A program made the position numbers and the translations under genes. Shown here in pieces: positions 1 through 64,000 of a stretch of 64,000 bases of DNA; the first letter of the stretch is position 1, and the number at the start of each line of letters is the position of its first letter. The notes beneath the pieces were generated by a model. It ran no database searches. It was not told the origin of the DNA and worked only from the letters and a program-made list of their open reading frames with translations. The DNA comes from Janibacter sp. HTCC2649 (GTDB lineage: Bacteria > Actinomycetota > Actinomycetes > Actinomycetales > Dermatophilaceae), in contig NZ_CH672413.1 of assembly GCF_000152705.1 (NCBI RefSeq), forward strand, positions 1,773,978 to 1,837,977, given 5' to 3'.

Positions 1-1
1 C

Positions 2-625
2 ACCGTGCATGCGGTCTTCGCCCAGCTGTCGCTGACCTCGGTCTGGCTGCGCTTCCAGACGGGTATGCCGCGTCTCACCGACACGATGGCCCGTCGCCTT
101 GCGGCGGTGTCGCCAGGGCAGCACGAGGTGTTGGTGGCCGAGCTCGACGGGCAACCGGTCGGACTCGCCCGATGGATCCGCGACCCGCTGGACCCGGACA
201 CGGTCGAGGTTGCAGTCGAGGTGGCGGATGCCGTGCAGGGCCAAGGCATCGGTGGCCAGCTGCTGAGCGAGACCATGGCGTCCGCCCGGGCCGAGGGAGC
301 GCGCGAGCTCGTGGCCTACGTCCATCGAGAGAACGGCACAGTCATCACGTGGCTTCGACGTCTGGGGGCCCCGGTGCCGACGTGCAGCGACGACCCGTTC
401 CGACTTTCCCTGACCCCCGGACCGATGTCGGTGGCCCGTGGTTGCATGGAGCCGTGCGGGTCGGGGTGCTCGGACCCTTACGGGTCGAGGTCGACGCCCG
501 GGTCTCGGCGCCCCGGGGCGCTCGTTCGCGCGATCTGCTCGCCGTCCTCGTGGCGCGACGCGGTCGCCCGGTCCCGACGGAGACGCTGCTCGACCTCGTC
601 TGGGGCGACGACTCCCTCGGGCTGA
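2..625 (+). CDS. GNAT family N-acetyltransferase, 5' truncated by the window edge
   Basis: The reading frame is already open at the window edge, and the first visible residues (AVFAQLSLTSVWLRF) look like the middle of the N-terminal half of an acetyltransferase, so the true start lies upstream. The acetyl-CoA loop DAVQGQGIGGQLL is a clear GNAT motif A. Recognisable family sequence stops near base 420. The frame then runs on to a stop at 623-625 as a low-complexity Arg/Ser-rich tail lying inside the following regulator gene. That tail is probably not part of the fold and could reflect a lost stop codon or a frameshift. The substrate cannot be inferred. Confidence 0.7.
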   Translation, partial: TVHAVFAQLSLTSVWLRFQTGMPRLTDTMARRLAAVSPGQHEVLVAELDGQPVGLARWIRDPLDPDTVEVAVEVADAVQGQGIGGQLLSETMASARAEGARELVAYVHRENGTVITWLRRLGAPVPTCSDDPFRLSLTPGPMSVARGCMEPCGSGCSDPYGSRSTPGSRRPGALVRAICSPSSWRDAVARSRRRRCSTSSGATTPSG

Positions 626-3375
626 CTCCCACCGCTGTGCACACCGCGGTGGCCCGGCTGCGCCGCCAGACCGAGGCCGACCTGGTGCGTACCACGGACC
701 TCGGTTACGCCATTTCCCACGACGTCGAGTGCGATGCGGACGTCTTCAGCGAGCTCGTGGCCGACACCAACGCTCTCGACGCGGCGCTGCGCGTGGACCG
801 TCTGCGTGCCGCCCTCGCACTGTGGAGCGGGCCGAGTGCGTATGCCGGCGTGAGCGACCGCCTCGTCCTCGCCGAACGCGCCCGCCTGGACGACCTGCGC
901 GACCGTGCGATCGCCCACCTCTCGGGCGCGCTCCTGGAGCTTGGTGGGGCACCCGAGGGCAGGGAGGCCCACGACCTCGCGCGAGCGCTCGTGAACGCCA
1001 ACCCTCTCGACGAGAGCGCGGCAGCCTTGGCGATGCGTGCGGCATACCGATCCGAAGGACAGGCGGAGGCTCTCCAGATCCACGAAGACCTCCGACGTGC
1101 CCTGCGCGACGAGCTCGGCGTGAGGCCGGGCGCGCAGGTCCGTGACCTCCACGCGCGCGTGCTCGCGCAGGACCCGTCACTGGAGGCAGCCCACCAGCGA
1201 TCCACTCCTGCCTCGCCGCTCACCTCACTGCACCCGGGTCGACTCGTGCCGATCCCGCCGTCGCCCACCATCGGTCGCCAGGACGACGTCGCGACGGTGC
1301 TCGACGCGCTCGCCTCGGGACGCCGACTCGTGACGGTGACGGGACCGGGCGGGGTCGGCAAGTCTCGGCTGCTGGCCGAGGTGGGGGCCGCCCTCGCCGG
1401 GTCACGCGAGGTCGCCCACATCGCCCTGGGCGGGCACGCTGCCCTGCCCGTCGACGAGCTCGCCGCCAGTGTGGCTCTCGCCGCCGGACTCCCCCTCGTG
1501 GACGACGACCCGGTGGCGGGGCTCGTCGCAGCGCTCCGCACCTCGACCGTGACGATCCTCGCCGACGAGGCCGAGTGGGTTCTGGAGTCGGCCGCCGCGC
1601 TCGCATCCGCCCTGCTGGCCGGTGCCCCCGGAGTGACCATCGTCGTGACCTCGCGGGCTCCCCTGTCCGTCGTCGGCGAGCGCATCGTCGTCCTCGAGCC
1701 ACTCGCGACAGCAGACCCCCGAGGGCCCATGGAGGAGATTCGAGCCGCGGCGGCCGTCCGCCTCCTGGTCGAGCGCCTGGCCGATCGTGGCGACCTCTCG
1801 GCCGACGTGCAGGAGATCGCCGACGGGGAGCTGCGCGTCGTGGCCGAGGTCGCCCACCGACTCGACGGCCTGCCCCTGGCCCTCGAGATCGTGGCCGGCG
1901 CCGCCGCGGGCGGACCCCTGCTGGACCTGCCCGAGGTTGCCGCCGCGGCCCTGGACGTCGAGGTCGAGGACCACGGGCGCGATGAGCGGCACCGGTCGCT
2001 GCGCGAGGCGTTGACCTGGGGAGTCGGTCGGCTCGGCCCGGAGGCGCGCGTCGTGCTGCGACGCCTTGGTGTGTTTGCCGGACCCTTCACGACGGCGGCT
2101 GCGGCGGCCGTGGTGGGCGAGGGCGCGGGACAGGTGGATCGTGCTGTCCGTGAGCTCGCCCGGCACAACCTGCTCAAGGTCGAGCGCGCCCCCACGACGT
2201 TGTCCTTCCGGATGCTGCGCGTCGTGCGTGACCTCGCTCGCGACGAGCTGACGGTGGCGGGAGAGGTCGAGGCGACGCGACAGCGCCACCGTCGGTGGTT
2301 CGCGGGCGCCTGGCGGGACTCCGCCCTGTGCGACGAACTCGTCGAGCACGTCGGGCGCACCCACGACGACCACGTCGAGGCGCTCACCGACGCCCTCGCC
2401 CACCATGACGACGTGGCGGCCGGCGACATCGCCCTGGCCCTGTGCCGGCGGTGGCAGTTCGTCGAGGCGAGCGCAGTCGGCACGCGCTGGGCAACACGTG
2501 TGCTCGACCGGAGGGGGCTGACCGACCGTCAGAGAGCCCGCCTCGAGATCTGCCGTGCAGGCTTCCTTCAGGGTGCTGATTGGGACGCGGCGCACCACGA
2601 GGAGCTCCGCGATGCGCTCGAGGGCGACCCCGAATGGAGCGCTCTCCTCGACCTCACCGGTGCCATCACGACCTACGCGCTGGGGGACGTGCCAGGGGCG
2701 CGACGACACCTCGACCTCGCCCGCACGGCAGCTGCATCACTGCACTCGCTGCTCCCGGAGATCATCGCGACCCGCGCCGTCGTCGACGCGGCGGCCGGAG
2801 ATGTGGACGCTGCTCTCGCAGGAGCCCGCGAGGCCATCGCCCGGGTCGGCATCACCCGATCGGCTGTGCACTCCGTCACCGTCGTCCCGAAGGTTGCGCT
2901 CGCCCTGCTCGACGCCGGGAAGCCCCGTGAGGCCCTGGAGCTCCTGACCACGGCCGCCGCAGACACCGAGGCCCGCTTCGGCATCCGACCCACGAGCACG
3001 ACGGCGATCAACGCCGGATGGGCCGCCCTGGCGATCGATGACGGCGTGAGCGCCTTGTGCTGGTTTCGGGAGTCACTCACCGGACCGCAGGCGGCGACGG
3101 CGGCCCCGACGGTCGCCGAGGCCGCCATGGGCGCTGGCAGCGCCCTCGCGGCCCTGGGCCACGTCACCGCGGCAGAGGTGCTCGGGTTGGGGCGGCTCCT
3201 GCTCGCCGCCTCGCAGCAGGAACTGCCGCCGACCCTGGAAGCCCTCACTGCCCGCGCCGAGGAGGCAGCGGGTGTCCTCACCTCGAACCCCGACTGGGAC
3301 GTCGTCCTCGCGAGCAACCGCGTCGTGCAGTTGCTCGACAACGCGGTTGCTCCCGCTACCCCTCGAAGGGCATGA
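454..3375 (+). CDS. BTAD/SARP-type transcriptional regulator with NB-ARC-like ATPase domain
   Basis: I place the start at GTG 454, because the protein then begins VRVGVLGPLRVEV, the usual opening of the OmpR-like winged helix of this family, giving 973 residues. Order: winged helix (about 1-90), bacterial transcriptional activation domain (about 95-245), a linker, then a STAND-type ATPase with Walker A GPGGVGKS at residues 297-304, a degenerate Walker B near ILADEAE, and a long helical (TPR-like) C-terminus. The architecture is that of AfsR-like regulators, which activate secondary metabolism or stress genes; the target here is unknown. The start lies inside the upstream acetyltransferase frame, and the Shine-Dalgarno sequence (GGAG) is weak and close. 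Confidence 0.85.
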   Translation: MRVGVLGPLRVEVDARVSAPRGARSRDLLAVLVARRGRPVPTETLLDLVWGDDSLGLTPTAVHTAVARLRRQTEADLVRTTDLGYAISHDVECDADVFSELVADTNALDAALRVDRLRAALALWSGPSAYAGVSDRLVLAERARLDDLRDRAIAHLSGALLELGGAPEGREAHDLARALVNANPLDESAAALAMRAAYRSEGQAEALQIHEDLRRALRDELGVRPGAQVRDLHARVLAQDPSLEAAHQRSTPASPLTSLHPGRLVPIPPSPTIGRQDDVATVLDALASGRRLVTVTGPGGVGKSRLLAEVGAALAGSREVAHIALGGHAALPVDELAASVALAAGLPLVDDDPVAGLVAALRTSTVTILADEAEWVLESAAALASALLAGAPGVTIVVTSRAPLSVVGERIVVLEPLATADPRGPMEEIRAAAAVRLLVERLADRGDLSADVQEIADGELRVVAEVAHRLDGLPLALEIVAGAAAGGPLLDLPEVAAAALDVEVEDHGRDERHRSLREALTWGVGRLGPEARVVLRRLGVFAGPFTTAAAAAVVGEGAGQVDRAVRELARHNLLKVERAPTTLSFRMLRVVRDLARDELTVAGEVEATRQRHRRWFAGAWRDSALCDELVEHVGRTHDDHVEALTDALAHHDDVAAGDIALALCRRWQFVEASAVGTRWATRVLDRRGLTDRQRARLEICRAGFLQGADWDAAHHEELRDALEGDPEWSALLDLTGAITTYALGDVPGARRHLDLARTAAASLHSLLPEIIATRAVVDAAAGDVDAALAGAREAIARVGITRSAVHSVTVVPKVALALLDAGKPREALELLTTAAADTEARFGIRPTSTTAINAGWAALAIDDGVSALCWFRESLTGPQAATAAPTVAEAAMGAGSALAALGHVTAAEVLGLGRLLLAASQQELPPTLEALTARAEEAAGVLTSNPDWDVVLASNRVVQLLDNAVAPATPRRA

Positions 3376-3378
3376 GGG

Positions 3379-6300
3379 TCAGACGTTGCGCCGGTACTGC
3401 CCGCCCACCTCGAAGAAGGCGTCAGTGACCTGCTGGAGCGTGCAGACGCGCGCCGCATCCATGAGCACGGCGAACACGTTGTCGCCGCTCATCGACGCCT
3501 CACGCAGACGCTGCAACGCGTCCTCGGACTCCTCACGGTGCGCCTCGCGGTAGGCGTTGACCCGCTCGAGCTGCGACTTCTTCTCGTCCTCGGATGCCCG
3601 AGCGAGCTCGATGTGCTGGGGCGTTCCTCCCTCGGCGTCGGGCTTGCGGAAGGTGTTGACGCCGATGATCGGCAGCGACCCGTCGTGCTTGCGGTGCTCG
3701 TAGAGCATCGACTCGTCCTGGATCTTGCCGCGCTGGTAGCCCGTCTCCATGGCGCCGAGGACTCCCCCGCGCTCACTGATCCGGTCGAACTCCTCGAGCA
3801 CGGCCGCCTCGACCATGTCGGTGAGCTCCTCGATGACGAACGAGCCCTGGAGCGGGTTCTCGTTCATCGCGAGGCCCCACTCGCGGTTGATGATGAGCTG
3901 GATGGCGAGCGCACGGCGGACCGAGTCGGCGCCGGGAGTCGTGACGGCCTCGTCAAAAGCGTTGGTGTGCAACGAGTTCGCGTTGTCATAGATCGCGATG
4001 AGCGCCTGCAGGGTCGTGCGGATGTCGTTGAAGTCCATCTCCTGCGCGTGGAGGGAACGGCCGCTCGTCTGCACGTGGTACTTCAGCTTCTGGCTGCGCT
4101 CGTTGGCGCCGTACTTCTCGCGCATCGCCACGGCCCAGATGCGGCGGGCGACGCGACCGATGACGGAGTACTCGGGGTCCATGCCGTTGGAGAAGAAGAA
4201 CGACAGGTTCGGCGCGAAGTCGTTGATGTCCATGCCGCGCGCGAGGTAGGCCTCGACGTAGGTGAACCCGTTGGCCAGCGTGAACGCGAGCTGGCTGATG
4301 GGGTTCGCCCCGGCCTCGGCGATGTGATAGCCGCTGATCGAGACCGAGTAGAAGTTGCGGACCTGCTGCTCGATGAACCACTCCTGGATGTCGGCCATCA
4401 TCCGCAATGAGAACTCGGTCGAGAACAGACACGTGTTCTGGCCCTGGTCCTCCTTGAGGATGTCCGCCTGGACCGTGCCTCGAACCGACGAAAGAGCAAG
4501 AGCGCGTATGCCGCTCGCCTCCTCCGCGTCCGGCTGCCGGTCGTGCTGGGCGGCGAACTTCTCGACCTCACGGTCGATGACCGTGTTGAGGAAGAACGCG
4601 AGGATCGTCGGCGCCGGGCCGTTGATCGTCATCGAGACACTGGTCGTCGGGGATGTGAGGTCGAAGCCGTCGTAGAGCGCCTTCATGTCCTCGAGCGTGG
4701 CCACGGAGACACCAGAGGTGCCGACCTTGCCGTAGATGTCGGGGCGCGGGTCGGGGTCGCGACCATAGAGCGTCACCGAGTCGAAGGCCGTCGAGAGGCG
4801 CGTGGCCGGCTGGCCCTCGGAGAGGAGCTTGAAACGCCGGTTGGTGCGGAACGGGTCACCCTCACCGGCGAACATGCGGGCCGGGTCCTCACCCTCGCGC
4901 TTGAACGGGAAGACGCCCGCGGTGAAGGGGAAGAAGCCGGGGAGGTTCTCACGTCGCAGGAAGGACACGAGGTCACCGTGGTCGGCGAACTTCGGCACCG
5001 AGACGCGGCGAATCTTGTTGCCGGACAATGATTCCTTGACCAGAAGCGTGTGCAACTCCTTGTCGCGGACGCGAACCACCTGCTCGTCACCGGAGTAGGC
5101 CGCAACCGTAGAAGCCCACGTCGAGATGGCCTCCTCGACAGCAGCCGGGAGCTCCTTGCGTGCGGCGGCGAGCAGCTGGTCGACTGCGTGGTCTTCATGG
5201 CCGGCGGCAGCCAGCTCGTCATCCACGAACTCGAACCGCTGAACGCGACGGGCCTGGTCGGCATACGCCTCGGTCTGTTGGTGATAGCCGCGCACCGTGT
5301 CGGTGATCTCGGAGAGGTAGCGAACGCGCGACGCCGGGACGATCTGGCGCAGCACCGAGGAGTGGCGCACATCGACGTGCGGCAGCGCGCCCTCGGCGAA
5401 CTGAAGACCTTTGTCGGACAACAGGTTTCGCAACTCCTGGTAGAGCGCGGTGACCCCGTCGTCGTTGAACGTCGCGGCCGAGGTGCCGAAGACCGGCATG
5501 TCCTCGGGCTTCTTGCCGAACGCGCCCTTGTTGCGGACGAGCTGGCGACCGACGTCGCGCAGGGCGTCCATCGCGCCGCGTCGCTCGAACTTGTTGATGG
5601 CCACGAGGTCGGCGAAGTCGAGCATGTCGATCTTCTCGAGCTGGCTCTGCGCACCGAACTCGGGCGTCATGACATACATCGACACGTCGGCGAACGGCAC
5701 GATGGCCGCGTCGCCCTGACCGATGCCGGGCGTCTCGATGATGATGAGGTCGTATGCCGCGGCCTTGAGGATCGTGATGACGTCCTCGAGGCCTTCGGGA
5801 ACCTCACGACCGCCGCGGGTGGCGAGCGAGCGGAAGAGGATGCGGTCCCCATCGAGCGAGTTCATCCGGATGCGGTCCCCGAGGAGGGCACCGCCACCCT
5901 TGCGCTTCGTCGGGTCGATCGCGACGACGGCAACGCGGAGCTTGTCCTGCTGGTCGACGCGCAGGCGACGGACGAGCTCGTCGGTGAGGCTGGACTTGCC
6001 CGAACCACCGGTGCCGGTGATGCCGACGACGGGGACGTGGTGACCGGCTGCGGCCTTCTCGAGCTCGGTGCGCAGGTCCTCGGACAGGGCAACGGCCTCG
6101 GCGCCGGTGATGGCGCGAGCGATCGCGTCCCGCTCCCCCGCAAGGACGGCGGCAAGGTCAGCCGGCCCGGCGGCATACAGGTCCGTGTCGCACGCCTCGA
6201 TGACCGTGTTGATCATCCCGACGAGGCCGAGACGCTGGCCGTCCTCGGGGCTGAAGATCGTGACACCGGCCTCGCGCAGGCGGGCGATCTCGTCGGCGAC

Positions 6301-6621
6301 GATGACGCCGCCGCCACCGCCGACGACCTTGACGTGTCCGGCGCCGGCTTCGCGCAGGAGCTGGACGAGGTACTCGAAGTACTCGACGTGTCCGCCCTGG
6401 TAGGAGCTCACGGCGATGCCCTGCACGTCCTCCTCGATCGCCGCGTCGACGACCTCCTGGACGGAGCGGTTGTGGCCGAGGTGGATGACCTCCGCGCCCT
6501 GGCTCTGCATGATGCGCCGCATGATGTTGATCGACGCGTCATGGCCGTCGAACAGGCTCGACGCGGTGACGATGCGCACCGGGTTCGTGGGCACGTGCAG
6601 CTCAGGGGACGTCTGTGTCAT
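3379..6621 (-). CDS. icmF: Fused isobutyryl-CoA mutase IcmF
   Basis: 1080 residues, the usual length for IcmF, which interconverts isobutyryl-CoA and n-butyryl-CoA (some members also isovaleryl/pivalyl-CoA) using coenzyme B12. The N-terminal B12 domain carries DGHDAS (residues 25-30, His27 the lower cobalt ligand). A MeaB-like GTPase chaperone follows, with P-loop GTGGSGKS at about 203-210. The TIM-barrel acyl-CoA mutase fills the C-terminal half. The domain order B12-GTPase-mutase separates it from methylmalonyl-CoA mutase. It ends 3 bases from the convergent regulator's stop, with no room for a separate terminator. The ATG appears leaderless (see the promoter entry). Confidence 0.95.
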   Translation of the reverse strand: MTQTSPELHVPTNPVRIVTASSLFDGHDASINIMRRIMQSQGAEVIHLGHNRSVQEVVDAAIEEDVQGIAVSSYQGGHVEYFEYLVQLLREAGAGHVKVVGGGGGVIVADEIARLREAGVTIFSPEDGQRLGLVGMINTVIEACDTDLYAAGPADLAAVLAGERDAIARAITGAEAVALSEDLRTELEKAAAGHHVPVVGITGTGGSGKSSLTDELVRRLRVDQQDKLRVAVVAIDPTKRKGGGALLGDRIRMNSLDGDRILFRSLATRGGREVPEGLEDVITILKAAAYDLIIIETPGIGQGDAAIVPFADVSMYVMTPEFGAQSQLEKIDMLDFADLVAINKFERRGAMDALRDVGRQLVRNKGAFGKKPEDMPVFGTSAATFNDDGVTALYQELRNLLSDKGLQFAEGALPHVDVRHSSVLRQIVPASRVRYLSEITDTVRGYHQQTEAYADQARRVQRFEFVDDELAAAGHEDHAVDQLLAAARKELPAAVEEAISTWASTVAAYSGDEQVVRVRDKELHTLLVKESLSGNKIRRVSVPKFADHGDLVSFLRRENLPGFFPFTAGVFPFKREGEDPARMFAGEGDPFRTNRRFKLLSEGQPATRLSTAFDSVTLYGRDPDPRPDIYGKVGTSGVSVATLEDMKALYDGFDLTSPTTSVSMTINGPAPTILAFFLNTVIDREVEKFAAQHDRQPDAEEASGIRALALSSVRGTVQADILKEDQGQNTCLFSTEFSLRMMADIQEWFIEQQVRNFYSVSISGYHIAEAGANPISQLAFTLANGFTYVEAYLARGMDINDFAPNLSFFFSNGMDPEYSVIGRVARRIWAVAMREKYGANERSQKLKYHVQTSGRSLHAQEMDFNDIRTTLQALIAIYDNANSLHTNAFDEAVTTPGADSVRRALAIQLIINREWGLAMNENPLQGSFVIEELTDMVEAAVLEEFDRISERGGVLGAMETGYQRGKIQDESMLYEHRKHDGSLPIIGVNTFRKPDAEGGTPQHIELARASEDEKKSQLERVNAYREAHREESEDALQRLREASMSGDNVFAVLMDAARVCTLQQVTDAFFEVGGQYRRNV

Positions 6622-6650
6622 ACAGAAATAGTAGGACGTCCAACTATCTA
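6622..6650 (-). promoter_or_regulatory. icmF promoter with near-perfect 20-bp operator palindrome
   Basis: Bases 6628-6647 form a 20-bp inverted repeat centred on GACGTC, with 18 of 20 positions symmetric. On the minus strand a -10-like TACTAT ends six bases before the icmF ATG and no Shine-Dalgarno is present, so the transcript is probably leaderless and the palindrome covers the core promoter. A repressor of the TetR or MarR type is the natural reading; which one is unknown. Confidence 0.55.
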
Positions 6651-6699
6651 CGCGGAAGTCACAACCCGAGCCAGACTTGTCACACCTTCGGCCGCGCGA

Positions 6700-6870
6700 T
6701 CAGATGCCGCCGCCGACACCGCCACTGCCCGGGCCCCCACGGTGGGACTGCCCCAGCGCCTTGGCCACGGACTTCTCGGTGTCACCGCTCACGCCCGTGG
6801 ATCCTCGGCGACTCAGCAGGTACGCCAGAATCGCGATGACGACGATGAGACCGACGAGTACGTACTTCAT
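6700..6870 (-). CDS. Small single-pass membrane protein
   Basis: A 56-residue protein starting at ATG 6870, preceded by an AAGGGG Shine-Dalgarno at good spacing. Residues 2-18 form one hydrophobic helix (KYVLVGLIVVIAILAYL), followed by a short cytoplasmic tail that ends in a Gly-rich run (GGPGSGGVGGGI). No domain is recognised. It lies alone between icmF and the divergently transcribed subtilase. The helix and correctly placed ribosome site support it being real, but no function can be given. Confidence 0.55.
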   Translation of the reverse strand: MKYVLVGLIVVIAILAYLLSRRGSTGVSGDTEKSVAKALGQSHRGGPGSGGVGGGI

Positions 6871-6968
6871 GTCTGACCCCTTGCTCCCCCGAGCCGCGGT
6901 CGGGCCCAGATCCTCACCGTAGACGGCTTTCGCGAAAGCGCCACCGCACCCGGCCCGACGCGCGTAGC

Positions 6969-6999
6969 GTTTTGATGCTCGAGTCCCGAGCATCAAAAC
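6969..6999. promoter_or_regulatory. Perfect 13-bp inverted repeat upstream of the subtilase gene
   Basis: Arms GTTTTGATGCTCG (6969-6981) and its exact complement (6987-6999) flank the 5-base loop AGTCC. The T-run lies in the left arm and the A-run in the right arm on either strand, which is the reverse of an intrinsic terminator, so an operator or a mRNA-leader hairpin fits better. It lies 65 bases before the subtilase start and 98 bases from the small membrane gene. Confidence 0.5.
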
Positions 7000-7063
7000 T
7001 GGCCGTTGCGTGCGGACCAGCGCCGCAACCCTGACGGCCGCCCTCCCTCTGGAAGGTCGTGCG

Positions 7064-10000
7064 ATGCCCAGATCACCCATCCGGCGCGCCTTGGTCGCGG
7101 CAGGAGCCGCGCCGGTGCTCGCGCTGACGCTCACCACCCCGTCGTTCGGGGCCTCAGCGGATCCGGGCCCGTCGCCCACCCGCCCGTTCACCGCCACACC
7201 CCTCACTGCCTCCGACACCGTGAGCGCCAACAAGGCTCCTTCGTCACGGCTCGCCCGCACACCACAGGACCTCCTCAAGCGCACCGACTCGGCCCGCGTC
7301 AACGTCATGATCAAGTACGACTACGACGCCGCAGCGAGCTACACGGGCGGCGTCCGGTCCCTGGCCGCGACGAGCCCGAGCGTGACCAAGCGCAAACTCA
7401 CCGGGAAGTCGGCCGCCGAGAAGACCTACGCGGCATTCCAGTCGGGTCGCGAGAGGACGATCAGCGCCGCGGTCCGCAAGGCCGCCCCTGCCGCCACCAT
7501 CGGCACCTCCTTCCAGGTCGTCTACGGCGGTGTCGCCGCGAGCGTGCCGGCCAACAGCATCAGGGACATCGCCAAGGTGCCCGGCGTCGTCGCGGTCCTG
7601 CCGGACGACCTTCAGCACGCCCTGACCGACGCGAGCTCGGACTTCATCAACGCCACCACCCTCCAGAACACCCTCGGAGGCGTAGCCGGTCCGGCCAACG
7701 CTGGCAAGGGCATCCTCTACGGCAACCTCGACACCGGCGTCTGGCCCGAGCACCCCTCCTTCGCCGACCAGGGCAACCTGGCCGCTCGCCCCGGCCCTGC
7801 CCTGATGTGCAACTTCGGCGACAACCCGCTCACGCCCGCGACCGATGTCTTCGCCTGCAACAACAAGCTCGTCGGTGGTCGACCGTTCCTCAGCACCTAC
7901 TTGTCGGACGTCGCCCGGGCGGCCGCAGAGCCCTACCACTCGGCCCGCGACTCCGGCGGCCACGGCACCCACACCTCCTCGACGACGGCCGGCAACGTCG
8001 TGGCGTCCGCACCCGTCCTCGGCGTCGACCGGGGACCGGTACGCGGGATCGCTCCGGGAGCGTGGCTCGCCGAGTACAAGGTCTGCGGCATCGAGGGCTG
8101 CTTCTCCTCGGACTCCGCGGCAGCAGTCGGACAGGCCATCCTCGACGGAGTCGATGTCATCAACTTCTCGATCAGCGGTGGCAGCGACCCGTTCAGCGAC
8201 CCCGTCGAGCTCGCCTTCCTCGACGCGTATGCCGCTGGAGTGTTCGTCTCTGCCTCGGCCGGCAACTCCGGTCCCGGCGCCTCCACCGCCGAACACCTCA
8301 GCCCCTGGGTGACCACCGTGGCCGCGTCGACCCAGACGCGGGAGTTCGCCACGACCCTGCACCTTGCCGGTGCCGGCGGCTCACCGACGCTCGACGTCGA
8401 CGGTGCCTCGATCACTGCCGCCAGTTGGCCTGCACCACTGCCGGTCGTCCTGGCAAGCGCAGCGCCCTACAACAACGCGCTCTGCACGAGTCCCGCTCCA
8501 CCGGGCCTGTTCATCGGCAAGATCGTGGCCTGCCAGCGCGGCGGCAACGGTCGCGTCGAGAAGGGCTTCAACATCAAGCAGGGCGGCGCCGCAGCGATGG
8601 TGCTCTACAACCCCTCCCTCGCCGACGTGGAGACCGACAACCACTGGCTGCCGGCGGTCCACCTCGCCGACGGCACTCAGCTCCTCGCCTTCCTCGCCGC
8701 CAACCCGGGGGCGACGGGCCAGTTCGCTGCCGGCGCCAAGCGCAACGGACAGGGCGATGTCATGGCGGCGTTCTCCAGCCGCGGGCCGGGCGGGCTCTAC
8801 GTCAAGCCCGACGTGACCGCGCCAGGTGTGCAGATCCTCGCGGGCAACACCCCGACGCCCGACGAGATCTCTGGCGGCCCTCCCGGAGAGTACTTCCAGG
8901 CGATCGCGGGCACCTCGATGAGCTCCCCCCACGTGGCCGGCGCCGCCGCACTCGTGATGGCAGCCCACCCGACGTGGACCCCGGGACAGGTCAAGTCCGC
9001 GCTCATGACCTCGGCCATCACCAACGTGGTCAAGGAGAACCTCGTGACACCGGCCGACCCGTTCGACATGGGCGCTGGTCGCATCAACGTCGGCGCAGCC
9101 TCTGCTGCCGCTCTCACCCTGGACGAGACGGCCGCGAACTTCTTCGCGCTCGGCGCCGAGGAACTCACCTCGGTGAACCTCAACCTGCCGTCGGTCAACG
9201 TGCCGACCATGCCTGGTGCCATCACGACGAAGCGGACGGTCAAGAACGTCAGCTCGGTCAAGCAGAACATCACCGTTGCCGGGTCGACCTCGGCCGACTC
9301 CACCGTCAAGGTGAGCCCGGGTCAGTTCAAGCTCAACCCGGGTGAGTCCCGCTCCGTCACGATCAACATCTCGTCGCAGTCGCCCCTCGGCTCGCAGCGA
9401 TTCGGGACGATCGTGTTCACACCGAGTTCTGGTGCCGCACTCCACCTTCCGGTGGCGTTCGTGCACAAGCAGTCGGCCGTGAGCCTGACGCAGTCCTGCA
9501 CCCCGACGGCCATCGCGCGCGGAGCAACGTCCACGTGCACCGTCACGGCCACCAACGGCTCACCGACGACGGCGAACGTCACCCTCAACACGACGGTGAA
9601 CAAGCAGCTCACCGTCGGCTCGGCCAGTGCCCCGGCGACCGTCACCGGGCCCACGTCGGCCCGGGCCACGGCAAGCCTTGCGCCCGAGGCTCCGGGTATC
9701 CCGGCGATCGGCCCGGGTCAGCTCGCCGGCTTCCTCCCGCTCGATCTCTTCGGCACCCAACCCACGCCGATCGGCGACGAACAGATCATCAACTTCAATG
9801 TTCCTTCGTTCGTCTACTCCGGCCGCTCGTGGAACCGGATCGGCGTCGACTCCAATGGCTACCTCGTCGTCGGGGGTGGCACCTCGGAGGACAACAACTG
9901 TTGCAACCTGCCGGGTGGTCCGAGCCCGGCGAGGCCGAACAACGTCCTGGCCCCCTTCTGGACCGACCTCGACGGCACGGGTGCACCGGGTGTCTACGCG

Positions 10001-10402
10001 AACGTCCTCACGGACGGGGTGTCGTCGTGGATCGTCATCGAGCACCGGGTCAACGTGTTCGGGACGACCTCCCGGCGCACCTTCCAGGTCTGGATCGGCA
10101 TCAACGGGGCGCAGGACGTCACGTACGCCTACGACCCCTCCGCCCTCCCGGCCAACCCGCCCGGCCAGGCCTTCCTGGTCGGCGCCGAGAACCAGCTCGG
10201 CCAGGGTCAGTTCCTGCCCGTGGGCACCCTGCCCACGCAGGACCTGCGGGTCACTTCGAGCGCCGGCACACCAGCCGGGTCGCTCACCTACACCGTGGGC
10301 GTCGTCGGAGCCGCGAAGGGAACCGGCGTCGTGGAGACGCAGATGACCGCGCCCACGGTTCTCGGCACCACGATCGTGAGATCGCAGGTGGGAGTCAGCT
10401 AG
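7064..10402 (+). CDS. Secreted subtilisin-like serine protease (S8) with C-terminal repeat domains
   Basis: Start ATG 7064 is chosen because GGAAGG lies 7 bases upstream and the protein then opens with a signal peptide (PIRR followed by a hydrophobic stretch to SFGASA); a GTG at 7010 would bury it. 1112 residues. An I9-type propeptide precedes the catalytic domain with Asp in NLDTGVWPEHPS (about 223), His in GHGTHTSS (about 300) and Ser in GTSMSSPH (about 618). A PA-like insert lies between His and Ser, as in Vpr/cucumisin-type subtilases. Fn3/DUF11-like repeats and an extra beta-rich domain follow. It is an extracellular endoprotease with unknown substrate. Confidence 0.93.
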   Translation: MPRSPIRRALVAAGAAPVLALTLTTPSFGASADPGPSPTRPFTATPLTASDTVSANKAPSSRLARTPQDLLKRTDSARVNVMIKYDYDAAASYTGGVRSLAATSPSVTKRKLTGKSAAEKTYAAFQSGRERTISAAVRKAAPAATIGTSFQVVYGGVAASVPANSIRDIAKVPGVVAVLPDDLQHALTDASSDFINATTLQNTLGGVAGPANAGKGILYGNLDTGVWPEHPSFADQGNLAARPGPALMCNFGDNPLTPATDVFACNNKLVGGRPFLSTYLSDVARAAAEPYHSARDSGGHGTHTSSTTAGNVVASAPVLGVDRGPVRGIAPGAWLAEYKVCGIEGCFSSDSAAAVGQAILDGVDVINFSISGGSDPFSDPVELAFLDAYAAGVFVSASAGNSGPGASTAEHLSPWVTTVAASTQTREFATTLHLAGAGGSPTLDVDGASITAASWPAPLPVVLASAAPYNNALCTSPAPPGLFIGKIVACQRGGNGRVEKGFNIKQGGAAAMVLYNPSLADVETDNHWLPAVHLADGTQLLAFLAANPGATGQFAAGAKRNGQGDVMAAFSSRGPGGLYVKPDVTAPGVQILAGNTPTPDEISGGPPGEYFQAIAGTSMSSPHVAGAAALVMAAHPTWTPGQVKSALMTSAITNVVKENLVTPADPFDMGAGRINVGAASAAALTLDETAANFFALGAEELTSVNLNLPSVNVPTMPGAITTKRTVKNVSSVKQNITVAGSTSADSTVKVSPGQFKLNPGESRSVTINISSQSPLGSQRFGTIVFTPSSGAALHLPVAFVHKQSAVSLTQSCTPTAIARGATSTCTVTATNGSPTTANVTLNTTVNKQLTVGSASAPATVTGPTSARATASLAPEAPGIPAIGPGQLAGFLPLDLFGTQPTPIGDEQIINFNVPSFVYSGRSWNRIGVDSNGYLVVGGGTSEDNNCCNLPGGPSPARPNNVLAPFWTDLDGTGAPGVYANVLTDGVSSWIVIEHRVNVFGTTSRRTFQVWIGINGAQDVTYAYDPSALPANPPGQAFLVGAENQLGQGQFLPVGTLPTQDLRVTSSAGTPAGSLTYTVGVVGAAKGTGVVETQMTAPTVLGTTIVRSQVGVS

Positions 10403-10440
10403 GCCAGGTGCCCTGACGGGCACACGACCACAACGCAACA

Positions 10441-10479
10441 GGGCGTATGCCGCTCAGCCCGGCTGAGCGGCATACGCCC
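10441..10479. terminator. Bidirectional terminator built from an inverted GTATGCCG pair
   Basis: Two perfectly complementary 19-base arms (10441-10459 and 10461-10479) form a very stable hairpin between the convergent subtilase and aroQ genes. Each arm contains one copy of the over-represented octamer (GTATGCCG, CGGCATAC). Terminator function is inferred from its position and stability. Confidence 0.8.
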
Positions 10480-10483
10480 TGTC

Positions 10484-10948
10484 TCATGCCGTTCGGTGAG
10501 AAGCCGCCCAGTGAATCGCCTCGACATAACCGGCGGTGCCGTGGCCGATGATCTGGTGGTCGGTGACGTCGGTGAGGTAGCTGTGGTGCCGGAACTCCTC
10601 GCGTGCGTGGATGTCACTGATGTGCACCTCGACGCTCGGCACGGTCACCGCGGACAGGGCGTCGCGCAGGGCGACCGACGTGTGCGTGTAGCCGGCGCCG
10701 TTGATGACCAGCGCGGCGATGTCACGTCGTCCCTCCTGCACCCAGTCGATGAGCACGCCCTCGTGGTTCGACTGCCGGAACTCGAGGGTCAGCCCCACGG
10801 CTTCACAGGCTGCGCGGCACAGTCGCTCGACGTCGGCAAGCGTCTCGCTCCCGTAGATCTCGGGCTCACGCTCGCCGAGCAGGTTGAGGTTGGGGCCGTT
10901 GAGGACGAGCACCGTGGTCGAATCCATGAGCCCGAGTATGCCGGTCAC
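10484..10948 (-). CDS. aroQ: Type II 3-dehydroquinate dehydratase
   Basis: Dehydrates 3-dehydroquinate in the shikimate pathway. About 150 residues, as expected for the type II flavodoxin-like dodecamer. Visible signatures are [20 protein letters not shown] (flexible active-site lid with Arg and Tyr), [17 protein letters not shown] and [18 protein letters not shown]. Two usual Asn positions differ ([10 protein letters not shown] and HISDIH). The GTG at 10948 overlaps the preceding kinase stop as GTGA with a GGGAAAG upstream; an ATG at 10927 is a shorter alternative. Translational coupling to the kinase/DUF4173 gene is likely. Confidence 0.93.
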
Positions 10949-13575
10949 TCACTTTCCCGGTACGTCGAGTTGGGGACGTAGCCGTCACCGAAGGTCGAGC
11001 AGAAGGACGTGTCGACGGTCAGGTCGTTGGCCTCAACTGCGGAGAAGGCCCGCGACCGACCGAGGTTCCACGACAGCACGTCGTCATCGAGGTCGGCGCT
11101 GCGCTCCATGTTCCAGTTCACGACACACGCCGCCTGCTTCGCGTCGAGGCCGTTGAGCATTATCGGGATCGCGTCGGGACCAAGGCCGGCCAGGTAGTGC
11201 GTGTCGAGCCTGCCGGTCTCGTGGAAGCGGTCGATGTTGCGCTGCGCCACCCAGCCGTCGGGGTTCATGAGACCGAACGCGAGGAAGAACAGGGCACCAC
11301 TGAGGAGCGCCGCGCGGGGCACCCACGAGCCAGCACCGCGGACGATCGCCACGATCATGAGCACGATGAGCAGACCGAGCCACAGCTCGAAACCGTCGAC
11401 GAAGACCCTGAGCACGGTGTAGCCGTAGGCCCCTTGGTAGAGGCTCATCCGATAGAGCGCGGACCCGACGACAGCGAGGGTGAGCAGGCACAGGGTGACG
11501 AGTGCAACCTTGAGTGTCAGCATGTCCGAGGCGGTCTCCTGCGCGGCCTTGCGGGTCGCGATCCCCACGACGACCAGGGTGAGGAACGTGGCGGTGGTCA
11601 GCTGGCCGAAGCCCTGGTGCACGTACTCGGCATACGTGAGTCCCGTTGTCTCACGCAGGTATTCGTGTCCGCCCCACATCGCGGTGGCCTGCGCGGCGAG
11701 GAAGGCGACGAAGAGTGCGATGACGACGCCGAGCGGGACGAGCCACTCCCAGCGGTGGGTCACAGTGCGCCCGCGGGGGACGTCGAGGTCGGCGATCCGC
11801 GGCGGGTTGAGCGCGAGGTAGGCGCCAGCCAATGCGATGCCAGCGACAAAGATGAAGACGAAGACTCGCCCGATGATGGTGTCCCAGCGCAGGTCCGGGA
11901 CGAGCGACTGCGCCCACGAGCCGAAGAGCGCGTCACCGGAGGCGAAGAGCCCGCCGAAGAGGACGAGCCCCACCGCGGCGATCGCGATGGTGCGCAGGAC
12001 CGGCCACAGCAGGGGCATGCGGCTCGTCGCCGTGAGAGTCCGGCCGAGCAGCGGCAGACCGCGCAGACCAGCGAGGACCCAGGACATCGCCGACAACGGG
12101 ATGCTCACGAAGGACCGGGCACGGGTGACCGTCGCCGCGAGCAGCAGGGCCGCGATCATCGCCGACAGGACGATGATCCACTCCGCGGCGCGGATCACGG
12201 ACATCGCTGTGAGCCCGACGCCCACGGCGATGCAGGCGAGTGACCACAGGGTCCGCTTCTCGCGGGCTGCCGAGAGGATCAGCACCGCGGAGAGGATCGC
12301 TACAAGTCCGACGGCGAGCCCAATTCGCCTCTCGGGCAGGGTGATCGAGGCGAATAGTCCCAGGAGCAGGGCGCTGATGAGGAGCTTGGGCTGAGGACCC
12401 AGACCCGTCTCCGGCCAGAACTTCCCGAAGAGGGTGTCGGTGAGCGGCGGTGGACCGGGCCTGACGACAACGGCGCTCGGTGGCTGCACTGGCGCGGAGG
12501 GTCGGGGCGCCGCAGGTGGTGGGGCGGGCGTGGTCGTCATGGTGACCTCCGTGGTCGCTCTGGAGTGTGTGCGGGTATGCCGCGGGAGCACCGCACGCAG
12601 ACGCGCGCCGCGCATTGCGGGTGGAGTCGGAAGGACGTGGATGGAGCCACCGTGGAGCTCGCACACCCAGGAAGCAATGGCGAGGCCGAGGCCTGTGCCG
12701 CCTCCGGCGTCGTCGCCGGTGCCGAAACGACGGAAGACGTTGTCGGCCTTGTCAGCCGGGATGCCGGGGCCGTCGTCGGTGACCTCAAGTGACCAGCGGT
12801 CATCGTCGAGGACCCTTGCCACCAAGCGGATTTCACCATCAGGAGGGCTGTGCCGGGCGGCGTTGTCGAGGAGGTTGGCGACGAGCTGCGCGATTCGGGC
12901 GGGGTCCGCAGTGACGGTCAGGTCGTCCGGGGCCACGCTGCATACGTAATGAACGGGTCGAGCCCCGAGCTCGGCCTCGGACACTGCGCGACTCAGGACC
13001 TCCATGACCGACACCGTCTCGAGGCGCAGGGGTTGGACGCCCGCGTCAACTCGGGAGAGGTCGAGGAGGTCTCCGACGAGGCTGCTGAGACGTTCGGACT
13101 GGGTGAGCGCGCCTCGCAGGGCGGCGTCGTCGGGTTGGACGACGCCGTCGACGAGGTTCTCGAGGAGGGCGCGCTGGGCGGTCAGTGGGGTGCGCAGTTC
13201 GTGCGAGACGGTGGCCACGAGCTGACGGCGTTGGCGATCGGCGTCGGCGAGGTCCGAGGACATGGCGTTGAAGGCGCGCGCGAGCTGACCCACCTCGTCG
13301 GTCGACCGGGTGGACACCCGCTGGCCGTGGTCGCCCGCGGCCATCCGACTCGCGGCGTGCGTCATCTCGCGCAAGGGCGCCGTCATGCCGCGAGCGAGCC
13401 ACTGGGTGACGACCAGAGCGAGAGCGACGGTGACCGGCAGGGTGAGCCAGAGCGGCATACCCGCTCGGTCGCCGATCGTCGCGAACAGTGCTGCGACAAC
13501 GCAACTCACCGCGACGAGGAGCCCGAGCTTGATCTTGATCGAGCCGACTCCCTCGAGGGGCTGGTCGGTGTTCAC
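10945..13575 (-). CDS. Histidine kinase fused in frame to a DUF4173 membrane protein
   Basis: 876 residues. The N-terminal part is a sensor kinase: two membrane helices with almost no external loop (13-33, 42-60), HAMP (about 61-113), HisKA with phospho-acceptor His125 in [10 protein letters not shown], and HATPase_c boxes [17 protein letters not shown] and GGGTGLGLA. From Met346 it continues, with no stop, into a Pro-rich linker and a polytopic DUF4173/DUF4153 protein of about 530 residues. The GTG start overlaps the response regulator stop by 4 bases with GGAGG upstream. A strong internal ribosome site at Met346 suggests that the DUF4173 part is also made alone (see separate entry). Confidence 0.88.
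12538..12550 (-). promoter_or_regulatory. Internal ribosome binding site inside the kinase-DUF4173 fusion
   Basis: On the minus strand the bases read GGAGGTCACC immediately before ATG 12540. This ATG (Met346 of the fusion) would give a stand-alone 531-residue DUF4173 protein starting MTTTPAPPP. The site is as good as those of normal genes nearby, which suggests that the two parts were once separate overlapping genes. Confidence 0.65.
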
Positions 13576-14258
13576 GCGTCCTCCAGGGCGTAGCCGACGC
13601 CGTGGACGGTGCGCACGCGAGCCGCGCCGATCTTGGCGCGCAGGGACTTCACGTGGCTGTCGAGGGTGCGCGTGCCGGAGGCGTCCGCCCAGCCCCAGAC
13701 CTCGCCCATGAGCTGCTCGCGGGATCGCACGGCCCCCGGAGTCGATGCGAGCGCGGCGAGGAGGTCGAACTCGAGCGGGGTGAGGTGGACGTCCTGACCG
13801 TCGACCGTCACGCGGCGGGCCGGGCCGTCGATCTCGATCGCGCCCACGTGCGTCGTGGGCGCAGGGGTGGACGCCAGCTCGGCGGCGCGCTCGACCCGGC
13901 GGAGCAAGGCGTGGGTGCGGGCGACAACCTCACGCATGCGGAAAGGCTTGGTGACGTAGTCGTCGGCGCCGACGCCCAGCCCCACGAGGATGTCGGTCTC
14001 CTCGTCGCGCGCGGTGAGCATGAGCACCGGGACCGGACGGATCGCCTGGATGCGTCGGCAGACCTCGAGTCCGTCGAAGCCCGGCAGCATGACGTCGAGG
14101 ACGACGAGGTCGGGTGCGTGTTCGGTGAAGGCGGCCACGGCCGCTGGCCCGTCGTGCGCCTGGTGGACCGTGTAGCCCTCGGCGCGCAGGCGGTCGGTGA
14201 CGGCCTGGTTGATCATCGGCTCGTCCTCGACGACCAGCACTGCTGCCATTGCGCTCAT
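13572..14258 (-). CDS. OmpR-family response regulator
   Basis: 228 residues from ATG 14258; ATG 14249 is an almost equal alternative. Receiver domain with acidic pocket VVEDEP and phospho-acceptor Asp55 in LVVLDVMLPG, switch Thr in MLTARD and Lys in YVTKPF. The C-terminal winged helix ends [14 protein letters not shown]. It overlaps the downstream histidine kinase by GTGA, so the two form a two-component system. The divergent neighbour, 161 bases away, is the secreted VWA protein, a plausible but unproven target. Confidence 0.92.
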   Translation of the reverse strand: MSAMAAVLVVEDEPMINQAVTDRLRAEGYTVHQAHDGPAAVAAFTEHAPDLVVLDVMLPGFDGLEVCRRIQAIRPVPVLMLTARDEETDILVGLGVGADDYVTKPFRMREVVARTHALLRRVERAAELASTPAPTTHVGAIEIDGPARRVTVDGQDVHLTPLEFDLLAALASTPGAVRSREQLMGEVWGWADASGTRTLDSHVKSLRAKIGAARVRTVHGVGYALEDA

Positions 14259-14419
14259 GCCTTCGACAGTAGGAGGCAACTGTGGATGGGCGTGGGCGCG
14301 ACCTGTGGAGATCTCGTGAAGATCGGTGCCGGGGGCGATCGTCCCTTGTATCTGGGTCGCTCCCTGGTGCTCCTTCCCCACAGCGACTACGCGTCGCACC
14401 AACCAGAGGGGACCTCATC

Positions 14420-16189
14420 ATGAACACAAGTACTCGGGCGCGCCGACGCGCCCTTCTCACCGGGAGCGCCGCCTTCGCGGTCGCCGCCCTCGTCACACCC
14501 ATGGCCATGGCCGGCACGACGTCGGGGAACCTCCCCAACGGAGCCGAGATCACGGTGGGTGTCACCTCCCCGGTCGACGGTGACTCGTTCATCGTGCCGT
14601 CGGGCGACACCACGATCGACGTGCCTCTGTCGGGCACCTCCAGCGTCGCCACGGGGGCACCGAGCACGAGCTGGATCTATGTCGTCGACGTGTCGGGCAG
14701 CACCAGCCTCGACTGCGACGCCAGCCGGACGATCCTCACCTGCGAGAAGGTCGCGGTGAAGGGACTCAACGACCTCGTCGTCACCGACGGGTCTGCGCTC
14801 GAGAGCGCCGTTGCGGCATTCGGCGAGGGCGCGGACACGGCGGACATGCAGGGGACCGCCGGGGACCAGAAGTTCACGTCGCCCTCGGGCACCGACGTCA
14901 ACACGGTGGTCGACTCGCTCAGCGCGGGTTCCATCGGCCAGTTCACCGGGAAGAACGTTGGCGCGGACTTCACGAACTACGCGGCCGGACTGCAGGCGGC
15001 AAGCGCGCTCGTCAGCGCCGCTTCGGGCACCCAGGTCAACGTCGTCTTCCTCTCCGATGGTGAGTCGAATGCCGGAGCCATCGGCGACTTCACCACGGCA
15101 CTCACGTCGGTGAGTGCGGGCGCGACGATCTATCCGTTCGCTGTCGGCAGCGGGAGCTCGTGCGGAGGTGGCACGGCCGGGACGCTCAACGACATGGCCA
15201 CGGCCAGCGGCACGACCTGCTTCGCGGTGCCCGACCCGGCCGACCTGCCCGACGTCATCACCAACGTCACCGGCACGACCCTCAAGACGCTGAGCGTCAC
15301 GCTCGACGGCAACCCGGCGGCGTCGACCCCGAGCACGGCCCTGCCGACCGCAGGACCGGCCTCGATCACGTGGACCGCGCCCGGCGACGACCTCGCTCCC
15401 GGACTGCACCAGGTGTGCGCGACGGCCACGGGTGTCGGGCCGGCCAGTGACGCCACGGCCACCGGATCAGCGACTCGTTGCGAGAGCTTCTCGGTCTTCG
15501 GCTTCACCCTCACTCCCCCGGCGGCGATCAACGAGCTGGGCAGCGACAACGTCCACACGGTGACCGCGACCGTGACGGGTCCGGCGTCAGACCTCGGCGG
15601 TCACTCGGTGGACTTCTCGGTCTCGGCCGGACCGAATGCTGGTGAGTCGGGCACGTGCGCACCAGCCGCCTGTGAGACCGACGCCACCGGTCACGTCACC
15701 TTCACCTACGACGTCCCGAAGGAGCCGGCCTCGCTCGGCACCGACACCATCTCGGCGACCGCCACCATCCACGGTGACGAGGCAACGCGAACGGTGTCGA
15801 AGCTGTGGCGCGACACCACTCCCCCGATCGCCCAGTGCGTCCCGTCGACCAATCCCGGTGGCCACGTCCCCGCGGCTCCCGGCAACGGCGGACAGGGCCA
15901 GAACCAGGACGGCTTCTATCGCCTCGTCGCCCATGACGACGTGTGGCCGGACAGCGACCTCGACCTCTTCGTCAAGGACGACGGCAGCTCCCAGGTCTGG
16001 GGTCCGTTCGCCGTCGACACCGACATCAAGTACACCGAGGCCAATGGCGCCAAGCCCAGCCAGAAGCCCGGCAGCGGCACCGTCGAATGGAACCTCAAGG
16101 GCAAGGGTGACGCGGAGCTCTACGCCATCGACGGCTCGGGCAACCAGTCCGCGTCGGTGAAGTGCCTCGTGCCGAGCGCACCCAAGTGA
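14420..16189 (+). CDS. Secreted von Willebrand factor A domain protein
   Basis: 589 residues from an ATG preceded by AGAGGGGACC. A signal peptide (RARRRALL then a hydrophobic core to AMAG) sends it out of the cell. The VWA domain opens with the metal site VVDVSGSTS (Asp90, Ser92, Ser94), followed by LSDGES. Ig-like segments with TPPA and TPPI borders follow, and the C-terminal region contains many Asp and Gly residues (WPDSDLDLFVKDDGS). VWA proteins bind ligands through a divalent metal; the partner is unknown. No LPxTG or membrane anchor is visible at the C-terminus, so it is probably released. It is divergent from the two-component system. Confidence 0.8.
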   Translation: MNTSTRARRRALLTGSAAFAVAALVTPMAMAGTTSGNLPNGAEITVGVTSPVDGDSFIVPSGDTTIDVPLSGTSSVATGAPSTSWIYVVDVSGSTSLDCDASRTILTCEKVAVKGLNDLVVTDGSALESAVAAFGEGADTADMQGTAGDQKFTSPSGTDVNTVVDSLSAGSIGQFTGKNVGADFTNYAAGLQAASALVSAASGTQVNVVFLSDGESNAGAIGDFTTALTSVSAGATIYPFAVGSGSSCGGGTAGTLNDMATASGTTCFAVPDPADLPDVITNVTGTTLKTLSVTLDGNPAASTPSTALPTAGPASITWTAPGDDLAPGLHQVCATATGVGPASDATATGSATRCESFSVFGFTLTPPAAINELGSDNVHTVTATVTGPASDLGGHSVDFSVSAGPNAGESGTCAPAACETDATGHVTFTYDVPKEPASLGTDTISATATIHGDEATRTVSKLWRDTTPPIAQCVPSTNPGGHVPAAPGNGGQGQNQDGFYRLVAHDDVWPDSDLDLFVKDDGSSQVWGPFAVDTDIKYTEANGAKPSQKPGSGTVEWNLKGKGDAELYAIDGSGNQSASVKCLVPSAPK

Positions 16190-16219
16190 TCCGGCGTCAC
16201 TGCTGAGTCAGCAACGCAC

Positions 16220-16253
16220 ACACCGCTCCTCGGCTCAGGCCGGGGAGCGGTGT
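16220..16253. terminator. Terminator hairpin between the VWA and AraC genes
   Basis: Arms ACACCGCTCC (16220-16229) and its complement (16244-16253), with further pairing inside, lie between two convergent genes. The AraC-family stop codon sits in the hairpin loop. Confidence 0.65.
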
Positions 16254-17191
16254 CGCGTGCGGAAGACGGTCGGAGTGAGGCCGGTGCACTGTGCGAAGTG
16301 GTGACGCAGCAGGGCGGCGCTGCCGAACCCGACGTCGCCGGCAATCTGCTCGATCGACAGGTCGGTCTCCTCGAGCAGCTCGCGTGCCCGCAGGACGCGC
16401 TGGTCGGTGACCCACTGGTGCGGGGTCGTGCCCGTCTCGGCCACGAACCGGCGCGCGAAGGTGCGCGACGACATGGAGGCGCGACGGGCGAGGTCGCTGA
16501 CGGTGTGTGGCTGGGCCAGGTGCTCGAGCATCCACTCGAGGATGGGGCTGAGGCTCTCGGACTCGGTCACCGGAACAGGCCGGTCGATGAACTGCCGCTG
16601 GCCACCATCGCGGTGTGGGGAGACGACCATGCGCCGCGCGATGCGGTTGGCGACGGCCCCACCGTGCTCGGCGCGCACGAGATGCAGGCAGGCGTCGAGG
16701 CCGGCCGCAGTCCCGGCACTCGTGATGACCGTGCCGTCGTGGGCATAGAGGACGTCGGGATTGACCTTTGCCAACGGGTAGGCCGCGGCGAGCTCGTCGC
16801 TGTGCCTCCAGTGCGTCGTGACCTCGCGTCCGTCGAGGACCCCGGCTGCGCCGAGGGTGAAGGCACCGGAGCAGACCGACAGGACGTAGGCGCCACGGTC
16901 GACCGCGTCCCTCACCACTTGCTTGACCGCTTCGGACGGTGTGTATGCCGCGTCGCTGGCCGGGATGGCGACGAGGTCGGCGTCGGTGGTTGCGCCCAGA
17001 CCAAGGGGCGCGGTCAGGGTGACACCACCGTCCCCGCGCAACGGCATACCCGGATTCTCCGTGCACACCCGGAAGTCGAAGGCAGGCACACCGTCATCGG
17101 AGCGGTCGATGCCGAAGACCTCGGTGAGGACTCCGAACTCGAAGACGGCCACGGGATCCTGCAGGACGACGGCAACGGTGCGAAGGGCCAT
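16235..17191 (-). CDS. GlxA-type AraC family regulator (DJ-1/PfpI plus AraC HTH)
   Basis: 318 residues from ATG 17191 (MALRTVAVVLQDP). The first 190 residues form a DJ-1/PfpI fold with the nucleophile-elbow Cys in VLSVCSGAF. The last 110 are a two-HTH AraC domain (SDLARRASMSSRTFARRF and IAGDVGFGSAALLRHHF). Proteins of this class usually act as transcriptional activators of catabolic or stress genes. A 16-base dyad lies just upstream, and the small membrane gene at 17282 is divergently transcribed and could be a target. The substrate or effector cannot be read from the sequence. Confidence 0.88.
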   Translation of the reverse strand: MALRTVAVVLQDPVAVFEFGVLTEVFGIDRSDDGVPAFDFRVCTENPGMPLRGDGGVTLTAPLGLGATTDADLVAIPASDAAYTPSEAVKQVVRDAVDRGAYVLSVCSGAFTLGAAGVLDGREVTTHWRHSDELAAAYPLAKVNPDVLYAHDGTVITSAGTAAGLDACLHLVRAEHGGAVANRIARRMVVSPHRDGGQRQFIDRPVPVTESESLSPILEWMLEHLAQPHTVSDLARRASMSSRTFARRFVAETGTTPHQWVTDQRVLRARELLEETDLSIEQIAGDVGFGSAALLRHHFAQCTGLTPTVFRTRHRSPA

Positions 17192-17238
17192 CTCCGCAGC
17201 ATCGCAGGTTGGCAGCATCTTGCGCAAGAGTGTCATGT

Positions 17239-17254
17239 CTGCCACTCGTGGCAG
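17239..17254. promoter_or_regulatory. Candidate operator between the AraC gene and the divergent membrane gene
   Basis: CTGCCACTCGTGGCAG is a 7+2+7 perfect dyad in the 90-base divergent promoter region. It is a plausible binding site for the adjacent GlxA-type regulator; assignment is by position only. Confidence 0.4.
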
Positions 17255-17281
17255 TATGTGGATGAGCATCAAACTTGTGCC

Positions 17282-17479
17282 ATGAGCACCTTCCTCGCAA
17301 CCATCGCCCCCTTCATCCCCGCGCTCATCCTCACCGCACTCTTCGTGTGGGCCCTGGAGCGCAGCAACCGTCGCAACGGGTCAGCGCCCTGGGTCGACGA
17401 CTACCGCCACCCGGCCGCGCACGACGCGGACCACCGCCGCAGCACCCACGACCTGGACTCCTACGGCAAGGCGGCCTGA
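17282..17479 (+). CDS. Small single-pass membrane protein
   Basis: 65 residues: one N-terminal membrane helix (FLATIAPFIPALILTALFVWAL) and a charged His- and Asp-rich tail (DDYRHPAAHDADHRRSTHD). ATG 17282 lacks a convincing Shine-Dalgarno and may be leaderless. It is divergent from the AraC-type regulator. No family is recognised. The His-rich tail might bind metal, but this is speculation. Confidence 0.55.
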   Translation: MSTFLATIAPFIPALILTALFVWALERSNRRNGSAPWVDDYRHPAAHDADHRRSTHDLDSYGKAA

Positions 17480-17501
17480 CCCCTGCAGTTCTCAGCAGCT
17501 T

Positions 17502-17517
17502 TCGACCAATTGGTCGA
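17502..17517. other. Perfect 16-bp palindrome in a convergent intergenic region
   Basis: TCGACCAATTGGTCGA lies between the small membrane gene and the end of coxG. The stem is short and followed by TAAGTG rather than a T-run, so it could be a weak terminator or a protein-binding site. Confidence 0.4.
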
Positions 17518-17523
17518 TAAGTG

Positions 17524-18213
17524 TCAGCTGCGGTCGTGACCGATCGCGTAGCCGATCAGGGCGCCCACGAGGGCGGCCACGGCATACGGGCCCCACTTTT
17601 TGACGGCCGACGGCAGTGCCACGGCACCGAGGTCGATCGCGTCGGCCACGGGCGGAGTCGGTCGAGGTGTCGGCCGCGGACGGGGTGACGGACTCGGCTC
17701 TGCCGCAACCGTTTCCGTGCCTGCCCTGGCCTCAACCTCGGCCGGTGCCTCGGCTGGCTCAGTTGCCTCGGGTGCATCGAACTGGCTCTCGATGCAGGCC
17801 ACGAACTGTCCGAGCAGCTTGTCGGAGACGTCCTGCATCACGCCACGTCCGAACTGAGCCGGCTTGCCGGTGATGGCGAGGTCAGTGTCCACGGAGACCC
17901 GTGTCGCGTCGCCGTCGGCAGACAGCTGGAGCGTGACCATGGCGCCCGCCGTGCCGTTGCCGCGCTTGTCCTTGCCCTTGGCCTCGATGACGGCGCGGTG
18001 CGCGGACGGATCGCGCTCCAGGAAGGTGCCCGAACCGGCATACACGAGGGCAATCGGGCCGAGCTTGACCTTGACCGTCCCGGCGAAGCCGTCATCGCTG
18101 GCTTCCGTGACGGTGGCGCCGGGGAAGCATCCCCCGACCCGTTCGAGGTCGAGGAGGACGTCCCACACCACGTCGGCGTCGGCCGGCACGGTGAACTCGT
18201 GGTGCAGGTCCAC
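17524..18213 (-). CDS. coxG: CoxG-like SRPBCC protein, membrane anchored
   Basis: 229 residues. Residues 1-145 match the CoxG/START-like SRPBCC fold (HHEFTVPADADVVWDVLLDLERVGGCFPGA, then TDLAITGKPAQFGRGVM). A Pro/Ala/Glu-rich linker follows, then a C-terminal membrane helix (YAVAALVGALIGYAIG). In CO-dehydrogenase operons CoxG is thought to recruit the enzyme to the membrane. Its GTG start lies 3 bases after the coxM stop, so it is the last gene of the cox unit. Confidence 0.88.
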   Translation of the reverse strand: MDLHHEFTVPADADVVWDVLLDLERVGGCFPGATVTEASDDGFAGTVKVKLGPIALVYAGSGTFLERDPSAHRAVIEAKGKDKRGNGTAGAMVTLQLSADGDATRVSVDTDLAITGKPAQFGRGVMQDVSDKLLGQFVACIESQFDAPEATEPAEAPAEVEARAGTETVAAEPSPSPRPRPTPRPTPPVADAIDLGAVALPSAVKKWGPYAVAALVGALIGYAIGHDRS

Positions 18214-18216
18214 AGG

Positions 18217-19071
18217 TCAGCCCCCAGCGGCGGCGAGGACCGCTCGACGGGTGAGGATCGGCGCGAGGGCCCGGCGATAGTCGGCGGTGCCGTTGAGGTC
18301 ACTCGGGGGGTTCGTGCCTTCGGCCGCTGCCGCACAGGCCGCCCGCACCGCATCGTCCGTCGCGGCTGCGCCGACGAGTGCCGCCTCCACCGCCGACGCG
18401 CGCAGTGGCGTCGAACCCATGTTGGTCAGGCCGATGCGCGCCTCCGCGATCGACCCACCGTCGACGCGGACGGTCGCCGCAACCGCGACGATCGACCACT
18501 GGTGCGAGACCCGGACGAACTTCTCGTAGCGCGCGCCCCACCCGGTGTGCTTGGGAACGCGGATGGCGGTGAGGAGCTCACCTTCACCCACCGCGGTCTC
18601 GAAGAGGTCCTTGAAGAAGTCGCTGGCCGCGACGGTCCGCTCTCCTCCACTGCCCGCGATGACGAACTCGGAGTCGAGGGCGAGCGCGGGCGCCCCCACG
18701 TCTCCGGCGGGATCGGCGTGGACCAGAGCGCCACCCACCGTGCCACGGTGCCGGATCTGGGGGTCGGCGACCTCCTTGATCGCCGCATGGAGGACCGCGG
18801 CGTGCTCGCGCACGAGGTCGGATGCGAGGGCATCGGCGTAGGTCGTCATCGCGCCGATGACGATGTGGTCGCCGTCCTCTGTGATGCCACGCAGCTCCTC
18901 GATGCGCCCGAGGTCGATGACCTTCTCGGGCGCATTGAGCCGCATGCGCAGAACGGGCAGGAGGCTCTGGCCGCCGGCGAGGACCTTGGCCTCGTCACCA
19001 GCCTCGGCGAGGGCGGCCAGGGCGTCGGCAACCGACGTCGGGGCGAGGTAGTCAAACGCTGCGGGGATCAC
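18217..19071 (-). CDS. coxM: Molybdenum hydroxylase FAD subunit (CoxM type)
   Basis: 284 residues, the normal size of the medium, FAD-carrying subunit that passes electrons from the iron-sulfur subunit to the acceptor. FAD-binding signatures are AGGQSLLPVL near residue 32 and IRHRGTVGGALVHADPAGD near 105. The start overlaps the coxL stop as GTGA. It forms a heterotrimer dimer with CoxL and CoxS. Confidence 0.93.
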   Translation of the reverse strand: MIPAAFDYLAPTSVADALAALAEAGDEAKVLAGGQSLLPVLRMRLNAPEKVIDLGRIEELRGITEDGDHIVIGAMTTYADALASDLVREHAAVLHAAIKEVADPQIRHRGTVGGALVHADPAGDVGAPALALDSEFVIAGSGGERTVAASDFFKDLFETAVGEGELLTAIRVPKHTGWGARYEKFVRVSHQWSIVAVAATVRVDGGSIAEARIGLTNMGSTPLRASAVEAALVGAAATDDAVRAACAAAAEGTNPPSDLNGTADYRRALAPILTRRAVLAAAGG

Positions 19072-21566
19072 TGGCCTGCTCCTTGCGTCGTCGCGCCAGG
19101 ATCGTCCTGGTTCGTGGAATCGGCCTGGAAGTGTGGCTGGACCTCAGCCGGTGTCGGTTCGGACTGGTTGGCTCCGGCCGACTGGATCGCATTCCACACC
19201 CGCTCGGGGGTGCACGGCATCGTGATGTCGTTGATGCCTCGCGATCGCAGGGCGTCGACGATGGCGTTGACGACAGCCGGTGTCGAGGCGATCGTGCCCG
19301 CCTCGCCAACGCCCTTGGTGCCGAGCGAGTTCGACGTCGCGGGAGACGTGGTGTGGTCGGTGATGAAGTTGATCGTGTCAGCCGCTGTGGGGAGCGTGTA
19401 GTCGACGAAGGAGCCGGAGACGAGAGTGCCCTGCTCGTCGTACTCGGCGCCCTCCCACAACGCCTGGGCGATGCCCTGGACCAGCCCGCCATGGACCTGG
19501 CCCTCGACGATGAGCGGGTTGATGATGACGCCGATGTCGTCGACGCAGACGTACTTGCGCATCTTCGTCGCGCCCGTCTCGGTGTCCACCTCCATCGCGC
19601 ACAGGTGGGTGCCGTGCGGGAAGGAGAAGTTCACCGGGTCGTAGGTCGCGTCGGCATCGATGCTCGGTTCGGCACCGTCGGGCAGGTTGTGCCCGGCGAA
19701 CGTCGCGAGGGCGATGTCGGTGAGGCCGATGCCCTTGTCGGTGCCCTTGACCGTGAACGTGCCTTCGGCGAACTCGAGGTCGTCGGCGTTGGCCTCGAGC
19801 AGGTGGGCAGCAATCACCTTCGCCTTCTCGATGACCTTGTCCGCGGCGAGCACGAGGGCCTCACCACCGACGACGAGCGACCGGGACCCGTAGCTGTCCA
19901 TGCCCTTCGGCGCGATCTGGGTGTCGCCGTGGAGCACTTCGACGTTCTCGAACGGGACGCCGAGCCGGTCGGCGACGATCTGGCTCCACGCGGTCTCGTG
20001 ACCCTGACCGTGGGGTGAGGTGCCGGTGATGACCTCGACGGTGCCGGTGGCGAGCATCCGGATGCTCGCGGACTCCCAGCCGCCCGCGCCGTAGTTGAGC
20101 GAGCCGAGGACGCGTGAGGGTGCAAGGCCGCACATCTCGGTGAAGGTCGAGACGCCGATGCCGAGCTGGACGGGGTCGCCCGAGTCACGCCGCTGCTGCT
20201 GCTCGGCGCGGAGCTCGTCGTAGCCGAAGAGCTCCTTGGCCTTGGCGGTCGCGGCCTCGTAGTTGCCGGAGTCGTAGGTCATGCCGGCCACAGTCGTGAA
20301 GGGGAACTCCTCGTGCGTGATCCAGTTCTTCTCCCGGATCTCGAGGGGATCGACCCCGACCTCGGCCGCGAGCTCGTCCATGAGCCGCTCGATGGCGTAG
20401 GTCGCCTCGGGTCGCCCGGCGCCTCGGTAGGCGTCCACCCAGGTCTTGTTGGTGTAGTAGTTCGTCGTGTTGAACCGGTAGGCCGGGAACTTGTAGATCG
20501 AGTTGAACATCCACGCGCCCAGCACGGGGACGCCACCGCCGACGATCGCGGCATACGCACCGAGGTCGGCCATGAGCTCGACCTTGAGCCCGGTGACCGT
20601 CCCGTCCTTCTTCGCACAGAGGGTGAGCTTCTGCCACTGGTCACGCCCGTGGTGGGCGGAGATCATCGTCTCGGAGCGGGTCTCGGTGAACTTGCAGGGA
20701 CGGCCGAGCTTGCGCGCCACCGCGAGGGTGACGAACTCCTCGGGGGTCGTCTGCAGCTTGCCGCCGAAGCCGCCGCCGACGTCGGGGGCGATGACCCGGA
20801 TCTTGGACTCGGGAAGGCCCGTCGTGGCGGCGATGCAGAACCTCAGGATGTGCGGGACCTGCGTGGCCGACCACATCGTGACCTGCTCGCCGGTCGGATC
20901 CACGACCGTGGACCGCGGCTCCATGAAGGCGGGGATGAGGCGCTGCTGGCGATACTCACGCTCGATGACGATCCCGTCGATGCCGGCCTGTCGGATCGCG
21001 TCGTCGACGTCCTCGCCGGTGCCGCCCTCCTTGGAGTCGAGCTGCCAGAAGGCGGACTTGTTGGTCCCGAGCGCGGGGTGCGCGAGGACCGCGTCCGTCG
21101 CGGCTTCCTTGAGGTCGAGGACCGCTGGAAGCGCGTCGTAGTCGACGTCGACCAGCTCGGCGGCGTCACGGGCCGCAGCGGCGGTGCGGGCGGCCACGAC
21201 GGCAACGATCTCGCCTGCGTGAGCGACGCGGTCGAGGGGCATCGGCAGGTGGTCAGGCGTCTTCTGGTCGGCCGTGATGGGCCACGCGGTGATGTTGACA
21301 CCCTGGATGTCGGCGATGTCGGCGCCGGTGAAGACCGTGACGACACCGGCGGCGGATTTTGCCTCCTCGGTGTCGATGTTCGTGATCGTTGCGTGCGCGA
21401 GCGGACTGCGGACCATCGCGAGGTGAAGCATCCCGGCCAGCTGGATGTTGTCGGTCCACTTCGTGCGTCCGGTGATGAGCCTCTGGTCCTCCTTGCGGCG
21501 GCGGGCTCGGCCGATCTCCGCGGACTTGGTGGGCTTGGCCTCGGGGCGGTCGTCGACGGCAGTCAT
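19068..21566 (-). CDS. coxL: Molybdenum hydroxylase large subunit, form II CO-dehydrogenase type
   Basis: 832 residues with an aldehyde oxidase/xanthine dehydrogenase fold. The active-site loop reads AYRGAGR (379-385), the form II signature, not the AYxCSFR loop with the catalytic Cys of proven form I CO dehydrogenases. Other conserved blocks are GGGFGGK (264-270), the molybdopterin motif [11 protein letters not shown] and the base Glu755 in GVGEAGT. Form II enzymes oxidise CO slowly or act on other substrates, so the physiological substrate is open. The C-terminal 40 residues are a non-conserved polar tail. The ATG overlaps the coxS stop (ATGA). Confidence 0.92.
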
Positions 21567-22093
21567 GACTGCACTCCGGCCGTTGCGCCCACCGTGGCAT
21601 CTGCCGTGCCGCCATCCGGGTCGCCGTCAGGGTCGCCCTGTCCTGCCGCCTGCTGCACTGCCTTGACGATGTTGTGGTAGCCGGTGCACCGGCAGAGGTT
21701 GCCCTCTAGGCCCACCCTGATCTCCTCCTCGGAGGGGTTCGGGTTCTCGTTCAGCACGTCGATGGCCTGCATGATCATGCCTGGCGTGCAGTAGCCGCAC
21801 TGGAGGGCATGACACTCGTGGAACGCCTTCTGCATCGGATGCAGCTCGCCGTTGCTCGCGAGCCCCTCGATGGTCGTGACCTCGTGGCCGTCCGCCTGGA
21901 CGGCGAGCACGTTGCAGGACTTCACGCTCCGGCCGTCGAGATGGACGGTGCAGGCGCCGCAGTTGCTCGTGTCGCACCCGATCACCGTCCCGGTCTTGCC
22001 CACCGATTCTCGGAGGTAGTGGACGAGCAGCATGCGCGGCTCCACCTCGTCGGTGTAGTTCTCGCCGTCGACCGTGACCGTGATCCGAGTCAT
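21563..22093 (-). CDS. coxS: Molybdenum hydroxylase 2x[2Fe-2S] subunit
   Basis: 176 residues. The plant-type [2Fe-2S] domain has Cys40, 45, 48 and 60 ([14 protein letters not shown]). The second cluster uses Cys99, 102, 134 and 136 (CGYCTPG, LCRCTGY). Electrons from the molybdenum centre pass through these clusters to CoxM. ATG 22093 is preferred over ATG 22096, since AGGAGTCA then sits at normal spacing. The C-terminus carries an extra Gly/Asp-rich tail. It is the first gene of the structural S-L-M-G run. Confidence 0.94.
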
Positions 22094-22193
22094 CATTGAC
22101 TCCTGTATTGGGGGATGTGCGGTACTCGCGATCCTGCACTGCCCCGCCACACTGCACAAGGTTTCAACGAAACCCACAGGTAACGACACGCCG

Positions 22194-23309
22194 TCAGGAG
22201 TGGATCGGCCCCTCCCGTGAGCCGAGGCGATCACCGCGTCCGCCCCAGCGCAGCGCGATCATCTCGGCCGCGATCGAGACCGCTGTCTCCTGCGGGGTTC
22301 TTGCGCCGAGGTCGAGGCCGATCGGTGACGACAGGCGTCCGAGCTCGGCCTCGGTCAGACCGGCCTCGCGCAGTCGCGCCATCCGCTCGTCGTGCGTGCG
22401 ACGCGACCCCATGGCGCCGATGTAGGCGACCTCGGGCAACCGCAGGGCCACCTCGAGGAGGGGCACGTCGAACTTCGGGTCATGGGTGAGGACGCACAGC
22501 ACCGTGCGCTCGTCGACCCGTCCGGCGTCGACCTCGTCGCGCAGGTAGGCGTGCGGCCAGGACACGACGACCTCGTCCGCCGCCGGCAACCGGGCCGGGG
22601 TGGCGAAGACGGGGCGCGCGTCGCAGACGGTCACGGCATACCCGAGGAAGTGGCCCACCTCGGCAACCGCCGCCGCGAAGTCGATGGCGCCGAAGACGAT
22701 CATCCGCGGCTTGGGCGCGTAGGACGCGACGAAGACGCGCATCCCCTCTCCGCGCCGCTCGCCGTCGGGACCGTAGGTGAGGGTTTCGGTGAGGCCCGAA
22801 GCGAGGAGTCCGCGCGCGTCGTCGGTGATGGCCTCGTCGGCGCGGTCACTACCGAGCTCGCCGACGACGGCGTCCGGCCGGACGATGAGGCGCCGCCCGA
22901 CCCACTCGGCGTCGGGGTGCGCGACGACCGTCGCCACCGCCACGGGTCGACCCGCGGCGATGTCGTCCGCGACGTCACCGAACTCGGGGAAGGACTCGCG
23001 ATCGACCATCTCGACGAAGACGTCGAGCTGTCCACCGCACGACAGACCGACCGAGTATGCCGTGTCGTCCGAGATGCCATAGTGCGCCAGTTGCGCTGTG
23101 GCAGAGGCGATCACGTCTTGGCCAACCTCGTAGACAGCGCCTTCGACGCATCCCCCCGAGACGGAGCCGACCACGGTGCTGTCGGGTCCGACGAGCATCG
23201 AGGCTCCGGCGGGGCGGGGTGACGAGTTGAACGTCTCGACAACCGTGGCGAGAGCCGAGCGCTCGCCCGCGTCCCACCACTCGCGCAGCTCGGTCAGCAC
23301 CTCACGCAT
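22194..23309 (-). CDS. XdhC/CoxI family molybdenum cofactor maturation protein
   Basis: 371 residues from ATG 23309 with GGAGG 9 bases upstream; it overlaps the end of coxE by 8 bases. The N-terminal XdhC_CoxI domain contains [14 protein letters not shown] and [10 protein letters not shown]. The C-terminal Rossmann-type half contains [19 protein letters not shown] and [16 protein letters not shown]. XdhC proteins bind the molybdenum cofactor, promote its sulfuration and insert it into the large subunit. It sits between the CoxD/E chaperone genes and coxS, separated from coxS by about 100 bases. Confidence 0.92.
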
Positions 23310-24411
23310 CTGCGACGACCTCCAGGAGTTCAGCGAAGGCGGCCATCGAGTGTCCGGCCACGAAGGTGTCAACGTACGGCAGGGCCGCGATGATGCCCTG
23401 CTGGACCGGCGCGTATGCCGGGTGACCCCGATGCGGGTTGGCCCAGACGACGTGGTGGGCCAGGGCGTGGAGGCGACGCATCTGCTGCGCCAGGACCTCG
23501 GGCTCACCGCGCTCCCAGCCGTCGCTGACGATGACGACGACCGCGCCCCGCGCCATGCCGCGCCGACCCCAGCGCTCCAGGAAGGCCCTCACCCCGTCGG
23601 CCAGACGGGTGCCGCCGGACCAGTCAGGGATCACCTGACCTGCCGCGACGAGCGCCCGATCCGGATCGGGCTGCTGGAGGGCCCGGGTCACGTGGGTGAG
23701 ACGCGTGCCCACGGTGAAGACCTCCACGGCGGCACTTCCGCGACACCACACGTGGCCGAGTCGGAGCAGCGCGTCGGTGTAGGCATTCATCGACCCGGAC
23801 ACGTCGATGAGCACGACGACCTTTCGAGCTCGCTCTGCGCGCCGCTGGTGACGGATCGGGCCGGGCTCTCCGTGGCGCCGAATCATCTCGCGCAGAGTGC
23901 GCCGGGCATCGACACGTCCTCTCCGAGCAGCGGTCAGGCGATGCGTGCGACGTCGAGGCGAACGGGGTCGCAGCGCAGCGAACATCGCGGTCAGGGCCGC
24001 CCGTTCGCGGGCCGACATCGAGGCAATGTCCCTGTGCCGCAACACCTCCGTTGCACTGGCCATGGCGCGGACATCCTCAAGGTCGTCCTCCCCCGCCGAC
24101 TCACCTGAGCCTGCGTCCTGCAGGTCGGCCATCGTTGTGGACGGCCGAAGGGGTGCCTTGCGCACGACGCCGGGGCGTTCGGCGCCGAACCACGCGGCAT
24201 ACACGAGGTCGTGTCGTTCGAGATCGGCCGGTGAGCCGCACAGGGTTGCCCGGCCCACGGCATACACGGCGGCTTGGTCGTCCAGCCCCACCGTGGCGAC
24301 GGCCTGCAGGTAGGTGCGTTCGCGATCGGCGGTGACGGCCACCCCCGCTGCCCTGAGGGCGCGCGCAAAACCGAGGAGGATCTCCTCAGCCGGGCGCGCG
24401 ACGACGGTCAC
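23302..24411 (-). CDS. coxE: CoxE-like VWA domain protein
   Basis: 369 residues from GTG 24411, which overlaps the coxD stop as GTGA. The C-terminal half is a VWA domain with metal site VLIDVSGSMN (Asp203, Ser205, Ser207). The N-terminal half is helical and basic. CoxE works with the MoxR ATPase CoxD to assemble the [CuSMoO2]-type active site in CO dehydrogenase operons. Its role with a form II enzyme is inferred from context. Confidence 0.88.
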   Translation of the reverse strand: MTVVARPAEEILLGFARALRAAGVAVTADRERTYLQAVATVGLDDQAAVYAVGRATLCGSPADLERHDLVYAAWFGAERPGVVRKAPLRPSTTMADLQDAGSGESAGEDDLEDVRAMASATEVLRHRDIASMSARERAALTAMFAALRPRSPRRRTHRLTAARRGRVDARRTLREMIRRHGEPGPIRHQRRAERARKVVVLIDVSGSMNAYTDALLRLGHVWCRGSAAVEVFTVGTRLTHVTRALQQPDPDRALVAAGQVIPDWSGGTRLADGVRAFLERWGRRGMARGAVVVIVSDGWERGEPEVLAQQMRRLHALAHHVVWANPHRGHPAYAPVQQGIIAALPYVDTFVAGHSMAAFAELLEVVADA

Positions 24412-25292
24412 CGGGAGAGGATCCGATCGAGGGCGGCGCGGACGCGCACCGCGTCCTCGCGGTACTTCACGGCCACACCGAGGGATGCTGCGGCCGAGGC
24501 CGTGTCGAGCTCGCGGACGCCGAGCTCGTGGAGGGCCCGGGCCCAGTCGAGGGTCTCGGCGACACCGGGGGGCTTGAGGAGCTCGGCGTCGGTTCGGACG
24601 GAGTGGATCGCCCGCACGACCTGCTCGGCCAGGGCTTCGGGGACCTCGGGCGCGCGCGACCTCACAATGGCGAGTTCGCGCTCGAGAGAGGGGTGTTCGA
24701 GCCACTGGTAGAGGCAACGGCGTTTGAGCGCGTCGTGGACCTCGCGGGTGCGGTTGGAGGTGAGGACGACGAGCGGTGGGGTCGTGGCACTGACCGTGCC
24801 GAGCTCGGGGATGCTCACCTGCCAGGTGGAGAGGACCTCGAGGAGGAAGGCTTCGAACTCGTCGTCGGCGCGGTCGATCTCGTCGATGAGCAGAACTGCG
24901 GGGGCCTCGCGCAGGGCGCGCAGGATGGGGCGAGGCACGAGGAAGCGCTCGTCGAACAGTCCGGACTCGACGTCGTCGAGCGAGGCGGCGCCGTCGACGG
25001 CCTCGACGGCGCGCAGGTGCAGGATCTGGCGCGGGAAGTCCCAGTCGTAGAGGGCCTGGCTGGCGTCGATCCCCTCGTGGCACTGGAGCCGGATGAGCGG
25101 GACGCCGGCGGCTTGGGCGAGGGCTTCGGCGAGGGCGGTCTTGCCCGTACCCGGCTCGCCCTCGACCAGAAGTGGCCGGTGCAGACGGGCCGCCAGCCAC
25201 GCGATGGTCGCCAGCTCGTCATCGGCGAGGTAGCCGGTGCCCGCGAGGGCGGACCGCAGATCTGCAGCAGTGGAGAACTCCATACGGTGCAT
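24408..25292 (-). CDS. coxD: CoxD-like MoxR AAA+ ATPase
   Basis: 294 residues from ATG 25292; ATG 25283 is possible and neither has a clear Shine-Dalgarno. Walker A is GEPGTGKT (45-52), Walker B AVLLIDEIDRAD, sensor 1 LTSNRTRE. MoxR ATPases act as chaperones with a VWA partner, here coxE, to which it is coupled by a 4-base overlap. It is the first gene of the accessory set and lies directly downstream of the intruding DUF222/HNH gene. Confidence 0.9.
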   Translation of the reverse strand: MHRMEFSTAADLRSALAGTGYLADDELATIAWLAARLHRPLLVEGEPGTGKTALAEALAQAAGVPLIRLQCHEGIDASQALYDWDFPRQILHLRAVEAVDGAASLDDVESGLFDERFLVPRPILRALREAPAVLLIDEIDRADDEFEAFLLEVLSTWQVSIPELGTVSATTPPLVVLTSNRTREVHDALKRRCLYQWLEHPSLERELAIVRSRAPEVPEALAEQVVRAIHSVRTDAELLKPPGVAETLDWARALHELGVRELDTASAAASLGVAVKYREDAVRVRAALDRILSR

Positions 25293-25323
25293 CGTCACAC
25301 GTCTGCCCGTGGACGGGCGTCGC

Positions 25324-27006
25324 TCAGAACGGAATGGACTGTGGCGGAGCCGGTGGGGGTGGCGGGAAGTCGAGCACATAGCGCTTCCAGCTGGGGTTGA
25401 AGTCGAGGTCGATGGGGTGGGGTGGTCCGCCGTAGGTGTTGCCGCGAACGTCGAAGGTGATCGTGTGGGCACGGGGTTGGGCGTTGGCGGGGCCGCCGAG
25501 GAGTTCGATGAGTTCTTCCTCGAAGGTCGTGGGGATGTCGGCGGGGTCGGTTGTGATGCGGCCTGTGGTGGTGGGGTCGCGGTGGGTAGCGCCGGCGGTG
25601 ATGAGGTGGAGGTGGTCCACGGGCCAGGTGGTGCGTTGCAGCCCGGTGGGGTCGCTCCAGGTGACGGTGCCGTCGGGGTGGAGCTTCACGCTCCAGCCGT
25701 CGCGTTGCTTGATCTGGTGGTGGCGTCGACACAACGCCATCAGGTTTGAGGGTGTGGTGGGACCCATGGGCCAAGGGCGGACATGGTCGAGGTCGCACTG
25801 ACGTGCGGGCACACCGCAGCCGGGGAAGCGGCAGGATCCGTCGCGCAACCGGATGAGTCGGGCCATGCCGTCGGGCACCCGGTAGGACTGGCTGAAGTCT
25901 TCGAGGTCTTGCCCGCAGCGTTCGGCTTTGCGGTGAGCGCGTCGGGCTCGGGCCTGGCCACGGGCGTACGCGGCTGGGACGTCACCGTGCACGAGCGCAC
26001 CGGTGTCGGTGTCGCAGGTCAGGTCACGGTCGGGGTTCGAGGTGCCAGCAGCGTCGAGCCATTCACGGCGCACGAACGTCGTCCCACCCTGTCCGAGCCC
26101 ACCGACCTCGACGAGGTCTTCCGCCGCGCCAGAAGGTGCAGGGGTCTCCCGTGATGTGGCGGTCTCGTCAGCAGGAGTGGTGTCGTCGGCGGTGGTGTCG
26201 GTGGGTCGCGCTTCGTCGTCGGCGGCGCGGGTGGCGTGAACGATGACCTTGACGTCGGAGTGTTCGAGGATGAGTTCCATCATCGCGTCAGACCGAGCCA
26301 TCTCCAGGTTGCTGGCTTTCTTGTCGCGCACCAGCTGCCGGGCGCGTTCGGTGACGGCAGCCCACGCACCCCTGGCGTCCTCGACCCGGAAGTCACCGCG
26401 CCAGTGGTCGGTGCCGTGCTCCCCGGTTCGGCGGGTCAACCCGCGCCGGGCCCGCTCCTCCTCAGCTTCTTGGGCGACCGCGTCCGGGTCGACCTGCGCC
26501 GCGGTGCGCGCCAGGAGCCGGCGCAGCGGCCCCGTGGTCAGTTGTCCCCACACGTCCTTGACCCGGTCCACGACCTCAGCCGCGGACTCCGCCGACAAGA
26601 ACTCCGTCTCCTCCGTGACGACCCGGGCACGCTGCTCATCCAAATCACCTGACGCCATCGCATCCACCACCGCAGGGGTGCGCGTCAGCTGACGGATCGC
26701 ATCGAGGATCCGGTTCGTCGCGACATGCACCGAACACCCCAGCCGGGGCGCCGCGAGCTCGGGACCGTCCTGGCGCTGGTGGCCCAACCCGTGATGGACC
26801 TCCACGCTGGTGCCGTCCTCTTGCCGGTGGACATCGCGCGCGGACAGGTGCGCCAACGCGACCGCCTGCCGGGCCGACGCGGCGTCCTTCTCACGCTGCG
26901 CGAGCTCGATGACGTCCAGGAGCTCCTCGGAACTCAACTGGTGTGCGGAAGCACGCAACGCGGCATACCGGCCCTCAAGGGCGGCGGTCGCGGAGGTGCT
27001 TTCCAT
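25324..27006 (-). CDS. DUF222 / HNH endonuclease domain protein (13E12-repeat type)
   Basis: 560 residues. The N-terminal two thirds match DUF222 (13E12 repeat family). The HNH nuclease motif begins at CRFPGCGVPARQCDLDH and ends MALCRRHHQIKQ, with Cys pairs and the HNH histidines in place. Such genes are multi-copy and mobile-like in actinobacteria, and their function is poorly known. This copy sits between the mocA-like gene and coxD, breaking the cox accessory set. A SOS box overlaps its promoter. The Pro-rich C-terminus (PPPPPAPP) is typical of the family. Confidence 0.88.
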   Translation of the reverse strand: MESTSATAALEGRYAALRASAHQLSSEELLDVIELAQREKDAASARQAVALAHLSARDVHRQEDGTSVEVHHGLGHQRQDGPELAAPRLGCSVHVATNRILDAIRQLTRTPAVVDAMASGDLDEQRARVVTEETEFLSAESAAEVVDRVKDVWGQLTTGPLRRLLARTAAQVDPDAVAQEAEEERARRGLTRRTGEHGTDHWRGDFRVEDARGAWAAVTERARQLVRDKKASNLEMARSDAMMELILEHSDVKVIVHATRAADDEARPTDTTADDTTPADETATSRETPAPSGAAEDLVEVGGLGQGGTTFVRREWLDAAGTSNPDRDLTCDTDTGALVHGDVPAAYARGQARARRAHRKAERCGQDLEDFSQSYRVPDGMARLIRLRDGSCRFPGCGVPARQCDLDHVRPWPMGPTTPSNLMALCRRHHQIKQRDGWSVKLHPDGTVTWSDPTGLQRTTWPVDHLHLITAGATHRDPTTTGRITTDPADIPTTFEEELIELLGGPANAQPRAHTITFDVRGNTYGGPPHPIDLDFNPSWKRYVLDFPPPPPAPPQSIPF

Positions 27007-27012
27007 GACCTG

Positions 27013-27035
27013 ATTTTACTCGAACGTGAGTTCTA
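27013..27035 (-). promoter_or_regulatory. LexA (SOS) box and -10 element of the DUF222/HNH gene
   Basis: Bases 27020-27035 read TCGAACGTGAGTTCTA, matching 10 of the 12 defined positions of the actinobacterial SOS box TCGAAC-N4-GTTCGA. On the minus strand a -10-like TAAAAT lies at 27013-27018, six bases before the ATG. The box would therefore block the promoter, and DNA damage should induce the gene. Confidence 0.65.
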
Positions 27036-27160
27036 GAGTCAAGGAATTCGAGATACGCTCTGGGCTGAATTCGCAACGGGCACAACCCAATTGACGAAGC
27101 AGGCAGGCAATCCCAGGGCCTCGTCAACAACGCTGCAACCAGCCTCTGACAGCCGACGGT

Positions 27161-27745
27161 TCAGATGTCTCCGGGCCGGTCAATGTCTCGCCCAGTCGCG
27201 AGATCCCCGCACTCGACGAGGACCGGCTGGTGGCCTTCGAAGTAGGTCCGGGCACCGTGATCGCCGATCGCGTGCTCGCGGATCAACCGCCAGTGCGACC
27301 GACCGATGAGCACGGGATGACCGGCACGCCCGTCGTACGCAGCCCGCACCAAGACCCTGTCGAGATCACCGTCGACCGAAGTCAGCAGCCGCGTGTGGAC
27401 CGAGGCGCCCACGTCAGGAAGGTCGACCAGCATGAGCAGCACCGCTCGGGCCTGGGTCGCATCCAGGGCATCGATCCCCCGGCGCAGCGACGCACCCATC
27501 CCTTCGTCCCAGTCCTCTGCCTCAGCGACGAGACCACCCACCCGCTCGGCGCGCAGTCGAACGCTGGGAGCCGAGTGGCCGACGACGACATGGACCTCGG
27601 TGACCCCCGCGTCGTGCAGCCTGCTGACCGTCGACTCAACGAGGGACGGCCCGGTTGGCGAGAGGCGAAGCAGTGCCTTGGGTCCTCCCATGCGTCGCCC
27701 GGCGCCCGCCGCGAGAACGAGTCCGGCGACCCCTCCGTCAACCAT
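27161..27745 (-). CDS. MobA/MocA-like nucleotidyltransferase
   Basis: 194 residues. The N-terminal nucleotide-binding motif LAAGAGRRMGGPKALL (about 11-26) and VLLMLVDLPDVG identify the NTP_transf_3 family of molybdenum cofactor cytidylyl- or guanylyltransferases. Next to the cox genes it most likely makes the molybdopterin cytosine dinucleotide used by CoxL-type enzymes. It is separated from coxD by the DUF222/HNH gene. A divergent alcohol dehydrogenase gene starts 116 bases away. Confidence 0.85.
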   Translation of the reverse strand: MVDGGVAGLVLAAGAGRRMGGPKALLRLSPTGPSLVESTVSRLHDAGVTEVHVVVGHSAPSVRLRAERVGGLVAEAEDWDEGMGASLRRGIDALDATQARAVLLMLVDLPDVGASVHTRLLTSVDGDLDRVLVRAAYDGRAGHPVLIGRSHWRLIREHAIGDHGARTYFEGHQPVLVECGDLATGRDIDRPGDI

Positions 27746-27861
27746 CCGGTCACTCTGCCACCTGGCGGAGCTCAGCGGGTGGCGACCGCCCAGAGTGTGG
27801 TCGCGTAGGAGACCTGAGATGGAGTGGGCGTCGGCGACCGGTTGTCAGACAGAGTGGGTCC

Positions 27862-29001
27862 ATGAGCATCACGACGAGAGCGGCCGTCTTGCGCCACTCG
27901 ACCACTGACCAGCCGTTCGCCACGTCGACGCCACTCGCGGTCGAGGAGCTGACGTTGCAGGAGCCCGGCCCTGGCGAGGTCCTCGTCCGGATCACGGCCG
28001 CGGGCCTGTGCCACTCCGACCTGTCCGTCGTCAACGGGGACCGGCCACGCCCACTGCCCATGGTTCTCGGGCACGAGGCGGCTGGGGTGGTCGAGGGGGT
28101 CGGCCAGGGCGTCACCGATGTCAGAGTCGGCGACCGAGTCGTCTGCTCGTACGTTCCGTCCTGCGGCAACTGCTCCGACTGTGCCGGCGGGAATCCGGTT
28201 CGCTGCGTCGACGCCCAGGCGGCCAACCGCGAAGCACGCCTCGTCACGGGTCGCCGCCCGTTCAGGGACGCCTCCGGCGCCGAGCTCCACCACCACCTCG
28301 GCGTCTCGGCCTTCTCCGAGTACACGGTGGTCTCGCCGCGATCGCTGGTGAAGGTGCCCGATGAGGTCCCGCTCGAGACGGCCGCCGTCTTCGGGTGCGC
28401 GGTCCTCACCGGCGCTGGTGCGGTCTTCAACACCGCTGCCGTGCGCCCGGGCGAGGCCGTGGCCGTCATCGGCCTGGGCGGTGTGGGCATCTCGGCGATC
28501 ATGGCCGCAGCCCTCGCTGGCGCCCACCCCGTCATCGCCGTCGACACCGTCGAGTCCAAGCTCGACTCCGCCCGAGCAGTGGGCGCGACCCACGGCGTCC
28601 TCGCGGGCGACGATGCCGTCGAACAGATCCGTGACCTCACCAGGGGCGGTGTCGCAGTGGCGATCGAGGCCGCGGGGCACCCGGCTGCACTGTCCACGGC
28701 ATACGCCGCCACGCGGGTCGGCGGACGCGTCATCATCACCGGTCTCCCCCACCCCCGGCACGAGATCGGCATCCCGATCGTGTCGCTCGTCGCCGAGGAG
28801 AAGTCGATCCTCGGCTCCTACATGGGCTCGTCCGTCCCGCGCCGCGACCTGCCGCGTCTTTTCGACCTGTATGCCGCCGGGCTCCTACCGGCCGATGCCC
28901 TCGTCACCTCACGCTCGGTGCCACTCGACGACCTCAACGCGGCCCTCGACCGACTGCACTCCGGCTCAGAGGTCCGCCAGATCATCACGCCCGGAGGCTG
29001 A
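27862..29001 (+). CDS. Zinc-dependent alcohol dehydrogenase
   Basis: 379 residues of the medium-chain dehydrogenase family. Catalytic zinc ligands appear in GLCHSDL and GHEAAG, the structural zinc Cys cluster in CGNCSDC...C, and the NAD-binding GLGGVG in the Rossmann fold (AVIGLGGVGISAIM). The closest class appears to be the class III-like/aryl-alcohol dehydrogenases. The start ATG 27862 is chosen for the canonical N-terminus. It is divergent from the mocA-like gene; no metabolic link is evident, and the substrate cannot be named. Confidence 0.88.
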   Translation: MSITTRAAVLRHSTTDQPFATSTPLAVEELTLQEPGPGEVLVRITAAGLCHSDLSVVNGDRPRPLPMVLGHEAAGVVEGVGQGVTDVRVGDRVVCSYVPSCGNCSDCAGGNPVRCVDAQAANREARLVTGRRPFRDASGAELHHHLGVSAFSEYTVVSPRSLVKVPDEVPLETAAVFGCAVLTGAGAVFNTAAVRPGEAVAVIGLGGVGISAIMAAALAGAHPVIAVDTVESKLDSARAVGATHGVLAGDDAVEQIRDLTRGGVAVAIEAAGHPAALSTAYAATRVGGRVIITGLPHPRHEIGIPIVSLVAEEKSILGSYMGSSVPRRDLPRLFDLYAAGLLPADALVTSRSVPLDDLNAALDRLHSGSEVRQIITPGG

Positions 29002-29042
29002 AGGCACCTCCCCTCCTCCTGTGGTCCCACCATGAAGTCCAC

Positions 29043-30488
29043 CTACCCGATCTCGGCGCCCACCAGGTCGCGGGTGCGCAGCGCCCAGCCACTCGTGGTG
29101 AGCCACGCCATGGCCAGGACGCCGAGCCCGCACCCGAGCATCACTCCCCAGCCGAGGTGACTCGCCCGGGCCAGGCCGGCAGCCACGGGACCGTTCAGCT
29201 GCCCGAGCGTGATGGCACCGAACACCGCCACCCCGAGAGCCGTCCCGATCTGACGGCTGGTCGACGCGATGGCGGCGGCCACGCCTGCTTGGGCACGCGG
29301 CATACCCGACACGGCACTGTTCGTGATCGGGGCGTTGAGCATCCCGAATCCGATCCCGAACGCCAGGTAGGCCACGACGAGAACGGCGTACCGGGTGTCG
29401 GACCGCAGGGTCATCAGGATGGCGGCGCAGGTGGAGATGCCCACTCCTGCCACGATCATCGGCAGCCTCGGTCCGCGTGATCCCACGATGCGACCTGAGA
29501 TCGGAGCGCAGATCGCCGTCATCGCCGCCATCGGCAGCGTCATCAGGCCGGCGTGGAACGGTGAAAGCCCGCGAACGTCCTGCAGGTAGAGGGTGTTGAG
29601 GAACAGGAACCCACCCAGGGCGGAGAAGCCGAGCACGGCGGTGAGCACCGAGCCGCTGAACGGGACGCTTCGGAAGAACTGTGGGTCGAGCAGCGGCTCG
29701 ATGCGACGTCGTTCGTAGGCGACGAGGACGACCAGGGCGAGCAGCGCGGTCCCGAGCAGGCCAAGGACGGTGACTGAGGTCCAGCCGAGGTTGTTGCCCT
29801 CGATGATCCCGTAGGTGAGGGCACCGAGCAGCAGCATCACGCACAGCTGTCCGATCGGGTCGAAGCGTCGTGCCTTCGGTGCCCGCGACTCGGGAACGAA
29901 GCGGATGGTCAGAGCGATGGCCACGACGACCACCGGGATGTTGAGCCAGAAGATCGCCTGCCAGCCGATCGCGTCCACCAGCGCACCGCCGACGACCGGC
30001 CCCAGAGCCATCGAGAGTCCGACGGTGCCGCCCCAGATGCCAATCGCGCGGGCCCGCTCCTGCGCGTCCCGGACCGTGTTGGTGATGATCGACATCGCGA
30101 CCGGGTTGAGCATCGAGCCGCCGATCGCCTGCAGCATCCGCGACGCAATGAGCACACCGGCCGTGGGCGCCAGCGAGCACAGCAGTGAACCGGCGCCAAA
30201 GAGTGCCAGCCCGACCTGGAAGACCCGGCGTCGCCCGATCCGGTCGGCCACCGACCCGGCCAGCATCAGCAGGCTGGCTATCACGAGGGTGTAGGCATCG
30301 ACGACCCACTGCAGCTGCGAATAGGTCGCACCCAGGTCGCGCTGGATCGACGGCAGGGCCAGGTTGAGCCCCGTCGTGTCGATGCCGACGATGAACAGGC
30401 TCAGGCAGCAGATGCCGACGATCAGCCAGCGACGCGACGTGGTGAGCTCGCCCGGCACGGCGAGTGCAGTGGTTCGAGTGGTCGTCAT
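29043..30488 (-). CDS. MFS drug transporter, DHA2 (EmrB/QacA) family
   Basis: 481 residues from ATG 30488, which overlaps the marR stop as ATGA. About 14 membrane helices are visible. The motif LAGSVADRIGRRRVFQ (loop 2-3) and the antiporter motif C-like stretch ALGPVVGGALVDAIGWQAIFWLNIP are typical of proton-driven multidrug exporters. Co-transcription with a MarR repressor fits an inducible efflux system; the exported compound is unknown. Confidence 0.92.
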   Translation of the reverse strand: MTTTRTTALAVPGELTTSRRWLIVGICCLSLFIVGIDTTGLNLALPSIQRDLGATYSQLQWVVDAYTLVIASLLMLAGSVADRIGRRRVFQVGLALFGAGSLLCSLAPTAGVLIASRMLQAIGGSMLNPVAMSIITNTVRDAQERARAIGIWGGTVGLSMALGPVVGGALVDAIGWQAIFWLNIPVVVVAIALTIRFVPESRAPKARRFDPIGQLCVMLLLGALTYGIIEGNNLGWTSVTVLGLLGTALLALVVLVAYERRRIEPLLDPQFFRSVPFSGSVLTAVLGFSALGGFLFLNTLYLQDVRGLSPFHAGLMTLPMAAMTAICAPISGRIVGSRGPRLPMIVAGVGISTCAAILMTLRSDTRYAVLVVAYLAFGIGFGMLNAPITNSAVSGMPRAQAGVAAAIASTSRQIGTALGVAVFGAITLGQLNGPVAAGLARASHLGWGVMLGCGLGVLAMAWLTTSGWALRTRDLVGAEIG

Positions 30489-30916
30489 GCCAGTGCCGCG
30501 GCCTGCAGCTTGTCGAGCAACCTCGCCAGCTCGAGTCGTTCGGCGGCGGTGAGGCTGTTCATCAGTGGCGGGGCGCCATCCGGCAATGACCGCACGTCGT
30601 CCAGCCACTCACGTCCGAGCCCAGTGGCCGAGACCAGCTTCACCCGCCCGTCGGCCGGGTGGGGCGTGCGCACCGCGAGCCCGTGGGAGACGAGATCGTT
30701 GACGATGCCTGTCATGGCTGGAGCGTCGACGCCCATCGCCTCGGCGAGCTCGCGCTGGCTGCGTGACTCGTGCTCGACGCGTCGCAGCGCGCGATAGCGG
30801 CTGTAGGGCACGGGTCGCATCGTCGCGAACTGCTCCGCGAAGTACCACTTGTTGTCCATGACCAGGCCCATCATCGACAGCCACAGGCCCACCGGAGTCG
30901 GTTTGATTGTGCTCAT
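30485..30916 (-). CDS. MarR family transcriptional regulator
   Basis: 143 residues from ATG 30916. The winged helix includes SRSQRELAEAMGVDAPAMTGIVNDLVSHGLAVRTPHPADGR (wing Asp-Gly-Arg). It is coupled to the MFS exporter by a 4-base overlap and is expected to repress its own operon, released by a small aromatic or drug ligand. The start has no Shine-Dalgarno and lies six bases after a -10 element, so the mRNA is probably leaderless. Confidence 0.9.
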   Translation of the reverse strand: MSTIKPTPVGLWLSMMGLVMDNKWYFAEQFATMRPVPYSRYRALRRVEHESRSQRELAEAMGVDAPAMTGIVNDLVSHGLAVRTPHPADGRVKLVSATGLGREWLDDVRSLPDGAPPLMNSLTAAERLELARLLDKLQAAALA

Positions 30917-30955
30917 ACAACTATTGTAGGAACACAACTATCCAGCGCGCAAGCA
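30917..30955 (-). promoter_or_regulatory. marR promoter with repeated ATAGTTGT operator half-sites
   Basis: On the minus strand a TTGCGC -35, 18-base spacer and TACAAT -10 end six bases before the marR ATG. Two direct copies of ATAGTTGT (complements at 30917-30924 and 30934-30941) flank the -10, and the copy next to the ATG is also half of the dyad ACAATAGTTGT. Autorepression by MarR is the likely use. Confidence 0.6.
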
Positions 30956-31002
30956 CTGTCAAGGAACGAGAGGCCCCCCAGAGCGGTGCCTGAAGGCGTG
31001 CA

Positions 31003-31761
31003 CTAGACGTGGCCGATGACGAAGGCCGAGAGGAAACCCACGGTGGCGGCCAGGCCGGCATACAGGTGGGTCTTCTCGAAGGCCTCCGGGATCATCGTGT
31101 CGGCGACCATGGCGAGGATCGCTCCGGCCGCGAGCGCGGTGATCGCGGCGATGGTCGTCGGGGAGGCGCCCTCGAGGAACAGGGCCCCGAGGAGGCCCGC
31201 TAGCCCGCTGGCGACGGCGATGGCGCTCCACACTCCAAAGACGTAGCGGGCGCTGCGGTGCGAGGCCTTCATGCCCGAGGCACTCGAGAGGCCCTCAGGG
31301 AGGTTGGACAGGAAGATCGCCGCGAAGACCGCGACTCCGACGCCTCCCCCCTTGAGCAGCGTCAGGCCAAGCACGATCGACTCGGGGATGCCGTCGAGCA
31401 GGGCCCCGATGGCGATGGCCGCCCCGCTGCCGGGGGTGTCCTCCTCCGACCCCTGGATCTCGTGCGAGCGCTTGCGGTGACGGGCGCCGCGCTTGGACAG
31501 CAGGATGTTGGCCGCGACGTAGATCCCGGCCCCGGCGAGGAAGCCGATGGCCGTCGGGACGAGCCCGCCGGTCTGCTCGGCCTCGTCCACGAGGTCGAAG
31601 GACAACGCCGAGATGAGGACACCGGCACCGAAGGCCATGATCGTCGCGACGACCTTCTGCGGCACCCGCACCAGCCACGCGATGGCGGCGCCCAGAACCA
31701 GCGCCCCGCCCGCCAGCAGGCCCCACAGACCTGCCTGTGCCCATACCGGCATGCGAACCAT
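31003..31761 (-). CDS. ZIP family divalent metal transporter
   Basis: 252 residues, about eight membrane helices. The metal-binding helices read GALLDGIPESIVLG and SNLPEGLSSA, the hallmark of ZIP (ZupT-like) importers for zinc, iron or manganese. A cytoplasmic loop with RHRKRSHE is His- and Arg-rich. ATG 31752 is an alternative start with better ribosome-site spacing. No metalloregulator is next to it. Reported ZIP members import metals into the cytoplasm; the specific ion is not determinable. Confidence 0.88.
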   Translation of the reverse strand: MVRMPVWAQAGLWGLLAGGALVLGAAIAWLVRVPQKVVATIMAFGAGVLISALSFDLVDEAEQTGGLVPTAIGFLAGAGIYVAANILLSKRGARHRKRSHEIQGSEEDTPGSGAAIAIGALLDGIPESIVLGLTLLKGGGVGVAVFAAIFLSNLPEGLSSASGMKASHRSARYVFGVWSAIAVASGLAGLLGALFLEGASPTTIAAITALAAGAILAMVADTMIPEAFEKTHLYAGLAATVGFLSAFVIGHV

Positions 31762-31837
31762 CCCTTCGTCAGGACATGCCTACCCGATGACGGTCCCGCG
31801 CAGGGTCAGGCGCACGACGCGGAGGTGAGGGGAATGA

Positions 31838-31880
31838 CGAAGGCCCCTGACCGGCATACGCCGGAATTCAGGGGCCTTCG
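31838..31880 (-). terminator. Terminator of tRNA-Tyr containing a CGGCATAC octamer
   Basis: Perfect 13-base arms (31838-31850 and 31868-31880) lie just beyond the 3' end of the tRNA gene. The inner part reads CCGGCATACGCCGG, itself partly self-complementary and containing the over-represented octamer. Confidence 0.7.
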
Positions 31881-31886
31881 TGCACG

Positions 31887-31970
31887 TGGTGGCAGGTGAA
31901 GGATTCGAACCTTCGAAGCTTTCGCGATGGATTTACAGTCCACTCCCATTGGCCGCTCGGGCAACCTGCC
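31887..31970 (-). tRNA. tRNA-Tyr (anticodon GUA)
   Basis: The minus strand folds as a class II tRNA: acceptor stem GGCAGGT/ACCTGCC, D-arm with GAGCGGCCAATGGGAG, anticodon loop ACTGTAAAT with GUA anticodon, a long variable arm and the T-loop GGTTCGAATCC. A genomic CCA end is present (TGGT at 31887-31890 on the plus strand). Confidence 0.97.
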
Positions 31971-32060
31971 GTGCGCGTGGAAGGATAGCAAGCCACAGCG
32001 CCGAAACAGAAACCGTGCCCCCCGAAGCCGCATCCGGGGTGCCCAACACGAGGAGGAACC

Positions 32061-32555
32061 GTGGCCGACAGCTCCATGGACATCGTCAGCAACTACGACA
32101 AGCAGGAGATCGCCAACGCGGTCAATGCTGCCGCCAAGGAGGTCGCCAACCGCTACGACTTCAAGAACGTCGGCGCCTCGGTCGAGCTCTCCGGTGAGTC
32201 CATCGCGATGCAGGCCAACTCCGAGGAGCGCGTCCTCGCCGTCCTCGACGTCGTGCAGACCTGGCTGGTCAAGCGCAAGGTCTCGCTCAAGCACCTCGAC
32301 GTCCCCGAGGCCGGCCCGCGCCTGTCCGGCAAGGAGTACAAGCTCGACGTGGCCCTCAAGCAGGGCATCTCGCAGGAGAACGCCAAGAAGGTCAACAAGC
32401 TCATCCGCGACGAGGGCCCCAAGGGCGTGAAGTCGCAGATCCAGGGCGACGAGCTGCGCGTGTCGAGCAAGTCGCGCGATGACCTCCAGGCGGTGCAGCG
32501 CATGCTCGTGGCCGCGGACCTCGACGTGGCCCTGCAGTTCACGAACTACCGCTGA
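32061..32555 (+). CDS. yajQ: YajQ family (DUF520) cyclic-di-GMP binding protein
   Basis: 164 residues from GTG 32061 with GAGGAGGAACC upstream. MDIVSNYDKQEIANAVNAA, RYDFKNV, KQGISQENAKKVNKLI and LQFTNYR are the conserved blocks of the UPF0234/YajQ nucleotide-binding family, which binds c-di-GMP or RNA in characterised members. It is monocistronic, followed by a strong terminator, and next to tRNA-Tyr on the opposite strand, a common arrangement in actinobacteria. Confidence 0.95.
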   Translation: MADSSMDIVSNYDKQEIANAVNAAAKEVANRYDFKNVGASVELSGESIAMQANSEERVLAVLDVVQTWLVKRKVSLKHLDVPEAGPRLSGKEYKLDVALKQGISQENAKKVNKLIRDEGPKGVKSQIQGDELRVSSKSRDDLQAVQRMLVAADLDVALQFTNYR

Positions 32556-32568
32556 CGCTCCCCCACGA

Positions 32569-32610
32569 CGTCCGCGCGGATGGTCACCTTCGTGACCAAC
32601 CGCGCGGACG
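32569..32610 (+). terminator. yajQ terminator
   Basis: An 18-pair stem with one A-A mismatch (arms 32569-32587 and 32592-32610, loop CTTC) follows the yajQ stop by 13 bases. Confidence 0.75.
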
Positions 32611-32656
32611 TTGGCGTATGCCGGGTGCTCACCTCTGGCGGTTCGGCTCCACTTCT

Positions 32657-32674
32657 GGTTACGCTCCGGTAACC
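32657..32674. promoter_or_regulatory. Dyad GGTTAC-N6-GTAACC upstream of the SGNH hydrolase
   Basis: The 6-base arms with a 6-base spacer lie 42 bases before the hydrolase ATG, in the region where its promoter is expected. Candidate operator; no regulator is identified. Confidence 0.35.
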
Positions 32675-32715
32675 CACACTGTCGTGGCCCTGCCGGATCG
32701 AACAATGGAGTTCAG

Positions 32716-33603
32716 ATGCGCCGTCCTGCCCTTCGAGTCGCCGCCCTCGCCGGCGCCGCCGCCGCCACCCTCGCTCTCGGGCTCGCAGCCCCGGCCCAGG
32801 CGACCAACGCCGCCAAGCCCGGACCACGCGTGCCGGCCGGCCCCTACGTCGCTCTCGGCGACAGCTTCTCCGCCGGCTCCGGCGTCCTGCCGCTCAGTGC
32901 GACCGCCAACCCGCTGTGCGCGCAGTCGGCGGTCAACTACCCGCACCTCATCGCGCAGCGCACCGGCCGCGCCCTCAAGGACGTGACCTGCGGCGGCGCC
33001 GACACGAGCGACTTCTACACGGCGCAGTACCCCGGGACCCCCGCCCAGCTCAATGCCGTCACGACCGATGCGCGCCTGCTGACCATCGGCATCGGCGGCA
33101 ACGACTCGAGCCTGTTCACCGGACTCATCCAGAACTGCCTCACCGCCGGGCTCTCGACGCTCGGCCAGGGCAGCCCGTGCAAGGACAAGTACGGCTCGAC
33201 CTACACGACAACGATCACGACCAAGACCTACCCCGCGGTCAAGAAGGCCATCGCCGACGCCAAGGCCAAGGCACCCAAGGCCACCATCGTCGTGCCCGGC
33301 TACCCGCAGGTGCTGCCGCCGACGAAGGGCTGCTACCTCGCGATGCCCATCGCGTCGGGAGACGTGCCCTACGTCAACGGCATCGAGCAGGCCCTCAACG
33401 CCGCCGTGAAGCAGGCCGCCCTCGACAGCGGTGCGACGTTCGTCGACATGTGGGCGCCGTCCGCGGGTCGCGATGCGTGCCAGCTGCCCTGGGTGCGATG
33501 GGTCGAGCCGGCCATCGGGTCGCTGCAGTTCGTGCCGATCCACCCGAACGCTGCCGGTGAACGCGCCTACGCCGACCAGATCATGGCCAAGGTCGGCCTC
33601 TGA
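32716..33603 (+). CDS. Secreted SGNH/GDSL family esterase or lipase
   Basis: 295 residues with a Sec signal peptide (RRPALRVAALAGAAAATLALGLAAPAQA). Block I is GDSFSAGSG with the nucleophile Ser, block III GIGGNDSS, and the catalytic His is in PIHPNAAG. Six Cys residues after the signal fit disulfides in an exported enzyme like Streptomyces GDSL lipases. ATG 32716 is chosen because the signal peptide begins there. A second, longer SGNH paralogue lies at 46.5-47.5 kb. Confidence 0.9.
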   Translation: MRRPALRVAALAGAAAATLALGLAAPAQATNAAKPGPRVPAGPYVALGDSFSAGSGVLPLSATANPLCAQSAVNYPHLIAQRTGRALKDVTCGGADTSDFYTAQYPGTPAQLNAVTTDARLLTIGIGGNDSSLFTGLIQNCLTAGLSTLGQGSPCKDKYGSTYTTTITTKTYPAVKKAIADAKAKAPKATIVVPGYPQVLPPTKGCYLAMPIASGDVPYVNGIEQALNAAVKQAALDSGATFVDMWAPSAGRDACQLPWVRWVEPAIGSLQFVPIHPNAAGERAYADQIMAKVGL

Positions 33604-33621
33604 CCCGCCGACACCCCCGCA

Positions 33622-34293
33622 TCACGTCAGCGGGCTGACGGGCCTGAGAGCCTGTTTCAGGGTCGAGCGGAGCCAGTCACGGTAGTGGCGTTCGGTGTGG
33701 CCGAGCTCGCGACGGATGAGAGACCAGTTCTCGGGCCCGAGGAGGACGTAGAGCAGTTCTGTGGCCCAGGCGACACCCAGAGGTCTTGGAATCAGGCCCT
33801 GCTCCGCAAAGCTCTCGGCCAGGACGGTCATGTCGGACAGATGCCTTCGCTTGCCCCTGCTCCACAGCGCCGCCACTTCGAGGTCGACACTGGATGCCTC
33901 CCGTGCCACGGCGAAAACTGGCCCGGTGCGTTCGTGCAGGGCCGAGGCTGCCTCGGCGAGCAGGTCGATCTTGCGGTCCAGCCGCGACTCGGCGAGCACA
34001 TCGAGAAACCAGTGCGACTGTGCAACTGGCACATCCGGTTCCGGGGCGACGACTGCCGCCCGAACCACCGCCGTGAGGATGGCCGGCTTCGTTGCGAACT
34101 GCAGATAGACGGTCTTCTCAGCGACTTCCGCAGCCTCGGCGATGGAACGGACCGACGTGGCGACGTAACCCGCATCGACGAACAGCCGGGCCGCGGCGTT
34201 GACGATCCGCTGGCGGGTCAGGCGAGTCGACGCCTCTCGAGCGGGCGAGCTGTAGGGCCGCCGCGCGCCGTGGCTCTTGTTGCTTGCCATCAC
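33622..34293 (-). CDS. TetR family transcriptional regulator
   Basis: 223 residues. HTH of the TetR type near residues 27-75 (RQRIVNAAARLFVDAGYVATSVRSIAEAAEVAEKTVYLQFATK). The C-terminal ligand domain is not assignable. It is divergent from an 83-residue membrane protein gene, and a 21-base perfect inverted repeat lies between them, so it probably controls itself and that gene. A small hairpin (33625-33640) covers its 3' end, opposite the SGNH hydrolase. Confidence 0.9.
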   Translation of the reverse strand: MMASNKSHGARRPYSSPAREASTRLTRQRIVNAAARLFVDAGYVATSVRSIAEAAEVAEKTVYLQFATKPAILTAVVRAAVVAPEPDVPVAQSHWFLDVLAESRLDRKIDLLAEAASALHERTGPVFAVAREASSVDLEVAALWSRGKRRHLSDMTVLAESFAEQGLIPRPLGVAWATELLYVLLGPENWSLIRRELGHTERHYRDWLRSTLKQALRPVSPLT

Positions 34294-34343
34294 TCCCTGT
34301 CCTCAAACTGTTGACACCAGTGACACTGTAGTGGTTTTGTTTT

Positions 34344-34364
34344 CGATACAGCGTGACTGTATCG
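34344..34364. promoter_or_regulatory. TetR-type operator, 21-bp perfect inverted repeat
   Basis: Arms CGATACAG and CTGTATCG flank CGTGA in the divergent region between the tetR gene and the small membrane gene. Further CAGTG/CACTG half-sites lie at 34318-34332. Strong symmetry and position support binding by the adjacent regulator. Confidence 0.65.
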
Positions 34365-34379
34365 ATTGGAGGCCTCTTC

Positions 34380-34631
34380 ATGACCAGCCTGGTCAACCAC
34401 CCTCGTTTCCCAGTACGCGCCGCACCGACGGTCCGGCCCGACCGTGTCGTCGGGAGAGCCCGCAGGCAGCTGCGTGTCACAGTCGTCATCACTCTGGTCA
34501 TGACCTGTCTGGTCGCAGGGGCAATCGTCCTGGTTGCCGTGCTCGCGCTCGCGACCATCGACACCGGAGGGCGCGTCCCCCACCCTCTTCCGTTGCCCGC
34601 ACCGACCGGCCAGTCAGTTGGTGGCAGCTGA
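34380..34631 (+). CDS. Small membrane protein divergent from tetR
   Basis: 83 residues from ATG 34380, with GGAGG 7 bases upstream. A basic N-terminus (RPDRVVGRARRQLR) precedes one long membrane helix (TVVITLVMTCLVAGAIVLVAVLALATI) and a short Pro-rich tail. No family is recognised. Its likely control by the divergent TetR protein suggests a role in a stress or drug response; that is inference only. Confidence 0.6.
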   Translation: MTSLVNHPRFPVRAAPTVRPDRVVGRARRQLRVTVVITLVMTCLVAGAIVLVAVLALATIDTGGRVPHPLPLPAPTGQSVGGS

Positions 34632-34643
34632 CCGACTCCGACC

Positions 34644-37106
34644 TCAGGCCCAGTGGGCGCGTGAGGTCAGGGCCTCTTCGAGCTTGGACAGCTCATCTGC
34701 CATCGACCGGCGCACTCCTGCAGTGAGGTCGGGTCGAGCGATGGCCTCGCGCACCAGGTCCACCGTCTCGGCCTCGACCACACGGGCCGGGAACGCAAGT
34801 GTCGCAACGCGATCCAGCGCATCCGCACCCAGCCACTGCGCAAGGTGAGGGACGTCGGAGACGTAGCGAGCGGCATACGGGCGCAGGTCTTCGAGTGAAC
34901 CGCTCGACCAGAATCCGGTGGCCAGGGCGTTGAGCTCGTAGTTCGAGCGGGCGCGGTTCTGCGTGAGCTCCGCCCACGCCCATTCCTTGTCGGGTATGCC
35001 GGGTCGCGCGGCTCGCGCTGCCAGTGCGGCCAGGTGCCCCGAGAGAGTGGTGTCGTCGCCCTCGACGCGCGCGATGAGGGCGTCGTCGGCGAGGTCGAGG
35101 CGGGCAAGGGTGCGCAGGACGATCCACCGGAAGTCGGCGTCGCCCTCGAGGCCGGCGGGCAGGTTGCTTCCGTCAACCCACGCGAGCAGGCGGTCCTCAT
35201 CGGTGCTCGTCGACGCCAGCAGACGGGCAGAGACCAACTCGCGGTCCGACCCCGACTCGGCGCCCTCGAACGTCATGAGGGCTGCGCCGGCGATGCGACC
35301 CCCGGCCGACTCGACGAGCTCGGGCGACAGGAAATGCGGCACGATCCGGTCGGTGAAGGCCGCAGCGACACGGGTCATCAGCGCATCGTCGGACTCGTGC
35401 GGCCACGCTGCGGTGAAGGTGTCGAGGGCGAGCCTCGGGTCGACGGTCGCGCGGAAGACGCCGGTGAGCACCGCGCCCCAGAGGACCGAGCGCGCCACGG
35501 GGTCAGCGATGCGTGAGAGCTCGCGCGGCAGGGCAGCCAACGACGCCTCGTCGAGGTCGACCTGGGCCCAGGTGAGGTCGGCGGCATTGGGCACGATGAC
35601 GGTGGCGTCCAGCACTGCACCCTCAAGGGTCACCTGCGGCGCTTCCAGCGTCACGGCGGCGTGGAAGACCTTGGTCCCGTCGGTGAAGCCGGCGACGTCG
35701 AGGGAGTGCAGTCGATCGGCTGGGTACTTCGGCGGCGACGTGCGCGTCAGGGTGCCATCGCGGTCGAGCGCGATGACGTCGACCCCCGCGGTCTCGAGCC
35801 AGGCGCGGCTCCACTCGGTGAGCGAGGCGCCCTGTGCCTGCTCCATCGCTGCCAGGAACTCGGACAGCTCACCGTTGCCGTGTTCGTGCGAACGCAGGTA
35901 GGCCGTCACACCAGCGTTGAAGGCATCCTCACCCATGAACGTCACGAGCTGGCGAAGGACGGACGCACCCTTGGCGTAGGAGATGCCGTCGAAGTTCTCG
36001 AGCGCACTCTGTGCATCGGGAGCCGGCGACCCCGCAACGGGGTGGGTGCTGGGAGCCCGCTCCGCGGCATACCCCCACTGCTTGCGCGAAATGCCGAACT
36101 CGACCCAGCTGTCCGTGAACTCCGTCGCCCTGCTCGTCGCCGTGTAGGCCATGAACTCGGCGAACGACTCGTTGAGCCAGAGGTCGTCCCACCACCGCAT
36201 CGTCACGAGGTCGCCGAACCACATGTGCGCCATCTCGTGGGCGATCGTGTTGCTGCGCTGGAGGATCTGCTCGCGGGCGGCAGCGCCTCGAAAGAGCATC
36301 GTGTCGCGGAAGGTCACGCAACCCGGGTTCTCCATCGCGCCCGCGTTGAACTCGGGCACGAAGATCTGGTCGTAGTCACCGAACGGATAGCGGACCTCGA
36401 AGGTGCGGTGGTAGTAGTCGAACGATTGCTTGGTCACCTCGAACATCTGCGGAGCGTGCTTCTCGAGTTCGGGCTGCAGGCTGCGGCGGGCGTGGATTCC
36501 CAGGGGTATGCCGTCGTGCTCGTCGCGCACGGACACGTAGGGACCGGCGCAGACGGTGACGAAATACGTTGCGAGAGGCAGGGTCTCGCTGAGTTCCCAC
36601 TGGCCCGGCGTCGTCTGGGTGGCCCGGCCGTTGCCGAGGACGACCCACTCCTGGGGCGCCCGGACGGTCACCGCGTAGGGCGCCTTGAGGTCGGGCTGGT
36701 CGAAGCAGGCGAAGACGGTCGGCGCCGCGTCGAGGAAGAGGTGCCCGTAGACGTAGTCCTCGTCGTCGGCCGGGTCGGTGCTGCGGTGAAGGCCCTGCCC
36801 GTCGCGGGAGTAGGCCATCGTCGCGACAACCTCGACCGTGTTGTCGGCGGCGAGGTCGGCCAGTGGCAAGCGACCCTCGACAATCTGGTCGGGCGCGATC
36901 GAGTCACCGTTGAGAGTGACCGTCTCGACATTCACCGCGCGCACATCGAGGAACGTTGCCGCACCGGGAGTGCTGCAGGAGAACCGGATCCGAGTCGTCG
37001 ACCCGAAGTCCTCAGCCCCGCGGTCCAGGTCGAGATCCACCTCCATGCGGTGGACAGAGATGAGCTGCGCCCGCTGCCGGGCTTCGTCGCGAGTCAGTGA
37101 TGGCAC
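34644..37106 (-). CDS. pepN: Aminopeptidase N (M1 family)
   Basis: 820 residues, a full-length cytosolic M1 aminopeptidase that removes N-terminal residues from peptides. GAMEN at 256-260 (exopeptidase motif), zinc site HEMAH at 290-294 with the third ligand Glu313 (WLNESF) 18 residues on, and an ERAP1-like helical C-terminal domain. The GTG start follows the end of htpX by 66 bases. A second, shorter M1 peptidase lies at 54.6-55.9 kb with a different motif set. Confidence 0.95.
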   Translation of the reverse strand: MPSLTRDEARQRAQLISVHRMEVDLDLDRGAEDFGSTTRIRFSCSTPGAATFLDVRAVNVETVTLNGDSIAPDQIVEGRLPLADLAADNTVEVVATMAYSRDGQGLHRSTDPADDEDYVYGHLFLDAAPTVFACFDQPDLKAPYAVTVRAPQEWVVLGNGRATQTTPGQWELSETLPLATYFVTVCAGPYVSVRDEHDGIPLGIHARRSLQPELEKHAPQMFEVTKQSFDYYHRTFEVRYPFGDYDQIFVPEFNAGAMENPGCVTFRDTMLFRGAAAREQILQRSNTIAHEMAHMWFGDLVTMRWWDDLWLNESFAEFMAYTATSRATEFTDSWVEFGISRKQWGYAAERAPSTHPVAGSPAPDAQSALENFDGISYAKGASVLRQLVTFMGEDAFNAGVTAYLRSHEHGNGELSEFLAAMEQAQGASLTEWSRAWLETAGVDVIALDRDGTLTRTSPPKYPADRLHSLDVAGFTDGTKVFHAAVTLEAPQVTLEGAVLDATVIVPNAADLTWAQVDLDEASLAALPRELSRIADPVARSVLWGAVLTGVFRATVDPRLALDTFTAAWPHESDDALMTRVAAAFTDRIVPHFLSPELVESAGGRIAGAALMTFEGAESGSDRELVSARLLASTSTDEDRLLAWVDGSNLPAGLEGDADFRWIVLRTLARLDLADDALIARVEGDDTTLSGHLAALAARAARPGIPDKEWAWAELTQNRARSNYELNALATGFWSSGSLEDLRPYAARYVSDVPHLAQWLGADALDRVATLAFPARVVEAETVDLVREAIARPDLTAGVRRSMADELSKLEEALTSRAHWA

Positions 37107-37172
37107 GCCGCGATGGTGTCACACAGGCTCGGGTGCACGCCGCACGATGGCCTGAGCGGTCAGCCGGGACGG

Positions 37173-38063
37173 TCAGCTCGGGCGGTAGCCCGTCGCCATC
37201 GCCTGCAGGCGGGCGATGCGGTCCGCCATGGGCGGGTGGGTCGACATGAGCCGCGAGATGTCCTGCGAGCGGAACGGGTTGGCGATCATCATGTGGCTCG
37301 CGTTGACGAGGTTCTTGGTCGGTGCGAGCGGGGCGCGCGACACCCCGGACTCCAGCTTGGCCAGAGCCGACGCGAGCGCGAGCGGGTCACCGGTGAGGGT
37401 GGCGCCGTCCTCGTCGGCGTCGTACTCACGGGTGCGCGTGATCGCGAGCTGGATGACCATGGCGCCGATCGGCGCGATGAACGCCATCGCGAGGCCAGCC
37501 ATCGCTCCGCCGGGGTTGTCGTTGTCGCGGTTGCCGCCACCGAACATCGAGCTGAAGGCCAGCATCTGGCCGACACTGCTGATGACACCGGCGATCGCAG
37601 CGGCCACGGAGCCGGTGAGGATGTCGCGGTTGTAGACGTGCATGAGCTCGTGACCGAGGACGCCGCGCAGCTCGCGTTCGTCGAGGAGCTGGAGGATCCC
37701 CTGGGTGCAGCAGACGGCCGCGTTCTGCGGGTTGCGACCGGTCGCAAAGGCGTTGGGCGCCTCGGTCGGCGAGATGTAGAGCCTGGGCATCGGCTGCCCC
37801 GCCTTGGTGGAGAGCTCGCGGACGATGCGATACATCGCCGGGGCCTCGGTCTCGCTGACCGGGAACGCCTGCATCGCCTTGATGGCGAGCTTGTCGCTGT
37901 TCCAGAACGAGTAGAACGTCATCGCGACTCCGAAGAGCGCGAAGATGAAGATGAAGCTCGGATTGCCGAAGTAGGTCGCTGCAACCCAGCCGAGGCCGAG
38001 GAAGAGGGCCATGATGAGCCCGAAGAGGCCAGCGGTCTTCGCGCCGTTGAAATGGTTGTGCAT
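37173..38063 (-). CDS. htpX: HtpX-like membrane zinc metalloprotease (M48)
   Basis: 296 residues from ATG 38063. N-terminal membrane helices ([15 protein letters not shown] and [17 protein letters not shown]) precede the zinc motif HELMH (138-142) and the third ligand in EYDADEDGA. HtpX degrades misfolded membrane proteins under envelope stress. Just upstream on the minus strand TTAATA lies five bases from the ATG, a possible -10 of a leaderless transcript. Alternatively it is read through from the acetyltransferase gene 7 bases away. Confidence 0.94.
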
Positions 38064-38070
38064 GCGTCTA

Positions 38071-38622
38071 TTAACGCAGACCCGGGGCGCCACGTTCCGT
38101 CTGCAGGACCCGCTCCCACATGATGCTGTCGCGCCAGACGCCACCGATGAGGAACGACGACGTGGTCGTGCCGTAGTTGTGGAAACCCTGGGACTCGAGC
38201 ACCCGCTGCGACGCGACGTTGGCCGCTGACGTCATGGCCTCGGCGCGATGGAGCCCCAGTTCGTCGGCCATCACCTCGAGGAGGAGTCCGAGCGCCCGCT
38301 GCGCATGACCTCGTCCCTGGTGGGTCGTGCCGATCCAGTAGCCGACCGAGCCGGCGAGGAAGGGCCCGCGCCGGATGCCGCCGACGGTCACCAGTCCGGC
38401 GATCTCCTCGCCCGCAAGAACGACACCGGGCCACATGCGTCCTTCGGCGTGCTCGGCGAGGTAACCCTCGAGCCTCTCCTGCTGACCGCGGGTCGTGAAG
38501 TAGTCGTCGGTTCGCGTCGGCGACGAGGTCGCAAAGGCCTCGCGATCACGCGCGAGATGAGTGGCGAGCGCCTCCGCGTCGTCCGGCGTCACCAACCGGA
38601 TGGAGGTCGGGCGCTCGGTCAC
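38071..38622 (-). CDS. GNAT acetyltransferase (RimJ/RimL-like)
   Basis: 183 residues. The acetyl-CoA loop is [20 protein letters not shown], followed by [13 protein letters not shown], typical of RimJ/RimL-type N-acetyltransferases. Its GTG overlaps the nuoN stop as GTGA, so it is translationally coupled to the end of the nuo operon. There is no known role for such an enzyme in complex I; the coupling may be incidental. The substrate is unknown. Confidence 0.85.
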
Positions 38623-40070
38623 GTGACGAGGCCGACGAGCAGCTGCGGGAGTGCACTGGCGAGAACGAGAAGGGCGCTGCCGATCGCCGCGACGCCCAGG
38701 CTCGCGCGCCGCGACCGCGGCCGCGGCGGCGCATCGGCGTCGGGCTCACCGAAGAGCACCGCGAACCACCGCACATAGACGGCGATCCCGAGGACCGCAG
38801 CGACGACGGCGACGACCGCCACCGGCCAGAGCCCCGCCGAGATGGCCGGCTTGAGCGCCACGATCTTGGCGACGAGCCCGATGACCCCCGGCGGCAGACC
38901 GGCGAGGACGAGCAGCGCGAGGGCGAGCGTCCCTCCGGCGACCGGGTCGCGTCGGAGCAGACCCTTGTATGCCGTGAGCTCCCGTCCGTCTTCGACGTGC
39001 TGTCCGTGGATGGCTCGGACCGCAGCGAACGCGACCAGGCTGGCGACGGCATACACGACGGTGTAGACCGCGGCAGCCTGACGGCCGGCGACGGTGAGCG
39101 CGGTGAGGGGCAGGAGGACCCACCCGGCCTGGGCGATCGTCGACCACGCGAGGAGTCGGACGACTTCGGTCTGGCGCAGGGCCATGACCGTGCCGGTGAG
39201 CATCGAGGCGACCGTGAGGATGACGAGGGCAGCGACGACGACGTGGGGTCCGGGGTTCAGGCCGACGACCGCGTCATAGGGGGCCAGGACGACGATGAGG
39301 GCACCGACGGCGGCGAGCTTGGAGGCCGACGCGAGCAGTGCCGAGACCGGGAGCGGGCCGGAGGACAGGGTCGTCGGGGTCCACGCGTGGAACGGCACGG
39401 CCGAGATCTTGAAGGCCAGCCCGGCGATGAGGATGACGGTGGCGAGGCCTGCGAGGGTGCGCTGCTCGGGGACGGCCCAAGCGGTGGCGAGCGAGTCACC
39501 GGTCAATGTCGGGTCGCCGGTGGCCGTGACCCAGAGCGCCGTGCCGAGGACGAGGAGTCCAAAGGACACGAGTGAGGTGGTCAGGAGGGTGAGGGCGCCA
39601 TGGGCCGCGGCTCGACGGTCGCGCCAGGCGACGAGGGCGATGACCGGGATCGTCGCGAGCTCGAGGGTGATGAGCCAGGTGCCGAGGTCGCGCGAGGCCA
39701 CGACGGCGACCGCGCCACTGGCCGACGCAAGCAGCATGACCACGTCGATGACACCGGCCTTGCGCACGGACATGAGGGCGAGCACGGCGAGCGTCGCGAG
39801 GAGGGCGGCGATCTGGAGGGTGCTGGTGAGGGGGCTGCCGTCCCACATGCAGCGGCCGTCGGGCGCGGGGGTGCAGAGCGTCAGCCGCGGCTCGGTCGTG
39901 AGCAGTCCGGGTATGGCGGCGGCCGCTCCTCCGGCCAGGCCGAGGCCCGCCATGACCGGCGCTGCCAGACGGGCACGCGGCGTGATCGCGTCGACGAGGA
40001 GCACGAGCACCATGGCTGCGACGGGGATGAGCGCGGGCAGCAGCAGCGCCCACGAGAGTTCGAGTCTCAT
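38619..40070 (-). CDS. nuoN: NADH-quinone oxidoreductase-like subunit N
   Basis: 483 residues, polytopic, antiporter-like proton-pumping subunit of complex I. The conserved Proton_antipo_M core includes LAFKISAVPFHAWTP and the pumping Lys region. It is the last nuo gene of the block and overlaps nuoM by 4 bases. The C-terminal loop contains RPRSRRASLG before the final helix. Confidence 0.93.
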   Translation of the reverse strand: MRLELSWALLLPALIPVAAMVLVLLVDAITPRARLAAPVMAGLGLAGGAAAAIPGLLTTEPRLTLCTPAPDGRCMWDGSPLTSTLQIAALLATLAVLALMSVRKAGVIDVVMLLASASGAVAVVASRDLGTWLITLELATIPVIALVAWRDRRAAAHGALTLLTTSLVSFGLLVLGTALWVTATGDPTLTGDSLATAWAVPEQRTLAGLATVILIAGLAFKISAVPFHAWTPTTLSSGPLPVSALLASASKLAAVGALIVVLAPYDAVVGLNPGPHVVVAALVILTVASMLTGTVMALRQTEVVRLLAWSTIAQAGWVLLPLTALTVAGRQAAAVYTVVYAVASLVAFAAVRAIHGQHVEDGRELTAYKGLLRRDPVAGGTLALALLVLAGLPPGVIGLVAKIVALKPAISAGLWPVAVVAVVAAVLGIAVYVRWFAVLFGEPDADAPPRPRSRRASLGVAAIGSALLVLASALPQLLVGLVT

Positions 40071-41560
40071 CGGCCACCTCCGATGAGCGTGGTCACGGCG
40101 TCGGACGTCACGGAGAACACGAGATGCGGCGCGACGCCAAGGGCAACGACGCCCACAGCGAGAGCGGAGATGACGCCGAGCTCGACGCCGCGGGCGTCAG
40201 GTGCACGATCGGGAGCGTCGGCGGCGACCTCGTCACCCACCCAGACGATGCGCGCGACTCGCAGCGAGTAGGCCGCGGCGAGGGCCGCTCCCACGGCAGC
40301 GATGACGGCGCAGGTCCGCAGGACTCCCGTGTGCTGGATCGGGTTCCACGCGGCGATGAGGGCCGTGAACTCGCCCCAGAAGCCGGCGAGCCCGGGGAGC
40401 CCGAGGCCGGCAGCGAGACCGAGGATGAGTCCGAAGCCGAGGCGGGGCGACACCTCACGCAGTGCGGGTCGCAGGACGGCGAGGTCGACCGAACCCCAGC
40501 GGTGCTTGAGGCCACCGACGATGACGAAGAGCAGGGCCGAGATGACGCCGTGGGCGATGTTGCCGATGAGCGCTGCCTGAAGGCCGGTCTCGGTGCCGGA
40601 GGCGAGGCCGAGGACAACGAAGCCCATGTGCGCCACGGACGAGAAGGCGATGAGCCGCTTGAGGTCGCGTTCGACGAGGCAGATGAGCCCGCCCCAGAGG
40701 ATGCCGATGACTCCGGCGATCGCCAGGACGGGCGCGATGCGGGTGAAGCCGTCGGGCACGCTCGCCAGCGGCAACCGCACGAGGCCGTAGGTGCCGAGTT
40801 TGAGGAGCACAGCGGCCAGAAGCACCGACCCGGCGGTGGGGGCAGTGGTGTGGGCGGCGGGGAGCCAGGTGTGCAGCGGGAAGACGGGGACCTTGACCGC
40901 GAGCCCCAACGTGAGCAGCACGGCGATGAGCATCTGCTGACCGGGGCTCAGGCTTGCGGCCGCGGCAGGCAGAGCGGCGAAGTCGGCCGTGCGCGCCTTC
41001 GTCACGAGGAGCAGGATGCCGACGAGCATCAGGGTCGAACCGATGGCCGTGTAGAGGATGAAGCGGGCCGACGCGTCAGCGCGCTTGGCTGCACTGTGCG
41101 GGTCGCCGTAGCGGCTGATGAGGACCCACATCGGCACGAGCACGATCTCGAACGCGATGAAGAACAGGACGGCGTCGCGCGCCGAGAAGGCCGCAAGTGC
41201 TCCCGTTTCGACGAGGAGCAGGGCCCCGAGATAGGTCGCCGCACTCCCACTCGACGGCGAGTCGGCCCAGGGCTGCTCGGCCCAGGAGTGCGCGACGACG
41301 AGGACGCCGATGACGGCGGTCAGCACGATGAGCGGGGCGCTGATTCCATCGACCTCGAAGTGCCATCGCACGCCCAGGTCGGGGATCCACGCCCGGTCGA
41401 CGACGGGCCGCATCACGGTCGCGGCAACGGCCGCCACTCCCCCGACCGACGCCGCAACCAGCGCAACGAGTCGTGCCGTCGACGCCGAGAGAGCACGACC
41501 GCCGGTGACGAGCCACAGCCCGACCGCGCCGGGCACGAGCAGCATGAGGATCAGCGCCAT
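40067..41560 (-). CDS. nuoM: NADH-quinone oxidoreductase-like subunit M
   Basis: 497 residues, about 14 membrane helices. Signatures VKVPVFPLHTWLPAAHTTAPTAGS and IAFSSVAHMGFV are those of the NuoM antiporter-like subunit. It overlaps nuoL by 10 bases and nuoN by 4, so the genes are tightly coupled. It forms one of three proton channels of the membrane arm. Confidence 0.95.
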   Translation of the reverse strand: MALILMLLVPGAVGLWLVTGGRALSASTARLVALVAASVGGVAAVAATVMRPVVDRAWIPDLGVRWHFEVDGISAPLIVLTAVIGVLVVAHSWAEQPWADSPSSGSAATYLGALLLVETGALAAFSARDAVLFFIAFEIVLVPMWVLISRYGDPHSAAKRADASARFILYTAIGSTLMLVGILLLVTKARTADFAALPAAAASLSPGQQMLIAVLLTLGLAVKVPVFPLHTWLPAAHTTAPTAGSVLLAAVLLKLGTYGLVRLPLASVPDGFTRIAPVLAIAGVIGILWGGLICLVERDLKRLIAFSSVAHMGFVVLGLASGTETGLQAALIGNIAHGVISALLFVIVGGLKHRWGSVDLAVLRPALREVSPRLGFGLILGLAAGLGLPGLAGFWGEFTALIAAWNPIQHTGVLRTCAVIAAVGAALAAAYSLRVARIVWVGDEVAADAPDRAPDARGVELGVISALAVGVVALGVAPHLVFSVTSDAVTTLIGGGR

Positions 41561-43452
41561 GTGAGCACCGCCGTCCCGGCCGCGACGATCAGCCCGAGGG
41601 CGATGAGTCCGACGCCGGCCGACGGCGCCTCCCGACGGTGTCCGCGCTCGGCGAACCAGCCAGCGATGCCAGCCGATGCTGCTGCGCCGCGCACGTAGCC
41701 GTCGACGACCTCACGGTCGAGGAACTCGACGATCCTGGCCAGTCCCAGCACGGGTCGGGCAACAAGCGTTTGGTATGCCGTGTCGAACCCGAGGCCGGCA
41801 TCGGCCAGTTCGCGTTGGCGAGGGGTGCGGACGAAGGCGTCCCGCGGGTCCCCCGAGCCTCGGGCCAGGTAGGCGACACCGGCGCCCACGACGATGAGCA
41901 GGAGGGTGAGGAACATCCACCAGAACGACACACCGTGGATGTCGAAGAGTCCGGTGATGAGCACGAGCCCACCGACGACGGTGAGCACGGTGAGAACGGC
42001 CAGCGCAGCGAGAACGGAGTCCCACGGCATACCCGCGTGGTGGTCTTCCCGCTCCTCGATCTCGAGGGGGGCACTCACGACGAGGTGGGCGCGGGTGGCG
42101 TAGGCGGCAGTGAGCACGACGGTGACGAGGAGCGCGGCGAGGACGAGGATGCCCGGTCCGCCAGTGGTGATCGCGCCCTCGTAGGCCGTGACGATGACGT
42201 GTTCCTTGGAGAGCCCACCGACGACGAACGGCGCCCCGGCGAGGGCCAGCAGGCCGAAGAGCCAGGCGACCCGGGCGAGCTGGTGGACGTTCCCGGCGCC
42301 GCGCAGTGCGACAGCAAGGGTCGAGCCGGCGACGACCGACAGCCAGCCGATCGTGAGGAAGAGGAGGGACTTGAAGAGCGCGTGCGACCACATGTGGAAC
42401 AGCGCCGGGTCGGGGCCGATGTCCTTGGTCGCGGTGGCCAGCGCCGAGAGCATGATCGCGACCTGGCTCACCGTCGACCACGCGAGAAGGCGTTTGAGGT
42501 CGGACTGGCCCAGGGCGAGGACCGCTGCGCCGACCATCGTCACGGCGGTCGCGGCCCCGAGCAGCCAGCGGGCACCGTCGGCGAGGACGAGGATCGGGAA
42601 GAGCTGCGCGAGGACGACGGTTCCGGCCGCGACCATCGTGGCCGCGTGAATGAGGGCCGAGGCCGGCGTCGGGCCCTCCATCGCATCGGGCAGCCAGTCC
42701 TGGAACGGGAACTGCGCCGACTTGCCGAGGACGCCGATGACGACGAGGGCAATGAACAGGGAGCGCAACCACGGCTCACCGGGCGCGACACAGGCCGCCA
42801 CCTGAGTGGCCGAGTCGACGCACTCGGCGCCCGGCGACCGGGACCAGTGGGCGATGACGGCGTCGAGGCCGGACGACCCGGCACCGGCAACCAGTCCGAC
42901 GATGCCGAGGACGAAGCCGATGTCGGCGACACGCGTGACGATGAACGCCTTGTAGGCCGCTCGGCGGGCCGACTCCTTGCGCGACCAGTGACCGATGAGG
43001 AGATAGGAGCACCAGCCCATGACCTCCCACCCGACAAGGGTGAGGACGAGGTCGCGGGCGTGGACGACGAGCATCATCGCGGCCGTGAAGAGCGAGACGG
43101 TGGCAGCGAACTGGGCGAGACGGTCGTCGTCGGCGAGGTACCAGCGGGTGAAGACGAGGACCGCGACGACGACGAGGGCGACCACGGCGGCCACAGCGGC
43201 GGTGGCCGGGCCAGCACCGAGCTGGAGGGGCATCTCGAGAGCGCCGACGCGCAGCGGTTCACGCAGCTGGACGACGTCCTCGCCACGGGTCGGAGCCACG
43301 ATGAGACCGATGACGGAGACGACCGCAGAGAGGAGCGCCGCCACTGTGGCCAGCGATGCCGCGAAGTGCGGGGTCCGGCGCAGCGCGAGCGTGGCGACCG
43401 CCGCGATGACGGGGATGAGGACGAGCAGGGAGGAGACCTGGAGAGCGCTCAC
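41551..43452 (-). CDS. nuoL: NADH-quinone oxidoreductase-like subunit L
   Basis: 633 residues, normal for NuoL. SAQFPFQDWLPDAMEGPTPASALIHAATMV and WSTVSQVAIM are the conserved antiporter-like blocks, and a long C-terminal lateral helix is indicated by the terminal segment. It overlaps nuoK by 4 bases. It is the distal proton pump of the membrane arm. Confidence 0.96.
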   Translation of the reverse strand: MSALQVSSLLVLIPVIAAVATLALRRTPHFAASLATVAALLSAVVSVIGLIVAPTRGEDVVQLREPLRVGALEMPLQLGAGPATAAVAAVVALVVVAVLVFTRWYLADDDRLAQFAATVSLFTAAMMLVVHARDLVLTLVGWEVMGWCSYLLIGHWSRKESARRAAYKAFIVTRVADIGFVLGIVGLVAGAGSSGLDAVIAHWSRSPGAECVDSATQVAACVAPGEPWLRSLFIALVVIGVLGKSAQFPFQDWLPDAMEGPTPASALIHAATMVAAGTVVLAQLFPILVLADGARWLLGAATAVTMVGAAVLALGQSDLKRLLAWSTVSQVAIMLSALATATKDIGPDPALFHMWSHALFKSLLFLTIGWLSVVAGSTLAVALRGAGNVHQLARVAWLFGLLALAGAPFVVGGLSKEHVIVTAYEGAITTGGPGILVLAALLVTVVLTAAYATRAHLVVSAPLEIEEREDHHAGMPWDSVLAALAVLTVLTVVGGLVLITGLFDIHGVSFWWMFLTLLLIVVGAGVAYLARGSGDPRDAFVRTPRQRELADAGLGFDTAYQTLVARPVLGLARIVEFLDREVVDGYVRGAAASAGIAGWFAERGHRREAPSAGVGLIALGLIVAAGTAVLTWR

Positions 43453-43778
43453 GTCCCCCTCCCCTCACTCGACTTCGTGCCTTCCAGGGGTTCGTCGAGG
43501 TCGATCGAGCCGCGGTGGCGGAACGCCGTCAGGATCACCGCGAGCGCGACGACGACCTCGGCCGCGGCGATGGTGATGACGAAGAGCGGCAGGACGCTGG
43601 ACGACTCCCAGCGAGAGGGCGAGGTCGCGCCGGACGCGACGAGCAGGACGAGCGAGCCCGACAAGATGAGCTCGACGCCGATGAGCAGGAGCACGGCGTT
43701 GCGGCGGACGGTCACGCCCATGACACCGAGGCCCACGAGGATCGCGGCAAGGACATAGGGCCCAGCAAGGTGGATCAC
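43449..43778 (-). CDS. nuoK: NADH-quinone oxidoreductase-like subunit K
   Basis: 109 residues with three membrane helices; the conserved block GVMGVTVRRNAVLLLIGVELIL contains the essential Glu in the second helix. Overlaps nuoJ by 4 bases and nuoL by 4 bases. A short charged tail follows the last helix. Confidence 0.95.
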   Translation of the reverse strand: MIHLAGPYVLAAILVGLGVMGVTVRRNAVLLLIGVELILSGSLVLLVASGATSPSRWESSSVLPLFVITIAAAEVVVALAVILTAFRHRGSIDLDEPLEGTKSSEGRGT

Positions 43779-44293
43779 GACCCCACCACCCCAGGGTCAG
43801 TGGCTCTGCCGCGCGAGACGGCGAGCGCGGCGATCAACGCAGCGAGCAACAGCACCGACAGTGCCTCGAACGGCCACACCCACGTCCCGAAGAGCTCGGT
43901 CGCGACAGCCTGGTTGGAGATCTCGCGACGCTCGACGGCGCCACCGGCCAGTGGCAGCAGCGCCGCCAGCAACAGCGCGGTGGTCGCGGCTCCCGCAACA
44001 CCAGCCGCCACCCGACGCCACACCGGCACGTCGTGCGCCAGATCAGGACCGATCGGCGCCCGAGTCAGCATCAGGGCAAAGAGCACGAGCACGACCACGG
44101 CCCCGACATAGACGAGGACCAGGACCAGCGCCACCAGCTCGTGCCCGAGGACGAGCAGGGACCCCGCCACGCCGAGCAGCGCGACGACGAGCCACAGGGC
44201 GGCGTGCACCACCTGACGGGTCGTCACGGCGAGCAGGCCGGCGACAACCGCCAACAGCCCGCACGCCGCGAAGGCGAGGTCCAGTGAGGTCAT
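43775..44293 (-). CDS. nuoJ: NADH-quinone oxidoreductase-like subunit J
   Basis: 172 residues from ATG 44293, which overlaps the nuoI stop by 4 bases. Five membrane helices; the segment [21 protein letters not shown] is the conserved third helix of NuoJ that forms a pi-bulge switch in complex I. The C-terminal half is short relative to many NuoJ proteins. Confidence 0.92.
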
Positions 44294-44844
44294 GCGTCCG
44301 GTTCCTTCGCGGGTGGCCGCGGCGTCCGGGCAGGCTTGTTGATGGCGGCGATCTCGGCCGGTTCCGCGGCGCGCTCGTCCAGAGCGGGCGGCGCCGGGAC
44401 GGTCTCCATCCAGCCGCCGAGCCGGTCCTTGTCGTGGAGCAGATCCAAAATGCTGGTCTCGGCGTACTCGAACTGCGGACTCCAGAAGAGCGCGTCGAAC
44501 GGGCAGACCTCGATGCAGATCCCGCAGTACATGCAGAGCGAGAAGTCGATGGAGAAGTCGTCGAGGACGTTGCGCTGGCGCTCGCGGCCGCCCTCGGTCG
44601 TCGCGGGGATCGTCTCCTTGTGCGACTCGATGTAGATGCACCAGTCCGGGCACTCACGCGCGCAGAGCATGCAGCTCGTGCAGTTCTCCTCGAGGAGCGC
44701 GATGACGCCGCGACTGCGGGGCGGCAGGTCGGGTGCGACGTCGGGGTACTCGTGGGTGTGCACCGGCTTCATGGCCGTCTTGGCAGTCGTCGCCAAACCC
44801 TTGAGTATGCCGGGCAGGATGCCTTTGTCGTTGTGCTTGCTCAT
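44290..44844 (-). CDS. nuoI: NADH-quinone oxidoreductase-like subunit I (2x[4Fe-4S])
   Basis: 184 residues from ATG 44844, overlapping the nuoH stop as ATGA. Two ferredoxin motifs, [12 protein letters not shown] and [16 protein letters not shown], ligate clusters N6a and N6b that carry electrons towards NuoB. With no NuoE, F or G in the window, the electron donor to these clusters is unclear and may be ferredoxin or another dehydrogenase. Confidence 0.95.
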
Positions 44845-45797
44845 TGCGTCATCACTACGCCAATTCCGGTGAGGGCCAACTGGATCAGGGCCATGGGCAG
44901 GAGGACAAGCCACGCGAGTCGTTGGAGCTGGTCCTCACGCATGCGCGGCCAGGCCACGCGGAACCAGATGACGAGGATGGCGATGACGAAGCCCTTGAGC
45001 AGCGTCCACAACCACCCGATGTGGTCGTCGAACGGGCCACGCCATCCGCCGAGATAGAGGACGGCGAACAACAACGAGAAGATGACGATCCCGGCATACT
45101 CCGAAAGAAGGAAGAACGCGAAGCGCAACCCGGTGTACTCGGTCCACGGGCCCATGACGAGCTCGGCATCGGCGATGGGCATGTCGAACGGCGGACGCTG
45201 CAGCTCGGCAAGCGCCGCAACGAGGAAGACGATGGCGCCGGGCAGCTGCCAGATGAGCCACCACGGCGACCAGGCCTCGACGACCCCGGACAGGCTCAGC
45301 GTCCCGGCGGCCAAGCAAGCGGAGGCGACGGCGAGCACCAGCGGCAGCTCATAGGACACGAGCTGCGCGGCCGAACGCAGGGCGCCGAGCAGGGCGTACT
45401 TGTTGGCGCTGGCCCACCCGGCCATGAGCGTGCCGAGGGCGCCGACGCTCGTCGCGGCAAGGATGAGGACAGCGCTTGCGGGGACGTCGATGGCGACGAC
45501 GTCGTGCTGCAGCGGCAACGCCGCCATCGCCAGGAGATACGGGATGAGGGCGACGAAGGGCGCGATCTTGAAGATCGTCCGGTCGGCCGCACGCGGAGTG
45601 ATGTCCTCCTTCTGGACGAACTTCACCCCGTCGGCGACGAGCTGGGCCCACCCGTGGAACCCACCGGCATACATCGGTCCGAGTCGACCCTGCATGTGCG
45701 CCATGAGCTTGTGCTCCGTCTGCCCCACGAGCAGGGGGAACACCAGGAAGGCGGCCAACACGGCCACCGACCTCACGACCACCTCGAGCACGCTCAT
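44841..45797 (-). CDS. nuoH: NADH-quinone oxidoreductase-like subunit H
   Basis: 318 residues, about eight membrane helices. Conserved quinone-site sequences are [21 protein letters not shown] and [19 protein letters not shown]. It normally docks NuoB and NuoD at the membrane. It begins 52 bases after the nuoC stop, exactly where nuoD would be expected. Confidence 0.96.
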
Positions 45798-45849
45798 CGT
45801 GGGCAGCCTAGTAGTTGGCCACGCTCCAGGGTGGTTGCGTCCGGACGGG

Positions 45850-46383
45850 TCAGCGAGGTCCCCAGTCGGGGCCCGGAACCCCGGGTGCCTGGACGCGACG
45901 ACGCGACGGGGACTTGGCGGAGTCGTGCCCCTCCCCGGGCTCCTTGCCGCCGGGCCACTGCTTGGACGCGCGAGCCGCGAGGACGAACGACTTGCGCAGC
46001 GGCGTGCCCTCGAAACCTTCGGGAAGGAGCAGCGGGCGCATGCCCGAGCCGGAGCCGTCGTCGAAGCCGGTGAACTCGACCCCGAACATCTCGTGGGTCT
46101 CGCGCTCGTGCCAGGCGGCACCGGCATACACATCGGTGACGGAGACGATCGCGGCGCCTTCGGCGACGCGCGTCGTGAGGCGGATGGCGCGTATGCCGCG
46201 TCCGTCCGTTTCGTGGGAAATGTCCAGCGCGCGCAGGACGAGGCCATAGCCGGGAGCTGCGTCGTCATAGGTGCGGTCGACGGCGCTGAGCCAGTCGAAG
46301 AAGGTGAACCCGGTGGCCTGGGCGGCGGCGACGGCTTCGTGCCAGTCGGCCAGGGCCACGTCATGCAGCTCGTCGGTGCTCAC
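45850..46383 (-). CDS. nuoC: NADH-quinone oxidoreductase-like subunit C
   Basis: 177 residues from GTG 46383 (MSTDELHDVALADWHEAV); GTG 46401 would add six residues. The conserved block WHERETHEMFGVEFTGF and the downstream LLLPEGFEGTPLRKSFVLA define NuoC, the 30-kDa subunit of the peripheral arm. A non-conserved basic tail ends the protein. nuoD does not follow. Between nuoC and the next upstream gene is a large palindromic repeat. Confidence 0.9.
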   Translation of the reverse strand: MSTDELHDVALADWHEAVAAAQATGFTFFDWLSAVDRTYDDAAPGYGLVLRALDISHETDGRGIRAIRLTTRVAEGAAIVSVTDVYAGAAWHERETHEMFGVEFTGFDDGSGSGMRPLLLPEGFEGTPLRKSFVLAARASKQWPGGKEPGEGHDSAKSPSRRRVQAPGVPGPDWGPR

Positions 46384-46414
46384 GTGGCGAAGCCTAGCCA
46401 CAGAACCCCGCCGA

Positions 46415-46479
46415 CGACTTCGTGCCCGAGACGGACGTCAGGAGCCCGGCGACGAATGTCCGTCTCGGGCACGAAGTCG
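46415..46479. repeat. Palindromic intergenic repeat, copy 1
   Basis: Arms of 22 bases (46415-46436 and 46458-46479) are perfectly complementary and enclose a 21-base loop containing AGGAGC and GCGACGA. It lies between the SGNH hydrolase and nuoC and can serve as a terminator. The same design, with compensated changes, recurs at 49651-49719. Confidence 0.85.
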
Positions 46480-46483
46480 AATT

Positions 46484-47539
46484 TCAGCGGGTGGCTGCGG
46501 CGTGCTCGGCGGCCTGGCGTGCTGACCAGGTGCGGTCAGCGCCGTCGATGCTGGCGCGCGAGGACAGGTCGACCCCGGCGCGGGCAGCGGCTGCCTTGAC
46601 GCGAGCCGAGTTCAGGTCCGGAACCCCGACGACCTCGGGCTGGATGCTCGAGTCGGCTGCGGCGTAGGTGCGCTGCTGGGCGGCGAGGCGCTCCGACGAT
46701 GCGGCGGCACGCTGGAGCGTCGTGGCGTTGACCTTGAGGGCGGACCCGGTGAGCGGGGTGCTCACGGTCGGGACGTAGCCGCTGGCGTGGCCGGCGACAT
46801 TGGGGTGGTAGCTCTCCTCGATCGGGTTCGAGAGGCCGTTGAGCCACTCGACGTCGTCACAGACCGCGTGCCCGATGAAGCGCGACGTCGGGTTGGCGAA
46901 GCTGAAACCCTTGGCACCAGCGGCTGCTGACGTCTTGGAGTTGATGAGGTCGGCCATCTGGTTGAGGCGCGTCTCCTCCGCCGGGGAGAACCAGGTGAAG
47001 GCGTTGCAGTCCTCGCCCTGGAAGATCCGCGGGTAGCCGACGATGACGACCTTGGCGTTGGGCGCCTTGCTCCGGATCGACGTGTAGAGCGTGTTCAGGG
47101 CACCGGGCAGGACGTTGTTGATGTAGTTCTGGGCGCCGTCGATCTTGCCGTTGCAGTTGCTCGCCCAGCCGGGCAGCGCGCACTCGGTGAGGACGTCCGC
47201 GAAGCCGGCGTCGTTGCCGCCGATCGAGATGCTGACGTGCGTCGTCGAGGAGGACAGGGCGCTGAGCTGGGTGTTGGTGACATCGGCGATCTTGGCTCCC
47301 GAGCAGGCCCGGAAGTTGAGCGTGTATCCCTTGGCCGCGGCGATGAGCGAGGGATAGGCCTTCGTGGACCGCAGGCACGAGGTCCCGTCGTTGATGTAGC
47401 TCCGCGTCCCCGTGCCCGAGGAGTAGGAGTCGCCGAGGGCGACGTAGGACGAGGCCGCCTGTGCTGGGGCGGCGGCAAGCAGAAGGCTGAACGCTGCTGC
47501 GGACGCGGCGAGCAGGCCGATCTTTCGGATTGTCGTCAT
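46484..47539 (-). CDS. Secreted SGNH hydrolase with C-terminal extension
   Basis: 351 residues from ATG 47539, with GTGGGAG 7 bases upstream. Signal peptide to AQAA. GDSYSSGTG (block I Ser), ISIGGNDAGF (block III) and SYHPNVAGHASGY (catalytic His) match actinobacterial GDSL lipases. Six Cys residues fit disulfides. After the catalytic domain, about 90 residues of Ala-rich, helix-forming sequence (RAAASSERLAAQQR, KAAAARAGVDL) are not part of the hydrolase fold and their role is unknown. It has no partner in its unit. Confidence 0.88.
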   Translation of the reverse strand: MTTIRKIGLLAASAAAFSLLLAAAPAQAASSYVALGDSYSSGTGTRSYINDGTSCLRSTKAYPSLIAAAKGYTLNFRACSGAKIADVTNTQLSALSSSTTHVSISIGGNDAGFADVLTECALPGWASNCNGKIDGAQNYINNVLPGALNTLYTSIRSKAPNAKVVIVGYPRIFQGEDCNAFTWFSPAEETRLNQMADLINSKTSAAAGAKGFSFANPTSRFIGHAVCDDVEWLNGLSNPIEESYHPNVAGHASGYVPTVSTPLTGSALKVNATTLQRAAASSERLAAQQRTYAAADSSIQPEVVGVPDLNSARVKAAAARAGVDLSSRASIDGADRTWSARQAAEHAAATR

Positions 47540-47703
47540 TGACATCTCCCACTGAAGTGAGGTCGTGGACCTCGCGGTTGGTGATCGCAACCTAGGGCCA
47601 TCCACGGGGTGCGCGAAGGCTTGTCACCAACCCTTTGCCAAGCCCATACCGGACGCTGACCCTTGCCAGACCCGGCGTTCTGGTGCACGATGGCTCCCAG
47701 CCG

Positions 47704-47719
47704 TTGTAAGCGCTTACAA
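47704..47719. promoter_or_regulatory. LacI-family operator, perfect 16-bp palindrome
   Basis: TTGTAAGCGCTTACAA has the central CG and TAAGCGCTTA core typical of LacI-family sites. It lies 74 bases upstream of the lacI-type gene and should autoregulate that operon. Confidence 0.8.
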
Positions 47720-47793
47720 GGATTTTCACAGCGCCGAACGACGAGGACGACGCACCACCACGACTCAACGACGAGGCGAAGGAGCACCTGCTG

Positions 47794-48840
47794 ATGACTG
47801 GATCCGCGGCACACAGCCAGCGCGCGACGATCTACTCCGTCGCCGCCGCCGCCGGCGTCTCCATCGCCACTGTCTCGCGGGTCTTCCAGGGCACGAGCAT
47901 CGTCGCCCAGGGCACCAGGGAGCGGGTCCTCGCCGCCGCCGACGAGCTCAACTACGTGCCCCTCGGCGCCGCCCGCAGCCTCGCCGTCTCGCGCCACGAG
48001 CTGCTCGGCCTCGTCCTCCCCGAACTCGGTGGTCCCTACTACTCCGAGCTGCTCATGGGCTTCGAGTCCCGCGCCTCCGAACTCGGGCTCGGTGTCATCG
48101 TCGTCGTCACCCAGGGCAAGCCCGACCCCAGCCGCGCCATCCGCCAGCTCATGTCGCGTGTCGACGCGATCGCCGTCCTCGGCTCGGACCTCGACGACGA
48201 CGCCCTCACGCACCTGGCCACGGTCAAGCCGCTGCTCTCACTGGCCGGGATCCCCGACGGGCCGATCGACAGCCTCGCCGCCGAGAACACCGCGAGCGCC
48301 GAACAGCTCACCATTCACCTCCTCGACCACGGGCGCAGTTCGCTGCTCTTCCTCGGAGACCCCGACGCCGGCGCCGACATTGCCGGCCGGTATACCGGGT
48401 TCTCGGCTGCGCTGTCGGCTCGCGGTCTCGACGTGCCCGAGCCGGTCCGGATCGGGTTGCGCGAGTCGGATGGTGCCGCCTTCGCGACGGCCCACCTCGC
48501 GGGCGAGCACCGGGCCGACGCGCTCGTCTGCGCCAACGACGAACTCGCCCTGGCCGTCCTCGCCCACCTCCAGGACCACGGTGTCGACGTGCCGGCCGAC
48601 GTCGCCGTCGTCGGCTGGGACGACGTCATGGCCGCGCGCTACGTCCGCCCCGCTCTCACGACCGTGCGCCAGCCGGTCCGCGACCTCGGAGCCCTCGCCA
48701 GCGATCGCCTCCACGCCCACCTCAACGGCACCACCGACGCCGGTGCCGCATCCCCCACCCACGACATCCTCCCCACGCAGGTGGTCATCCGCTCCTCCTG
48801 CGGCTGCACCACATCCCCTCCCGAAAGGCACCTCCCATGA
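47794..48840 (+). CDS. LacI family sugar-operon repressor
   Basis: 348 residues. HTH ATIYSVAAAAGVSIATVSRVFQG at the N-terminus with hinge helix LGAARSLAVSRH, then a periplasmic-binding-like sensor domain ending in VVGWDDVMAARYVRPALTTVRQP. The C-terminus ends in VIRSSCGCTT. It likely represses a sugar or beta-glucoside uptake operon through the palindrome upstream. The downstream target genes have been almost entirely deleted (see the pseudogenes), so it is an orphan repressor unless it acts elsewhere. Confidence 0.93.
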   Translation: MTGSAAHSQRATIYSVAAAAGVSIATVSRVFQGTSIVAQGTRERVLAAADELNYVPLGAARSLAVSRHELLGLVLPELGGPYYSELLMGFESRASELGLGVIVVVTQGKPDPSRAIRQLMSRVDAIAVLGSDLDDDALTHLATVKPLLSLAGIPDGPIDSLAAENTASAEQLTIHLLDHGRSSLLFLGDPDAGADIAGRYTGFSAALSARGLDVPEPVRIGLRESDGAAFATAHLAGEHRADALVCANDELALAVLAHLQDHGVDVPADVAVVGWDDVMAARYVRPALTTVRQPVRDLGALASDRLHAHLNGTTDAGAASPTHDILPTQVVIRSSCGCTTSPPERHLP

Positions 48841-49277
48841 GTCACCACCCCTCCTTCAAACGCCGAACGGTCTTCGCCGTCGCCGGCCTGACGGCGAGCG
48901 CCCTGGCCTTCTCCGCCTGTGGCCGCGAGGCCGGCGGCGCGGGTGCCGACGCAGGCGCCACCGCCAAGCCGATCTCCGAGGGCAAGGCCACCGGGGAGCT
49001 CACCGTGTGGGCCATCGGCGCCGAGGGCGAAAAGCTCCCGGCCCTCACCAAGGAGTTCGAGGCGGCCAACCCCGGCGCCACGGTCAAGGTCACCGCGATC
49101 CCGTGGGACGCAGCGCACGACAAGTTCGCCTCGGCGATCACCGCCGGGCAGACCCCCGACGCCGCCATGGTCGGCAGCACCTGGATGGGTGAGTTCGCCG
49201 GCATGGACGCCCTCGACCCCACGCCCGCGAGCATCGACAAGGCCGCCTTCTTCGAAAGGTCGCGATCGTGCGGCTGA
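48837..49277 (+). pseudogene. Sugar ABC transporter solute-binding lipoprotein, 3' deleted
   Basis: The ATG overlaps the lacI stop (ATGA). A lipoprotein signal (LTASALAFSACGREAG) and the N-terminal lobe of an extracellular sugar-binding protein (GELTVWAIGAEGEKLPALTKEFEAANPGATVKVTAIPWDAAHDKFASAI) are intact. After ASIDKAAFFE the frame enters unrelated sequence and stops at 49277. About 140 of the usual 420 or so residues remain. The two permease genes expected downstream are missing. Confidence 0.85.
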
Positions 49278-49642
49278 CCGCTCCGTTCGATGCGCGGGAC
49301 GACCTGTTCCTCGAGGCGTGGTTCCACCAGGGGTCGCTCGACTTCCCGCCGGGGCTCGTGTCGCGCCTTCGGACCATCGCTGCTGCGTGCCCGCTCATCG
49401 TCGACGTGGTCCTCGATCGCCCTGCCGTGCTGACGCCGCTGCTGCCCTTCGCCTCCGCGGTCGTCGCGAGCTATGGCACGTGTGACGCCGCACTGGCAGA
49501 TGCCCTGGGTGGACGGATCGCCCCCGAGGGGCTCTTGCCCTTCGACCTGCCCCGCTCGATGGAGCAGGTGCGCCAACACCCCGTCGATGTCCCTGGCCTG
49601 GGTGACCCGCTCTTCCCGTTCGGCTTCGGCCTCACCCTCTGA
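49256..49642 (+). pseudogene. GH3 beta-glucosidase C-terminal remnant
   Basis: The frame reads KVAIVRLTAPFDARDDLF, then FHQGSLDFP, ADALGGRIAPEGLLPFDLPRSMEQV and DPLFPFGFGLTL, which is the C-terminal end of a glycoside hydrolase family 3 enzyme. The catalytic N-terminal domain is absent. It is joined directly, out of frame, to the solute-binding-protein remnant at about base 49257. A GTG at 49268 could still start a short product, but it would be inactive. Confidence 0.85.
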
Positions 49643-49650
49643 CCCCACCA

Positions 49651-49719
49651 ACCGACTTCGTGCCCGATACGGACACGAGGAGCGCAGCGACGAGTGTCCG
49701 TATCGGGCACGAAGTCGGT
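49651..49719. repeat. Palindromic intergenic repeat, copy 2
   Basis: Perfect 26-base arms (49651-49676 and 49694-49719) enclose a 17-base loop containing AGGAGC and GCGACGA. It lies between the convergent GH3 remnant and the DUF2568 gene. It shares arms and loop with copy 1 at 46415-46479, and the arm differences are compensated on both sides. Confidence 0.87.
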
Positions 49720-49741
49720 CTCCAGGTTTGACAGGACAGTG

Positions 49742-50140
49742 TCAGCGGCGGCGGCGGGTGTTGCGTTCGCGGCGCGTGTCGCCGGGGGGAACCTGCGGGC
49801 GCGTCGGCACACTCTCGTCGAGGGCCAGCTGGGCCAGCACGAGGACGAGACCGGCGCCGATGAGGACGAGCCCGAACCGCGTGTGATCCAGGCCGAGGAG
49901 CCCGGCGCCGACGAGGGCGACCGCTCCCCCAGAAGCCAGGGCACGCGGCAGCTTGGGGATCCGGCGCCGGGCCCTGGGTGCGATGAACATGCCCCAGAGC
50001 GCGGCCACGAGCACGACGGCGAGCACGCCGACGACGAGACCCCCGAAGCCCCCTCCGACAACTCCCGACCCGAGCATGAAGACGCCGACCATGAACGCGA
50101 ACTCGATGATGAAAGCCACCAGTCCGAGCACGATGAGCAT
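49742..50140 (-). CDS. DUF2568/YrdB-like small membrane protein
   Basis: 132 residues with four predicted membrane helices (IVLGLVAFIIEFAFMVGVFML through AVALVGAGLLGL and LIGAGLVLVLAQLAL) and a basic, Arg-rich tail ending RRERNTRRRR. Its ATG overlaps the nuoB stop by one base (TGATG), so it is coupled to nuoB. The family is widespread in actinobacteria with no known function. Confidence 0.7.
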   Translation of the reverse strand: MLIVLGLVAFIIEFAFMVGVFMLGSGVVGGGFGGLVVGVLAVVLVAALWGMFIAPRARRRIPKLPRALASGGAVALVGAGLLGLDHTRFGLVLIGAGLVLVLAQLALDESVPTRPQVPPGDTRRERNTRRRR

Positions 50141-50778
50141 CAGGACGGTCTCTCGACTCGACCGCGGGTGACCTCTCCCGCCGAGGCGGTGCGGTGCGCG
50201 GTGTAGCGAGGTGCAGCGGCATACCCGTCGCCGTGGTCGACCCCACCGGCGCCACCGAGGCGATCAGAGATGGCGCGTCCGGAGAGCCGCTCGCCGGCGA
50301 TCTGCTCCTGGAGCTTGATGATGCCGTGGAGCAGGGCCTCGGGTCGTGGCGGGCACCCGGGCACGTAGACGTCGACGGGGATGAGCTGGTCCACGCCCTT
50401 GGTCACGGAGTACGAATCCCAGTACGGCCCACCGGAGTTGGAGCAGGCGCCGAACGAGATGACGTACTTCGGCTCGGGCATCTGGTCATAGAGGCGGCGG
50501 ATCGCGGGCGCCATCTTGTCGGTGACGGTGCCCGACACGACCATGAGGTCGGCCTGCCTGGGACCGGGCGCGAACGGGATCACTCCGAGGCGGATGAAGT
50601 CGTGGCGACCCATCGACGCCGCGATGAACTCGATGGCGCAGCAGGCGAGCCCGAAGTTGAAGACCCAGAGCGAATAGCGGCGTCCCCAGTTGAGGACGAC
50701 GCGGATCGGTTTGGGAGCGTGCTCCGAAAGCGGCCCGACGCGCGGCATCGGCAGCATCACGGGCTGGTCGGTGCTCAC
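50140..50778 (-). CDS. nuoB: NADH-quinone oxidoreductase-like subunit B
   Basis: 212 residues. Cluster N2 ligands are visible: the tandem Cys in [10 protein letters not shown], Cys in [12 protein letters not shown] and Cys in [13 protein letters not shown]. NuoB passes electrons to quinone together with NuoD. The C-terminal 40 residues ([19 protein letters not shown]) are an extension beyond the normal fold. It lies more than 3.7 kb from nuoC and 9 kb from nuoA on the same strand. Confidence 0.94.
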
Positions 50779-50849
50779 GAGCCCACCTTAGGTCAGCCCC
50801 TAGGCCCGCCGCCCCCGCGGTCCTAGACTGCTGCGCAGGAGGTTCACCC

Positions 50850-51137
50850 ATGGCCATCTTCATGATCGAGCGCACATTCGCCGAGCAGCTCACGCCAGAG
50901 CCGGGGGCCTTCCACGAACTCAACCTCATCAACGCCGACGAGGGCGTCCGCTGGTTCTATTCGTTCCTCTCCCAGGACGGTCTGAGGACCTTCTGCCTCT
51001 ACGAGGCCGATTCACGCGAAGCCATCGTCCGCGCGGCGCAGCGCGCTGGCGTGCCGGCCGACCTCATCATCGAGGTGACCCAAACGGTGACGCCAGACGG
51101 TCTGCTCCACCCCATCGCGGACGAACTCGTCGGCTGA
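50850..51137 (+). CDS. DUF4242 family small protein
   Basis: 95 residues with AGGAGG 7 bases before ATG 50850. The sequence MAIFMIERTFAEQL, WFYSFLSQDGLRTFCLYEADSREAIVRAAQRAGVPADLIIEV is typical of DUF4242, a ferredoxin-like fold whose characterised members bind nickel or other ligands. It is transcribed opposite to nuoB and the LuxR-type gene and appears monocistronic. Function unknown. Confidence 0.78.
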   Translation: MAIFMIERTFAEQLTPEPGAFHELNLINADEGVRWFYSFLSQDGLRTFCLYEADSREAIVRAAQRAGVPADLIIEVTQTVTPDGLLHPIADELVG

Positions 51138-51162
51138 GACGGCGGCACGAAGCAGGCGTGGT

Positions 51163-54036
51163 TCAGGGCCCGACATCGAGAAGGCCGTGCTCCGCCGCAT
51201 AGCGTGCGGCCATCGTGCGATTCGCCACCCCGGTCTTCTGCAGAATGCTTCGGACATGGTTGGTCACCGTGTTCTCGGTGATGAAGAGTCGCTCGGACAG
51301 TTGCCGGTTGCTCAGCCCCTCCGCGACCAGGCGGAGCACCTCCAACTCGCGGAAGGTGAGTCCCTCCGGGCCCGAGTGTGGGCCGTCGAGCCCAACACGA
51401 CCTCTCAGCCTGGGCGTTCGAAGCTGGCTCGCCGTCGCCACGGCTTCGCGCCGAGCGGCTTCGATGCGCCTGGTGGGAGCCCCTGACCTGCGCAGGTGGT
51501 CGACGATGGCGGCGAGGTCGTAGCCGACGAACAGGGGAGCACCCATGCGTTGGTCCATCGCGACGGCCGAGCGCAACAGGTCCTCGGCTCCCTCGCGTCC
51601 CAGCACGGAGTCCAGCAGGCCGAGATAGCGGTCAGCGCTTCCGAAGACGGCCAGCAAGGGGCCGACGGCAAGATTGCACCCTGCGAACTCGGCGAACACG
51701 GGCCGCAGGGCGGCCGCACAGCGGCGATCGTCGAGCCACGCGACAGCCTCCGACACGAACGCGATCGTCGCGGGCCAGGTGGCTGAGGCTCGGAACGGCT
51801 CGAGGTCGTGCTCGACCAGCCAGGTCAAGGCTCGGCGCGCACCATCACGGCGACCCAGCTCGCAGTACAGCGCGAGGAGCCCGGGTGCCCAGTGAGCAGC
51901 CACATCTTCGTGGCCTGTGATCAGTGGCCGCACCTGGTCGAGTTTCATCTGCTCACGTCGCAGGACGAAGGTCTGCATCGAGAGTCGCTCGGACATCTCA
52001 CCCAGTTCTCCGATGTCTTCGAGCCGCATGAGGCGGCTGCTGATGGCATCGGCGGTTCCCACGTCGCCCGAGGCGAACGCGCGCGCCCACTCGTAGCAAC
52101 CCGACTGCATGAGGTGGAAGGACGCTCCTGTCGCCGCCGCAGCGCTCGCCGTCTCGGCCCGGGCCGACTCGTGCCGTTCCGGGTCACCGGTGAGATAGCC
52201 GATCATGGCGAGCACCGTCGCTCCGTGGACCACGAGTGCTGGACTGTGCGCGGCACGACCCAACGCCACGAGCTCAGCGCACAGGAGGGCAGCGGCGCCC
52301 GCAGTCGATGGGCGGGGCATCGCGATGATGCTGCACTCCAGAGCGTGCGCAAGGGTGGCAGGGTCGCCGTTCTCACGCGCCAGGCCGAGAGCTTTGGCGA
52401 CGAGAAGACCGCCTCGTTCTGCGTCGCCCGAATACCTCAGCGCCCTGCCGAGGCTGGCAATCGCTGTGATTCGGGTGGTGTCGATGTCAGGAACATTCGA
52501 TCCGGACAGTGCCTGCGTCAGAAGTTCTGCCGCATCGAACCCCAGGTGCCCGATCCGCCAAGACGCATCCTCGTAGGCGACTGCAGCCCGGAGTCTGTTC
52601 ACGGGACTCCCGCCAACGACCACTGCGCGGTCGAGATCGCGGGCCAACGCGAAGGCCCCTGCGTCGCGATAGGACTCCGCAGCGAGGAGTCGAAGGTCGT
52701 CTCGATCCGCGACCCCCTCCGCGAGGTTCGCTGCGCGGGCGAACGCTTGGCCCGCCTCATGGTGCGCCAGTCGGTCGCGCGCAAGGCGGGCGGCTTCACG
52801 GAGATACTGGACCGCTTTTGGCGCATGGCCCAGAACGCGAGCGCTGGCGTAGTGATGCGCAATGCGCTGGATCCTGTTGGGCTCGTTGGCAAAACCCTCT
52901 TCGAGAGTGAGCGCGATCCTGGCGTGGGTGCGAGGCACAGCAGATACCTGCATGAGGTCGAGGATCGCCTGCCTTCCGAGGACGTGGTCGAAGGCGTAGG
53001 AGGAGCTGTCGTTGGCCAGGTTCCCGACGAGACCCACGGCTCCCGCACGATCCAGGGCGGCGAGAACAACCGGCACCTCAAGTCCTGCCACGTGGGCGAG
53101 CACTGGCACGGAGAAGTCGGCACCGATCACGGCGGCGATCTCGATGAGGAGACGACATTCTTCGTCGAGCTCGGCCAGTCGTCCGGCGTAGAGGTCCCGC
53201 ACCGTCTGTGGGGTGACCGCGAGCAACGGGTCAAGTCCGTCCAGTCCTCCGTGCGCCTCGACGTCGCGCAACACCTCACGCAGGTAGAAGGCGTTGCCCC
53301 CGCTCTGGTCACGCAAGATCGACGAGGCCGCCCGGGCCCGTCCCACCGGTGCTCCCGTTTCGGCGATGACGTACTCCGCGATGTCCTCGGCCCCCAGGGG
53401 AGTCAGATCGATGCGCCTGACCCCATCGAGTCGATAGAGCTGGGTCATGGTTGTCACGAGGGCGTCCGAACGGTCGGGGGGCGCACTTCGGTGCGATGCC
53501 AGACACAACAACTGCATGTCGCCCCCGTGCTGGGCGATGTGCGCCAACAAGCCCAACGAGGTCTTGCCCGCCCAGTGCAGGTCCTCGAGGACGAGGACGA
53601 GCGGATGCTGTCGACTGGCGGCACGAAGCACCTCGCACACGGCGTCGTACAGAACCTGTCGGTTGGTCACTTCCACGTTGTCGGGCTGACTCGTCGCTCC
53701 CGTCAACAGGTCAAGGCTCGCCGCCACCTCCGTGGCCGCCGCCGCATGCAGGGCTCTCAGGGGATCAATGAATGGCTGGTAGGGCGCGCCCAACTCGGCG
53801 ACACACGCTCCGAGCAGAACCGTCGCGCCGTGGGCGTGGAGCATCCTTCCCGCCTCGGCGATGAACCGTGATTTGCCAGCCCCCGCCTCACCCCCGACGA
53901 ACACGACCTGCTGCAACCCCGACTCGACCGCCGTCCACGCTTCCTCCAGGGCGTCGAACTCCGCCCGGCGCCCCACAAAGTGCGGGCCGGCGAACCGCCA
54001 CCGGGCGGGTAGATCAGGAGGTGCCCAACGCTCCAC
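51163..54036 (-). CDS. LuxR family ATP-binding regulator (LAL/MalT-like)
   Basis: About 957 residues if started at GTG 54036 (VERWAPPDLPARW); GTG 54039 is equivalent. Order: an ATPase with Walker A GGEAGAGKS (48-56), Walker B LVLVLEDLHWAG, a long helical TPR-like region, and a C-terminal LuxR HTH (LTFRELEVLRLVAEGLSNRQLSERLFITENTVTNHVRSIL). Such large regulators respond to nucleotides or effectors and activate nearby operons. A 26-bp near-palindrome lies in its upstream region. The divergent target is a small secreted protein gene; the neighbouring NRPS/peptidase unit is another possible target. Confidence 0.88.
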   Translation of the reverse strand: MERWAPPDLPARWRFAGPHFVGRRAEFDALEEAWTAVESGLQQVVFVGGEAGAGKSRFIAEAGRMLHAHGATVLLGACVAELGAPYQPFIDPLRALHAAAATEVAASLDLLTGATSQPDNVEVTNRQVLYDAVCEVLRAASRQHPLVLVLEDLHWAGKTSLGLLAHIAQHGGDMQLLCLASHRSAPPDRSDALVTTMTQLYRLDGVRRIDLTPLGAEDIAEYVIAETGAPVGRARAASSILRDQSGGNAFYLREVLRDVEAHGGLDGLDPLLAVTPQTVRDLYAGRLAELDEECRLLIEIAAVIGADFSVPVLAHVAGLEVPVVLAALDRAGAVGLVGNLANDSSSYAFDHVLGRQAILDLMQVSAVPRTHARIALTLEEGFANEPNRIQRIAHHYASARVLGHAPKAVQYLREAARLARDRLAHHEAGQAFARAANLAEGVADRDDLRLLAAESYRDAGAFALARDLDRAVVVGGSPVNRLRAAVAYEDASWRIGHLGFDAAELLTQALSGSNVPDIDTTRITAIASLGRALRYSGDAERGGLLVAKALGLARENGDPATLAHALECSIIAMPRPSTAGAAALLCAELVALGRAAHSPALVVHGATVLAMIGYLTGDPERHESARAETASAAAATGASFHLMQSGCYEWARAFASGDVGTADAISSRLMRLEDIGELGEMSERLSMQTFVLRREQMKLDQVRPLITGHEDVAAHWAPGLLALYCELGRRDGARRALTWLVEHDLEPFRASATWPATIAFVSEAVAWLDDRRCAAALRPVFAEFAGCNLAVGPLLAVFGSADRYLGLLDSVLGREGAEDLLRSAVAMDQRMGAPLFVGYDLAAIVDHLRRSGAPTRRIEAARREAVATASQLRTPRLRGRVGLDGPHSGPEGLTFRELEVLRLVAEGLSNRQLSERLFITENTVTNHVRSILQKTGVANRTMAARYAAEHGLLDVGP

Positions 54037-54094
54037 CACATCCCCAAGATAGGCCTGGCCGCACCCCAGCACGCCCGCCTTTCCCAATCGTGAT

Positions 54095-54120
54095 CGCCAT
54101 GGCCAGATCTGACCATGGCG
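54095..54120. promoter_or_regulatory. 26-bp near-perfect palindrome between luxR-type and secreted protein genes
   Basis: The 26 bases read symmetrically at 12 of 13 pairs about a central AGATCT, with outer arms CGCCATGG and CCATGGCG. It lies 59 bases from the LuxR-type start and about 100 bases from the divergent gene. Likely operator for the LuxR-type regulator or another factor. Confidence 0.6.
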
Positions 54121-54222
54121 GGGCTGAAACGGAGTTCGCCAGTTGTGGTCAGGTGCCCGCCGTGCGCGATCCCTAGCGTCGAAGGCGTCAGAAGAACCCA
54201 CTCCATGAAGGAACTGATCACC

Positions 54223-54582
54223 GTGAAAACTGTCATCACCCGCAGCGCCGCTGCAGTCGGCACATCGTTCCTCGGTGTGCTCCTGCTGACCGGCCCTGCC
54301 AACGCCAAGGACATCGGCCCCGGCGAACCCCTCGCCGCTTCGATGGCCACCCACCCGTGCAGCAACGTCGTCCCGGAGGACCTCGCTGCCTGCCTCGACG
54401 CCTACAACATCGAGACGGCTCACTACGAGGGGCCCATCGCCCCTGCGAGCGTTCCGCCAAACCCCAACTGGGTCTCACCCGGCGCGTTGGGACTCACCGC
54501 ACTGGGCGCCGTCGTCATCGGCGGAGTCGTCATCACCACCGTGGGAGCCAGCCACCATCGGCACGCGACTCGACCTGCGTGA
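54223..54582 (+). CDS. Small exported or membrane-anchored protein
   Basis: 119 residues from GTG 54223, with AAGGA 10 bases upstream; an ATG at 54205 is possible. The N-terminus is a signal-like helix (TSFLGVLLLTGPANAKD). A middle stretch with two Cys residues (HPCSNVVPEDLAACLDAYNIE) suits a disulfide-bonded domain. A second helix (ALGLTALGAVVIGGVVITTVG) near the C-terminus suggests membrane anchoring, followed by a His-rich end (SHHRHATRPA). It is divergent from the LuxR-type gene. No family recognised. Confidence 0.6.
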   Translation: MKTVITRSAAAVGTSFLGVLLLTGPANAKDIGPGEPLAASMATHPCSNVVPEDLAACLDAYNIETAHYEGPIAPASVPPNPNWVSPGALGLTALGAVVIGGVVITTVGASHHRHATRPA

Positions 54583-54590
54583 CTCCACCT

Positions 54591-54628
54591 CCGGCAGCCG
54601 ACCGAATCCTTATCCGGTCGGCTGCCGG
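54591..54628. terminator. Bidirectional terminator at the end of the NRPS-peptidase unit
   Basis: Arms CCGGCAGCCGACCG (54591-54604) and its complement (54615-54628), with a 10-base loop, lie between convergent genes and cover the peptidase stop. Confidence 0.8.
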
Positions 54629-55947
54629 CGTGCGTCGGGGAGTGCCGGGAGGGGTTCGGCGCGCAGCCAGGCGTGGAAGAGCCCGCTCAATCGACGGCCG
54701 GCGGTCCGCTCGGACAGGGCCTCGAACTCGGCCGTCGTGACGCTGCCACCGTTGTGCCGCGCCACCCAGTCGCGCAGGATGGCGAAGAAGGTGGTGTCGC
54801 CGACCTCGAGGCGCAGGGCGTGCAGGGTCAGGGCTCCACGCTTGTAGATGCGGTCGTCGAACATCTCCGAGGCACCCGGCGAGATGACGATGACGTCCTG
54901 CGGCAGGGCGGCGAGCTTCTCGTGGTGACGTGCGGCCTGCTCCCCCGTCGTGGCGATCCCTGCCGCCTCGGACCAGAGCCACTCGGCGTAGCAGGCGAAG
55001 CCCTCGTGCAGCCAGATGTCGCTCCACTGCGCAGCGGTGACGGCGTTGCCGAACCACTGGTGCGACAGCTCGTGAGCGATGAGTCGCTGCGCCTCCCACG
55101 ACCGAGTGCAGTGGTTGGAGCCGAAGGTCGACGCCGCCTGCGACTCGAGAGGGATCTCGAGGACGTCGTCGGTGATGACGACGGCATACTCCGCGAAAGG
55201 GTAGGGACCGAAGAGCTCGACGAACGTCGACACCATCTGCGCCTGGTCGGCGAACGCCTCCGCGACGGCGGACCGCAGTCGCGGCGGGTGGTGCAGCCGC
55301 ACCGGCACGGGAGCCCCCGACACCTCGGTGGTCTCGTAGCGACCGATCTGCACCGTCGCGAGGTAGGGCGCCATCGGCTCGTCCATCGCGTAGATCCACC
55401 GGGTCGCGCGCCCGTCCTTGCGTCGCTCGGCGAGCGTGCCGTTGGCAACGACGGCGTATGCCGTGTCCGTCGTGACGCTGATGGCGTAGGTCGCCTTGTC
55501 GGCGGCTCGGTCGTTGCACGGGAACCACGAGGGGGCGCCGTGCGGCTGTGACGCGACGATGACGCCGTCGGCGAGTTCTTCCCAGCCCGCCCGACCGTCG
55601 GGACCGGGAACGGTGCGGGGGGTGCCGGCATACGCGATCGTCAGCGAGAGAACGGTGCCGGCGGGCACGGTGTCCGCGAAGCGCAGCGTGAGGTGTGATG
55701 CCCGGTGCGCCCAACGGCGCAAGTTCGCCCCCGTGAGGTCGACCCGAGTCACCTTGAGCGCGTGGAGGTCGAGCGTGATGGTCGGGGTGTCGACGGCGAG
55801 GGTCAGCGTGAGGTGCGCGCGACCGGTGAGGTGGTTGCCCGCAGCCTTGTAGGTGAGGTCGAGCTCGTAGTGGTCGACGCCGTATGCCGTGTCGCCGTGT
55901 CCGGGCATGTAGGGGTCAGCCTGCGTGCCCGTTGCGTTCGCGCTCAC
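54610..55947 (-). CDS. Short M1-family zinc metallopeptidase coupled to the Pls-like synthetase
   Basis: 445 residues from GTG 55947, which overlaps the synthetase stop as GTGA; ATG 55959 would overlap more. Zinc site HELSH (292-296) and third ligand Glu315 in WLHEGF, spaced 18 residues apart as in M1. The GAMEN position reads LESQAAS, a variant seen in short bacterial M1 enzymes, and the ERAP1-like C-terminal domain is missing. No signal peptide is visible. Its coupling to a Pls/PosA-type synthetase resembles the pairing of epsilon-poly-lysine synthetase with a poly-lysine-degrading zinc aminopeptidase reported in Streptomyces. Self-protection or product trimming is a hypothesis. Confidence 0.85.
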   Translation of the reverse strand: MSANATGTQADPYMPGHGDTAYGVDHYELDLTYKAAGNHLTGRAHLTLTLAVDTPTITLDLHALKVTRVDLTGANLRRWAHRASHLTLRFADTVPAGTVLSLTIAYAGTPRTVPGPDGRAGWEELADGVIVASQPHGAPSWFPCNDRAADKATYAISVTTDTAYAVVANGTLAERRKDGRATRWIYAMDEPMAPYLATVQIGRYETTEVSGAPVPVRLHHPPRLRSAVAEAFADQAQMVSTFVELFGPYPFAEYAVVITDDVLEIPLESQAASTFGSNHCTRSWEAQRLIAHELSHQWFGNAVTAAQWSDIWLHEGFACYAEWLWSEAAGIATTGEQAARHHEKLAALPQDVIVISPGASEMFDDRIYKRGALTLHALRLEVGDTTFFAILRDWVARHNGGSVTTAEFEALSERTAGRRLSGLFHAWLRAEPLPALPDARRQPTG

Positions 55948-58900
55948 TCGTCCACCCATGGTCCGACAGGGTTGCCGATCCAGCGGGTCCGATCGGGGAC
56001 CGACTCGCCGCGCATCACGAGAGATACGGGACCGACGGTGGCGTGCCGACCGATCTGGGCGGCGGGCAGGATCACCGAGTTGGGGCCGAGGGTGCCGCCG
56101 CGCTTGACGGTGACGGTGTCCATCGAGAGCACCCGGTCGTGGAAGAGGTGGGTCTGGACGACCGTGCCGGCGTTGATCGAGGCGCCGTCGTCGAGGCGGA
56201 CGAGGTCTGCTTCGGGCAGCCAGTAGGTCTCGAGCCAGACGCCGTCGCCGATCTTGGCGCCCATCGACCGCAGCCACATGTTGAGGGCGAGGGTTCCGGT
56301 CGCGGCGCGGGCGAACCACGGAGCGGCGAGGACCTCGACGAAGGTGTCGGCGAGCTCGTTGCGCCACACGAAGGAGGACCAGAGCGCGTGGTTGCCCGGC
56401 CGGAGCTTGCCGACGAGCAGCCACTTGGCGGTGGTCGCGCACCCGGCCGCGAGCGCACCGGCCGCGAGGAGGACGAATCCGCTGAGGAGGACGGCCCAGA
56501 TGAGGCCGTGGCTGAGCAATAGCTCGATGGCGGCGACGACGAGGACGACGAGGGCGATGTGGATCCACACAGGCACGGCACGCAGGGCCTCGACGACGGC
56601 GCGGCCCACGCGCAGCTTGGTGGGCGGGGAGTAGGTGCGGGTGGAGTCCGCGTCGGAGCCTTCGCGCCGTAGTGGCCGCGGCGGGGAGCCGAGCCATGAG
56701 GTGCCGGCCTTGGCCTTCTTGCGGCGAGGGGCGGCCGAGAGGACGGCGACGAGTCCCTGCTTGGGCACCTTGCGACCGGGAGCGGCCATGCCGGAGTTGC
56801 CGACGAAGGCGCCCTTGCCGATGCGTACGTGCTCGACCCGCAGCCAGCCGGCACCCAGCTCATAGCCCGCGACCATCGTGTCGTCGGCGAGGAAGGCACC
56901 GGCTCCGACCCGGGTGAAAGTCGGGATGAGCAGGACGGTCGAGGCCTCGACGTCGGGGCCGAGGTCGGCGCCGAGCCCGCGCAGCCACGACGGTGTGAGG
57001 CTGCTGGAGTAGAGCGGGAAGAGCCACGTCCGCGCGTCGTCGAGGATGCGCAGCGTCGTCCACGCCTGCCACGCCTGACGTCCGTGGACGGGGTGGGCGC
57101 CGGCGCGCAGACCGATCGCGAGCAGTCGGACGAGGACGAGGACCATCACCGCAAGGGCGACGAAGCCGACGGTGGCCCCGAGGGGGATCCAGAGCAGTGC
57201 GGTCCCCAGAGCGCCGCCGATGGAGGTCGTGTCCGCGAGGGCAGGAAGGGCCACCAGGGCGCCGATGGCGACCGCCGCGAGAGGGAGGAGCGAGACGACG
57301 ACGGCCGACGCGGCATACGCGCCCAACCAGATTGGCTTGTTGGCCGGGCGGGCGTCGTGCCACGGGCCGCGTGCCGTGCCGGAGGGTTCGGCTGGGGCTC
57401 CGGACCACGACTCGTCGGCAGGGACCGCGCCGAAAACGGCTGAGCCGGGGGCGATTTCGGCGCGTTCGCCGACATCCGCGCCGGGGAGGAGGGAGCTGCG
57501 GGCACCGACCCGTGCGCCTTCGCGGACCCGGATCGGTCCGACGATGAACTTCGCGCCGTCGATCCAGTGCCCGCGCAGGTCGACCTCGGGCTCGATCGAG
57601 ACTCCGTCGCCGAGGTCGAGCATGCCGGTGACCGGCGGGACGGAGTGCAGGTCGACATCGCTTCCTACGCGGGCACCGAGTGCCCGGGCGAACACCTTGA
57701 TGAAGGGCGCACCCGAGAGGTTGGCGGCGCCGAGCTCGTCGACGAGGCGTTCGGCCAGCCAGACGCGCAGGTGGACCTCTCCGCCGCGGGGGTACTCCCC
57801 CGGCTCGAGGTGACGCAGCAGCGTGCGGACGCCGAGGGCGGCCAGGGCCATCCGCCCGACCGGCGAGATGAGGAGGACCCATCCGAGGGCGAGCCACCAC
57901 CAGTGCACGATCGGCAGCCAGGTGAGGTCGAGGACGGACCGTGCGACGGCGTTGCCGAGGCCGATCCAGGTGAGCCACCGCAGGCCAGCGATGCTGCGCA
58001 GGACGACGGAGGCGAGGATCTGAGCGCTCTGGGTCTTGCCGGGCACCGGTGGCACGTCACGGTTGAGTCGACCGGTGGGCGTCTCCATCTCGTCGAGCGC
58101 CACCGCGAGGGCGGCGAGACTCGGGTGCTCGTAGATGTCGGCGACCGTGACCTCGGGGAAGCGTTCGCGCAGCCGGCTCACGAGCTGGGCCGCACTGAGC
58201 GAGCCGCCACCGACGTCGAAGAAGTCCTCGTCGGAAGTGGTCGGCGGGCCGCCCAGGATGCTCGCCCACAGCCCCGAGATCCAGCCGGCGGTGTCACCCG
58301 TGTCGGCACCACCGGCGGGGTTGGTGGGGGCCAGGGGCCACGGCAGGGCGTCGCGGTCGATCTTGCCGGAGGTGCGCGTGGGCAGGGTGTCGACGACGGC
58401 GAGGCGCGGGACGAGGGCGGCCGGCATCGACTGGCGCATCGACTCGGTTGCCGCCTTCGCGTCGAACGTGTCGTTCGTCGTGACGTAGCCGATGAGCAGG
58501 GTGTTGCCCGCCTCGCTCCGGCGCACGGCGGCGGCCGCACCACTCACACCGGGTAGGGACAGCAGAGCGGAGTCGATCTCGCCGAGCTCGATGCGTCGGC
58601 CGCCGACCTTCACCTGGTCGTCGGCCCGCCCGAGGAAGACGAGCCCCTCGGGCTCGTTGCGCACGAGGTCACCCGAGCGGTAGGCGCGGTCCCAGCCCAA
58701 GGTGGGCATGGCGGCATACGCCGCTCTGTCCTTCTCCTCATCGAGGTAGCGAGCGAGACCGACGCCGCCGATGATGAGCTCGCCGCTCTCCCCCTCGGGG
58801 ACGGGCTGGCCGGTCGCGTCGACGACGGCGAGGTCCCAGCCAGCGAGCGGGAGGCCGATGCGGACTGGTGGTTCGCCAGTGAGCTGGGCTCCACAGGCGA

Positions 58901-59819
58901 CGACGGTGGCCTCGGTGGGGCCGTAGGTGTTCCAGACCTCGCGGTGCTCGTTGGCCAGGCGCGCGCCGATCTCGGGCGGGCACGCTTCGCCGCCGAGGAT
59001 GAGGAGGCGGACGTCCGCGAGCGCCTCTGTCGGCCACAGGGTCACGAGGGTCGGCACGGTCGAGACGATGGTGATGCGGTTGGCAGTGAGCCACGGGCCG
59101 AGCTCGACACCTGAGCGGACGAGAGAACGGGGTGCGGGGACGAGGCACGCGCCGTAGCGCCACGCGAGCCACATCTCCTCGCAACTCGCGTCGAAGGCGA
59201 CCGAGAGGCCAGCCATGACTCGGTCGCCCGGACCAATGGGCCTGTCCTGCAAGAACATTCGCGACTCGGCGTCGACGAAGGCAGCCGCATTGCGGTGCGT
59301 GACGGCAACGCCCTTGGGCTTGCCGGTCGAGCCGGACGTGAAGATGATCCAGGCGTCGTCGTCGGTCGTCGGGTCCTCGCGTGGTCCCGTCTGCTCAGCG
59401 GCGTATGCCGTGTCGTCACCGTGCGTGGAGCCGCCGCCGACCGCTCGGACCACGAGGTCAGTTGTGATGATCGCGGCGACGTCGGCCTCTCCGAAGACGA
59501 TGCGCGCGCGCTCGTCCGGGTCGTCGTAGTCGACCGGGACGTACGCCGCACCGGCGACGAGGATGCCGGCGATGGCGACGTAGAGGTCGAGAGTGCCCGA
59601 GGGGATGCGGATGCCGACCCGGTCACCGCGTTCGACGCCGGCCGCACGCAGGGCGTCGGCCACGTCCTCCGCAGCCTCGGCGAACTCGCCATAGGTGAGC
59701 ACGCTCGTGCCGTTGTCGACGGCGGGCGCGTCAGGGTGGGCCTCGATCGTGGCGCGCAGGATGTCAACGAGGGTGCGTGGGCTGGGGGCCTCACTCCCTC
59801 GGAGCAGGGGGTCGCTCAC
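55944..59819 (-). CDS. Pls/PosA-type membrane NRPS (A-T-TM with three tandem C-terminal domains)
   Basis: 1291 residues. Adenylation domain: A3 IIFTSGSTGKPKGVAVTH (158-175), A4 FDASCEEMW (209-217), A5 NTYGPTEATV, A7 YRSGDLVR, A8 GRADDQVKVGGRRIELGEID, A10 Lys486. Carrier Ser540 in VGGGSL. Then six membrane helices in three pairs (near 604-652, 832-902, 1083-1128), separating three soluble segments (about 680-810, 940-1030, 1140-1290) with hexapeptide-like left-handed beta-helix repeats. This is the layout of epsilon-poly-L-lysine synthetase and relatives, which make iso-amide homopolymers without a separate condensing enzyme. My hand-derived code DAESIGTVVK resembles the lysine code DAESIGSVAK. 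Its GTG overlaps the nuoA stop (GTGA). The product is unproven. Confidence 0.87.
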   Translation of the reverse strand: MSDPLLRGSEAPSPRTLVDILRATIEAHPDAPAVDNGTSVLTYGEFAEAAEDVADALRAAGVERGDRVGIRIPSGTLDLYVAIAGILVAGAAYVPVDYDDPDERARIVFGEADVAAIITTDLVVRAVGGGSTHGDDTAYAAEQTGPREDPTTDDDAWIIFTSGSTGKPKGVAVTHRNAAAFVDAESRMFLQDRPIGPGDRVMAGLSVAFDASCEEMWLAWRYGACLVPAPRSLVRSGVELGPWLTANRITIVSTVPTLVTLWPTEALADVRLLILGGEACPPEIGARLANEHREVWNTYGPTEATVVACGAQLTGEPPVRIGLPLAGWDLAVVDATGQPVPEGESGELIIGGVGLARYLDEEKDRAAYAAMPTLGWDRAYRSGDLVRNEPEGLVFLGRADDQVKVGGRRIELGEIDSALLSLPGVSGAAAAVRRSEAGNTLLIGYVTTNDTFDAKAATESMRQSMPAALVPRLAVVDTLPTRTSGKIDRDALPWPLAPTNPAGGADTGDTAGWISGLWASILGGPPTTSDEDFFDVGGGSLSAAQLVSRLRERFPEVTVADIYEHPSLAALAVALDEMETPTGRLNRDVPPVPGKTQSAQILASVVLRSIAGLRWLTWIGLGNAVARSVLDLTWLPIVHWWWLALGWVLLISPVGRMALAALGVRTLLRHLEPGEYPRGGEVHLRVWLAERLVDELGAANLSGAPFIKVFARALGARVGSDVDLHSVPPVTGMLDLGDGVSIEPEVDLRGHWIDGAKFIVGPIRVREGARVGARSSLLPGADVGERAEIAPGSAVFGAVPADESWSGAPAEPSGTARGPWHDARPANKPIWLGAYAASAVVVSLLPLAAVAIGALVALPALADTTSIGGALGTALLWIPLGATVGFVALAVMVLVLVRLLAIGLRAGAHPVHGRQAWQAWTTLRILDDARTWLFPLYSSSLTPSWLRGLGADLGPDVEASTVLLIPTFTRVGAGAFLADDTMVAGYELGAGWLRVEHVRIGKGAFVGNSGMAAPGRKVPKQGLVAVLSAAPRRKKAKAGTSWLGSPPRPLRREGSDADSTRTYSPPTKLRVGRAVVEALRAVPVWIHIALVVLVVAAIELLLSHGLIWAVLLSGFVLLAAGALAAGCATTAKWLLVGKLRPGNHALWSSFVWRNELADTFVEVLAAPWFARAATGTLALNMWLRSMGAKIGDGVWLETYWLPEADLVRLDDGASINAGTVVQTHLFHDRVLSMDTVTVKRGGTLGPNSVILPAAQIGRHATVGPVSLVMRGESVPDRTRWIGNPVGPWVDE

Positions 59820-60175
59820 GTCCAGCGGAGGAGTCCGCGGCGGGCCGCGTGGAGGAGGCCGATGACGATGATGCCGATGAAGATTGCGATCTCGACGAGC
59901 GACGCAGCACCCAGCTGGGCGTCACGCAGGACGTAGGCCCACGGGAAGAGATAGACGGCGTCGACGGCGAAGACGACATAGAGGAAGGCGTAGGACAGGT
60001 AGCGGACCTGGCTCTGGGCCCAGCCCTGGCCGACCGGGTCGACACCGGACTCGTAGGTCGAGAGCTTGGCCGTCGAGGGAGCCCGCGGGGCGAGGAGGCG
60101 GCGAGCGCCCATCGCGGCGATCACCAGCACCAGTCCGATGCCCAGCACCCCGGCTGCGGCGAGGTATCCCGTCAT
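59816..60175 (-). CDS. nuoA: NADH-quinone oxidoreductase-like subunit A
   Basis: 119 residues, three membrane helices. The loop between helices one and two (STYESGVDPVGQGWAQSQVRYLSYAFLYVVFAVDAVYLFPW) contains the conserved ESG, Q-R-Y and F-D-x-E/D-like features of NuoA. It is followed directly by the Pls-like synthetase in place of nuoB, with which it shares a 4-base overlap. Downstream nuo genes are 9 to 21 kb away. Confidence 0.93.
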   Translation of the reverse strand: MTGYLAAAGVLGIGLVLVIAAMGARRLLAPRAPSTAKLSTYESGVDPVGQGWAQSQVRYLSYAFLYVVFAVDAVYLFPWAYVLRDAQLGAASLVEIAIFIGIIVIGLLHAARRGLLRWT

Positions 60176-60225
60176 GACTCAGAGCCTAGCCACGCCAGAT
60201 GAACAGCGGGTGACGGCTCTCAAGG

Positions 60226-60744
60226 TCACTCGAGGTAGCAGGCTCCATAGATGCTCGCCACGGTGTTGGCCCCGGTGCCGACGCTCAGCTCCGAGCCGTC
60301 CTCGTCGTAGAGCGACATCTGGTGCTCGCCGGGCTTGTCGAGCAGGGTGTGCTCGTCGCCGTAGCCTCGCTTGGCCGCGACGGCCTTGACGGCTTCCCAG
60401 GCGCGGTCCCAGTCAGCCTCGGGAATGCCGCCCAGGGCGCCACCACTCGTGAGCACCTCCGAGGTGGCGCCATCGACCTGGGAGAACGGCTCCTTGCAGC
60501 CGGAGCCCGACTCGACCGTCGGCGCCGGAGAGCGCCACGCAAGCGCCGGGGCGACCTCGCTCAACGCAGATCGCACCTCCGACAGGAGCGCCAGGTTGTC
60601 GCGCTGGGCCTGCGCCGACGTGCGGCGTGACTCGAGTTGTTGTTGGGTGTCCACGTCAGCTCCTTGGCAAGCGGTGAGGATCATGGCCGCCAGCACTGCA
60701 ACGAGCATTGCCAACGGTCGGCGTGACTGCAATGGGGGCCTCAC
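60226..60744 (-). CDS. Lipoprotein, last gene of the WXG100/DUF1023 cassette
   Basis: 172 residues from GTG 60744, which overlaps the hydrolase stop as GTGA. The N-terminus ends in a lipobox (LAAMILTAC), so the protein is probably anchored on the outside of the membrane. The mature part (QGADVDTQQQLESRR, then EADWDRAWEAVKAVAAKRGYGDEH, ending ASIYGACYLE) has an amphipathic helix and a beta-rich end. No family recognised. As the partner of a secreted lipase-like protein it could be an immunity or accessory protein; this is inference. Confidence 0.75.
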   Translation of the reverse strand: MRPPLQSRRPLAMLVAVLAAMILTACQGADVDTQQQLESRRTSAQAQRDNLALLSEVRSALSEVAPALAWRSPAPTVESGSGCKEPFSQVDGATSEVLTSGGALGGIPEADWDRAWEAVKAVAAKRGYGDEHTLLDKPGEHQMSLYDEDGSELSVGTGANTVASIYGACYLE

Positions 60745-62465
60745 TTGAGCCACCCCGGAATCCATGGCTGGGACTTGATCGGGTCAGTGAACCAGCCCAC
60801 GTTCTGCCCTTCGATTGCCCCTTGAGGGTTGCCTCCGACGATCTGCGCCATGGAGTACTGGCTCGTCGAGCCGTCCTGCAGGTAGCTGGAGTGGCCCGAC
60901 ACACCCTCCCACGACCGCCCGTCGGCGGACGTCGCCTCCCCGGTCTGGAGGTGCTGCATGCCGTCGAGTCCCGTGGGGTCGCTCCCGAACCGGGCGAGGT
61001 CGCCGACCCCATCCCATTTCGCCTCCGCGTAGTAGGCGCTTCCCTCGGGGATCTGGAGATCATTGAGGTCGGACGTGCCGAGTCCCGGAGAGCCGAAGAA
61101 GACGGCTCGGTCGACGCCTGTGCCCTCGTGCTGCAATCCGTAGCCTGCAGTGGTCGAGCCGTACGAGTGAGCCAACGAGGTGAGATCCGGGTCGTTCAGC
61201 CGCGACGCGTTGATGCCCCTGAAGTAGTCGGCGAGGTCCTCGCCGCCGTCTTCCGCCGACCCGGACAGTGCGACCGAGTCGCCCGCGAAGGTGGTGCCCC
61301 ACTGGGGGGCCTGGTAGTCGAGCCAGGTGACCGTCGCGACCGTACCGTTGTCGCCGTTTCGGAAGAGCTCCTCCTCGGAGCGGGTCCGGAGCTCGGCCAT
61401 GTTCGAGTTGTAGCCGTCGATCCCCTCGACCGTCGATGTCAGCCCGGGAGTGAACACCGCGACATGGTCGGCCGTGTCGACGTTCCCGTTGGCAATGATC
61501 GCCTGGGTGCGCGGCGTGCTGAAGTCGAGCCCGAGGAGCTGGTGCTGGCCCGGCTTGGCCAGGATGCCGTCGAGCGTGCCAATGGCCCCCTTCTCCTCCC
61601 TGAGCTCGTTGTACTCGTCGATGTGCGCCCCGTAGTAGACGGGGTCGAAGCTGCCATCTGCTAGGTAGAACCCCTTCTCGATCTCGGAGATTCGAGTGTT
61701 CACGTGGTCCCGGCGAGAGGAGAGGATGTTGCGGTTCGCGAGGTCCCGGGATGTCGCGTCGACTCCGTCACGGTTGCCGATCCAACCCGGGTGATTGGCG
61801 ATGATCTCCTTGCGCTCGTCCGGCGACATCGTGGCCCACCACGCCGCACTGTCGGACGGGGTCGCGCCCTCGGGTGGCTTGAGCAGGGTGAGGTCTCCCT
61901 CGACCTCACCGAGCTTCGAGGCCGTGGCCAAGCCGCCCGCTCCGACGTGGATCCGGTTGAGCTCGATCTTCTCCAGGACGTCGCCGAGGTCGGTGTCGAC
62001 GTCGGTGGCCTTGCGCAGGGCCTGCTCGATGCGGTCGACGCATTCGGTGACCCAGCCCTGACGCTCGTCGAGGGCGACCTGGTTGTCGTGGTCGTTGCCC
62101 GTGTCGATGTCCGGGCCCATGTCGGAGACCGTGCCATCGGCCGAGATGCTCAGCTGGTGCAGCGTGGCGAATTCCTGGGCCGCGTCCACGGCCTGTTCCA
62201 CGCCGCGCACTCCGTCCGCGGCGTCACACACTGCGGTGTATGCCGCAGAGACCTCCGCGACCAGGTCCTTGAGGTCTTGGGTGACGTTCGTCAGCCTGGT
62301 GCGCGATGCCTGCGACGCGTCACCGTGCCACTGCTTCGGAAGGCCCATCGTTTCGAGCTCGTCGGCGAGGTCGAGCATGGACCGCCGAGCCTCGCGGAGG
62401 GTGGTCTCGGCCGTGTCGAGAGTGGCCGGTGACCACTGCTTGATGTTGCCCCAAGTGAGAGCCAC
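60741..62465 (-). CDS. WXG-like N-terminus fused to DUF1023 alpha/beta hydrolase
   Basis: 574 residues from GTG 62465 (VALTWGNIKQWSP), 1 base after the upstream stop. Residues 1-100 are a helical hairpin like ESX/LXG secretion domains. The C-terminal part is a DUF1023 alpha/beta hydrolase with nucleophile motif AHSYGS (H-S-Y-G-S) and downstream Asp and His candidates (FFGSPGLGTSDLND, SGHSSY). Family members resemble lipases or esterases. The gene is flanked by a WXG100-like gene and a lipoprotein gene. A secreted lipid-targeting effector is a reasonable but unproven reading. Confidence 0.82.
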   Translation of the reverse strand: MALTWGNIKQWSPATLDTAETTLREARRSMLDLADELETMGLPKQWHGDASQASRTRLTNVTQDLKDLVAEVSAAYTAVCDAADGVRGVEQAVDAAQEFATLHQLSISADGTVSDMGPDIDTGNDHDNQVALDERQGWVTECVDRIEQALRKATDVDTDLGDVLEKIELNRIHVGAGGLATASKLGEVEGDLTLLKPPEGATPSDSAAWWATMSPDERKEIIANHPGWIGNRDGVDATSRDLANRNILSSRRDHVNTRISEIEKGFYLADGSFDPVYYGAHIDEYNELREEKGAIGTLDGILAKPGQHQLLGLDFSTPRTQAIIANGNVDTADHVAVFTPGLTSTVEGIDGYNSNMAELRTRSEEELFRNGDNGTVATVTWLDYQAPQWGTTFAGDSVALSGSAEDGGEDLADYFRGINASRLNDPDLTSLAHSYGSTTAGYGLQHEGTGVDRAVFFGSPGLGTSDLNDLQIPEGSAYYAEAKWDGVGDLARFGSDPTGLDGMQHLQTGEATSADGRSWEGVSGHSSYLQDGSTSQYSMAQIVGGNPQGAIEGQNVGWFTDPIKSQPWIPGWLK

Positions 62466-62466
62466 G

Positions 62467-62769
62467 TCAGTCGTTCTTCTTCGTCGCGGGTGCGAAGGCT
62501 GCACGGGCAGCCTCGTCGTCGAGCTCGTACTGCGTGGCGTTGGTGTCGAGGTTTGTGCCGTAGGCCTTGGCGGCCTTGGCCCAGTCGGTCAGCTCGGTGG
62601 CCCAACCGCTGCTCACCCGCTGCATCGCGCTCACACTCGAGGCCCCGGGCATGGCGGCCTCGGCCCCCGTGAGGGCGTCACCCGGAGCGACCTTGGCGAT
62701 CTGCGTCGCGGCCGACCGCGCGGCTTTCGCGGAGTCGCGCAGGTCCTTGATCTGTACGTCGTACGACAT
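62467..62769 (-). CDS. WXG100-like (type VII secretion target) protein
   Basis: 100 residues from ATG 62769 with GGGGAGGGG 7 bases upstream. Mostly helical; a central WATELTDWAKA resembles the WxG-containing turn of ESAT-6-like proteins, although the classic W-x-G is not exact. It ends in acidic-basic residues before the stop. The gene begins an operon with the DUF1023 hydrolase and a lipoprotein. No ESX core genes (EccC, MycP) lie in the window, so secretion is inferred. Confidence 0.7.
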   Translation of the reverse strand: MSYDVQIKDLRDSAKAARSAATQIAKVAPGDALTGAEAAMPGASSVSAMQRVSSGWATELTDWAKAAKAYGTNLDTNATQYELDDEAARAAFAPATKKND

Positions 62770-62963
62770 GAGCACCCCTCCCCTGTGACCGCCCATGCTG
62801 TCAGTGACGACAGGGGTTCGCCATGGGGAGGGCTCCCCCACAAAAGGGAGGGTGATCGATGTTGGACACCTCCATAGCCTTGCCTTACCTCGGTCGTACG
62901 ATGGAGGGACACGTCGGGGTCACGACGAAGCGTCCCGACTGACAGCTCTCGAGTCAGGTGTTC

Positions 62964-64000
62964 ATGTCCAGCAAGACCGTCCAGAAGCTCGATCGCGTGG
63001 TCATCCGATTTGCTGGCGACTCCGGCGACGGGATGCAGCTCACCGGAGACCGGTTCACCTCCGAGACGGCCGCGATGGGCAATGACCTCTCTACCCTGCC
63101 CAACTTCCCCGCCGAGATCCGCGCACCCCAGGGGACGCTGCCCGGGGTGTCGAGCTTCCAGCTCCACTTCGCCGACCACGAGGTCCTCACCCCTGGCGAC
63201 GCTCCCGACGTCCTCGTCGCGATGAACCCCGCGGCCCTCATGGCCAACCTCGGGGACGTCCCGCGTGGCGCGACGATCATCATCAACACCGACGAGTTCT
63301 CCAAGCGCGCCCTCGCCAAGGTCGGCTATGCCGAGAACCCGGTCGAGGACGGCTCGCTCGAGTCCTTCCACGTCCACGCGGTGCCGCTCACGTCGATCAC
63401 CGTGGACGCGCTGGCAAAGTTCGAGGGACTCACCCGCAAGGAGAAGGAGCGCGCCAAGAACATGTTCGCGCTCGGCCTGCTGTCGTGGATGTACACGCGT
63501 CCCACGACCGGCACGGAGTCCTTCCTCACCAAGAAGTTCGGCGCTCACCCCGAGATTCTCGAGGCCAACCTCACCGCCCTGCGGGCCGGCTGGAACTACG
63601 GCGAGACGACCGAGGACTTCGCCTCGAGCTACGAGATCGCACCAGCCGTCATGCCGCCGGGCACCTACCGGAACATCACCGGCAACACCGCGCTCGCACA
63701 CGGTCTCGTCGCCGCCGCGCACCAGGCGAAGCTGCCGCTCGTGCTCGGGTCCTACCCGATCACCCCTGCCTCCGACATCCTCCACGCGCTGTCGGCCCTC
63801 AAGCGCCACAACATCACGACGATGCAGGCCGAGGACGAGATCGCCGGCATCGGCATCGCCCTCGGTGCGAGCTTCGGCGGCGCCATCGGCGTGACGACGA
63901 CCTCCGGTCCCGGTGTCGCACTGAAGTCCGAGATGATCGGCCTCGCCGTGTCGCTCGAGCTGCCGCTGATCATCGTCGACGTCCAGCGAGGCGGGCCGTC
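62964..64000 (+). CDS. korA: 2-oxoglutarate:ferredoxin oxidoreductase alpha subunit, 3' truncated by the window edge
   Basis: The ATG at 62964 opens MSSKTVQKLDRVVIRFAGDSGDGMQLTGDRF, the start of actinobacterial KorA with the fused gamma domain. Then GSYPITPASDILHALS and MQAEDEIAGIGIALGASFGGAIGVTTTSGPG, the N-terminal part of the thiamine-binding alpha domain. The frame remains open to the last base. The enzyme decarboxylates 2-oxoglutarate to succinyl-CoA in an alternative TCA step and reduces ferredoxin. The beta subunit gene korB should follow outside the window. Confidence 0.93.
   Translation, partial: MSSKTVQKLDRVVIRFAGDSGDGMQLTGDRFTSETAAMGNDLSTLPNFPAEIRAPQGTLPGVSSFQLHFADHEVLTPGDAPDVLVAMNPAALMANLGDVPRGATIIINTDEFSKRALAKVGYAENPVEDGSLESFHVHAVPLTSITVDALAKFEGLTRKEKERAKNMFALGLLSWMYTRPTTGTESFLTKKFGAHPEILEANLTALRAGWNYGETTEDFASSYEIAPAVMPPGTYRNITGNTALAHGLVAAAHQAKLPLVLGSYPITPASDILHALSALKRHNITTMQAEDEIAGIGIALGASFGGAIGVTTTSGPGVALKSEMIGLAVSLELPLIIVDVQRGGP

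Follow-up and report, generated by a model that had tools for sequence, protein, structure and literature searches.

In Streptomyces albulus, the major epsilon-poly-lysine-degrading enzyme is reported to be the product of pldII, a gene of 1404 bp that is translationally coupled to the adjacent pls, and the enzyme has been placed outside the membrane (PMC9223678). Corynebacterium variabile is reported to have a Pls and a peptidase in one operon, the synthetase of which made epsilon-poly-lysine in a heterologous host; in C. variabile the polymer is described as undetectable until the synthetase was set under a Streptomyces pls promoter, and Pls homologues are said to occur in many coryneform genera (PMC8117764). 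In the same enzyme family, PosA of Acinetobacter is described as a delta-poly-L-ornithine synthetase with a threefold beta-helix model (PMC10522769). Among open-licence papers, we found none that joins Knoellia and polylysine (in that spelling).

We draw attention here to two genes in the window (the whole stretch of 64,000 nucleotides that was analysed), which, with a probability of about 0.9, encode an epsilon-poly-L-lysine synthetase (Pls) and its partner, a poly-lysine-degrading M1 aminopeptidase of the PldII type:

55944..59819, minus strand: pls, predicted epsilon-poly-L-lysine synthetase, A-T-(TM2-LbH)x3, 1291 aa, pocket code DAESIGTVVK
54610..55947, minus strand: pldII-like M1 zinc aminopeptidase gene, 445 aa, GTG start, with a 4-nt GTGA overlap with the pls stop

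The original prediction regarded these genes as the most likely undescribed biosynthetic unit of the window. That description has to be given up, because the pls-pldII pair has already been published for Streptomyces (PMC9223678) and Corynebacterium (PMC8117764), and a peptidase gene follows the synthetase gene in nearly all the relatives considered below. The pair is thus of an ordinary kind, and its sole unusual point is its setting within a second complex I cluster (nuo2). This lineage-specific setting, which the original prediction overlooked, is apparently new, as far as we are aware.

Both genes are intact and lie where they had been predicted to lie. The pls frame starts with GTG and runs unbroken to the GTGA at 55944-55947 that joins its stop to the start of the peptidase gene. 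In the list of open reading frames the peptidase frame is open to 56697, inside pls, but, counted from the GTG at 55947, the M1 match does not start before residue 25. In the synthetase, an AMP-binding domain (residues 22-357) and a phosphopantetheine site (513-572; both Pfam) are followed by the Pls/PosA terminal domain TIGR02353 at residues 599-1285 (683 bits, with a cut-off of 423; NCBIfam); the family matches at the locus are far beyond chance. An AlphaFold2 model of residues 597-1291 (49-row alignment; pLDDT 91.2, pTM 0.90) has three cycles of a helix pair and short beta-helix strands. The protein is therefore predicted to consist of A and T domains followed by a terminal domain in which helix pairs alternate with C segments, three of each, the A-T-TM2-C1-TM2-C2-TM2-C3 architecture that had been proposed for it; a crude hydropathy scan, taken by itself, left the opening helix of the first TM pair unflagged. 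When the terminal domain was compared with solved structures, the top matches, which cover one repeat, were hexapeptide acyltransferases (best Z 7.6, rmsd 4.0, 150 residues), a result that supports a common beta-helix arrangement but not a function. The solved-structure matches to the terminal domain (best 50 of 77 at E <= 0.001 in one listing, 50 entries in a second) were mostly single beta-helix domains, and no solved Pls terminal domain was among those listed. The host genome has two phosphopantetheinyl-transferase matches, one of them in a 229-aa frame, which we take to be the size of an Sfp-type enzyme.

By analogy with the described homologues, the A domain would activate L-lysine with ATP, the lysine would be bound to the carrier domain in thioester linkage, and its alpha-carboxyl would be joined to the epsilon-amine of the next lysine by the threefold beta-helix domain embedded in the membrane, to give a cationic isopeptide.

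Which polymer is made can be approached through the adenylation pocket. The top solved relative of the synthetase is the epsilon-poly-L-lysine synthase 7wew (606 bits), the S. albulus enzyme. The A domain is 60% identical to that of 7WEW (301/498 columns), one point in which the window protein differs from the S. albulus system, and its pocket code, DAESIGTVVK, agrees with 7wew at all ten positions. These positions were mapped by hand from PheA numbering, and the mapping was checked against the paralogue L160, whose DGESISVVNK matches in every letter the published code of the epsilon-poly-beta-lysine enzyme (PMC10522769). PosA shares the A-T-terminal domain family and the threefold beta-helix model, but its reported pocket is DMEHNGTVSK (PMC10522769); the window protein has Ala and Val in place of the Met (second position) and Ser (ninth) of the ornithine pocket. 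The match to PosA (8g95) is also much weaker, at 205 bits; the 8g95 chain comprises just the core of the A domain and is shorter than 7wew.

The window's code is widely shared. It was found in 89 of the 99 rows of the code table (87 relatives, the window and 7wew), so that 87 of the 88 lysine-type relatives have the 7wew code, the exception (L062) being one position off; the nine relatives of other types have DFE.. or DGES.. codes. A further 30 loci from the bacterial family (L121-L150), whose rows are without their first residues and whose codes were read separately, gave 29 readable rows (L132 was unreadable), of which 25 have the window's code and four read DAESVGTVVK. In the code count, as among the M1 rows discussed below, L151, L153 and L157 duplicate L009, L010 and L011.

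In a FastTree phylogeny of 125 rows, in which those 30 loci were included, every lysine-type row falls into one clade of 116 rows, the window among them, and nine other rows stand apart. These nine are eight rows with other codes together with L158, in which the A domain is encoded by a gene of its own; having no single full-length row, L158 entered the tree through its terminal-domain ORF and was left out of the code count, while L160 is in the code count and was left out of the tree by a coverage filter. The coarse split alone is trustworthy, because this is a FastTree analysis with long outgroup branches, and its clades are labelled by pocket code, the rows including no characterised full-length Pls. 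A phylogeny of this kind had been proposed in the original prediction, with placement in a clade of another function to count against it; the lysine-type clade and the 7wew pocket code instead favour epsilon-poly-L-lysine, and the expectation of a Pls-type homopolymer synthetase is borne out by TIGR02353, pocket and clade alike.

It is very improbable, then, that the product is some other cationic homopolymer (poly-ornithine, -diaminobutyrate, -diaminopropionate or poly-beta-lysine). Such polymers come from the same enzyme family, and the same bacterial family has paralogues coded DFEYMGTVTK and DGESISVVNK, but the code, the clade and the weak PosA match all point away from them, and no diamino-acid supply genes were seen beside pls (an observation incidental to the annotation of the neighbourhood). 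By domain, pocket and clade the protein is a predicted epsilon-poly-L-lysine synthetase, with activation of L-lysine and the epsilon linkage expected from its homologues.

The likeness to S. albulus pls-pldII in architecture and pocket code (the latter via 7WEW) extends to the coupled downstream peptidase, which is of similar size. The window peptidase has the active-site pattern HELSHx18E together with the M1 family Glu and a catalytic-type Tyr, and its gene comes immediately after pls, to which it is coupled. The HExxH..E motif, the Glu and the Tyr are kept in all 116 M1 rows (three loci being counted twice). Made by coupled translation, the enzyme would take lysines off the polymer, which may both protect the producer and recycle lysine. 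We assign it to the PldII type by position, family and size, rather than by direct comparison with the PldII sequence. One possible difference concerns location: by hydropathy alone, no hydrophobic signal or TM segment is seen in the window peptidase, whereas S. albulus PldII is reported to lie outside the membrane (PMC9223678).

The association of the two genes is strongly conserved. Of 80 named loci, 77 have an M1 gene downstream of pls, at about 150 nt or less except for three at about 650 nt, and so do all of the 30 best-scoring loci of the family; the three named loci that have no peptidase after the synthetase are all from Gordonia. An in-frame peptidase start is available within the pls stop at 56 of the 80 named loci, with an overlap of four bases in 34 and of one base in 22. 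The degrading peptidase is therefore a near-constant companion of lysine-type Pls among these 80 relatives, usually within the distance of coupled translation. In contrast, none of ten synthetases of other types has an M1 gene directly beside it (L165 could be checked over 0.6 kb only). Three of these ten do have weak M1 matches (27-30% identity) 2.7-2.9 kb downstream, one of them with an other-strand match as well, so M1 genes in the wider neighbourhood are not exclusive to the lysine type. These distributions bear on the possibility that the M1 gene is a housekeeping aminopeptidase adjoining pls by chance, an idea to which the broad M1 homology and a top solved match labelled zinc metalloprotease (known to us by its label only) lend some colour. 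We think this most unlikely, given the constancy of the pairing with lysine-type synthetases, the frequent overlap with the pls stop, the lack of M1 genes directly beside synthetases of other types and the presence of two other M1 genes in the genome. The earlier expectation that a zinc peptidase with a coupled start would occupy the position of the poly-lysine-degrading enzyme, with a Streptomyces parallel, agrees with pls-pldII as reported for S. albulus (PMC9223678).

The window resembles C. variabile in having Pls and peptidase as an operon in an actinobacterium other than Streptomyces; it differs in the organism and in that the C. variabile product is proven, whereas that of the window is predicted. 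Since the same gene pair gave no detectable polymer in C. variabile on its own (PMC8117764), the window locus may be silent. Knoellia and its relatives join the actinobacteria that have an intact poly-lysine locus.

We turn now to the setting of the pair, a matter outside the comparison with S. albulus, which covers pls-pldII alone. The relevant features are as follows:

59816..60175, minus strand: nuoA2, NuoA/NdhC-like subunit of the second complex I, 119 aa, directly upstream of pls
50140..50778, minus strand: nuoB2 (PF01058), adjoining nuoA2 in sampled genus members without pls
38619..46401, minus strand: rest of nuo2 (C2, H2, I2, J2, K2-like, L2, M2-like, N2-like), made up of the next eight
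45850-46401, minus strand: C2 (Pfam)
within ORF 44841-46364, minus strand: H2 (Pfam)
within ORF 44290-44913, minus strand: I2 (Pfam, 4Fe-4S domains)
within ORF 43775-44653, minus strand: J2 (Pfam)
43449-43778, minus strand: K2-like, by position and size only
41551-43452, minus strand: L2 (Pfam)
40067-41560, minus strand: M2-like, a Proton_antipo_M match at the place of M2
38619-40070, minus strand: N2-like, a Proton_antipo_M match at the place of N2

The pls-peptidase cassette is lodged between nuoA and nuoB of this second cluster, and the nuoA2 stop overlaps the pls start by a further GTGA (59816-59819). The main nuo operon, 31 kb away, has a NuoA of its own, from which this nuoA2 is distinct. 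Among nine sampled genomes of the genus, pls is present in four and absent from five, and in all five without the pair nuoA2 is directly followed by nuoB2. The genus includes the sources of two named loci, K. subterranea (L009) and K. remsis (L010), which makes the host a Knoellia or a near relative of one, and the nuoA2-pls GTGA overlap is kept in all three of the sampled genus relatives that bear the pair. The same A2-B2 slot is occupied in G022 and G068, while in G051 the cassette is in the B2-C2 slot, adjoining an ABC/FtsX transporter set; altogether, three genera have the pair within nuo2, in one or other of two slots. At two loci (L154 and L155) there is no overlap with nuoA2, its stop being 59 and 246 nt from the aligned start of pls.

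Linkage (synthetase and nuo2 within 20 kb) was seen in at least seven of the 73 family genomes that passed the synthetase cut-off, a lower bound, since many of the 73 are draft assemblies with the two genes on different contigs. A survey of the order, covering 297 genomes with those of the family among them, found nuoA2 (E <= 1e-30) in 39 and the synthetase (E <= 1e-140) in 86, and outside the family no genome had both on one contig; in G180, G195, G223 and G236 the two are on different draft contigs, where linkage is not readable.

A single clade of the seven nuo2-borne synthetases was rejected (the constraint costs 42.6 log units, AU p 0.00016), because L156, in the B2-C2 slot, clusters with L011, whose gene is sited away from nuo2. 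One entry into nuo2 and one exit, or two entries, are both possible histories; the two slots, with a tree that needs two label changes, leave room for two independent captures. Whatever the history, close relatives can be matched at this one site, some having the cassette and others lacking it, and such naturally occurring comparisons would be useful in asking what poly-lysine does in a host other than Streptomyces.

Might the location have a functional meaning? Conceivably, Pls and its peptidase serve the nuo2 programme, coupled translation with nuoA2 tying an ATP-costly polymer to the respiratory state. High-yield S. albulus is reported to be ATP-limited in poly-lysine production and to have raised expression of NADH-quinone oxidoreductase (PMC10157215), so it would be reasonable for the cassette to be expressed together with a respiratory complex, and the conserved GTGA overlap in the genus and the recurrence of the pair in three genera and two slots are consistent with this. 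Against it, five of the nine genomes sampled in the genus have nuoA2-nuoB2 but no cassette, linkage is seen in a minority of family genomes and in none of those sampled outside the family (with the four on split contigs), and L154 and L155 are without the overlap. The nuo2 cluster also houses other, unrelated genes, and may simply be a landing place for genes; a landing site without functional meaning accounts for the location as well as the functional reading does. We therefore consider a role in the nuo2 programme doubtful. In its evolutionary form (capture of the cassette by nuo2 in Knoellia and two related genera, translation tied to nuoA2 in Knoellia, and polymer made when the alternative complex is induced) the proposal is likewise an outside chance.

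The junction downstream of the peptidase gene bears on the same question:

54591..54628, minus strand: GC hairpin of 17 pairs spanning the stop codon of the peptidase gene, with no U tract
54115-54582, opposed strand: ORF at the LuxR/peptidase junction, no Pfam match
51163..54423, minus strand: AAA ATPase/LuxR regulator gene, 1086 aa, judged to be outside the unit

The hairpin (-38.6 kcal/mol for 54575-54630, z -6.6) stands before nuoB2, which also argues against a joint programme with nuo2, and it is possible that it marks the end of a nuoA2-pls-peptidase transcript. No comparably strong hairpin was present at the peptidase end in six relatives that were folded. Across 50100-60400, a scan for T-tract terminators gave none on the minus strand and, on the opposite strand, a single terminator-like site (2.4 expected by chance), and a promoter scan gave no promoter-like sites (0.5 expected by chance).

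The large LuxR-type regulator described in the original prediction as lying downstream is indeed there as an ORF, but on synteny it is not part of the unit. The strong hairpin and the opposed ORF separate it from the peptidase gene, and it is absent from between the peptidase gene and nuoB2 in all five relatives that have the pair in the A2-B2 slot (L151-L155). As a regulator of the pathway it was rejected on these grounds, not being kept next to pls in the relatives examined. In two of the five genus members without pls (L169 and L171), the LuxR gene lies upstream of nuoA2, with an opposed ORF adjoining it.

The lysine-code synthetase gene, pls (adenylation-domain pocket DAESIGTVVK), and its M1 zinc peptidase partner can occur together more than once in a genome: in one sampled genome (G068) there are two such pairs, one of them (L155) lying within nuo2, the second complex I cluster, and the other (L157) elsewhere. 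At three Gordonia loci with a lysine-code pls (L056, L057 and L065), the peptidase was not found in the retrieved stretch. Three loci with synthetases of the DFE-code type (L162, L163 and L164) each show a weak M1-peptidase match (27–30%) on the same strand, 2.7–2.9 kb downstream; DFE-code synthetases, too, may be accompanied by a peptidase, albeit a more distant one. The window itself contains a further M1-family aminopeptidase, some 17.5 kb beyond the partner of pls:

34644-37106, 820-aa ORF, M1-family aminopeptidase

Other forms of synthetase are also found among relatives. At L158 (4874-10920) in genome G045, the synthetase is split between two ORFs, one for the Pls/PosA terminal domain, which has a carrier domain of its own, and the other for an A-T protein; G045 additionally holds a lysine-code Pls (L138) and the DFE-code synthetase of L163. 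Two family genomes (L160 and L161) have synthetases with the pockets DGESISVVNK and DGESVSVVNK, respectively, both of them codes of the epsilon-poly-beta-lysine type (PMC10522769).

Downstream of the peptidase lie the gene of a LuxR/ATPase regulator and, in the opposite orientation, a 155-aa ORF (together 51163-54582). Both are also present, upstream of nuoA2, in two members of the genus that lack pls (L169 and L171), and the regulator and opposed ORF seem to be mobile as one unit.

The nuo2 gene nuoA2 (59816-60175, minus strand) is present in 118 of the 149 family genomes at >140 bits (counted by hand). Among solved structures, its product best matches the cyanobacterial/plastid-type NAD(P)H-quinone oxidoreductase subunit 3. 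NuoA2 has FAVD where the main NuoA has FDIE, at the acidic pair of NuoA, and YESG in place of YECG, the cysteine being the residue that differs.

A search of the genome with PF00346 revealed no NuoD within the nuo2 cluster (38619-60175), the matches falling either within the main nuo operon or within an ORF about 100 kb away:

L186:3974-5161 (a stretch of the same genome), 395-aa ORF with a PF00346 match

In cyanobacteria, NuoD is likewise encoded apart from the other subunits. The 395-aa ORF adjoins a methyltransferase gene, and folate genes are close by.
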